A program made the translations under genes and the position numbers. From positions 1-33,610 of the forward strand of contig PLSV01000336.1 in assembly GCA_003165235.1 (NCBI GenBank): a stretch of 33,610 nucleotides of DNA. Reading direction: 5' to 3'. Source of the DNA: Syntrophobacteraceae bacterium. GTDB taxonomy: Bacteria > Desulfobacterota > Syntrophobacteria > Syntrophobacterales > Syntrophobacteraceae. The notes below the pieces were generated by a model. The model worked only from the letters and a program-made list of their open reading frames with translations, was not told the origin of the DNA and ran no database searches. Shown piece by piece: positions 1 to 33,610 of the stretch (positions are counted from its first letter, which is position 1; the number at the start of each line of letters is the position of its first letter).

Positions 1-974
1 ATTTCATCGCCCGGAAATACTTCAAGTTCAGCAGGGAATGGGCTGCTCCTCTCGCCTCGGGCATTTCAATCTGCGGCGTCTCGGCTGCGATCGCCACGGG
101 CGGAGCGATCAGGGCCAGACCAATAGTACCCGTCATGGTCTCCTCCCTTGTTGTGATCTTTGCTGTGGTCGAATTGCTTATCCTTCCGTTTTTCGCCGAG
201 CACTTCCTTTATAGCGAACCAATGGTAGCAGGCGCGTGGATGGGACTTGCAGTCAAAACCGACGGCGCAGCCGTGGCTTCCGGGGCCATAACGGACTCAC
301 TCATCCGCGCCAAGGCGCTCGCCGTCTATGGGGTGAATTATAAAGAAGGCTGGATCATGGGCGCAGCCACGACGGTCAAGGTATTCATTGACGTCTTCAT
401 CGGCGTATGGGCCTTTTTGCTTGCAATCATCTGGTGCTCGGTGATCGAGCGCAAGCCAGGCGAAAAAATTCGGCTGGGCCAGATTTGGGAGAGATTCCCC
501 AAGTTTGTCATCGGCTACGTGGCGACCTTCGCCATTATCCTCTGGATCTGCATCCCGGCGTCCAAAAGCGTAACTGCTCTCGGAGAGCAGGCGGCTGTGC
601 TGAGCAAGCAAGTGAGCGCAGACCAGGCGCAGCTTAGCGCGGCCGGGGAGCAGGCTGCCGCAGCGAGCATCAAGGACAGGATCGCCAGGGACATGGCAAA
701 GATCGATGAGCTTAATCACCGGCTCAACGGCGCCAAGGGCGTCATGGCGGCGGCCAAATCCGCCACCGGTGAAGCAAATATTTTTCGTGGAATCTTTTTT
801 ACTCTGACTTTCTTCACCATCGGTCTGATGTCGAACTTCAAAAAACTCTGGGAAGAGGGCATAGGCAAGCTGGCCGCAGTTTATGTGATATCGCTCTTCG
901 GGTTTATCATCTGGATCGGGTTGTTAATCTCATGGATCTTCTTCCACGGCGTAATGCCGCCGCTTGCTGGATAA
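1..974 (+). CDS. Putative sulfate exporter family transporter (YeiH type), 5' truncated
   Basis: The frame is open from the window edge (first full codon at base 3) to TAA at 974, so the start lies outside. Translated upstream of the first ATG (135) it reads FIARKYFKFSREW, then the ICGVSAAIATGGAIRA segment typical of the YeiH/UPF0324 membrane family. Several hydrophobic segments follow, with a hydrophilic Ala/Gln/Lys-rich helical insert at about 555-760 between membrane spans. The last span ends near WIGLLISWIFF. The family is annotated as putative sulfate exporters; substrate is inferred from the family, not shown here. A tiny membrane-peptide ORF follows 19 bases downstream and may belong to the same transcript. 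Using the ATG at 135 would cut through the conserved core, so it is not a plausible start. Confidence 0.8.
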   Translation, partial: FIARKYFKFSREWAAPLASGISICGVSAAIATGGAIRARPIVPVMVSSLVVIFAVVELLILPFFAEHFLYSEPMVAGAWMGLAVKTDGAAVASGAITDSLIRAKALAVYGVNYKEGWIMGAATTVKVFIDVFIGVWAFLLAIIWCSVIERKPGEKIRLGQIWERFPKFVIGYVATFAIILWICIPASKSVTALGEQAAVLSKQVSADQAQLSAAGEQAAAASIKDRIARDMAKIDELNHRLNGAKGVMAAAKSATGEANIFRGIFFTLTFFTIGLMSNFKKLWEEGIGKLAAVYVISLFGFIIWIGLLISWIFFHGVMPPLAG

Positions 975-993
975 CGAAGGGAGGGGTGAACAT

Positions 994-1154
994 ATGGCGC
1001 GTAAACGGTCTGAATTGGCCGATGAATTGAAACAGATGGAATGGGAGCCCTTGCTGCCCGTCGAAAAAAACTCATCACCTGGAGTATAGGCATCGGACTG
1101 ATCTCGCTCGCTCTGCTGGTCTGGATCAGCTATACATTCTTTCCGGCTCAGTAG
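994..1154 (+). CDS. Small membrane peptide needing a -1 frameshift at A AAA AAC
   Basis: An ATG at 994 with GGGAGGGG about 7 bases upstream opens a 31-codon ORF ending at TAG 1087-1089. A -1 shift at the heptamer A AAA AAC (1065-1071), whose last two codons AAA AAC are in the zero frame, joins it to a second frame. The joint product is 53 residues: a charged N-terminus (MARKRSELADELKQM), then one clear transmembrane helix (ITWSIGIGLISLALLVWI), ending at TAG 1152-1154. The hydrophobic helix exists only in the shifted frame. It could be a programmed frameshift, a real one-base deletion in the A run, or a sequencing error. A short membrane partner of the preceding exporter is a reasonable guess, but no family was recognised. 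Confidence 0.5.
1065..1071 (+). promoter_or_regulatory. Candidate -1 ribosomal slippery heptamer
   Basis: The seven bases AAAAAAC sit in the phase required for tandem -1 slippage (X XXY YYZ) and link the charged start of the small ORF to its membrane helix. No strong downstream stem was identified by eye. Confidence 0.35.
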
Positions 1155-1179
1155 GCTGATTTCTGTCAAGAGGAGGTTC

Positions 1180-2544
1180 ATGAAGCTCAAATCGATAAAT
1201 CCATTTAGTGGTGAAGTGACCGCAGAGTTTGATCCACTGCCCTATGAGGAGTGTTGGGAGGCTGTTCTCAGGGGGAGAGACGCATTCGGCAAATGGAGAA
1301 AACTTGATGTTTCAGATCGGGTTAGACCCGTTGCGAAACTTGCGTCGATTTTCAGGCGGAACAAAGAAGAATATGCCCGAATAATTGCCGTTGAAATGGG
1401 CAAGCCTATTCGGGCCGGCATAACCGAAATCGAAAAATGCGCTCGGCTCTGCGACTATTATCACGAGAACGCAGAGGCATTTCTTCAGGGCGAAGTGGTC
1501 GAAACCGGGGCGGTAAAAAGCTATGTTGTGTTCGACCCGCTTGGCGTCATTCTTGGAATAATGCCGTGGAAGTTCCCGTTCTGGCAGGTGGTGCGCTGGG
1601 CCGTGCCGACGCTTGCGGCAGGGAATGTATGTCTGCTCAAACATGCGTCCAATGTTCCCTTAACGGCGCTCAGGATGGAGAAGATCTTTCGCCAAGCCGG
1701 TTTTCCGGAGTACGTTTTTCAATCGCTTCTCATTGGCTCGCAAAGCGCCGAGCAGTTGATAGAGACGGATCTGATCGAGGGGGTTTCACTGACTGGGAGC
1801 GTCGCTGCAGGATTGAAGGTAGGTTCGATTGCGGGAAAATATTTGAAGAAGGTCGTGCTTGAGCTCGGCGGTTCTGATCCATTTATTGTCTTCGAGGATG
1901 CGGATCTGCAAAAAGCTGCCCGCGCAGCGGTCAGATCGCGAATGGCAAATGCCGGTCAAAGTTGTATCGCGGCCAAACGGCTGATTGTGATGGAATCGAT
2001 TGCCGACGCTTTCAGAGAGAAATTCATCGATGCGCTGAATGACCTGAGAATTGGAGACCCGATGGACGAGTCCACCGATTTGGGTCCGGTAGCCAAACTC
2101 GAAATTATGGAAGATCTCCAAAGACAGCTCGATGACGCTGTGAAAAAAGGCGCCAGGGTCGATCTAGGGCCGAAGCCGCCCGACCAGGGCTTTTTCTTTC
2201 AACCCGCTGTTTTGACGGACCTCACTGAGGATATGCTTGTAGTAAGAGAAGAGGTTTTTGGGCCGGTGGCGCCCGTGATCAAGGCCGGGAGTGAAGAAGA
2301 GATGATACGGATTGCCAACGAAACTGAATTGGGCCTTGGCGCCGCTATCTGGACCAGGGATATTTCAAAGGCCCAGAGGCTGGCGAGAGTAATTGACGCA
2401 GGGTTCGTCGCGATAAATGGCATCGTAAAGTCTGACACGCGGCTCCCTTTCGGGGGGGTCAAGAAGTCGGGATTTGGAAGGGAGCTTTCGCATTACGGGT
2501 TGAAGGAGTTCGTAAATATAAAGACGATCACAGTTGGTCCTTAA
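1180..2544 (+). CDS. NAD(P)-dependent succinate-semialdehyde-type dehydrogenase
   Basis: A 454-residue aldehyde dehydrogenase. The start ATG follows AGGAGG at 1171-1176. Visible motifs are the cofactor-pocket segment PLGVILGIMPWKFPFW, the general-base motif LELGGSDPF (Glu228) and the nucleophile motif NAGQSCIAAKR (Cys262), then FGPVAPV and a C-terminal LPFGGVKKSGFGREL. The NAGQSC/LPFGGVKKSG combination and the 455-residue length match the Sad/YneI-like succinate-semialdehyde dehydrogenase branch, which oxidises the semialdehyde to succinate. Exact substrate and cofactor preference cannot be read from the sequence. It is cytosolic and stands between the exporter unit and the DUF2325 gene; the 26-base gap to the small ORF allows co-transcription. 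Confidence 0.85.
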   Translation: MKLKSINPFSGEVTAEFDPLPYEECWEAVLRGRDAFGKWRKLDVSDRVRPVAKLASIFRRNKEEYARIIAVEMGKPIRAGITEIEKCARLCDYYHENAEAFLQGEVVETGAVKSYVVFDPLGVILGIMPWKFPFWQVVRWAVPTLAAGNVCLLKHASNVPLTALRMEKIFRQAGFPEYVFQSLLIGSQSAEQLIETDLIEGVSLTGSVAAGLKVGSIAGKYLKKVVLELGGSDPFIVFEDADLQKAARAAVRSRMANAGQSCIAAKRLIVMESIADAFREKFIDALNDLRIGDPMDESTDLGPVAKLEIMEDLQRQLDDAVKKGARVDLGPKPPDQGFFFQPAVLTDLTEDMLVVREEVFGPVAPVIKAGSEEEMIRIANETELGLGAAIWTRDISKAQRLARVIDAGFVAINGIVKSDTRLPFGGVKKSGFGRELSHYGLKEFVNIKTITVGP

Positions 2545-2665
2545 CATTCATTGGCTGAGCGCCATCCGGGTATCCCCCTGTTCTCCTCAAACCTCCCGGC
2601 TTCCGGTGATAGCAACGCTCGCAGGCATCCCTGATCGTACATTCCCCTGGATTCACTTTTTCTTC

Positions 2666-2735
2666 TTGACAGGAAATGGAGGCCTGTAATAAATGTATTA
2701 ATGTTCAGTAAGACTATCGACATACTTATATATCA
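2666..2735 (+). promoter_or_regulatory. Promoter with shared operator-like element (copy 1)
   Basis: TTGACA at 2666-2671 serves as a -35, with a plausible -10 about 17 bases on (ATAAAT, 2689-2694). From 2701 follows ATGTTCAGTAAGACTATCGA and CATACTTAT. The same element recurs at 4903, 22367 and, on the minus strand, 19932. It lies just before the ribosome-binding site of the DUF2325 gene. An Rrf2 regulator is a candidate binder, by inference only. Confidence 0.5.
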
Positions 2736-2748
2736 TGGAGGGGCCAGG

Positions 2749-3978
2749 ATGAACCGGTATCAATGGCAGTGGCATGAGGACAGTCTGAACGTCGTGATGT
2801 TGCTCGCACTCTCACAGGGGCCGAACAAGCTCCGCAGATTCGCCAGGCAGCATGGCGCATTCGAGGAAACGGCGATTCCGGATGCGTGGCGACTGTCGAG
2901 AAGACAGCGCAGATTCGTCAGGCAGCATGGCGTATTCGGCTCTTGCGAGGAGGGTCCAAAGCGGAACATGGGCGAAGTTTTGCAAAGGCTTGCTGAAATT
3001 ACCCGGGAAGGCGGCGAAGTCGCCAACGAAATTAGAAGAGACCTCGATGCAAGGTTCCGGTCTACATTGCTCAAGGTTCGTTCGCTCGACGCAGAGGAAG
3101 TAAAAAAATTGGAGATGAAGTGGCCTGTGCCGCTCATGTGGGCTGCAATCAGGGATGACAGGGAGGAGGTGCAGTCGCACGGGCGCTATTTGGCCCATGC
3201 TCTGATCTGGCGTGCTCTGCGCGAGGCGTTTGTCGGCGAAGAACCTGGAAACGGTTCTGAGGAAGCCGTTAAGTCTTTGCAGGAGCAAAACAGGGCGCAA
3301 GCCGCCGAACTGGAGAATTTGAGGCGGGAGCTTGAAAAAAATAAAGTCGAGGTAGAGGGCGTGAAAAGGGCTTTAAGGCTGACGGAGCCGCGCTATAGTT
3401 CACAGGAGCGAGAAAAGATCGGGCAGGGCAGGGTGGAGAGGGAAATCAAGAAGCTCGGCCATGAGTTGAACAGAGAGCGGGAAAAGGTGAAAGAACTTAC
3501 GCAGAGACTTTCCGGGTCGAATGGCTGTCGGGCGCCCGTCGCGCGGGCGCCCACAGTGGATGTGGAGTCTGCCGGGTCTTTATTGCCGGAAGAGTGTTCC
3601 TGCGCGGAAGATGCAGGTTCTTCCGCGTGTGGGGAGCTTTGCCTGGACGATGGCGTGCTTTGCGGCGAGTGTCCCCTTGGCGGCTTGCGGGTTGCCGTCG
3701 TTGGCGGTCTTCAGCGAATGTTGCCTGCTTACCGCAGGATAGTCTCGCAGCTCGGGGCTGAGTTTCTCTTTCACGACGGCAAGGTGGCAAATGGAAGTGA
3801 CCGGCTCAGACACGTGGTTTGCGGGGCGGACATTGTCGTTTTCATTACTTCGGTCAACAGCCACGCAGCTATGGACGTTGTCAAGGCGGTCTGTAAAAAG
3901 AACGGGAAAAAGTTCATTGCGCCGAAGGAAACGGGATCGGAAACTCTGGGCCGGCTGCTGAGGGCCTGTTGCGCATAG
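2749..3978 (+). CDS. DUF2325 domain protein with coiled coil and Cys-rich linker
   Basis: The preferred start is ATG 2749 (MNRYQWQWHEDS), preceded by GGAGGGG; an in-frame ATG at 2701 lies inside the promoter element and has no ribosome-binding site. The 409-residue product has four parts. Near the N-terminus is a 25-residue tandem repeat (RRFARQHGAF / RRFVRQHGVF). A long charged coiled coil covers roughly residues 165-260. Then comes a Cys-rich linker with seven cysteines in about 30 residues (ECSCAEDAG, SACGELC, LCGECPLGG). The C-terminal ~95 residues are a DUF2325 domain: LRVAVVGGLQRMLPAY, a central FHDGK, and NSHAAMDVVKAVCKKNGKK. The domain's function is not established. The linker looks suited to bind metal or an Fe-S cluster, which is inference. 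The stop is TAG. Confidence 0.75.
   Translation: MNRYQWQWHEDSLNVVMLLALSQGPNKLRRFARQHGAFEETAIPDAWRLSRRQRRFVRQHGVFGSCEEGPKRNMGEVLQRLAEITREGGEVANEIRRDLDARFRSTLLKVRSLDAEEVKKLEMKWPVPLMWAAIRDDREEVQSHGRYLAHALIWRALREAFVGEEPGNGSEEAVKSLQEQNRAQAAELENLRRELEKNKVEVEGVKRALRLTEPRYSSQEREKIGQGRVEREIKKLGHELNREREKVKELTQRLSGSNGCRAPVARAPTVDVESAGSLLPEECSCAEDAGSSACGELCLDDGVLCGECPLGGLRVAVVGGLQRMLPAYRRIVSQLGAEFLFHDGKVANGSDRLRHVVCGADIVVFITSVNSHAAMDVVKAVCKKNGKKFIAPKETGSETLGRLLRACCA
2833..2938 (+). repeat. In-frame tandem duplication, 75-base period
   Basis: Two 31-base copies (2833-2863 and 2908-2938) differ at two positions. They are 75 bases apart, so the duplication adds exactly 25 codons (RRFARQHGAF and RRFVRQHGVF) to the DUF2325 protein. 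Confidence 0.75.
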
Positions 3979-4120
3979 ATAGTCAGCCGGACAGATGTTC
4001 GGAAGCTGATTTGCGCATTTGGGAGTCTGGATTGGCCCTCGGTGATGTTTGCGCCAACCTGTCCACAACATCGTAAAAGGCAAACTCCTCCATTTCAATT
4101 CCGACTTACACTCTCTTTCG

Positions 4121-4480
4121 AAAGGAGATCGGAAATGGCAATTTCTCAAAAGTGCCAGTATGCCCTGCGGGCAATCTATAAATTGGCTAAAAATAATGGG
4201 GCCGGGCCTTTGAAAATGGCGGAAATTGCCCGCAGGCAGGTCATTCCCTTGAGGTTTCTCGAAATCATCCTTAATGAACTGAAACGCGGCGGTTTTATAA
4301 GAGCGGTCCGAGGCAAAGAGGGCGGCTGTTATGTCAACCGCTCACCGGATGAGCTGACTGTTGGCGAAGTGATGCGATTTATAGAGGGGTCCTTTGCGCC
4401 GGCCGGCTGCGTCAATGAAGAGAACACCGATTCTTGTCCGCTCCAGGGAAGGTGCGTGTTTCTTCCTTTGTGGGAGAAGG
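4121..4480 (+). repeat. Long direct repeat, copy 1 (Rrf2 5' part)
   Basis: This segment, from the ribosome-binding site AAAGGAGAT to about three quarters of the Rrf2 gene, matches 21691-22050 with roughly ten differences by eye. The remaining 3' part of the two genes is much more diverged (about 27 differences in 115 bases). The sharp change suggests gene conversion. Confidence 0.85.
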
Positions 4481-4590
4481 CTCAGAAGGCGCTGGCGCAT
4501 GTTTATGACCGGGCCACCTTCCATGACCTGATCGACCAGGAATCCCAACTGGCCAAAAACTATGAATCCTGCCTCGTTTACGTGATCTGA
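4135..4590 (+). CDS. Rrf2 family transcriptional regulator (IscR-like), copy 1
   Basis: A 152-residue Rrf2 regulator starting at ATG 4135 behind AAAGGAGATC. The N-terminal winged helix reads MAISQKCQYALRAIYKLAK, then AEIARRQVIPLRFLEIILNEL and the wing VRGKEGGCYVNRSP. Three cysteines follow in a GCV-x7-CPLQGRC arrangement, the pattern that binds an Fe-S cluster in IscR/NsrR-type members. It probably senses iron-sulfur status, redox or a sulfur metabolite and acts on the repeated promoter elements near it. It differs from the second copy (21705) mainly after residue 115, so the DNA-reading heads are almost the same while the tails differ. Both copies may recognise the same operators. Confidence 0.9.
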   Translation: MAISQKCQYALRAIYKLAKNNGAGPLKMAEIARRQVIPLRFLEIILNELKRGGFIRAVRGKEGGCYVNRSPDELTVGEVMRFIEGSFAPAGCVNEENTDSCPLQGRCVFLPLWEKAQKALAHVYDRATFHDLIDQESQLAKNYESCLVYVI

Positions 4591-4862
4591 CCTCGATCCG
4601 TTCCAGATTGAAATCATGGTCGTCCCGGCCTTCCAAAACAGGGGCGCGAGGAAGATATCCCCGGAATAATATCTTTCCTATCGTGCATGAGCACAGCCGG
4701 CGGGAGAACGGCGGCCCCGTCTTCCCTCTGAGAGAACCTTCGTAACACTGCCGGCGGGTCCCGGGCTACGCCGGACCAAAGCCAAAGCTGCGCTTTTCCT
4801 CATCTGACATTGAGCGGTTCTTCCCCGGATAAAAAATTATTTTACCCCGCAGGTTCAAAATC
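4591..4862. other. Intergenic region after Rrf2 copy 1
   Basis: No gene is seen. A perfect 6-base inverted repeat CCGGCG...CGCCGG (4751-4756 and 4769-4774), with an inner CCCGGG, could form a hairpin, but no T run follows. The right edge carries the promoter of the next gene. Confidence 0.4.
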
Positions 4863-4865
4863 TTC

Positions 4866-4935
4866 TTGACAGCCTTTAGGAAGGAGGGTAGATAGGGGCA
4901 TAATGCTCATTAATTCAATCGACATAGTTATGAAT
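4866..4935 (+). promoter_or_regulatory. Promoter with shared operator-like element (copy 2)
   Basis: TTGACA (4866-4871) and TAGATA (4889-4894) are spaced by 17 bases. The element ATGCTCATTAATTCAATCGA with CATAGTTATG starts at 4903. The upstream TTCAAAAT, the box TTCTTGACAGCCTT and the following GGAAGG also match the promoter at 22336, so the likeness extends beyond a generic -35. Confidence 0.6.
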
Positions 4936-4944
4936 GGAGGCGCA

Positions 4945-5988
4945 ATGATGATGAAAAGATCCCTTAAAATGGTGGGAACGGCAGCTTTGTTGTTCTGGAG
5001 CGCTTTTTTCCTAAGAACCCCTCTCGCCTCGGCGCTGGATCACGTCAAAGTCGGACACCTGCCCGTTACGGGACACGCCAAGTTCTTCATCGCCAAGGAG
5101 TACGGGATTTTTGCCAGGGAGGGCATTGACGCCGAACTCATCGAATTCATCAACTCGGCGGACGGCCTGAACGCCCTGCGCGCTGGCAAGCTCGATGTGG
5201 CCGCATTCGGAACCACGGCCCCGCTTGTCCATATCGCACAAGGGGCGGACCTGCGCATCATTGCGGGCATTATGGGAGAGGATGCTGCGATTGTCGTAAC
5301 GCCTGATAATGCCTCCTCGATCAAAAAGATTTCAGATCTCAAAGGGAAAAAGGTCGCAACTGTTCGCCTGGCGACCGGAGATGCAGTCTTAAGGGGGGCG
5401 CTGGATCAGGAGGGAATCAACTGGAAATCGGATTTGCATATTTTCGAGCTTAAGAACCCTCCTGCTGTGATCGAGGCGGTGAAAGCGGGCGAAGTGGACG
5501 CCGGGGTGATTTGGGGACCTCATGATATTACCGCCGAAAACAACGGTCTGGTCATTGCGATCCGAAGCGACACGATCTATAAAGGCCACCCATGTTGCCG
5601 CCTTGTGGTAACCGCCGATGAGGCCCAAGCCCGCCGGGACGTTCTTACCAGGTTCGTACGGGCCCTGCTGCGCGCTCAGAAATTCTCCCAGGAAAACCAT
5701 GCCGAAACGATCGATGCAATCGTGAAATACGTCAAACTGGACAGGGACTTGATAGACAAAGCCTTTTATCACGGCCATCTGGAACAGAGCAGCGATCCCA
5801 ACAAGCAGGCGATCAAGCACTTCTGGGAGATAATGCTAAAAAGTCAGTTTATCTCCTCCGAACTGGATATTTCCTCTTTTGTCGACACCGGGATTTACGA
5901 AGAGGCATTGCGCGGGTTGATGAAAGAAGACCCGAATGACCAATACTGGCAGGACCTGCACAAGACTTTTCTCGAAAGAAACATCTAA
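4945..5988 (+). CDS. NitT/TauT-type ABC substrate-binding protein, orphan
   Basis: A periplasmic binding protein of the SsuA/TauA/NrtA fold, 347 residues from ATG 4945 (GGAGG at 4936-4940; ATG 4948 and 4951 are also possible). The signal peptide has a KRSLK start, a hydrophobic core (AALLFWSAFFL) and a likely cut after LASA. The mature part shows VKVGHLPVTGHAKFFIAKEYGIF, GIDAELIEF, DVAAFGTTAPLVHIAQGADL and ISDLKGKKVAT, all typical of the family. A vicinal pair Cys217-Cys218 (GHPCCRLVV) sits where the binding protein at 18766-19809 also has Cys-Cys. No permease or ATPase is next to it, so it may feed the importer encoded at 16923-18769. Ligand unknown; sulfonate-, nitrate- or pyrimidine-like ligands occur in the family. 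Confidence 0.85.
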   Translation: MMMKRSLKMVGTAALLFWSAFFLRTPLASALDHVKVGHLPVTGHAKFFIAKEYGIFAREGIDAELIEFINSADGLNALRAGKLDVAAFGTTAPLVHIAQGADLRIIAGIMGEDAAIVVTPDNASSIKKISDLKGKKVATVRLATGDAVLRGALDQEGINWKSDLHIFELKNPPAVIEAVKAGEVDAGVIWGPHDITAENNGLVIAIRSDTIYKGHPCCRLVVTADEAQARRDVLTRFVRALLRAQKFSQENHAETIDAIVKYVKLDRDLIDKAFYHGHLEQSSDPNKQAIKHFWEIMLKSQFISSELDISSFVDTGIYEEALRGLMKEDPNDQYWQDLHKTFLERNI

Positions 5989-6093
5989 TGCGCGGAGGAC
6001 AAAGCATTCCGGAGGGGGCGAAAGATGAGGCGCCTCCCGATATCCGATCGTGGGTGCAGCGATATAAATCTGGAAACATGAAAGGAGAGAAAA

Positions 6094-7569
6094 ATGGCCG
6101 GAATTGTTGACAGTGACTATGGGCTATTCATTGACGGACAGTGGACTCAAGGCAGGGAAGGCAAAACCTTCAAGGCTTATAACCCGGCCAACGGGGACTT
6201 GTTGGCCACCTGCATCGATGCAGGCAAAGAAGATGTTGACCTTGCCGTATCAGCCGCATGGAAGGCTTTCGAGAGCTGGAAAAACGTAAATCCCGTTGAA
6301 CGTGCCGCCCTGTTGCTGAAGATCGCGGACCTGATCGATGCTAACGCTGACAAACTCGCTCTGGTTGAAACTCTGGACAATGGAAAACCCATCCGTGAGA
6401 CTACGGCTTTGGACATTCCGCTGGGCGCCGACCACTTCCGCTATTTCGCCGGCGCGATCAGGACCGAAGAAGGCCAGGCGGTCCTGATCGACAAAGACAC
6501 CTTGAGCATCATTCTGAGGGAGCCCATCGGAGTTGTGGGCCAGGTGATTCCCTGGAACTTCCCTTTTCTTATGGCATGCTGGAAAATAGCTCCGGCGTTG
6601 GCTGCCGGCGATTGTGTGGTCATCAAACCGTCGTCCGTGACATCTCTGAGCATCCTCGAGTTCGCCAAATTGCTGGGCGAAGTGCTTCCTCCCGGAGTGG
6701 TGAACGTCGTTTCAGGAAGAGGGTCCACTGCAGGCAACTATATCCTCGATCATGAAGGCTTCAGCAAATTGGCTTTCACCGGTTCCACGGAAGTTGGTTA
6801 CTCCGTGTCCGAAGCCGCTGCCAAACGGCTGATTCCGGCGACCCTGGAACTGGGAGGCAAGTCGGCCAACATCTATTTCCCGGATGCCCCATGGGAGAAG
6901 GCCATCGAAGGATTGCAGATAGGGATCCTTTTCAACCAGGGACAGGTGTGTTGCGCAGGGTCGAGGGCCTTTGTCCATGAGGACATCTATGACAGATTTC
7001 TTGAAGATGCGGTCACAGCTTTCAACAAAGTGAAAGTCGGCCTGCCATGGAACCCCGAAACCCAGATGGGCTCTCAGGTGAGCGAGCAGCAGCTTGAGAA
7101 GATACTGTCCTACGTTGAGATCGGAAAAGCCGAAGGGGCGAAGGTTGCCGCTGGCGGCGGCAGGGTAACGGCTAACGGATTGGATAAGGGCGCCTTCATA
7201 AGTCCGACCATCCTCAGCGAAGTGAACAACAGTATGCGGGTCGCACAGGCGGAAATCTTCGGACCGGTGGTTTCCGTCATCAGGTTCAAGACCGAAGAAG
7301 AAGCGATAAAGCTGGCCAACGACAGCGAATATGGACTCGGAGGCGCCGTGTGGACAAAGGACTTAAACCGCGCTTTCAGGGTGGCCAGGGGAGTGGAAAC
7401 AGGCAGAGTGTGGGTGAACAACTACAACAGTGTGCCTGTCCATGCGCCTTTCGGCGGTTATAAGAAATCCGGCATAGGACGTGAAACTCATAAAATGATG
7501 CTGGAACACTACACTCAGAAGAAGAACATATTCGTCAGTTTTACTGAGAACAAGTTAGGTTTGTATTGA
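6094..7569 (+). CDS. NAD-dependent aldehyde dehydrogenase (ALDH superfamily)
   Basis: A 491-residue aldehyde dehydrogenase with AAAGGAGAG before ATG 6094. Motifs: EPIGVVGQVIPWNFPFLM, LELGGKSANIYF (Glu252, general base), NQGQVCCAGSR (Cys286 nucleophile, Cys287 beside it), FGPVVSVIRF and APFGGYKKSGIGRE. The NQGQVCCAGSR and full ~490-residue length resemble broad-specificity acetaldehyde/betaine-aldehyde dehydrogenases of the AldA/ExaC type. It probably oxidises an aldehyde formed in the pathway of the surrounding uptake and reductase genes, which is inference. It lies 105 bases after the orphan binding protein and is followed by a strong inverted repeat before the ABC exporter genes. Confidence 0.88.
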   Translation: MAGIVDSDYGLFIDGQWTQGREGKTFKAYNPANGDLLATCIDAGKEDVDLAVSAAWKAFESWKNVNPVERAALLLKIADLIDANADKLALVETLDNGKPIRETTALDIPLGADHFRYFAGAIRTEEGQAVLIDKDTLSIILREPIGVVGQVIPWNFPFLMACWKIAPALAAGDCVVIKPSSVTSLSILEFAKLLGEVLPPGVVNVVSGRGSTAGNYILDHEGFSKLAFTGSTEVGYSVSEAAAKRLIPATLELGGKSANIYFPDAPWEKAIEGLQIGILFNQGQVCCAGSRAFVHEDIYDRFLEDAVTAFNKVKVGLPWNPETQMGSQVSEQQLEKILSYVEIGKAEGAKVAAGGGRVTANGLDKGAFISPTILSEVNNSMRVAQAEIFGPVVSVIRFKTEEEAIKLANDSEYGLGGAVWTKDLNRAFRVARGVETGRVWVNNYNSVPVHAPFGGYKKSGIGRETHKMMLEHYTQKKNIFVSFTENKLGLY

Positions 7570-7598
7570 TATGAGCGACTCATAGGATAACTTTCACA

Positions 7599-7661
7599 GC
7601 AGAGGCCGCAACGTCCCTTAACTTCTAATGAGGCCTTTTCTTCGGCCTCAGCGGCCTCTGC
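7599..7661. terminator. Nested long inverted repeat (possible terminator)
   Basis: A perfect 11-base inverted repeat, GCAGAGGCCGC (7599-7609) and GCGGCCTCTGC (7651-7661), encloses an inner hairpin GAGGCC (7630-7635) / GGCCTC (7644-7649). There is no clear T run downstream. It may end the aldehyde dehydrogenase transcript or stabilise RNA ends. Confidence 0.5.
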
Positions 7662-7697
7662 GGTGACATTCTTTCAATAGTAGAGCTTTGACCACAT

Positions 7698-8902
7698 ATG
7701 CTGAACATCATCAGACAAAGCTTAACCCGGAGATGGGTCCAGTCATTGTCAACCTTGCTCTCCGTGGCATTGAGCGTGGGAATTCTTTTCGCTCTTTACC
7801 TGTTTTACCTGGGAGTTTCCTCCGGCTTCGAAACAGGCGCAAGACGCCTGGGAGCGGATCTTCTTGTAATACCCGCTGATGCCTGGGTTGAACCTGAGGC
7901 GGTGCTCTTCACCGGGGCGCCGATGAATATGTATATGGATGCAGGCTTTGAAGACAAAGTTGCCCGCGTCCCCGGCGTTCGTTGGGTGAACGCTCAGTTT
8001 TTTACGCAGACCCTGGATGCTGACTGCTGTTCGCTTACCAATGCGACGCGTCTCATTGGCTTTAATCCCGATTCAGACAGGTTGATCCTTGCATTGCTTC
8101 AGAACGCCAGGAAAAAAACGCTCGCCCCGGACGAAATCCTGATAGGCGCCGGCATCGAAGGATATTCGGGCGTTCAGGCCCTGGTCCTCAACAGTGTATT
8201 CAGGATTGCGGCAGTATTGGAGCCAACGGGCTCGAGTCTTGACTATTCCATTCTAATGTCGATCGAGTCTGCCCGTAAGTTAGTGAAAGCTAAGGAAAAT
8301 CCCTATATGCAGGTATTCTGGGAAAGGTTTGGGCAGCCTGACCATTTAATTTCAGCCATCCTGGTCGAGGTTGATGAAAACCGCAGCAAAGAGGATGTGG
8401 CCAGAAGCATCAGAAGCTTTCGGGAGCTCAAGGTCATTGAGACGACGAGTGTTCTGAGGAATATAAAGACACAGATGGAAACCCTCTTTCTGATTATCCT
8501 GGGGGAGGTTTGCTCGCGATGGTCGCCTCGGTCCTCAACCTGTTCTCCAGGTTCTTCTGTATGGCCTGGGATCGCAAGGGCGAATGGGGGCTTTACCTCG
8601 CTCTTGGCGCCACTCGCCGTGATCTCAAGATACTTGTGATCGGGGAAGCATTCATTCTGAGCATGGCGGGCGTGCTTGTCGGGATTGTGCTGGGATATGG
8701 TCTTTACTATGGAATGTTGGCATTGCTCCGCGCCCGGAAGGCTTTCCCATTTATTGAACCTTCTCTTAGCGCAGAACTTTTCGGCGTTCTTGGAGCAGTG
8801 GCGATCTTCTCTCTTATCGGAATAATCTCTGCCTGGTTCCCGGCGAATCAGAGCGCAAAAATCGAGCCTTCTGCGGCTATGGCCCTGGAAGATATTGATT
8901 GA
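7698..8902 (+). pseudogene. FtsX/MacB-type ABC permease, frameshifted
   Basis: Frame one (7698-about 8508) starts MLNIIRQSLTRRWVQS, with a first membrane helix and a large extracytoplasmic domain, as in FtsX/LolC/MacB permeases. It reaches NIKTQMETLFLIILG and then leaves the family. The continuation (LLAMVASVLNLFSRFF, then GEWGLYLALGATRRDL, three more helices, ending EPSAAMALEDID) is in another frame from 8510. Adding one G to the GGGGG run at 8501-8505 gives a smooth LILGGLLAMVAS junction and a product of about 401 residues. So the gene carries a one-base deletion, either real or a homopolymer error. Such permeases work with the ATPase encoded next to expel peptides, lipids or other compounds, or act mechanically. 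The stop overlaps the ATPase start. Confidence 0.8.
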
Positions 8903-9614
8903 TGCGGGGAGCCTGACTTTGCTTCTAGAATCTGTCAACATTTCGAAAAACTATGATGGTGACGCTATTCTGAAAGACGTGTGCCTTCGGATCGAGCACG
9001 GGGAATCGGTGGCGATTACCGGCGTTTCAGGATGCGGGAAGTCAACTCTGTTGTCAATTCTGGGTTTGCTTTTGGACCCGACGAAAGGTGAACTCTTATT
9101 TCGAGGGGAAAGAGCGTCGGGGTTCTCAGAAGATGAAAAAGCGCACGTTCGCAATTCTCATTTCGGTTTTATTTTCCAGAACCCCCAGTTGATCGGTTCC
9201 CTTTCGGTGCTGGACAATGTGTTGACGCCTGCATTTCTGGGTCGAAAGAACAATTTGCAAACGAGGGCCGAGGCCATATTGGGGGGGTTGGGCTTAAAGA
9301 GCAGACTAAAGCATCTGCCGTCCCAATTGAGTATCGGACAGAAACGCAGGGTAGCGATCTCCAGGGCTTTGTTGCTGGACCCGGTAATTATCTTTGCCGA
9401 TGAACCCACCAACGACCTGGATTCCGAGCGTGCGGCCCGGATTGGGGACCTTCTTTTTGGATTGCCCCTGAAAGGCAAAGCCCTGGTCCTGGTTACTCAT
9501 GATCCCAGACTGATGCAGAGAGCATCTCGCACGGTGCAAATCCATGAAGGGATATTAAGGGAGCTGTCGGTTTCGGCCGCAGCGATGTCAGCATTGGAAA
9601 GAGAGGAATATTAA
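8895..9614 (+). CDS. ABC exporter ATP-binding protein (LolD/MacB type)
   Basis: About 232-239 residues depending on the start: TTG 8895 overlaps the permease stop, while TTG 8919 has GGGGAG at a good distance and begins just before LLESVNISKNYDG. Walker A is GVSGCGKST, the Q-loop NPQL, the signature LSIGQKRR, Walker B IIFADEPTNDLD and the switch His VLVTHD. This belongs to the LolD/MacB/FtsE group of ATPases that energise FtsX-type permeases. Its TAA shares one base with the ATG of the nitrogenase-like D gene (TAATG), so exporter and reductase genes are probably co-transcribed and translationally coupled. A remnant of a paralogous N-terminus lies at 16813-16880. Confidence 0.88.
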   Translation: MIDAGSLTLLLESVNISKNYDGDAILKDVCLRIEHGESVAITGVSGCGKSTLLSILGLLLDPTKGELLFRGERASGFSEDEKAHVRNSHFGFIFQNPQLIGSLSVLDNVLTPAFLGRKNNLQTRAEAILGGLGLKSRLKHLPSQLSIGQKRRVAISRALLLDPVIIFADEPTNDLDSERAARIGDLLFGLPLKGKALVLVTHDPRLMQRASRTVQIHEGILRELSVSAAAMSALEREEY

Positions 9615-11102
9615 TGAGTTATTTCAGTAGAGCGATACCGCCCACGAGGGAATCGCGGCTCAACCCCAGCATTACGTTCGGCGGAACGATTTGCGGGCTT
9701 TCGGGAAGAGGCGGCAAGGGATGCCTGGAAAGTGCGGAACGCAGTTTCTCCCAGGGTTCCATTTGCCTTCTCATCCCTGCCCTGGCAATCATCAACAGCC
9801 TCCCGGAAACCGCTGTTTTACTCCACGGGGCGGCGGGATGCGGCGTCATCACACACTCCTAGAACGGCGTCGTCCGGACGGGAACGACCGCGCGTTGGGG
9901 AAAGCCGAAAGACGTCCTCTGGTTCACCACTTCCCTCCAGGAACTGGATGTGGTCAACGGTGGCGAGAAGAAGCTCGAACAGGCCATCCGGGAGATTGTA
10001 CCGGGAGCATTCGCCCAAGTTCCTTGTTGTGGTCACAACGTGCGTGCCGGGAATCATCGGCGATGACGTGGACACCCTGGTCGACGGCATGAAGCATGAG
10101 ATCAAGGCCCGGATACTTCCCGTGCACTGTGAGGGGTTCAAAACGGCAATCTGGGCGACTGCCTATGACGCCGTTTACCACACCATCGGGCGCAACCTCC
10201 TGGAACCGCCTGAAGGTGAGTCCCCGGCGGAGCCTAACCAGCGGCTTGTGAACCTCATGAACGTTTCTTCCATGGGCCGCCCCGACGAGTTGGAGCTGGT
10301 GCGGCTCCTGGGCGCTCTTGGTCTGGAAGTGAACATTTTCCCGGTTTTTGCAGACCCTTCCGGAATATACCGTGCTACGCAGGCAGCCCTCTCCATCTCC
10401 ACCTGTCCGACCCATGACGACTATTTCCTCAAGCACCTTGAGGAGCGCTACGGAGTCCCTTACATCATCCGCCACATGCCCATCGGCATTGCCAATACTG
10501 CACTCTGGCTGCGCGATATCGCGCGCGCCATGAAGCTGGAGGATAAAGCCGAGGAAGTCATCTCCCGGGAGACGGCCCGCCTCGATGCTGCTCTGGAACC
10601 ACTCCTCCCCGCCTTCCGGGGGAAGCGGGCCTTTATCTCGGCCGGTGAAATCCGCGCCCTGGCGAATGCCGCGCTCCTGCGTGAACTGGGCTTCGAGATA
10701 GTGGGGGTCCGTTCATTCCACCACGATGAGTTTGCCGAAAGCGAATATGAAAAACTGGCTGCAGGCGGCCGCGACTTCGTGGTGAATATTGCCGACTGTC
10801 AGCCTTTCGAAGAGGCCAACCTCCTGCGCCGCCTCAAGCCGGACATGTTCATGGGCCACGTAAACGGCAATTCCACGGCCGGCCGCCTGGGGATTCCCAC
10901 TGCGGTCATCTACAACGTGGGGATGCACTTCCTCGGATACCGTGGTGTTTTTGAACTGGCGCGGCGTCTCGAGCGTCAACTTCGCAAGCCCACCTTCAAC
11001 CGGCGCCTCGGGGAACATGTGAAGCTTCGCTACCGGGAGGCATGGTACCAACGCGATCCTTTCAGCCATATTCGCTCTCGAGAGGAGGCCAACCATGGGT
11101 AA
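9614..11102 (+). pseudogene. Nitrogenase-like component 1, D-type subunit, with in-frame TAG and frameshift
   Basis: The gene reads as about 495 residues if TAG at 9860-9862 is taken as sense and one base (for example G9998) is skipped. Before the TAG: SQGSICLLIPALAI and LLHGAAGCGVITHS. After it, in the same frame: NGVVRTGTT, WFTTSLQELDVVNGGEKKLEQAIREI. After the frameshift: YREHSPKFLVVVTTCVPGIIGDDVD. Cys51, Cys76 and Cys143 match the three P-cluster cysteines of NifD. A cysteine at 10404-10406 (ALSISTCPTHDDYFLKHLEE) aligns with the FeMo-cofactor ligand Cys275. CEGFKTAIWATAY aligns with the NifD stretch holding Gln191 and His195, which become Trp and Tyr. No equivalent of His442 is evident without gaps. 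Thus it is a nitrogenase-family reductase, probably not for N2. Confidence 0.85.
9860..9862 (+). other. In-frame TAG in the D-like gene
   Basis: The frame continues with clear family sequence on both sides (GCGVITHS, stop, NGVVRTGTT). A CAG to TAG change would explain it, as would TGG to TAG. Confidence 0.85.
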
Positions 11103-12435
11103 CTTCATCGAACGCCCGCGGTTCACCTGTGCCTTAGGCGGGGCGCTCATGGCAGCGGCGGCCCTGCCGGAGACGATTCCCATCGTCCACTCGGTGGCCG
11201 GTTGCGTGGGCAGTGTCGCCTGGGCACAGCAGGGAGGGTCAGCTCTCCAGGTGGGGGGACCCTGTGGTTGTCTGGGAGTGCCGGGGAGCAATCTGCGCGA
11301 GCGGGAAGTGGTTTTCGGCGGCGCTGACCGCCTTCGCGAGCAGATCGGCAACACCATCGAAGTGATGGAGGGGCGTCTTTTTGTGGTCCTCACCGGCTGT
11401 GTCTCCGAGGTTATCGGCGACGATGTGGATTCGGTGGTGCGCGAGTTTCAGAGATCGGGGGTCTCCATCGTCGCAGCCCACACGGGCGGCTTTCGCGGCG
11501 ACTCGTACTTCGGCTATGAAGAGCTGCTTAAAACCCTTTTCCGCGATTATGTCAAAGGCGTCCGAAAGAAGACTCCGCGACTGGTCAACCTCTGGGGCGT
11601 TGTTCCCGGCATGGACGTCTTCTGGCGGGGCAACCTGGAAGCCATTCGCCACCTTTTGGAGGATCTCGGACTGGCGGTTAACACCTTTTTTACCGGCGAC
11701 GATCTGCTTGAGACCCTGGAAAGAGCGGGAAATGCCGAACTCAATGTGGTTGTTTCGCCTCGCTATGGAGTGGAAGCAGCGGAAACCTTTGCTGAAATCC
11801 ATGGAACCAGCTACGTCATCGCCCCTTTCCCTCTGGGGCCGGAAGCTGCGGGGCGCTTTCTCAAGAGTGTAGCCGGGGCGCTGAATATTCGTGAACAGGA
11901 AGCGAACAGGATTATAGATCGCGACAGCGAGCGCTTCTACCGCCACCTCTCTCCTTTGACCGATCCCTGGATCGATTTTGATTTCCAGCGTTACGCCCTG
12001 GTCATTGGGGATGCCAACTACGCTTTTGCCGTGGCTGATTTTCTGGCGGAGACTTTGGGCTGGCTCCCCGAATAGGTGGTGGTCACTGACGCCCTGCGCG
12101 AGGATCAACGCGAGGATCTGTTGCGCCGGCGGGCGGCCACCCGTTCTCAGCCGGAACACCGCCTGATCTTCGAAACCGACACTTCCGCCATTCGCCGGCA
12201 TCTCGACCCTCGCTGGTTTCCTGTGAGCGATGACCCGTATCGTGAGAGCTTCTCTCCGGCCTTTGTCATAGGGAGTTCCATGGACCGGGAACTGGCCGAA
12301 GCGCTACGGGCTGGGCACCTCTCGGTGAGTTTTCCGATGTCCAATCGGGCCATTCTGGACCGCACCTATGTGGGATATGCCGGCGGGCTGCGCCTGGTGG
12401 AGGACCTGGTGGGCGCTCTGGTGGCGGGGCGCTGA
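11095..12435 (+). pseudogene. Nitrogenase-like component 1, K-type subunit, with in-frame TAG
   Basis: A strong GAGAGGAGG precedes ATG 11095, which overlaps the D-like gene by 8 bases. The three P-cluster-type cysteines are Cys12 (RPRFTCALGGAL), Cys37 (HSVAGCVGS) and Cys102 (VLTGCVSEVIGDDVD). A Gly-rich GGPCGCLG segment (Cys57, Cys59) replaces the usual sequence after the second ligand. The family continues through REREVVFGGADRL and LVNLWGVVPGMDVFWRGNL. At 12073-12075 an in-frame TAG interrupts (LGWLPE, stop, VVVTDALRED), and the frame then stays open to TGA 12433-12435 with plausible C-terminal sequence. The whole would be 446 residues; the part before TAG is 326. It would pair with the D-like subunit as a heterotetramer by analogy. 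Confidence 0.82.
12073..12075 (+). other. In-frame TAG in the K-like gene
   Basis: The TAG separates LGWLPE from VVVTDALRED, with 119 further sense codons in the same frame before TGA. It is the second in-frame TAG in this operon. Confidence 0.8.
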
Positions 12436-12448
12436 GGGGAGAAACAGG

Positions 12449-12823
12449 ATGAAAATTGCCTTTGCTATGGAGCTAGACCTCGTCGCCCTGGCCCACTTCG
12501 GCCAGGCTGAATGTTTTGTAATCTACAACGACAACGACCAAAGCGGCGCATTCCGGCTGGAAGAACGCCGCTCGAACGCCCCGCCATGCGGGAGTGACAA
12601 CTCAACCCCTATGATGTCCGCTACGGTCCGGCTGATCTCTGACTGCGCGGCAGTCGTGGCTGCCCGCTTCGGCCCCTGTGCTCTGCGGGAGATGGCTGCC
12701 GCCGGGGTCTACCCTTTAGAAATGTCAGGGATCCTGGATAAAAGGGTGCAGGTGGGTCTCACACGCCTGCGCGACTATCTGTTGGGGGGAAAAGCGAAAT
12801 ATCGGGAGCGAAATTATTCATGA
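12449..12823 (+). CDS. NifX/NafY-type dinitrogenase cofactor-binding protein
   Basis: A 124-residue protein from ATG 12449 (GGGGAGAAACAGG upstream). It begins [26 protein letters not shown], the signature start of the dinitrogenase iron-molybdenum cofactor domain family, and continues with [20 protein letters not shown] and AAGVYPLEM. Relatives (NifX, NafY, the C-terminal domain of NifB) carry NifB-co or FeMo-co between assembly partners. Its position between the K-like and Fe-protein genes suggests it carries the cofactor for this reductase. The NifB-like protein downstream lacks a C-terminal NifX domain, so this free-standing protein may replace it. Its TGA overlaps the next ATG (ATGA). Confidence 0.85.
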
Positions 12824-13692
12824 AAGGCAAGCTGAAACAAATCGCTATCTATGGCAAAGGGGGGATCGGCAAATCTACGACCACCTCCAATATCTCTGCG
12901 GCCCTCTCGCTGGCCGGCTATCGGGTCATGCAGATAGGCTGCGACCCCAAGAGCGACTCCACCAATACCTTGCGGGGCGGCCGTTACATCCCTACCGTCC
13001 TCGAGACCCTGCGGGAGAAGTCCCGTGTGCATTCCGAGGAGATCGTCTTCCAGGGCTTCAACGGCGTTTACTGTGTGGAGGCCGGAGGACCGGCTCCTGG
13101 AGTGGGCTGTGCCGGGCGAGGGATCATCACCGCCGTGGAGCAGCTCAAACAGTTGCGAATTTTCGAGGATCTTAGCCTGGATGTCGTCATCTACGACGTT
13201 CTCGGTGACGTGGTGTGCGGAGGCTTTGCCGTCCCAATCCGGGAGGGGATTGCGGAACACGTCTTCACAGTCTGTTCGTCCGACTTCATGGCCATGTACG
13301 CGGCCAACAATCTGTTCAAAGGCATCCAGAAATACTCCCGTGCAGGAGGCGCCCTGCTGGGGGGCATTATCGCCAATTCCATGGGCACTTCATACGCCAG
13401 GGAAATTGTGGACGATTTTGCGGTCCGCACCCACACCCAGGTTATGGAATACGTTCCCCGTTCCTTCACCGTCACCCAGGCCGAACTCAATGGAAAAACG
13501 GTCGTTGAAGCCGCTCCAGACTCTGAACAGGCTGCCGTCTACCGCCGCCTGGCAGAGCGCATTGCGGCCCATCAGCGCTCGGAAGTCCCGTCTCCCATGG
13601 ACGAAAGAGAACTCCGTGCATGGGCCACCCGCTGGGCGGAACGGCTGCTGGCCATGGAGAGCGACCAGAGCCGGCATGGAGCGGCCATATGA
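12820..13692 (+). CDS. Nitrogenase-like iron protein (NifH/BchL/CfbC superfamily)
   Basis: A 290-residue Fe-protein homologue. The P-loop is [14 protein letters not shown] (residues 11-24) and switch I reads GCDPKSDST, where NifH usually has CDPKADST. The [4Fe-4S] ligands are Cys97 (GVGCAGRG) and Cys133 ([12 protein letters not shown]), almost exactly the NifH numbering, and the Arg after Cys97 used for ADP-ribosylation control in NifH is kept. It would form a homodimer that passes electrons to the D/K-like complex with ATP hydrolysis. It overlaps the neighbours on both sides by ATGA, so the operon is tightly coupled. The C-terminal 30 residues ([15 protein letters not shown]) are unlike standard NifH. 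Unlike the D and K genes it shows no lesion. Confidence 0.92.
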
Positions 13693-14588
13693 CCCATCGA
13701 GGAAAGCTGGGGATTCGGGGTAGCCCCTTCGAGCACCTTGCCCTTCGCCACCCATGCTTCTCTGCCGAGGCGCACACGCGGGCCGGTCGTATTCATCTGC
13801 CTGTAAGTTCGACCTGCAACATCCGGTGCCGTTTCTGTGAGCGCAGTTTCGATTCCTCAACCTGGCGGCCGGGGGTGGCCAGCCGCTTGCTGGACCCTGC
13901 AATGGCTCCCGAAACGGTGGCTCGAGCCTTGGAACTTTGTCCTGAACTGGCCGTGGTGGGCGTGGCCGGTCCTGGGGAATCCCTGGCCACCAGCCACGCT
14001 CCAGATGCCCTGGAAGCGGTGCTGTCACGCTTTCCCGGCCTCATTGGGTGTCTCAGCACTAACGGGCTGAGCCTCCCTCACCAAGTGGACCGCCTGGCTG
14101 CTATCGGGGTGCGCACCGTGACCGTGACCGTGAACGCTCTCACCCCGGCGGTCTGGCCTAAGGTTTATGCCTGGATCAGGCACTCGGGGAGGAAAGTGGA
14201 AGGCGATGAGGCCGCCTGGATCCTCTCCACCGCCCAGGAGGAGGGAATTCGGCGGGCAACCGCCCGGGGGTTGGTTGTCAAGGTCAATACCGTCCTGGTT
14301 CCGGGGGTGAATGAGGCTGAAGTCGGCGCCATCGCTTCCTGTGCCGCAGCCTGTGGCGCCTCGTTGATGAACGTCATTCCTCTGCTGCCCGCCGGGGAAA
14401 TGGCAGCTTGCCCTTCCCCGGACTGTGAAATGATCGAGAAGGCCCGCAGGCAGGTGGAAAACTATCTCCCGGTCTTTCGCCATTGCCGGTACTGCCGGGC
14501 GGATGCCTGCGGTATCCCCGGCGTCGGTCGTGATTTTGCCGGCGATCTTCACGGCGAAGCGCGCCAGGAGACCTTTTCCCACGGGTAG
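13689..14588 (+). CDS. NifB-like radical SAM protein
   Basis: A 299-residue radical SAM protein whose ATG overlaps the Fe-protein stop (ATGA). It has the NifB marks in order: HPCFSAEAH (residues 21-29), the SAM-cluster motif CNIRCRFC (43-50), [44 protein letters not shown] and the C-terminal [10 protein letters not shown]. NifB fuses [4Fe-4S] clusters and inserts carbide to give the 8Fe-9S-C precursor NifB-co. The retained cysteines imply that this protein makes such a precursor. No NifE/NifN is present here, so the D/K-like complex may use the NifB product directly, as proposed for other NifEN-less nitrogenase-like systems. A separate nif cluster elsewhere cannot be excluded. It stops at TAG. 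Confidence 0.9.
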
Positions 14589-14647
14589 ATTGCGCTTTGG
14601 AAAAATAGACAGAACGATCGAACCTCATGAGGTGATGGGAGGCCGTC

Positions 14648-15634
14648 ATGGATGAAACATCGAGAACGGTACAGTGTGAAATGGAGCTTGAAACGAGGAG
14701 ACATTCTCAGGAAGAAATCCCTCGAGTAGTTCAGCAACTTGTGCTTTCCTGCCAGGGAGAAAAGGGCTTCGACCATATCGGTCCCGATCCCATTCCCTCT
14801 CGAGACGAGGTCATTGATATCGTGCAACGGATTTGCCGCATCCTTTACCCTGGATATTTCATCCGCACCCGTGTCGAACAGTTCAATCTGAGCTACTACT
14901 TCGGGCAGGAGACGACGGAGCTTTTCGAATTACTGTCCGAGCAAATCACCGTGGCCCTTAGACACGACTGTATTCGCCACAATCTTCCCTGCCTGGACTG
15001 CGAGGAGCGTGGCCTGGAGATTACCGTGGAGTTCCTAAGTAAGCTGCCTGCCCTGCGGACCCTGCTTGCCACGGATGTTCGCGCTGCCTATGAAGGCGAT
15101 CCTGCGGCCAAAAGTTTTGACGAAGTCATCTTTAGCTATCCCGGACTATTCGCCATCACGGTCTATCGCACCGCCCACGAACTCTGGCATCGAGGTGTGC
15201 CGTTCATACCTCGCATCATGAGCGAATACGCTCACAGCCAGACAGGCATCGACATTCATCCTGGGGCGCATATCGGGGAGAGTTTTTTCATCGACCATGG
15301 CACCGGGGTGGTGATCGGCGAAACAACCGAGATCGGGAACGGGGTGAGGATCTATCAGGGCGTGACCCTTGGCTCCCTTTCCCTGCCCAAAGGCGCGGGC
15401 GAGCTCTTCCGGGACAAAAAGCGCCATCCGACCATTCAAGACGATGTGATCATCTACTCAGGCGCCACCATTTTGGGCGGAGAGACGGTAATCGGAGCGC
15501 GCTCTGTAATCGGGGGAAACGTGTGGCTGGTCGAATCGGTGCCGCCCGAAACCAAAGTGTTCATGAAAACCCCGGAACTCATTTTCAGGGTTAGCCAGCC
15601 CGCCAACGTCTGGCCTAACATGTATCATATATAA
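14648..15634 (+). CDS. Serine O-acetyltransferase (EpsC/NifP type)
   Basis: A 328-residue protein with GGAGG before ATG 14648. The N-terminal ~180 residues are helical. The C-terminal left-handed beta helix shows SYPGLFAITVYRTAHELWH, GIDIHPGAHIGESFFIDHG, GVVIGETTEIGNGVRIYQG, HPTIQDDVIIYSGATILGG and VIGGNVWL. The catalytic His-Asp pair of the family is present (DIHPG and the FIDHG His). It acetylates serine with acetyl-CoA to O-acetylserine, the acceptor for sulfide in cysteine synthesis. In Azotobacter a similar enzyme, NifP, boosts cysteine for Fe-S assembly, so one reading is cluster supply. Another is that it captures sulfide or thiol released by the reductase. Position 60 bases after the NifB-like gene supports a shared transcript. 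Confidence 0.9.
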   Translation: MDETSRTVQCEMELETRRHSQEEIPRVVQQLVLSCQGEKGFDHIGPDPIPSRDEVIDIVQRICRILYPGYFIRTRVEQFNLSYYFGQETTELFELLSEQITVALRHDCIRHNLPCLDCEERGLEITVEFLSKLPALRTLLATDVRAAYEGDPAAKSFDEVIFSYPGLFAITVYRTAHELWHRGVPFIPRIMSEYAHSQTGIDIHPGAHIGESFFIDHGTGVVIGETTEIGNGVRIYQGVTLGSLSLPKGAGELFRDKKRHPTIQDDVIIYSGATILGGETVIGARSVIGGNVWLVESVPPETKVFMKTPELIFRVSQPANVWPNMYHI

Positions 15635-15729
15635 AGATGTGACAACGACGCAAGACGGCGTCACCGCGACAATGTTCCGTGGCGCCATGGGAGGGAATGA
15701 TTGTGACAGCCGAATTGTTCAAGGAGACC

Positions 15730-16791
15730 ATGACATCCAAGGAGCGGATCGTTGCCGCTGTGACCGGTAAACCTTATGACCGCATCCCGGTCAACCTGCT
15801 GATCAGCGACCATGCAGCCCGGGTGATCGGCGTGAGCGTGGGTGAGTACAACAACTCGGCCCGACTGATGGCCGAGGGGCAGATCGCCGCCTGGCGGAAA
15901 TACGGGGCCGACAATATCAACACCGGCCCCGGCCTCACTGGCATTCCCGAGGCCATCGGCAGCCGGCTCGCCTTTCCCGACAGCAGCCCTTACATCGCCG
16001 AGTATGCGGTCAACGATGAGGCGGATCTGGATCGCCTAAAAGTACCGGACCCTGAGCGGGACGGCCGTCTTCCCCTGTTTCTCGAAGCAGCCGCCATCGT
16101 GCTCAAGGAAATCGGGGATCAGGCGCCGGTCAACATGACCACCTCCGCTCCGTTCACGGCCGCTGCCGGAATAAGAGGCACGGACAGGTTCCTGCGCGAC
16201 CTGCGCAAAAACCCGCAGTTCGCCCATCGTTTGCTCCGGCTGACCACAGACGCCATTATTCGTTTCGCCAAGGCCGCTTTCGGCGCCGGGGCCAGGATAG
16301 GCCTGGCCGACCCGACTTCGTCCGGGACTATGATCAGCACCCGGCATTACCTCCAATTCGCATTTCCCTATCAAAAAGAGGTGATCTCGGCCATTGCTGA
16401 AACGACCGGCGCGCCCCCTTCGCTCCATATCTGCGGCAACACCAGCAAAATCTTGGGTGAGATGGCCGAGACCGGAGTAGCGATACTCAGCCTCGACGAC
16501 AGCATTGACCTGGCTGAAGCCAAGGCTCAGGTCGGCGGCCGGGTGCTGCTGCTGGGTAATGTTCGGCCCGTGGCGGTCATGTATCTGGGAAAACCGGACG
16601 ACGTGGTGGCCAACGCCAAGGAATGTCTGGCCAAGGCATGGAACGCGCCGAAAGGTTACATCCTCGGCCTCGGTTGTGGCCTTCCCATCGATACGCCGCC
16701 CGAGAATATCCACGCCCTCGTGGGGGCGGCGCGGGAATTCGGACGCTGGCCTCTCGATCCGGCCCGGTTTGCACTCAGTCATGCAGCCTGA
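15730..16791 (+). CDS. MtaA/CmuA-like uroporphyrinogen decarboxylase family protein
   Basis: A 353-residue protein of the UroD superfamily, methylcobamide:CoM-methyltransferase branch. ATG 15730 (MTSKERIVAAVTGKPYDRIPV) is chosen for AAGGAG at 15721-15726 and because family members begin so; ATG 15697 and GTG 15679 give longer forms. The zinc-site motifs of MtaA-type enzymes are visible: LHICGNTSKIL (His-x-Cys) and LGLGCGLPIDTPPENI (Cys). Related proteins move methyl groups from corrinoid proteins to thiols. Deltaproteobacteria do not use CoM widely, so the acceptor is unknown. No corrinoid protein gene is adjacent. A methyl-transfer step for a methylated substrate of the reductase is an inference. 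The stop lies within a small hairpin. Confidence 0.82.
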   Translation: MTSKERIVAAVTGKPYDRIPVNLLISDHAARVIGVSVGEYNNSARLMAEGQIAAWRKYGADNINTGPGLTGIPEAIGSRLAFPDSSPYIAEYAVNDEADLDRLKVPDPERDGRLPLFLEAAAIVLKEIGDQAPVNMTTSAPFTAAAGIRGTDRFLRDLRKNPQFAHRLLRLTTDAIIRFAKAAFGAGARIGLADPTSSGTMISTRHYLQFAFPYQKEVISAIAETTGAPPSLHICGNTSKILGEMAETGVAILSLDDSIDLAEAKAQVGGRVLLLGNVRPVAVMYLGKPDDVVANAKECLAKAWNAPKGYILGLGCGLPIDTPPENIHALVGAAREFGRWPLDPARFALSHAA

Positions 16792-16799
16792 CAGGCTGC
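16783..16799 (+). terminator. Weak hairpin over the MtaA-like stop codon
   Basis: GCAGCC (16783-16788) and GGCTGC (16794-16799) pair around a 5-base loop that contains most of the stop codon. No T run follows, so termination strength is doubtful. Confidence 0.35.
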
Positions 16800-16812
16800 G
16801 GTGGTTTAACGG

Positions 16813-16880
16813 CTGCTGGAATCTGTAAACGTTTCGAAAAGTTATAACGGAGATTCAACTTTTATAAGCTCTTGCGTTTA
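16813..16880 (+). pseudogene. Vestige of an ABC ATPase N-terminus
   Basis: Read from 16813 this stretch encodes LLESVNVSKSYNGDS, closely matching LLESVNISKNYDGDA at the start of the ATPase gene at 8895-9614. Over the best 39 bases about 30 are identical, and most changes fall in third codon positions, so it was once under coding selection. The likeness fades by about 16880. No Walker motifs follow. It looks like the stump of a paralogous exporter gene cut off by a rearrangement. Confidence 0.65.
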
Positions 16881-16922
16881 TAAGGGCGCTCTCCTCTCCT
16901 CCGCCGTCCGCCGCCCGCGGTC

Positions 16923-17747
16923 CTACAGGAAATATTCGACACTTTCCTTGCGGGCGAAGTGGAGCATCTCCAGGATGACATTCCGCAAATGGGTGAAGTA
17001 CGGGTTGTTTCTCTGGCGCGGACGGTGCATCTCCACGGTGAGGATGTCCTCGACGGTCCCCGGACGGTCGGACATTATGATGATCCGGTCACTCATGTAA
17101 ATGGCCTCGTCGATGTCGTGGGTGACGAGCAGCATGGCGCCCCGGCGCAACTCCCAGAGTCTGAGCACTTCATCCTGCATGCGCATCCTGTTGAAAGCGT
17201 CCAACCCCCCAAGCGGTTCATCGAGAAGAAGCACTTTGGGGTGATTGATAAGCGCCCTGGCCAGGGCGACCCTGTGCGCCATCCCTCCCGACAGGTGCTG
17301 GGGATAAGCGCGATCGAATCCCTCGAGCCCAACCAGGCGAATGTACTCGTCGACCTGTCCGGCTCTTTGTTTGAGGACACCGGCGATGCGAAGCGCGGAC
17401 TCGATATTGCGACGGACGGTCAGCCACGGATAGAGAGTCGGATCCTGGAAGACCAGCCCGCGCTCGGCTGAAGGACCCTCGATGGGTTTCCCGTCCAGCA
17501 GTAATTGGCCCGAGGTCGGCATTTCCAGACCTGCGACAAGCCTCAACAGGGTAGACTTGCCACAACCCGAAGGTCCGAGGAGACTGACGAACTCCCCCGG
17601 CTGTACGGCGAGGCTGACATCCTTCAAGGCGTGGACCTTGCGCCCGTCGGGGCTTATGAATTCCTTGGAGACGGAACAGACGCGCAGGCTCCCTTCACTG
17701 GGTTGCTCCAGCGCTGACGGACTTGGAGTTGCGAGGACGGCTACCAT
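16923..17747 (-). CDS. NitT/TauT-type ABC importer ATP-binding protein
   Basis: A 274-residue ATPase. The start ATG at 17747 (MVAVLATPSPSALEQ) overlaps the permease end; the frame is open further upstream, but that part is a shadow of the permease gene. Walker A GPSGCGKST, Q-loop VFQDPTLYPWLTV, signature LSGGMAHRVALARAL, Walker B VLLLDEPLGGLD and His-switch LLVTHDIDEA are all intact. The DEPLGGLD and PWLTV forms are usual in SsuB/TauB/NrtD. It powers uptake through the permease at 17741-18769. It ends 131 bases from the convergent MtaA-like gene. Confidence 0.9.
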   Translation of the reverse strand: MVAVLATPSPSALEQPSEGSLRVCSVSKEFISPDGRKVHALKDVSLAVQPGEFVSLLGPSGCGKSTLLRLVAGLEMPTSGQLLLDGKPIEGPSAERGLVFQDPTLYPWLTVRRNIESALRIAGVLKQRAGQVDEYIRLVGLEGFDRAYPQHLSGGMAHRVALARALINHPKVLLLDEPLGGLDAFNRMRMQDEVLRLWELRRGAMLLVTHDIDEAIYMSDRIIIMSDRPGTVEDILTVEMHRPRQRNNPYFTHLRNVILEMLHFARKESVEYFL

Positions 17748-18769
17748 TTGATGACGCCTTTCATCCAGAAGAGAACCCTGTCGCGGACCTTGAACAGCAG
17801 GGTCATGATGCTTGAGAAAAAAATGGTGATGATGATAATGGCAGCGAAGACTTTGGAGTACTCCGTCCAGTTCTGCGCCCAGTTCACATACCAGCCGAGC
17901 CCCGCCTTGACACCCATCATCACCGCCACCACCAGGGTTAGGAAAGCCGCGCAAAGGCCTATGAAAAGCCCGATGAAGATGTCCGGCAGGGCCGAGGGCA
18001 GGGCTACGTGAAAAACGAGATAACGGCGGTCGGCCCCCATGGTTCTGGCCACCTCCAGATGCGCGATCCGGACGTTGGAGATTCCCGTGCTGGTCATGAC
18101 CGTGACCGGGAACCAAACGGCGAGGGCGATAAGGAAAACCCCCGATAGCCACGTTGTGGGAAAAAGCACCAGAGAGAGAGGGATCCAGACTGTCGCCGGA
18201 ACCGGACCCAGGGTTTTGAGCACGGGCATCATCCAGTAACGGCATGCGGCGTACCAGCCGATGAGTATCCCGGTTACGAGGCCGGCGAAAATACCCACAA
18301 AATAGCCGCTCAGAAGCAGGATCATGGAATGGCAGACGCATTCAAGTAGAAGGGTCCTGTCGGCCCACAGGCTTCTGATGATGAGGTCGGGGCCGGGAAA
18401 ATACGGTAAAGGCAACAGAGCAAACTTGAGGGTTATCAGGTCGAGAACTGCCGGGATCAGTATTGCGACCGTGAGCAGGGGCGCCATAGAACGATATCGT
18501 TGCCGCCACGCTGGCGAAAAGAGCTGCAAAGTTGCCGCTGCAAGGGCCAAAATGAGAGACCCCTTGAGCAGAAGAGCATAGTATCCAGACACGGGCGATG
18601 TCTGTCTCGACGGCAGGCTGGTGTGGAGGATTAACGCCAGCAGCAGAGCCGCCACCGGCAGCAGCGTCAATACCGCATGGACCAGGCCTTCATAAGATCG
18701 GGTGTGAGGGAGGCTTGCCGGAGCGGAGACCTCCCTCGATGAAGCAGAGTTGAGCGACGCGGTCGTCAT
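17741..18769 (-). CDS. NitT/TauT-type ABC importer permease
   Basis: A 342-residue inner-membrane permease. ATG 18769 (MTTASLNSASS) overlaps the binding-protein stop by ATGA and is preferred over the longer frame from 18805. An N-terminal extension with two extra hydrophobic segments precedes the BPD_transp_1 core, which has about five more. The coupling motif for the ATPase is seen in EVARTMGADRRYLVFHVALPSA (E-A-A-x3-G family pattern). It stops at TAG inside the ATPase start. The whole importer resembles SsuC/TauC systems; the added N-terminal membrane part makes it longer than the usual ~260 residues. Confidence 0.88.
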   Translation of the reverse strand: MTTASLNSASSREVSAPASLPHTRSYEGLVHAVLTLLPVAALLLALILHTSLPSRQTSPVSGYYALLLKGSLILALAAATLQLFSPAWRQRYRSMAPLLTVAILIPAVLDLITLKFALLPLPYFPGPDLIIRSLWADRTLLLECVCHSMILLLSGYFVGIFAGLVTGILIGWYAACRYWMMPVLKTLGPVPATVWIPLSLVLFPTTWLSGVFLIALAVWFPVTVMTSTGISNVRIAHLEVARTMGADRRYLVFHVALPSALPDIFIGLFIGLCAAFLTLVVAVMMGVKAGLGWYVNWAQNWTEYSKVFAAIIIITIFFSSIMTLLFKVRDRVLFWMKGVIKW

Positions 18770-19809
18770 GAAGAAACCTTCTCCACTTTGATGGAATCGA
18801 TCCACTCATCAGATAGGCCGTTGAGAGGTCCGAAAATGCGGTTGGCAAGCTGTTCAATGTCGGTAGTGGCCTCCAGCATTTTGGAAGCCTTCATCTCATT
18901 GCCCGCAAGGATCAGGGCCTTGCGCCCGCCGGAAACCGACGGGATGAAATTCAGACTAGCCAGGCTCTTGGCATTAAGCTCCACTGTTCCCCCGACGTAT
19001 TTCTTCTCTATCGCCAGGGAAGCAGCGGCCTCAGGATTGGCTGACACCCATTTTGCAGCCTTGAGAAGACCGCGGGAAACGGCTGCGGCAACCTCAGGGG
19101 ACTCGCGGTAGAATTTCCCGGTGAGGAAGACAAGGCAGCAATATTCGTCCTTATAGGGCAGACTGCTGGCGGTGCTAAGGAGGCTCCGTCCCTTGCCGTT
19201 GGCTAGAATCATTGTGCCATGGGGGTCCGAAACGACGACGGCGTCAACCTCACCCTTGTCGAGCACAAGTTCAAGCTCCGAAGCAGGAAACGCGCGCCAG
19301 TCAACGTCCTTCTTCAGGTCCCAACCTTTGGCGCCAAGCACCCGGTTTAGGAACATGAAAGGAGTGCTGCCAATGGCTGGCACGCCAATACGCTTTCCCT
19401 TTAAATCGTCAAGACTGTTAATGGTTGTATTGTTGCCGGCGATGACATGGATACAACCGGTGTGCACTCCCGCCACTACCTTCAGGTCGATGCCTTGTTC
19501 GGCTGCTTTGAGCCAGGTGAGGGCCATTCCCTGGGCGCCATCGATTTTATTGAAGGCAAAGGACTCCTTGATGAAGCTCCAGTCCCCCTTGAGCAGCTCC
19601 ACGTCAAGCCCTTCGGCCTCCCAGAATCCTTTTTCCTTTGCCGCAAAAACCGCCGCTTCACAGGTGGCTCCGATGTAAGCCCATCGGACCTTGGCAAGGG
19701 GCTTGACGGGATCGGCCGCCCAGGCAGACCAAGGGATTAAGAAGGTGAGTGCAAGAATGACCGTTAACGTTACCAGGCCGGACTTCTTTTCGCGCAACTT
19801 CCTTTGCAT
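18766..19809 (-). CDS. NitT/TauT-type ABC substrate-binding protein of the importer
   Basis: A 347-residue periplasmic protein starting at ATG 19809 with AGGTAAC upstream. The signal peptide runs RKLREKKSG, a hydrophobic core (LTVILALTFLIPW) and a cut after AWA. Motifs: VRWAYIGATCEAAVFAAKEKGF, GLDVELLKG, DGAQGMALTWLKAAEQGIDL, LDDLKGKRIGVP. It carries a vicinal pair Cys224-Cys225 (DEYCCLVF), placed like Cys217-Cys218 in the orphan binding protein at 4945-5988. The gene heads the minus-strand importer operon binding protein, permease, ATPase with ATGA overlaps. Ligand unknown; a small anionic, perhaps sulfur-containing, compound is likely by family. Confidence 0.88.
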   Translation of the reverse strand: MQRKLREKKSGLVTLTVILALTFLIPWSAWAADPVKPLAKVRWAYIGATCEAAVFAAKEKGFWEAEGLDVELLKGDWSFIKESFAFNKIDGAQGMALTWLKAAEQGIDLKVVAGVHTGCIHVIAGNNTTINSLDDLKGKRIGVPAIGSTPFMFLNRVLGAKGWDLKKDVDWRAFPASELELVLDKGEVDAVVVSDPHGTMILANGKGRSLLSTASSLPYKDEYCCLVFLTGKFYRESPEVAAAVSRGLLKAAKWVSANPEAAASLAIEKKYVGGTVELNAKSLASLNFIPSVSGGRKALILAGNEMKASKMLEATTDIEQLANRIFGPLNGLSDEWIDSIKVEKVSS

Positions 19810-19906
19810 GAGTTACCTCCGAATTTTGAAGTGAGGGCGCCGGCGCCCCAGAGCTGCCCACTCAGCCAATTCCACATTCTTCTCAAACAGGTTCGGACAA
19901 ATGTAG

Positions 19907-19958
19907 AGTATCTTGATGGAAATAATGAACAAATATTGGTCTATCGTCTGCTTGTCAA
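19907..19958 (-). promoter_or_regulatory. Promoter with shared operator-like element (copy 3, minus strand)
   Basis: On the minus strand TTGACA (19958-19953), preceded by TTCTC, is followed by TTGTTCATTATTTCCATC and AAGATACT (19932-19907). The last half, ATCAAGATACT, is identical to the copy at 22367. It drives the importer operon. Confidence 0.55.
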
Positions 19959-20121
19959 GAGAAAAATGAATTTCCTTCTGAAAACAGCTAGATAGCATAC
20001 GGTGGTTTGATCTAGCCCGGCTGTCTTTCGACCGATAACTGCTTGGCGGAGAGCGTTTTCCAGGAAGACCGGGATGATGGCCGCATTCCCGTATGGGTTT
20101 TAGCAACCGGCAAAAAACTGC

Positions 20122-20150
20122 TTGACAAAACGAGAGGCTTTGTTGATTAT
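20122..20150 (+). promoter_or_regulatory. Promoter of the third binding-protein gene
   Basis: TTGACA (20122-20127) is followed after 17 bases by GATTAT (20145-20150). Downstream, GTCGATTGAATAAATGAAC then TTTATG (20159-20183) partly resembles the shared element GTCGATCAAGATACTGAC-TTTATG at 22379-22401. Confidence 0.45.
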
Positions 20151-20331
20151 ACAACTTTGTCGATTGAATAAATGAACTTTATGAGCATGACATAATGAGA
20201 CATGGAGCAGGAATCATCACAGGGGCCTGCAACGCCATCTCCAGTCTATTTCGGATGCTGGGGCCGCATTGGCCGTTTTGCCGATGAAACTGAGATGTGG
20301 TGTCTAATTGAGTCATCAGGAGGAGCAAGAC

Positions 20332-21345
20332 ATGCGAAGAAAGCCTTTGCAGAGTCTTTTGAGCCGCGTTTTTCTTTTGGCTTTAGGATTATCGCTGTTC
20401 GCGGGCGCGTGGCTCTTTGGCATAAAAGTGGAGTCGGCAGAGCCCGCTGAGCTGGCGCCTTTTGTGATCAAATATCCCAACATTCAATGGTTTGACCCCG
20501 TATATGTGGCTGACGAGAAGGGATGGTTCGCCGAAGAAGGGATTCAAATCCAATGGGCCGGTGAAATACCGGCTGCGCAACTGGCGACTGCCGTGGCGTC
20601 GAGAAGCATAGATTTTGCCAATCGGCACACCCCCGTCGTGCTCATGGCGATTGCAGGAGGGGCGAGGTTGAAACTGGTGGCTGCCGGGGCAAAGACTACT
20701 CCGGAACGGCCGCATATGAAATGCGTGGTGTTGCCGACGAGCAGCATTCAATCCGTGAAGGATTTCAAAGGGAAGAAAATAGCTGTCAACAGTTTTGGAG
20801 CCGGCTCTGAATACGTCTTGAAAGAATACCTGAAGCGAAATGGTCTGGACAAGGATGTCGAATTCGTTGTCATTCCCGACGCCAAGCAGGAGCAGGTCCT
20901 ACTGCAAGGGTTGATTGACGTGGGGGTGCTCCATTCGCCCTACTGTGAGAAAGTGGTGAAGACAGGCGCGGGCCGCGAGGTCTTCAATGACTACGTCGTG
21001 GACGACGGCATAAGCGGTATGCTGCCCTATTTCACCCATACGGATTTTATTCAGGAGCATCCCGACATCGTGCGGAAGTTTCTCAGGGTCCTCGTTCGAG
21101 CTTCTGAATGGACCAACGAGCACCACGAGGAAGCCGGGGTCATCTTCGCCAAAAGGAGAGGTCTTGACCCTGCTTACGCCGAAAGCCGGGATTATTACAA
21201 GAATGGAATCATTCCTGACGATGTCCCGGTGCAGTGGTGGATCGATCTGCTTGTGAGAGAAGGTAAACTGAAAGAAGGACGGATTATCGCCTGGAACGTA
21301 TATACCAATGACTACAACCCCTATTACCAACCAGGGCAAAAATGA
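20332..21345 (+). CDS. NitT/TauT-type ABC substrate-binding protein, solitary
   Basis: A 337-residue binding protein from ATG 20332, with AGGAGGAG at 20319-20326 deciding the start. The signal region is MRRKPLQSLLSR then a hydrophobic stretch (LALGLSLFAGAWLFGI), with a likely cut after VESA. Mature motifs: PNIQWFDPVYVADEKGWFAEEGIQIQW, DFANRHTPVVLMAIAGGARL, VKDFKGKKIAVNS and EHPDIVRKFLRVLVRASEW. It lacks the Cys-Cys pair of the other two binding proteins, so it probably binds a different ligand. It is divergently transcribed from the importer operon and could share its permease and ATPase, as no others lie next to it. Confidence 0.85.
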   Translation: MRRKPLQSLLSRVFLLALGLSLFAGAWLFGIKVESAEPAELAPFVIKYPNIQWFDPVYVADEKGWFAEEGIQIQWAGEIPAAQLATAVASRSIDFANRHTPVVLMAIAGGARLKLVAAGAKTTPERPHMKCVVLPTSSIQSVKDFKGKKIAVNSFGAGSEYVLKEYLKRNGLDKDVEFVVIPDAKQEQVLLQGLIDVGVLHSPYCEKVVKTGAGREVFNDYVVDDGISGMLPYFTHTDFIQEHPDIVRKFLRVLVRASEWTNEHHEEAGVIFAKRRGLDPAYAESRDYYKNGIIPDDVPVQWWIDLLVREGKLKEGRIIAWNVYTNDYNPYYQPGQK

Positions 21346-21690
21346 AGAAGTCTCCACTTGCCCCGTTTCCATTTCGCCCGATCGGGACCGAACTCAACCC
21401 GCTGCACTCCGATCATGCTCCAAGCCGCGCAATGGCGACATGGGGACCGCACGCCAAGTTCAATGCAATCTGCTTTCTACGGGCATTTACGCTTCATCCT
21501 TTTCCAATTTCATCCGGAACCGCCGCCTGTGAACTCCTCTTTTTTGGACAAAAGTGTTTCGCCGCTCAACGAGATGTTTTGAATCCTCCTGATATCTTCC
21601 TTCCGGGGCCTGTGTATTCTTTTCCTGCTTTTTAAAGAGAAAGGGGTTGATAAATAGCTTTTTTCCAGAGAAAATGATAACTTCGATATG
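21346..21690. other. Intergenic region upstream of Rrf2 copy 2
   Basis: A 97-codon frame (21342-21635) overlaps the preceding stop by ATGA but has low-complexity Pro/Phe-rich content and no recognisable family, so it is not called as a gene. A promoter for the Rrf2 gene lies at the right end. Confidence 0.45.
21647..21675 (+). promoter_or_regulatory. Promoter of Rrf2 copy 2
   Basis: TTGATA (21647-21652) and GAAAAT (21670-21675) are separated by 17 bases and lie about 30 bases upstream of ATG 21705. The match to consensus is moderate. Confidence 0.4.
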
Positions 21691-22050
21691 AAAGGAGATT
21701 GGAAATGGCAATTTCTCAAAAGTGCCAGTATGCCCTGCGGGCAATCTATGAACTGGCTAAGAATAATGGGGCCGGGCCTTTGAAAATGGCGGAAATTGCC
21801 CGCAGGCAGGTCATTCCCTTGAGGTTTCTCGAAATCATCCTGAATGAACTGAAACGCGGCGGTTTTATAAGAGCGGTCCGAGGCAAAGACGGCGGCTGTT
21901 ATCTCAACCGCTCACCGGATGAGCTGACGGTTGGCGAAGTGATGCGATTTATAGAGGGGTCCTTTGCGCCGGTCGGCTGCGTCAATGAAGAGAACACCGA
22001 TTCTTGTCCGCTCCAGGGAAGGTGCGTGTTTCTTCCTCTGTGGGATAAGG
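21691..22050 (+). repeat. Long direct repeat, copy 2 (Rrf2 5' part)
   Basis: Matches 4121-4480 with about ten differences, in the same orientation, offset 17,570 bases. Recombination between the two would delete everything from the orphan binding protein to the third binding protein. Confidence 0.85.
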
Positions 22051-22160
22051 CCCAAAAAGCTCTGGCGCAAGTCTATGACGGCGCCACCTTCCTGGATTTA
22101 ATCGAGATGGAGTCTCAACTCGCCGAAAAGTATGAATCCTGTCTCGATTATGTGATCTGA
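21705..22160 (+). CDS. Rrf2 family transcriptional regulator (IscR-like), copy 2
   Basis: A 152-residue paralogue of the regulator at 4135-4590. Residues 1-115 differ at only about six sites (for example Lys to Glu at 17, Ala to Val near the first Cys of the cluster motif). The tail after LWDKAQKALAQ is clearly different (YDGATFLDLIEMESQLAEKY). The winged helix and the three cysteines GCV-x7-CPLQGRC are kept, so both may bind an Fe-S cluster. Like copy 1 it is followed by a TTCTTGACAGCCTT promoter with the shared element. The pair may have arisen by duplication of a regulator-promoter block. Confidence 0.9.
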   Translation: MAISQKCQYALRAIYELAKNNGAGPLKMAEIARRQVIPLRFLEIILNELKRGGFIRAVRGKDGGCYLNRSPDELTVGEVMRFIEGSFAPVGCVNEENTDSCPLQGRCVFLPLWDKAQKALAQVYDGATFLDLIEMESQLAEKYESCLDYVI

Positions 22161-22335
22161 GCCAGGAGGAATTCTCTCCGAGGTATCTGTTCATCCGGCC
22201 GCAGGCACGCGTTTTGTCCCGGTCAAACCCCCGCTTTATTTACATATCCGATTTGCTTCCCATTATTTTTTCTCATGAGCGCTTTGCTCGTAACGCCGCA
22301 GATTTTGAGCAAACGCCCATGCCTCAAAATTTTTC

Positions 22336-22401
22336 TTGACAGCCTTGCGGGAAGGGTGGTAGATCAATGTTCATTAAGTCGATCAAGATACTGACTTTAT
22401 G
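22336..22401 (+). promoter_or_regulatory. Promoter with shared operator-like element (copy 4) and inverted repeat
   Basis: TTGACA (22336-22341), then TAGATC after 18 bases (22360-22365). The element starts at 22367 and here contains the clearest dyad: CATTAAGTC (22372-22380), 12 bases, GACTTTATG (22393-22401), 8 of 9 pairs matching. This is a good candidate for a dimeric regulator site overlapping the transcription start. Confidence 0.6.
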
Positions 22402-22424
22402 AACCATTGACACAGGAGATAGTG

Positions 22425-22655
22425 ATGAAGTGCGACTGCGGGAGGCTCAGATTCAAAATTTTGGCAAAAAACAAAGGAGAAACCAATGGTCCGGCATCCA
22501 GCCGTAAGCTCCTACTCGTAAAATGCAGGGACTGTCGCCGCCAATATGTTTGCACCTTGAATCCGACAGAGTCCGGTCTCGGGCGTCCCTGCGCCAAAAT
22601 CGGAAAAGCGGTCAATGGATACATCCGGTCCGCGGTGGCCAAAGGCTCATTATGA
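22425..22655 (+). CDS. Small zinc-ribbon-like protein
   Basis: A 76-residue basic protein with AGGAG (22414-22418) before ATG 22425. Cysteines come in two pairs: MKCDCGRLRFKI near the start and VKCRDCRRQYVC about 35 residues on, a layout like a rubredoxin-type or ribbon zinc finger. The rest is Lys/Arg-rich (KKNGET, GKAVNGYIRSAVAKG). No family was recognised. It has its own promoter with the strongest copy of the shared operator and directly follows Rrf2 copy 2, so it should belong to the same regulon. Confidence 0.6.
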   Translation: MKCDCGRLRFKILAKNKGETNGPASSRKLLLVKCRDCRRQYVCTLNPTESGLGRPCAKIGKAVNGYIRSAVAKGSL

Positions 22656-22678
22656 TCGAAGCCGCTTAATAGGGTATC

Positions 22679-22706
22679 CCGGTCCCGGCAACTTAGCCGG
22701 GATCGG
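22679..22706. terminator. Bidirectional hairpin between convergent genes
   Basis: An 11-base stem with one G-T pair (22679-22689 with 22696-22706; core TCCCGGC / GCCGGGA) and a 6-base loop AACTTA lies between the zinc-ribbon gene and the convergent phosphatase gene. A T-rich stretch (TCTTCTAT) follows on the plus side. Confidence 0.6.
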
Positions 22707-22763
22707 TCTTCTATGAGTTCTTGCGGGGTGGATTCCAGCGGCGCCCGCTCGGAAGGAATTGCC

Positions 22764-23951
22764 CTAAATAAAGCGTTTCTGCGTGTCTTTGAGATATTTT
22801 TCTTCGAGCAGGGTAATGATTTTCTTGATTATGTTGCGGCGAATGTCGAGTTCCACAGGGAGGTTGGGATCCTGGTGGGCTTCGTTCACGCGGGTTCCCA
22901 CCAGGAAAAAGATAACGTCGCTGTCCAGCAGGATCGATACAAGTTCGGAGGCGGCGTTGGACCTCGCCGTCTCGGGCTTTTGCCCGCTCTCGAGCATTTC
23001 CGCCACCTTGCTGAGGGTAATCGTGCCTTCGGTTATCAGCTCGATCCCCGCCATCCTTGAAGGCGGAGGAATTTCGGGGTCGACAATGTCAAGGTCCATT
23101 TCGATCTCTTCGTCAAGTTCGCGGCCCAGAATCTGGGCGGTTGTGCCTCCGCAAATCACTTTGCGCCCGTTGAAAGATTTGACCACTGCGGCCAGTTCCT
23201 GGTCTTTAGCCTCCGAAAATGGCGGCCCGGTTACAAGCAGCAGAAAACGGGGATGCCGCAAATATATCACCCCGCAGGTGATATCGTCCTTTGGTTCGAA
23301 GGAGTCGATCTGGCGTGCGTGAATCGCGATTTTCCTTGAGAGTTGCCGCGAGGATAACCCCTTTTCCCAGGCAATCCACTTCGCGATATTCTTGCTCACC
23401 TCCTTGAGGCCCCATCCGAGCGGGTAGCCGGGAAGTCCCATGCCTGCCTGGCTGACGCCATCGGAAAAATAGACAATCCTATCGCCTATCTGCATATCGA
23501 ACTCGGAGATGTTGACTTCCCGCGCGCTCCATTTCTTGAGCTGTATCCGGGTCCCGGGCACCTGGACGAGTTCGACGCCCCTGAGCAGCACGTAAGCGGG
23601 ATTTCCGTGCTCTATTACGCGGGCGTGTCCCGAGCTGTTGATGTCGATTATGGTAAAAGTCGAGTAGCTGATCTTTCTAACCTTACAGACAGGCAGGGTC
23701 TCCATAATGACTTCGGCGGTCTCGCTCACATCGGCGTAATTGGAAATGTACTTCAAGGCCATGGTGGCCGTGAGGTTCGCCAGAACGCTCGCCTTTATCC
23801 CGCTGCCCAGTCCATCGGAGAGGCAGGTGATCACGCGGTCTTCTTCCTTGATCTTATGGGTCAGCACTACGTCACCGGAGACATATTGCCCGTACTTGTT
23901 ATACTGGTAGGAGTCGATATCGAGAAAAAAATCCCGGGTGGTCTTTATCAT
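22764..23951 (-). CDS. SpoIIE-family serine/threonine phosphatase
   Basis: A 395-residue protein whose ATG overlaps the hydrogenase stop (ATGA). The N-terminal ~235 residues form a PP2C/SpoIIE phosphatase: VITCLSDGLGSGIKASVLAN holds the first metal Asp with its DG, IGDRIVYFSDGVSQAGMG the second, and EPKDDITCGVIYLR the last DD. The C-terminal ~150 residues (HPRFLLLVTGPPFSEAKDQEL onward) are a further domain seen in such hydrogenase-linked phosphatases, without a recognised function. It likely dephosphorylates a signalling target in response to the neighbouring sensory hydrogenase. It is last in the minus-strand operon and ends with TAG. Confidence 0.85.
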   Translation of the reverse strand: MIKTTRDFFLDIDSYQYNKYGQYVSGDVVLTHKIKEEDRVITCLSDGLGSGIKASVLANLTATMALKYISNYADVSETAEVIMETLPVCKVRKISYSTFTIIDINSSGHARVIEHGNPAYVLLRGVELVQVPGTRIQLKKWSAREVNISEFDMQIGDRIVYFSDGVSQAGMGLPGYPLGWGLKEVSKNIAKWIAWEKGLSSRQLSRKIAIHARQIDSFEPKDDITCGVIYLRHPRFLLLVTGPPFSEAKDQELAAVVKSFNGRKVICGGTTAQILGRELDEEIEMDLDIVDPEIPPPSRMAGIELITEGTITLSKVAEMLESGQKPETARSNAASELVSILLDSDVIFFLVGTRVNEAHQDPNLPVELDIRRNIIKKIITLLEEKYLKDTQKRFI

Positions 23952-25660
23952 TCGACCTCCTGTGTGGTCACGGCCTGGATTATGGAGTTCAGGATCACTT
24001 CGGATTCCGCCGCATTTTCGCCCAACAGGTAAGCTATCTGCTGAACCGTTTCCAGATTTTTCTTGATAACCTCTTGCGCCTTCTGAATCATGGCCTCTTT
24101 ATGAACGGTCGGCTTGGTGATGTCCTGGAAAATGCCGCACACGACCCTATTTTTTTCGATTGCAAAGATGTCCACGTGGAGCACCGATTTTTTGTGCCTC
24201 AGATCTCGACTGAGCATATCTTCGTCTTTCTCGAGCACGGTTTTGAAAAGCGAATGGAACGGCGCGATCTCGCGCAGAAGCACACCCTCCAGGCCGGGCT
24301 TTCTGCGGAAGGCCGTTTCAACGTCAGGGCCTAAAATCCTGGCGAAATTCATATTGCACTCGATCAACCTGAGTTCCTCATCGACCAGCACGATTGCGCT
24401 GGGGACCTTTTCCATCAGTGCGTTGGCCTTCTTCTGCGCCAGTTTTCGCATGTAGGAAACGCACATCACCTTCTCGGCCTTGCCGTCGATCAGCGCTTTT
24501 GCAAACTCGCGGCAATTGTCATAACCGCAGCCGCCGCAGTTCAGTTCGTCCTCGGGACCGTACTTGCCAACCGACTGAAGGGCCTGCTTCATTATCTTGT
24601 CACTGTACTCCTTGACAAGAACGGGCTCGGGGGTGGGTCCGGCTGACTGCTGAGCTTCAAGGGCTCGAGGTATCTCATTTCGGGGATATTTTGCATAGTC
24701 CATGATCTGGCAGCGCTTCCAGGCGGTAGCTTGACGTTGGCTGGCCTTGGGGCCGTTAACGCAACCACCCTCGCAGGCCAGCAGCTCAAGAAAGACAGGG
24801 TGGGAAAGGCGCATTTCATTCAGGCCTGAAATTGCCTTTTTGATATTCCGAATCCCTGAGAACGCCATACAATCTGCTTCCATGATGCTGCAGTTTGCTT
24901 TGACCCCGGCCATCATTCCCCCGTCGATCGGGTAGAGGCCCCCTTCACGGGCGCTATAAGGAACAAAGCTCTCCGAGTCGCTCGAATCGGTTTCGAAGAG
25001 GAGTCTCTCTTCAACCATCCAGCGCCTCATGTCTTCGAATGTCAGCGCTACGTCGAGCATGGCCGGATTTGAATCCGCCTCACGCTTTTTGCCGATGCAG
25101 GGGCTGAAAAAGACGATGCCAATGCCCGGCCCGAATGTTTCGCGCAGCATTTTGCAGTGCGCCAGGACCGGCGAAACTTGGGGCATAAGGCAGTTGACAT
25201 ATTGCGGAACGTATTTCCCGATGTAATTAACGACTACCGGGCATGCGGTGGATATGATAACCCGTGGGGTCCTGTCCTCGAGCAGTGTGGCCACGCTCCC
25301 TGAGACCCGTTCCGCGCCGAGCGCCGTCTCCGAAACGCCCTTGAAACCGAGCTTCTTCAGGGCGCGGATAACCGCCGTTGGTGGAATATCGGGGAATTCG
25401 CTGACAAAAGACGGCGCAAGCGACGCATAGACCTCTTCTTTCTCGGCAAGAAGGTTGCGCGCCCGCTTCAGATCGTCTCTAACATGCTTGGCCCCGTTTG
25501 GACATATCTCGACGCAGTGACCGCACATGATGCAGAGGTCTGGAATTACGGCGGCGCAAGCGTTTTCCACTTTAATCGCTTTTATGGGACACTCCCGAAT
25601 GCACTTGAAGCAGTCCTGGCATTCAGTCCGTTCGGTATAGATGGGGTTTTGAGAGTTCAT
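23948..25660 (-). CDS. Sensory [FeFe]-hydrogenase-like protein with PAS domain (phosphatase-linked)
   Basis: A 570-residue modular protein. Two [4Fe-4S] ferredoxin motifs open it (Cys14-17-20-24 and Cys43-46-49-53). The H-cluster domain shows the three signature loops in altered form: STACPVVV (Cys140), SPCIGKKRE (Cys188) and LLACEGGCVNG (Cys296, Cys300), giving the four H-cluster ligands. The usual proton-transfer cysteine before Cys140 is Ala139, a change known in sensory HydS-type enzymes with low turnover. Then a CGGCGYDNC Fe-S motif (NCGGCGYDNCREFAKAL) and a C-terminal PAS-like domain (IVLVDEELRLIECN). Together with the adjacent SpoIIE phosphatase this fits the phosphatase-linked group C [FeFe] hydrogenases. 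It probably senses H2 or redox state in the cytoplasm rather than producing H2. Confidence 0.88.
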   Translation of the reverse strand: MNSQNPIYTERTECQDCFKCIRECPIKAIKVENACAAVIPDLCIMCGHCVEICPNGAKHVRDDLKRARNLLAEKEEVYASLAPSFVSEFPDIPPTAVIRALKKLGFKGVSETALGAERVSGSVATLLEDRTPRVIISTACPVVVNYIGKYVPQYVNCLMPQVSPVLAHCKMLRETFGPGIGIVFFSPCIGKKREADSNPAMLDVALTFEDMRRWMVEERLLFETDSSDSESFVPYSAREGGLYPIDGGMMAGVKANCSIMEADCMAFSGIRNIKKAISGLNEMRLSHPVFLELLACEGGCVNGPKASQRQATAWKRCQIMDYAKYPRNEIPRALEAQQSAGPTPEPVLVKEYSDKIMKQALQSVGKYGPEDELNCGGCGYDNCREFAKALIDGKAEKVMCVSYMRKLAQKKANALMEKVPSAIVLVDEELRLIECNMNFARILGPDVETAFRRKPGLEGVLLREIAPFHSLFKTVLEKDEDMLSRDLRHKKSVLHVDIFAIEKNRVVCGIFQDITKPTVHKEAMIQKAQEVIKKNLETVQQIAYLLGENAAESEVILNSIIQAVTTQEVE

Positions 25661-25668
25661 GTCGCTCC

Positions 25669-25932
25669 CTATTGCTTGCCTTTAAGATGCTCATCGAGAA
25701 TAAATTCCAGGTTATCGGAGTTCAACAGGCTAAAGATGTCGCCATCAGCCGTCAGGTTGGGGCCGTCTTTGCAGAGGCCTTCGCAGAGGTGTCCTTTCAA
25801 GAGCACCTTTCCGCAAAGCCCGTGCCGCTCGATGTAATCCCGGATCAGGGCGATGTTTCTCTTGTTGCCTCTCGAAAAACAGGAACTTCCCATGCAGATG
25901 GCCAGCTCAATCGGTTCTTTTCTGTCGCTCAC
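25669..25932 (-). CDS. [2Fe-2S] thioredoxin-like ferredoxin (NuoE C-terminal type)
   Basis: An 87-residue protein with the pattern CMGSSCFSRGN (Cys13, Cys18) and CEGLCKDGPN, the four ligands of thioredoxin-fold [2Fe-2S] ferredoxins related to the NuoE/HndA C-terminus. It is cytoplasmic and probably shuttles electrons to or from the sensory hydrogenase that follows after 8 bases. ATG 25932 overlaps the HydF stop. It ends with TAG. Confidence 0.85.
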   Translation of the reverse strand: MSDRKEPIELAICMGSSCFSRGNKRNIALIRDYIERHGLCGKVLLKGHLCEGLCKDGPNLTADGDIFSLLNSDNLEFILDEHLKGKQ

Positions 25933-27197
25933 GGCTGTCCCTCTCGCCGCCAGTCAGTTTGCACCCCTGAGAGGCGTGATTTGCGGTAAATCTCCAGCGC
26001 AGCGGGGAACGGCGCCAGCGCGCGTTCCATGATGCCCAGGCTGTACGCGATTACGAGCCCGTAGTTGGTGATCGCAACCCCCGCCTGGCGGCAATGAAGT
26101 ATTCGGCTCAGCATTTCCCTCCGGTTCCACATGCAGGCGCCGCAGTGGATTATAAGCCTGTAAGGCGCAAGGTCATCGGGGAAATCGTGCCCCTGGACGT
26201 GATCGATTTGCAGCTTTGCTCCCACATATTGAGTCAGCCAGCGCGGGATTTTCACCCGGCCGATGTCCTCGGCGATCGGATGATGAGTGCAGGCCTCGGC
26301 GATCAGCACCCGGTCTCCAGCCCTCAGGTTTTCGACCTCGAGGGCCCCTTCGACTTGCGTGAGCAGATCGCCCTTGAAGCGCGCAAACAGGATCGAGAAG
26401 CTGGTCATCGGTACGCCCGCAGGTGTATCGGCCGCAACTTTCAAAAAGGCCTGCGAGTCCGTGACCACCAGCTTGGGTGGACTCTTTAACTTTTCAAAAG
26501 CCATTCGCAACTCACGCTCTTTTACAATCATGCAAAGAGCGTCGCTGTCGAGCAAGTCCCGAATGGTCTGAACCTGGGGCAGAATCAGCCGGCCTTTGGG
26601 CGCTTCCTTATCGATCGGAATTACCAGTATGGCCACCTCTGCGGGCCCGACAAGGTCACCGGCAATTGCAGGATCGTCGATGAACTGGGCCGGAGCGGTC
26701 TCCAGCATCGCCTGCCGCAGTGAACCAACCCCTTCACCAGAAAGCGCGCTGACGCAAACAGCACGTATTTTTCGGCTGGAGAGTTCCTTTAGGTGGACCG
26801 GGTCAGGGGCTCCGAGATCGCACTTGTTGAAAACGACGAACATCGGGATTCCACGCGCCCCAAGTTCTTCGACAATACCTTCCTCGAAGGCGCTCCAGGT
26901 TGAATAATCGGTTGCAAGCACACCGATGTCGGTTCTGTCGAATACCTGGCGCGTCTTTTCCATCCGAAGTCTTCCAAGAGCCCCTTCGTCGTCTATGCCC
27001 GCTGTGTCGATGAAGAGCACAGGACCGAGCGGCAGCAGTTCCATCGGTTTTTCGACCGGATCGGTAGTCGTTCCGGCGAATTCGGACACAATGGCTACGC
27101 TTTGGCGCGTTATCGCGTTCAAAAGGCTCGATTTGCCCACGTTGCGGCGGCCGAAAATGCCGATATGAATGCGCATGCTCCGGGGCGCTTTCAGCAT
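25929..27197 (-). CDS. hydF: [FeFe] hydrogenase H-cluster maturation GTPase HydF
   Basis: A 422-residue HydF. ATG 27197 (MLKAPRSMRIHIG) is favoured by GGGAGG upstream; the frame runs further but only as a shadow of the lyase gene. GTPase motifs: G1 GRRNVGKSSLL, G2 Thr region FAGTTTD, G3 DTAGIDD, G4 NKCD. The C-terminal Fe-S binding signature is complete: ACTHHPIAED and, about 50 residues on, IIHCGACMWNRRE (Cys-x-His ... His-Cys-x2-Cys). HydF is the scaffold on which the 2Fe subcluster of the H-cluster is built before transfer to the hydrogenase. It serves the hydrogenase in this operon or others elsewhere in the genome. Confidence 0.95.
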   Translation of the reverse strand: MLKAPRSMRIHIGIFGRRNVGKSSLLNAITRQSVAIVSEFAGTTTDPVEKPMELLPLGPVLFIDTAGIDDEGALGRLRMEKTRQVFDRTDIGVLATDYSTWSAFEEGIVEELGARGIPMFVVFNKCDLGAPDPVHLKELSSRKIRAVCVSALSGEGVGSLRQAMLETAPAQFIDDPAIAGDLVGPAEVAILVIPIDKEAPKGRLILPQVQTIRDLLDSDALCMIVKERELRMAFEKLKSPPKLVVTDSQAFLKVAADTPAGVPMTSFSILFARFKGDLLTQVEGALEVENLRAGDRVLIAEACTHHPIAEDIGRVKIPRWLTQYVGAKLQIDHVQGHDFPDDLAPYRLIIHCGACMWNRREMLSRILHCRQAGVAITNYGLVIAYSLGIMERALAPFPAALEIYRKSRLSGVQTDWRREGQP

Positions 27198-28615
27198 CCT
27201 GCGCCTCCCGGCATTTTTGCAGCACCTCCAAGACTGCACACAGCCTCCGCGCTTGTAAACCGGTCAAACTGCTCAGCGCTCAGCAGCTTTTCGTCAAGCA
27301 CCATCTGCCGGACGCTCTTTTTTTCTTCGCGTGCGCGCCGTGCGATCCGGCACATGAGATCGTAGCCGAGGACTGGCAAAAGGGCCGTTGCCGCTGCGGT
27401 GGATATCTCAACGTATCTCTTGCACTTTTCCTCGTCGGCTTCGATCCCGGCCACGCAGAGCCGGCACAAAATATCGGAGGCATTGGCAAGCAGGTCGATG
27501 CTGTCGAGCAGGCAGGCGGCTACCAGCGGCAGAAAGGGATTGAGTTCAAGGCTCCCCGAAGCGCAGGCGAAAGTGAGCGAGGCGTCCAGACCGAAGACGA
27601 GCATGGCCGCCTGGCTTGCTGCCTCCGGGATTACCGGATTGACTTTGCCCGGCATTATGGAAGACCCGGCCTGACGCTGGGGCAGGATAATCTCGGCAAA
27701 CCCACTCTCCGGTCCGCTGGCCATCAGCCGCAGGTCCGAGCAGATTTTCAGCAGACTCGCTGCACAGGCCTTCAAAATTCCGGATACTTCTACAAAAACG
27801 TCTGCGTTTTGGGTGTTGTCGATCAGGTTCTCGGCGCGGGCGAAGCCAATAGAGGTATTTGCCCGTAAAACCTCAGTCACCCCAAATATGAAATCCCGCG
27901 GCGCAGACAACCCGGTGCCGATGGCGGTGCCGCCAAGATTGATTACACGCAGCCGCTCCTCGCATTTGTAGATCCGCCATCTGTCACGGTTCATGGCTTC
28001 TGCATAGGCGCTCATTTCCCGCCCGAGAGTCGTCAGGACCGCGTCCTGAAGCTGGGTACGGCCAACCTTGACCACGTGCGCGAAGCGCCTCTCGAGGTTC
28101 TGGAATTCTTCCTGCAGAGATACGATTTTTGATTCCAGCACCCGAAGCCCCCGGATTGCAGCGAGCTTCAGGGCCGTAGGATAGGCATCGTTTGTGGACT
28201 GGTGAAGATTGATGTCGTCGAGCGGCGATACCCTGCCATAGCTGCCGTGCGCCTCACCAAGAATTTCCAGGGCGCGGTTGGCAAGCACCTCATTTACATT
28301 CATATTGCTGCTGGTGCCGGCGCCTCCCTGAAGCTGGTCAACCACTACATGCTCGGTAAGCAGCCCTTCCCCCATTTCGAGGCAAGCACGTTCGATAGCC
28401 TCAGCTTTTTGGGGATCGCCTTTCCATGCCCCGAGTCTTCGGTTGGTCTGGGCGCACGCCAGCTTAACCTGACCGAAAGCGCGAACCAGCTCCCTATGAA
28501 GCGGACGACCGCTGACGGGAAAATTCTCGAGCGCTCTGGCCGTATGAATGCCGTATAGCCTGCCCTCCGGAATGGCAAGCTCGCCGAGGAAATCGCGCTC
28601 TATTCTAGACATCAT
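27191..28615 (-). CDS. Aspartate ammonia-lyase/fumarase-superfamily enzyme of the Hyd operon
   Basis: A 474-residue class-II lyase with ATG 28615 overlapping the HydG stop. Signature GSSIMPGKVNPVIPE and conserved GAGTSSNMNVNEVLANRA, HQSTNDAYPTALKLA and GRTQLQDAVLTTLGRE place it with AspA. It would convert aspartate to fumarate and ammonia, or act on a related amino acid. Such a lyase is a recurring partner of hydEFG genes. A supply of ammonia for the dithiomethylamine bridge of the H-cluster is one suggestion; here it is inference. The ending GGAAKMPGGAGC is unusual, with a terminal Cys. Confidence 0.88.
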   Translation of the reverse strand: MMSRIERDFLGELAIPEGRLYGIHTARALENFPVSGRPLHRELVRAFGQVKLACAQTNRRLGAWKGDPQKAEAIERACLEMGEGLLTEHVVVDQLQGGAGTSSNMNVNEVLANRALEILGEAHGSYGRVSPLDDINLHQSTNDAYPTALKLAAIRGLRVLESKIVSLQEEFQNLERRFAHVVKVGRTQLQDAVLTTLGREMSAYAEAMNRDRWRIYKCEERLRVINLGGTAIGTGLSAPRDFIFGVTEVLRANTSIGFARAENLIDNTQNADVFVEVSGILKACAASLLKICSDLRLMASGPESGFAEIILPQRQAGSSIMPGKVNPVIPEAASQAAMLVFGLDASLTFACASGSLELNPFLPLVAACLLDSIDLLANASDILCRLCVAGIEADEEKCKRYVEISTAAATALLPVLGYDLMCRIARRAREEKKSVRQMVLDEKLLSAEQFDRFTSAEAVCSLGGAAKMPGGAGC

Positions 28616-30015
28616 ACATAAACGTCCCGTTCCCCTGCGCGAACCCGGTCGAGCATCCTTGAAGCTCTCGCCCTGGGGTGTTCCTCCATTCGATCAAGTT
28701 GCGCCTCTATCAGCTTTTCGCCTGCAAGCCCGGTTTCAGGCAACGCGTAATCGATCAGGTATTCAAGGAAGGTCGAAAGCGCGTTCGGGTCGCAACGGAA
28801 CTTGATGGCGCCCGGTTTTGCAACCGCCATGAAGTCCTGGCCCGTTCGCCCTAACCTGTAGCATGCCGTACAAAATGACGGGATGTACCCTAGCCTGGCG
28901 AGATCGCCGACCACTTCGTCAAGGGGGCGGTGGTCGCCAAGTTCAAACTGAGCGCCCCTGTTCTGAACTCCATCCGCATATCCGCCCGGATTGGTCCGGC
29001 TGCCTGCGGAAATTTGCGAAACTCCCAAGGCTAAAGTTGACCGCCGCGTATCAGCATCTTCGCGGGTTGACATTATTATGCCCGTATATGGCACGGCCAT
29101 TCGCAAAATGGCTATTATTTTAAGAAAATCGCTGTCGCTCACCGGGTGTGGCGGATTTGAGGCGACCCGTGAGCCGACTGTGGGTTCCAGCCTGGGCACG
29201 CTTATCGTGTGCGGTCCAACTCCGAACACGGCGTCGAGATGTTCGACATGCCGGAGCAGGGCCAGAATCTCGAACCTCCAGTCGTACAATCCTAAGAGCA
29301 CCCCCATCCCCACATCGTCGATTCCAGCCTCCATCGCACGCTCAACTGCCCCAAAGCGCCAGGCGTAATCGTGTTTGCGGCCGGTGGGGTGCATGATGGA
29401 ATAGGTCTCCGGGTGATAAGTCTCCTGGAAAACCTGGTAGGTGCCGATACCGGCGGCTTTAAGATCCCTGAATTCATCTATGGACAGTGGGGCCAGGTTG
29501 ACGTTTACGCGCCGGATCTCCCCCCGGCCGCTACGAGTTTTGTAAACCGTTTCGATTGATTTAAGAATATAGGAAAAACCTTCGCCGGCATAGCCTTCGC
29601 CGGCGACCATCAGAATGCGCTTGTGGCCCTGCTCTACCAGTATCTTGACTTCAGATGCGATTTCTTCCTGCGACAGAGCCCGCCGCCGTATCTCCCTGTT
29701 TTCGGCGCGAAATCCGCAGTAGAGGCAGTTGTTTTTGCAGAGGTTGGAAATGTAAAGAGGCGCGAAGAGAACGATGCGGGGGCCGTAGATCGATTCTTTC
29801 ACACTTTTGGCGGTAAGAAAAAGCTCTTCGAGCAAGTCGGGGGCGCTGACGGCGATAAGCGCTTCGACGTCCTCCGAATCGAGTCCTTTGAGTTCCAGCG
29901 CCTTGGCCAGGATTTCCCGAACCCGCACCGGATCCACACGTAACTCGAAGGCTTCCATCCGGTGGTGAATGGAGCGGCTGTCAATAATTGCGTCGGTTTG
30001 CTCTGGCTGATTCAT
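28612..30015 (-). CDS. hydG: [FeFe] hydrogenase maturation radical SAM tyrosine lyase HydG
   Basis: A 467-residue protein from ATG 30015 (MNQPEQTDAIID); a longer GTG start at 30081 is possible but has no ribosome-binding site and would extend past the usual length. The SAM cluster motif is CKNNCLYCGF, followed by RILMVAGEGY and VNVNLAPLS. The C-terminal motif FCTACYRLGRTG carries the cysteines of HydG's auxiliary five-iron cluster. HydG splits tyrosine to give the CO and cyanide ligands and an Fe-cysteine synthon for the H-cluster. It is preceded by its own promoter-like sequence and starts the HydG-lyase-HydF unit. Confidence 0.95.
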   Translation of the reverse strand: MNQPEQTDAIIDSRSIHHRMEAFELRVDPVRVREILAKALELKGLDSEDVEALIAVSAPDLLEELFLTAKSVKESIYGPRIVLFAPLYISNLCKNNCLYCGFRAENREIRRRALSQEEIASEVKILVEQGHKRILMVAGEGYAGEGFSYILKSIETVYKTRSGRGEIRRVNVNLAPLSIDEFRDLKAAGIGTYQVFQETYHPETYSIMHPTGRKHDYAWRFGAVERAMEAGIDDVGMGVLLGLYDWRFEILALLRHVEHLDAVFGVGPHTISVPRLEPTVGSRVASNPPHPVSDSDFLKIIAILRMAVPYTGIIMSTREDADTRRSTLALGVSQISAGSRTNPGGYADGVQNRGAQFELGDHRPLDEVVGDLARLGYIPSFCTACYRLGRTGQDFMAVAKPGAIKFRCDPNALSTFLEYLIDYALPETGLAGEKLIEAQLDRMEEHPRARASRMLDRVRAGERDVYV

Positions 30016-30094
30016 ATAGTGAGCTTTCAAACGGAGAACTTGAGAAGGAGCGTGATCTGATGACTCCAGAGAACCCCTCACTTCAATAAGGATT

Positions 30095-30123
30095 ATTTTA
30101 CTCTTTTTTAGTTATTAATTCAA
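30095..30123 (-). promoter_or_regulatory. Promoter upstream of hydG
   Basis: On the minus strand TTGAAT (30123-30118) and TAAAAT (30100-30095) are spaced by exactly 17 bases in an AT-rich stretch. The -35 touches the stop codon region of the PP-loop gene. It would give a leader of roughly 75 bases before HydG. Confidence 0.5.
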
Positions 30124-30124
30124 T

Positions 30125-31216
30125 TCATATTTTCGTCTTCGGGGCAACGCCGCGACGGGGCTCGTCAACCCCTGGGGCGCGTTCTTGACCCCTGGCTGAT
30201 TTATATGCAGCCCCATTACTTATCTGAAAAGTATCGATGACCTCTTGAAGGAGCTTACTTGTCACAATCAGCGTTGATACATTTCCACCAATCACTTCTT
30301 TGTTGAGTTCATATCCCTCACAGATATCTTTGGAATAGCGGGCCACCATCTCTCCAATCGCACGATCCTCCGGCTCTTTGACAATTCCTGTCGCCAAAGC
30401 TGCCGGTCCTCTGAAATTTGCAGGGGTAAAGAGGGTGAATCCGGGTTTTGTCAAGCTGCTGATCCTCTCATTCTCCGCTTCATTCCTGCCCACGATAACC
30501 TTGAGATCCGGCAGGACCCTGAAGTGTCTTCCCACTTTCAGAAGGTGGATGTCAGTCATGTCAAAGCCGGGCGTGCAGGCGAAGAGGTCCCGCAGCCTGG
30601 ACGCTATGATGGGGTCGGTTAGCAGGCATCCGCCGGCGGGGCAGGGATAGTCCCTTATCCCGAGATTATCCGCCATATGGATCTGTATTTTTCTCGATCG
30701 GCCCGTGATGGAGAGAAGTTTTTCCCGGTCCACTATCCCCTCCCGCTCGGGCAAGCTCGGCGGAAAAAGGTGGGCTGAAAGGGGCCTCAGGATGAGTCCC
30801 TTAAGGCCGCTTTCCCTTTCGATGACTTCAATGGCGTTTCTGTGCTGAGACATGGGTCTCTGGCCGAGCACCTCTCCAGTGACCACAAAGGAAGCGCCGA
30901 GCGAAGCCATCTTCTCCCTGACTTTCCTGAGCATATAGATCCGGCAGTCGATGCACGGGTTCATGCCCCTGCCGTGACCGTGGGGCGGGTCCCTTACTAT
31001 TTCCAGGTAATCCATGCCCTTGACCATTACCTGGATATCGACTCCCAGTTCTTCGGCAATGATACGCGCCTGGTTCCTACACCCGGCCTTTTTGGGCGTG
31101 CAGTTGCAAAAAGGACTGGTAAAATGGATAGCTGTTACATCGATCCCCTGGTCAATCATGAGCTTGACGGCCAGAGAGCTGTCCAGACCTCCGGAAAGAA
31201 GCGCAATCGCCTTCAT
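30125..31216 (-). CDS. PP-loop ATPase (tRNA-thiolation/MnmA-TtuA-like) within the hyd operon
   Basis: About 363 residues. Of two in-frame ATGs, 31216 has GAGG at the right distance, while 31222 sits directly on it. The N-terminal PP-loop is ALLSGGLDSSLAVKLM, followed by Cys-rich segments: FCNCTPKKAGC, NPCIDCRIYM and YPCPAGGCLL. Such proteins adenylate a substrate and, with Cys or an Fe-S cluster, carry out thiolation as in MnmA, ThiI or TtuA; this one belongs to a less studied branch often labelled as a thiamine or tRNA sulfur-transfer protein. Its place between HydE and HydG and near a ThiF-like gene hints at sulfur chemistry with the maturation set, or merely chance. Confidence 0.8.
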   Translation of the reverse strand: MKAIALLSGGLDSSLAVKLMIDQGIDVTAIHFTSPFCNCTPKKAGCRNQARIIAEELGVDIQVMVKGMDYLEIVRDPPHGHGRGMNPCIDCRIYMLRKVREKMASLGASFVVTGEVLGQRPMSQHRNAIEVIERESGLKGLILRPLSAHLFPPSLPEREGIVDREKLLSITGRSRKIQIHMADNLGIRDYPCPAGGCLLTDPIIASRLRDLFACTPGFDMTDIHLLKVGRHFRVLPDLKVIVGRNEAENERISSLTKPGFTLFTPANFRGPAALATGIVKEPEDRAIGEMVARYSKDICEGYELNKEVIGGNVSTLIVTSKLLQEVIDTFQISNGAAYKSARGQERAPGVDEPRRGVAPKTKI

Positions 31217-31349
31217 ATTCATCCTCGTATGACAGATTTATATACAACCCTTCACGATGTGCTTAACACTTTGCGATGTACTCCGCATAGCGCGGAAGGC
31301 CTACAGATGAATGCGCCTATCATGAGCGTTGGGCGCTCGCGGGAGGCCT

Positions 31350-32411
31350 TCAGGACGCCGCCTGCCTGATCACATGCCCGCAGTCGGCGCCAATTGTCCT
31401 GTTAAGCGAGATAATCCTGGATGTAGCACAGTCAAAGCACCTGTCGGCATTTTCATCCAGACATATCTTGTTGGGATAGAGTTCATACAGTGGCCTGACC
31501 CTGGTGGGGGTGATGTTGGGCATCATAACGTTCGCTCCCGCCTGAAGGGCTTTTTCTCTGCCGAGGGGATCCAGGACGCCCATCGCAGTTGTCGCCGGGA
31601 TATGGGCATACGGGAATACGAGCCTCAAAACGGCCACAAGCCGCAAAGCCTGCTCGAGAGTTCCGCCCTTCTCGTTTCTTAAAGGGGTCTGGGGATGAGG
31701 TATGAAAGGACCGATGCCGACCATCTCCGCTCCGAGTTCGTGCATCCAGATTACGTCTTTGGCCAGGCTTAGGGCGTCCTGTCCCGGCAGCCCGACCATG
31801 ACGCCGCTTCCTAACTGGTAGCCGAGTCCCTTGAGCACGAAAAGGCCCCGCTTTCTTTCATAAAGGTCATCATCCGGGTGGATCTCTCTAAAGATTTTCT
31901 CCTCAGTTGTTTCAATCCTCAGCAGATACCGGTCAGCACCGGCTTTCCTCCATGCCGAATAGGCGCTCTTGTCACGTTCTCCCAGGCTCAGGGTTATAGC
32001 GAGTCCTGTCCTGGATTTTATTTCGCAAATGATATCGGCCATCAGGTCCGTGCTAAAATAGAAGTCCTCGCCCGACTGAAGCACAACGGTCTTATAGCCG
32101 ATCCGCCAGGCCCTTATCGCGGTCTCCACGATCTCTTCGCGCGTCAGCCGATATCTTTCAAGGCTATCATTATGCCTTCTCAATCCACAGTACAGGCAGT
32201 TTCTTCTGCAGTAGTTCGAAAACTCTATGAGGCCTCTAAGATGAACGGCCTCCCCCACCATTTGGGCTCTCACCCTGTCGGCTGCGTGGAGCAAAAGGCA
32301 TTCTTGCTCTCCTTCAGCTTCAAGCAGCGGAACAAGCCATTCAACGGTTGGCCTTCTGTGTTCCACTCCCGCCCTCAGGGCCTCGATGAAATCCATTTCG
32401 TAAGCTTCCAT
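31350..32411 (-). CDS. hydE: [FeFe] hydrogenase maturation radical SAM protein HydE
   Basis: A 353-residue HydE from ATG 32411 (MEAYEMDFIEAL); ATG 32396 is an alternative, and no strong ribosome-binding site decides. The SAM motif CRRNCLYCGLRR is followed by VVLQSGEDFYF, GLAITLSLGER, YLLRIETTEEKIFREIHPD and GVMVGLPGQ, all HydE-typical, and GIGPFIPHPQTPLRN. HydE acts on the HydG-made Fe-Cys synthon in building the diiron subcluster. The extra N-terminal frame up to 32510 overlaps the ThiF-like gene and is ignored. It lies 22 bases after that gene. Confidence 0.93.
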   Translation of the reverse strand: MEAYEMDFIEALRAGVEHRRPTVEWLVPLLEAEGEQECLLLHAADRVRAQMVGEAVHLRGLIEFSNYCRRNCLYCGLRRHNDSLERYRLTREEIVETAIRAWRIGYKTVVLQSGEDFYFSTDLMADIICEIKSRTGLAITLSLGERDKSAYSAWRKAGADRYLLRIETTEEKIFREIHPDDDLYERKRGLFVLKGLGYQLGSGVMVGLPGQDALSLAKDVIWMHELGAEMVGIGPFIPHPQTPLRNEKGGTLEQALRLVAVLRLVFPYAHIPATTAMGVLDPLGREKALQAGANVMMPNITPTRVRPLYELYPNKICLDENADRCFDCATSRIISLNRTIGADCGHVIRQAAS

Positions 32412-32433
32412 TAATGCCGATCGCCCAAGACGC

Positions 32434-33459
32434 CTATATCCCAAGATATCGCGCGTAAAAAGTCCTTGCCCTGGCCACATCTGTCGTATTGGTGACAATG
32501 GCCCTGCCATCCGGAAAGATAATCATTTCGCCGTCATCGGCTTTAAAGCGCATGAGCAGGCCGCTCGAACTGACGCTGCCGACCGGCTCGAGCCGTTGGC
32601 GAAGCGCCTCAAAATCAAGCTCAACGGATCGCGGAGGGTTTACCTGGACAGAATTGCGGCCGCAAAGAGAGGTTGTCCAGGAGACTTGGCGCGCATCGAG
32701 GAATTCGAAATTACCCTTGGCGCAACATGGACATTGGTCATCTTTTTGGAACTTCATAAACTCAAAGGAACCGTTCCATACATCGACGTAGAAGAGGCCA
32801 GTGTCGGCCGGGGGCGATCCCAGCAGAACCCGCAGGGCGATCGTCACCTGCAGGGACGCCATTACGGCGACGGCTGAGTTGAGTACGCCGGCGGTATCAC
32901 AGGTGGGCGTGGCCCCGGGATCGGGAGGGCTGGGGACAATGCATCTCAGGCAGGGACCACGGCCTGGGAGGATCGGCATAACCATGCCCATCGTGCCTAT
33001 CACTCCAGCGTAAACCCATGGTTTGCCCTGTTTGATGCAAACGTCGTTCAGTAGATAACGGGTCTCGAAGTTGTCGGTTCCGTCGAGGACAAGATCGGCG
33101 TCCGCCAGCAGCGATTCTGCGTTTCGCGTTGTCACATCGACAGCCAGCGATTCTACGCCGATGGTGGAATTGATCGCCCGCAGCCGCCGCGCAGCGGCCT
33201 CGGCTTTGGAGACGCTTGCCGCTGCGTCGCTCTCTTCGAAAAGAACCTGCCTCTGAAGATTGCTCCACTCCACAAGGTCACGGTCTGCTATTCTAAGTCT
33301 GCCCAGACCGGCCCTTGCCAGCAGTTCGGCCTGAAAGCATCCCAAGGCGCCGCACCCGACGATGAAAACGGTGCTTTGAGCCAGTTTAGCCTGGCCGTTT
33401 GCGCCTATTTCGGGCAGGATTCGTTGCCGGGCATAACGATTGTTATCGGTTGAATTCAT
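32434..33459 (-). CDS. ThiF/MoeB/HesA-family adenylyltransferase
   Basis: A 341-residue E1-like enzyme. YARQRILPEIGANGQ starts it, then the nucleotide fold IVGCGALGCFQAELLARAG, the Asp-Arg motif IADRDLVEWSNLQRQVLF, VLDGTDNFETRYLLND and a CLRC / CPCC zinc site (GPCLRCIVPSP; QCPCCAKGN). A C-terminal domain of about 90 residues follows. These enzymes adenylate the Gly-Gly tail of small sulfur carriers (ThiS, MoaD). No carrier gene is seen in the window. AAGGG before ATG 33459 supports the start. It stands first in the minus-strand hyd cluster, so promoter elements should be in the 150 bases to the window end. It stops at TAG. Confidence 0.88.
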   Translation of the reverse strand: MNSTDNNRYARQRILPEIGANGQAKLAQSTVFIVGCGALGCFQAELLARAGLGRLRIADRDLVEWSNLQRQVLFEESDAAASVSKAEAAARRLRAINSTIGVESLAVDVTTRNAESLLADADLVLDGTDNFETRYLLNDVCIKQGKPWVYAGVIGTMGMVMPILPGRGPCLRCIVPSPPDPGATPTCDTAGVLNSAVAVMASLQVTIALRVLLGSPPADTGLFYVDVWNGSFEFMKFQKDDQCPCCAKGNFEFLDARQVSWTTSLCGRNSVQVNPPRSVELDFEALRQRLEPVGSVSSSGLLMRFKADDGEMIIFPDGRAIVTNTTDVARARTFYARYLGI

Positions 33460-33610
33460 CGTATCCCTTCATACGGAGGACGGAAGACTTAAGCCGGATG
33501 ACGGAGAACGGAACTTCCGACCTCTTACACCGATTTGCGTTCAAGAAAGCATCAAGTGATGTTCTTCAAGAGCGTGGGGAGCTGGGCCCCCCGAACCCTC
33601 ACTATGATCG

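Follow-up and report, generated by a model that had tools for sequence, protein, structure and literature searches.

A putative group C [FeFe]-hydrogenase-like sensor, linked to a predicted phosphatase, as the sole [FeFe] hydrogenase found in a Syntrophobacteraceae genome

What does an operon for H-cluster assembly serve in a genome in which the sole PF02906 protein found resembles a sensor? The question is raised by a bacterium of the Syntrophobacteraceae, whose known members include sulfate reducers and syntrophs that degrade propionate. The protein, HydS, is encoded in the stretch of DNA analysed here (the window; 33,610 nt, contig PLSV01000336.1).

Organization of the operon and its phosphatase gene

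The operon encoded HydE, HydG, an AspA-like lyase and HydF, with a [2Fe-2S]-HydS-SpoIIE trio at its end (Table 1). HydE, HydF and HydG all exceeded the curated cut-offs and had intact motifs. The small [2Fe-2S] gene, originally predicted to overlap the HydS gene, was separated from it by 8 bp and instead overlapped the HydF gene by 4 bp; its product scored 22.9 bits in Pfam against a cut-off of 24.8, with the expected cysteines present.

Table 1. Features of the HydS operon in the window
Feature	Position	Strand	Evidence
HfsC-type SpoIIE/PP2C serine phosphatase (predicted), 395 aa	22764..23951	(-)	PF07228 E 7.2e-13; invariant Asp; model
Phosphatase C-terminal domain, residues 235-395	22767..23249	(-)	16 columns invariant among 17 aligned sequences
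HydS, group C [FeFe]-hydrogenase-like sensor (putative), 570 aa	23948..25660	(-)	PF02906 E 1.2e-38, PF04060, Fer4; tree; AlphaFold model
C-terminal helix (low confidence), HydS residues 521-547	24020..24100	(-)	AlphaFold model; phosphatase contact conjectural
PAS domain, HydS residues ~414-515	24116..24421	(-)	PF13188 in aligned members; model secondary structure
C-terminal Cx2Cx4Cx16C Fe-S motif, HydS residues 375-400	24461..24538	(-)	
Loop L3 ACEGGCVNGP, HydS residues 295-304, ligands Cys296 and Cys300	24749..24778	(-)	
Loop L2 PCIGKK, HydS residues 187-192, ligand Cys188, Ser186 just before	25085..25102	(-)	
Loop L1 TACP, HydS residues 138-141, Ala139 at proton-relay Cys position, ligand Cys140	25238..25249	(-)	
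Two N-terminal [4Fe-4S] ferredoxin motifs, HydS residues 14-53	25502..25621	(-)	CX2CX2CX3C twice
Thioredoxin-like [2Fe-2S] ferredoxin, 87 aa	25669..25932	(-)	PF01257 E 8.4e-5, below cut-off; CX4C + CX3C
HydF, H-cluster maturation GTPase	25929..27239	(-)	TIGR03918 557 bits; P-loop + CxH...HCxxC
Aspartate ammonia-lyase-like (AspA-like) protein, in maturation operon	27191..28615	(-)	NF008909 600 bits; GSSxMPGK
HydG radical SAM maturase	28612..30081	(-)	TIGR03955 518 bits; CX3CX2C and CX2CX22C
HydE radical SAM maturase	31350..32510	(-)	TIGR03956 367 bits; CX3CX2C

The SpoIIE phosphatase assigned to HydS by the original prediction was indeed linked to it, the two genes overlapping by 4 bp, but it was the product of a separate gene and not a domain of the HydS protein. 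Its metal-binding Asp residues (D27, D46, D164 and D223) were invariant in 42 aligned sequences; in the phosphatase of Ruminococcus albus, which lay outside this alignment, simple patterns recovered just part of these motifs. The model (pLDDT 90.7) matched the SpoIIE fold, Z being 24.9 with 3pu9 and 23.6 with 5ucg, and the protein is predicted to be an active phosphatase. Structure-search matches for the whole protein were taken up by the PP2C domain; residues 235-395 had no match in Pfam or NCBIfam and nothing convincing among PDB sequences (best E 0.15). Of an Rsb-type partner switch, neither the RsbW-like kinase nor the STAS target was encoded inside the operon. The genome showed no evident RsbW-type kinase that lacked a partner: its two clear small HATPase_c_2 plus STAS genes adjoined other SpoIIE genes (C132 and C363), and three more small STAS frames (C176, C140 and C162) were unpaired candidates.

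SpoIIE was directly downstream of HydS in all 8 loci of the family and in 77 of the 80 named relatives, which were drawn from many phyla and ranked best among 568 that were confirmed; since the query was an alignment of 19 HydS sequences that all had SpoIIE neighbours, the latter count describes that clade and not group C at large. The thioredoxin-like [2Fe-2S] gene preceded HydS in 7 of the 8 family loci and, by our rule, in 60 of the same 80 relatives.

Residues and class of HydS

All four H-cluster ligand positions of HydS (C140, C188, C296 and C300) were occupied by cysteine, and the two ferredoxin motifs were intact, as was the motif for the C-terminal cluster. The AlphaFold model (pLDDT 86) gave Z of about 37 to CpI and CbA5H. 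From the ligand residues and the presence of HydE, HydF and HydG, HydS is predicted to hold an H-cluster. The PAS domain claimed earlier was recognizable in the family, PAS_8 (PF13188) being matched by 38 of 46 aligned HydS members (the window's counted in), and the order of helices and strands in residues 401-513 of the model was PAS-like; the window sequence itself stayed below the cut-off (E 0.0012, 19.1 bits; cut-off 21.8). Because the VIA-align rows of HydS covered mainly residues 1-348, the basis for assigning the PAS domain is Pfam together with the secondary structure.

As had been noticed, Ala139 stands right before ligand Cys140, and the three loops differ from the group A consensus (TSCCP / MPCTAKK / EVMACPGGC...). 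They fit the pattern of HydS's own relatives, mostly xACP / GPCIAKK / xACxGGCxNGP, and thus give by themselves no argument for loss of function. At the relay position, Ala was found in 69 and Cys in 10 of 81 sequences (the best 80 of the 568 relatives plus the window), and Cys in all 28 group A rows and all 13 rows labelled B/HfsD; by alignment, Ala139 is ordinary for such sensors. The step from departing loops to very low activity was weak, Ala being usual and Thermotoga maritima TmHydS, with Ala131, being described as catalytically active and as less active with Cys there (PMC10055695). TmHydS resembles HydS in this Ala, the PAS domain and the C-terminal cluster motif, according to PMC10055695 and PMC8163306; the equivalents of CpI M353/M497 are Gly/Ser in TmHydS versus Ser186/Leu294 in the window HydS. 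Ser at position 186 was common to all 8 Syntrophobacteraceae HydS, and Gly occurred there in 79 of 81 sequences (again the best 80 of 568 plus the window). Thermoanaerobacter mathranii TamHydS, of group D, is described in PMC8163306 as having Ser/Leu at the M353/M497 positions, no relay Cys and a C-terminal cluster, as in HydS, but no PAS domain.

In the tree, HydS fell in group C: a split with support 100/99 placed 28 group C-type rows together. Placement in group A, the outcome named beforehand as contrary to a sensory, phosphatase-linked type, was rejected by the AU test (p-AU 7e-5 for the window joined to group A), and the group A motifs TSCCP, MPCTAKK and EVMAC were absent from HydS; the predicted type was thereby upheld. 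By the HydDB definition, as distinct from the HydDB tool, the sequence is of group C3 ("phosphatase-linked, putative"); group labels in the tree were taken from motifs and architecture, and the C3 rows did not form one clade (2 changes). Group D (M2e), also considered, is defined by having no PAS domain, whereas HydS has one; the tree held no verified group D sequence.

The final tree and the AU test used 44 rows hand-picked from an earlier 106-row tree. The trees did not include L128_10250, L187_3272 and L132_8137, which were misaligned or short, and L104_2340, with a very long branch among the 106 rows, was absent from the 44. L171, labelled C_NtrC by the motif rule, is actually a 564-aa HydS with SpoIIE downstream. 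A 499-aa protein at a contig end (L118, genome G002) bore the label B/HfsD and lay in the C clade of the 106-row tree.

Sensor-only genomes and the proposed signal path

HydS was present in 8 of 40 Syntrophobacteraceae genomes, and in 6 of these no other PF02906 protein was found. G015, a relative with HydS, also has PF02906 proteins of the catalytic type. HydF, searched at E <= 1e-40, was found in all 8 genomes with HydS and in none of the 32 without. Among 13 other genomes with full-length HydS, HydF was not found in two (G241 and G234), despite several PF02906 proteins. There are also sigma54-fused relatives that lack HydF. Group C sensors of studied species are described as often sharing one operon with catalytic [FeFe] hydrogenases (PMC8163306), and of 12 loci read in other parts of the phylum, 11 had a hydrogenase of catalytic type near the sensor. 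In the window genome no catalytic [FeFe] hydrogenase was found, so the maturation machinery seems to be kept here for sensing alone. Matches to the [NiFe] large subunit occurred in all 8 HydS genomes and also in 28 of the 32 others, and are thus no mark of HydS carriers. The bin of the window genome was 8.9% contaminated, and binning can leave genes out.

We consider it probable, at roughly two in three, that HydS senses H2 (or H2 together with redox state) and switches the SpoIIE phosphatase in response. Its H-cluster would be assembled by HydE, HydG and HydF of the same operon and would bind or oxidise H2, with electron exchange by way of the N-terminal clusters and possibly also of the thioredoxin-like [2Fe-2S] protein. 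This event may cause a conformational change in the C-terminal Fe-S/PAS/helix region, which would dock on the translationally coupled SpoIIE, probably via the phosphatase C-terminal domain, and switch it; the phosphatase would then dephosphorylate a Ser/Thr-phosphorylated regulator encoded elsewhere. The C-terminal cluster of TamHydS, as reported in PMC13104023, is not reduced by H2, which makes signalling via the redox state of that cluster doubtful. H2 sensing by group C enzymes in general is still called putative (PMC8924675).

The [2Fe-2S] gene that so commonly precedes HydS, and the two intact ferredoxin-type motifs, would also suit a sensor of ferredoxin-pool redox instead of H2, in which electrons arrive via these clusters, the H-cluster stores electrons and protons, and the phosphatase reports reductant pressure; HfsB of Thermoanaerobacterium is likewise described as possibly responsive to redox potential (PMC11837493). 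A simple Fe-S redox sensor, however, needs no HydE, HydF or HydG, yet HydF followed HydS exactly among the 40 genomes, and we regard this reading as unlikely, though the strongest of the alternatives. Still less probable is that HydS is chiefly an enzyme of slow turnover that produces or consumes H2 and exchanges electrons with the [2Fe-2S] protein, the phosphatase being secondary: the activity of TmHydS with the same Ala speaks for it, as does the fact that no second PF02906 protein was found in the genome, whereas the adjacent phosphatase gene in nearly all of the best 80 relatives, the PAS matches among the aligned members, the group C placement and the [NiFe] matches in all 8 genomes speak against it.

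In Verrucomicrobia and Acidobacteria loci (L122, L123 and L127), a similar maturase-HydS-SpoIIE order is preceded by HydA, which makes a past loss of HydA plausible. The operon could then be what is left of an older HydA operon, now in decay and persisting by chance once the catalytic subunit had gone. Against such decay, which we hold to be very improbable, the frames were open, the motifs intact, and dN/dS was 0.04-0.14 for computable full-length HydS, SpoIIE, HydF, AspA and HydG pairs, sensor-only lineages included (HydS 0.045-0.089 in 4 of 6 pairs, dS being saturated in 2; SpoIIE 0.044-0.108 in 6 of 6), and 0.06-0.21 for the short [2Fe-2S] gene. The values are rough, as dS was near saturation; at sequence level they place these genes under purifying selection. 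The HydG pair with G002 (identity 0.32, dN/dS 0.67) was set aside, since the hit, 97 residues long and in L085, is either false or incomplete.

For the H2 sensor, the absence of any catalytic [FeFe] hydrogenase found in the window genome and in most HydS-bearing relatives of the family suggests that the output most likely steers [NiFe] hydrogenases or other H2/formate-linked metabolism. We lean, by a narrow measure, to the wider proposal that the catalytic [FeFe] hydrogenase was lost in part of the Syntrophobacteraceae and that the whole H-cluster operon now solely supplies a stand-alone H2 sensor signalling by dephosphorylation, most likely to such metabolism. If so, an organometallic cofactor serves information and not catalysis, and H2 sensing by dephosphorylation extends to a family in which the H2 level governs energetics. 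A lineage with the sensor as the only known client of HydE, HydF and HydG separates sensing from [FeFe] catalysis; loss of HydS or HydF there should abolish sensing and leave [FeFe] catalysis untouched.

Comparison with known phosphatase-linked systems

The phosphatase-linked sensor module was known already; what appears new is the sensor as the sole [FeFe] hydrogenase found in a genome, on which no paper was found in a literature search mainly of papers outside subscription. HydDB group C3, as described in PMC5037454, has in common with the window HydS the linked phosphatase and the group C placement; the window protein shows no visible difference from it, and the unusual feature is that no catalytic [FeFe] partner was found. 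In Thermoanaerobacterium hfsABCD, HfsB is described as a PAS-bearing [FeFe] hydrogenase and HfsC as a serine phosphatase (PMC11837493, PMC5707799), a likeness drawn from the published descriptions; no counterpart of the catalytic hydrogenase HfsD was found in the window genome.

The gene order [2Fe-2S]-HydS-SpoIIE was also found in Monoglobus and in the HydS operon of R. albus 7 (RUMAL_RS17365-17385), whose HydS and SpoIIE were 31% and 30% identical to those of the window over nearly full length, the phosphatase C-terminal domain included. The R. albus 7 operon also contains Rex, adhE and a phosphotransferase, and its SpoIIE is followed by another hydrogenase-like 4Fe-4S protein (HydA2 of the literature), with no maturases within the 13.7-kb stretch, whereas the window operon has maturases and no second hydrogenase. 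The R. albus cluster is reported to be down 111-fold in co-culture, a drop that the authors of PMC6776011 tie to the H2 level.

Organization of the HydS locus

The genes for HydS, a 570-aa putative sensor resembling group C [FeFe]-hydrogenases, its adjoining SpoIIE-type phosphatase and the small [2Fe-2S] protein lay, as judged from the gene layout, at the 3′-end of an operon for H-cluster maturation, a setting absent from the original prediction. From HydG through the phosphatase gene, the intergenic distances were, in order, -4, -49, -4, 8, and -4 bp, and plausible ribosome sites preceded both the HydS and phosphatase genes.

Features of the HydS-phosphatase locus and its surroundings
Feature	Position (nt)	Strand
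ThiF-like (ThiF/MoeB-like E1 enzyme)	32434-33459	minus
HydE	31350-32510	minus
ThiI/NFACT-R-like protein	30125-31222	minus
HydG	28612-30081	minus
AspA-like (aspartate ammonia-lyase-like) lyase	27191-28615	minus
HydF	25929-27239	minus
Thioredoxin-like [2Fe-2S] protein	25669-25932	minus
HydS	23948-25660	minus
HydS residue 186	25103-25105	
SpoIIE-type phosphatase	22764-23951	minus
Phosphatase residues 235-395	22767-23249	
Rrf2-family regulator	21699-22160	
ABC transporter look-alike genes	16923-21345	

The AspA-like gene was situated between HydG and HydF, as in several related loci; we suggest that its product could be a source of ammonium for the bridge of the cofactor. The ThiI/NFACT-R-like and ThiF/MoeB-like genes were also placed among the maturation genes, neither being called in the 7 other Syntrophobacteraceae HydS loci, and MnmA-like and class V aminotransferase genes were found farther upstream. 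Downstream of the operon were the Rrf2-family gene (Pfam) and nitrate/sulfonate/taurine-type transporter look-alikes with two substrate-binding proteins (translations judged by eye).

Class and conserved features of HydS and the phosphatase

A careful tree built from 44 H-domain rows placed every one of the 28 group C-type rows on one side (support 100/99). The window HydS was within this clade, grouping with Syntrophobacteraceae HydS (100/100) inside a set (96/89) that contained sequences of Acidobacteria, Verrucomicrobia, Victivallales, and genome G310; a constrained grouping with group A was rejected (p-AU 7e-5), upholding the sensory rather than catalytic placement expected originally. The phosphatase-linked C3 class did not form one clade, kinase- and sigma54-fused forms being interspersed.

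HydS is a typical representative of its sensor class, which is known but still putative and is entered in HydDB as C3, phosphatase-linked (putative) (PMC5037454). Sensing of H2 via PAS and a Ser/Thr phosphatase was proposed for R. albus by Greening et al. 2019, where an eight-gene cluster dropped 111-fold in co-culture (PMC6776011). In R. albus 7 the genes run [2Fe-2S]-[2Fe-2S]-HydS-SpoIIE-4Fe-4S hydrogenase-like protein, with Rex, adhE, and phosphotransferase genes ahead of this part; the order in Monoglobus is [2Fe-2S]-HydS-SpoIIE-4Fe-4S protein, and Thermoanaerobacterium HfsB and HfsC are described as the same hydrogenase-phosphatase pair (PMC11837493, PMC5707799). Among the best 80 of 568 confirmed HydS relatives, 77 had SpoIIE immediately after HydS; of the three misses, two were contig ends and one (locus L147) was a true miss.

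HydS possessed two CX2CX2CX3C ferredoxin motifs (residues 14 and 43), H-cluster ligand positions C140, C188, C296, and C300, and, at residue 375, the C-terminal Cx2Cx4Cx16C motif reported from groups C and D (PMC8163306), followed by a PAS domain that was a weak Pfam match in the window protein itself, PAS_8 being matched by 38 of 46 aligned members. Its AlphaFold model (mean pLDDT 86) aligned with CbA5H and CpI over about 340 residues (Z about 36-38). Ala139, preceding C140, was indeed present in place of the relay Cys. In the tree alignment this column was Cys in all group A (28/28) and B/HfsD-labelled (13/13) rows and Ala in 37 of 47 C3 rows; among the window protein and the best 80 of 568 relatives it was Ala in 69, Cys in 10, and His and Ser in one each. 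The matching residue of TmHydS is also Ala (A131), with lower activity reported for the A131C variant (PMC10055695). Thus, Ala139 is a mark of the class and not a peculiarity. Residue 186 was Gly in 79 of the same 81 sequences, Met in 28/28 group A rows, and Ser in 8/8 Syntrophobacteraceae HydS; in the window protein, Ser186 together with Leu294 copies the residue pair reported for TamHydS (group D).

In the phosphatase, metal-binding D27, D46, D164, and D223 were invariant across 42 aligned sequences, and the model (pLDDT 90.7) matched PP2C domains, mainly over residues 5-234 (3pu9, Z 24.9; B. subtilis SpoIIE 5ucg, Z 23.6). Residues 235-395 formed a further domain of about 160 aa, without a Pfam match, which was strongly conserved across phyla, with conserved GPP, CGGTT, TEG, and VGTxxN-type positions. 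It was shared by R. albus SpoIIE (30% over 149 residues), but the longest frames of 3 other SpoIIE loci of the window genome gave no significant match to it; this domain may be a docking site for HydS.

In the mechanism considered best, H2 would act at the HydS H-cluster, the change would reach the Fe-S/PAS/helix region, and this region would switch the phosphatase, which would act on a regulator encoded elsewhere. Since TamHydS under H2 is reported to change secondary structure with its C-terminal cluster not reduced (PMC13104023), a conformational rather than redox relay through this cluster is favoured. The two clear RsbW-like proteins of the window genome (C132 and C363) were encoded next to STAS genes and SpoIIE genes other than the HydS-linked one; a further three small STAS frames were unpaired.

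HydS as sole PF02906 protein

The window genome encoded one protein matching the [FeFe] hydrogenase profile PF02906. Across the family sample (window genome and 39 relatives), PF02906 proteins occurred in 8 of 40 genomes, all with HydS of the window type, which was the only such protein in six (G000, G003, G005, G012, G016, and G023; completeness 91-99%). G002 and G015 had catalytic-type proteins beside HydS, so the search was able to find them. HydF was found in exactly these 8 genomes (0/32 others), at most about 1.5 kb from HydS. SpoIIE directly followed HydS in 8/8 loci, the frame caller gave a [2Fe-2S] gene in 7/8, and no HydA-like gene was called in the eight. HydG and HydE were each seen in 6/8; one exceptional contig begins in HydF, one has a HydG fragment match only, and HydE lay after SpoIIE in G003. 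Where dS was computable, HydS and SpoIIE of the sensor-only genomes were under purifying selection (dN/dS 0.044-0.090, dS being near saturation). Matches to the [NiFe] large subunit occurred in 8/8 genomes with HydS and 28/32 without.

Elsewhere in the phylum sample, 13 genomes with full-length HydS each had at least 3 PF02906 proteins. HydF was found in 11 of these (over the cut-off in 10), the two misses indicating that bins can lack genes. In the 12 loci read, SpoIIE always followed HydS and 11 had a HydA-like gene in the same stretch. The nearer outside loci L122, L123, and L127 had, in a row, HydA, HydG, (AspA), HydF, HydE, ([2Fe-2S]), HydS, and SpoIIE, so the simplest account would be an ancestral operon that lost its HydA gene. 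These genome counts support a new setting, in which a complete H-cluster pathway appears to have HydS as its only known client.

H-domain proteins in genomes without a HydF match

Of 36 other genomes examined, 15 had a single PF02906 protein (open frame 687-884 aa); the HydF search gave no match in any of the 15. Seven of these proteins were scanned with Pfam; five had sigma54-activator AAA+ and Fis-type HTH domains and two had a histidine kinase. In such proteins the H-domain may work without an H-cluster. The former architecture was read in loci L106-L116 (e.g. L107:4457-6754, L109:3582-5954 minus, L110:4223-6625; 5/11 confirmed by Pfam), each the sole PF02906 protein of a genome with no HydF match. 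Judged by the HydF search, these may be transcription factors employing an H-domain that lacks an H-cluster. The relay position was His in 11 sigma54-type alignment rows, counted after removal of a mislabelled row (L171). Group C-type H-domains fused to histidine kinase were encoded at L117:4471-6528 and L119:3342-5399 (minus), each again the sole PF02906 protein in a genome without a HydF match.
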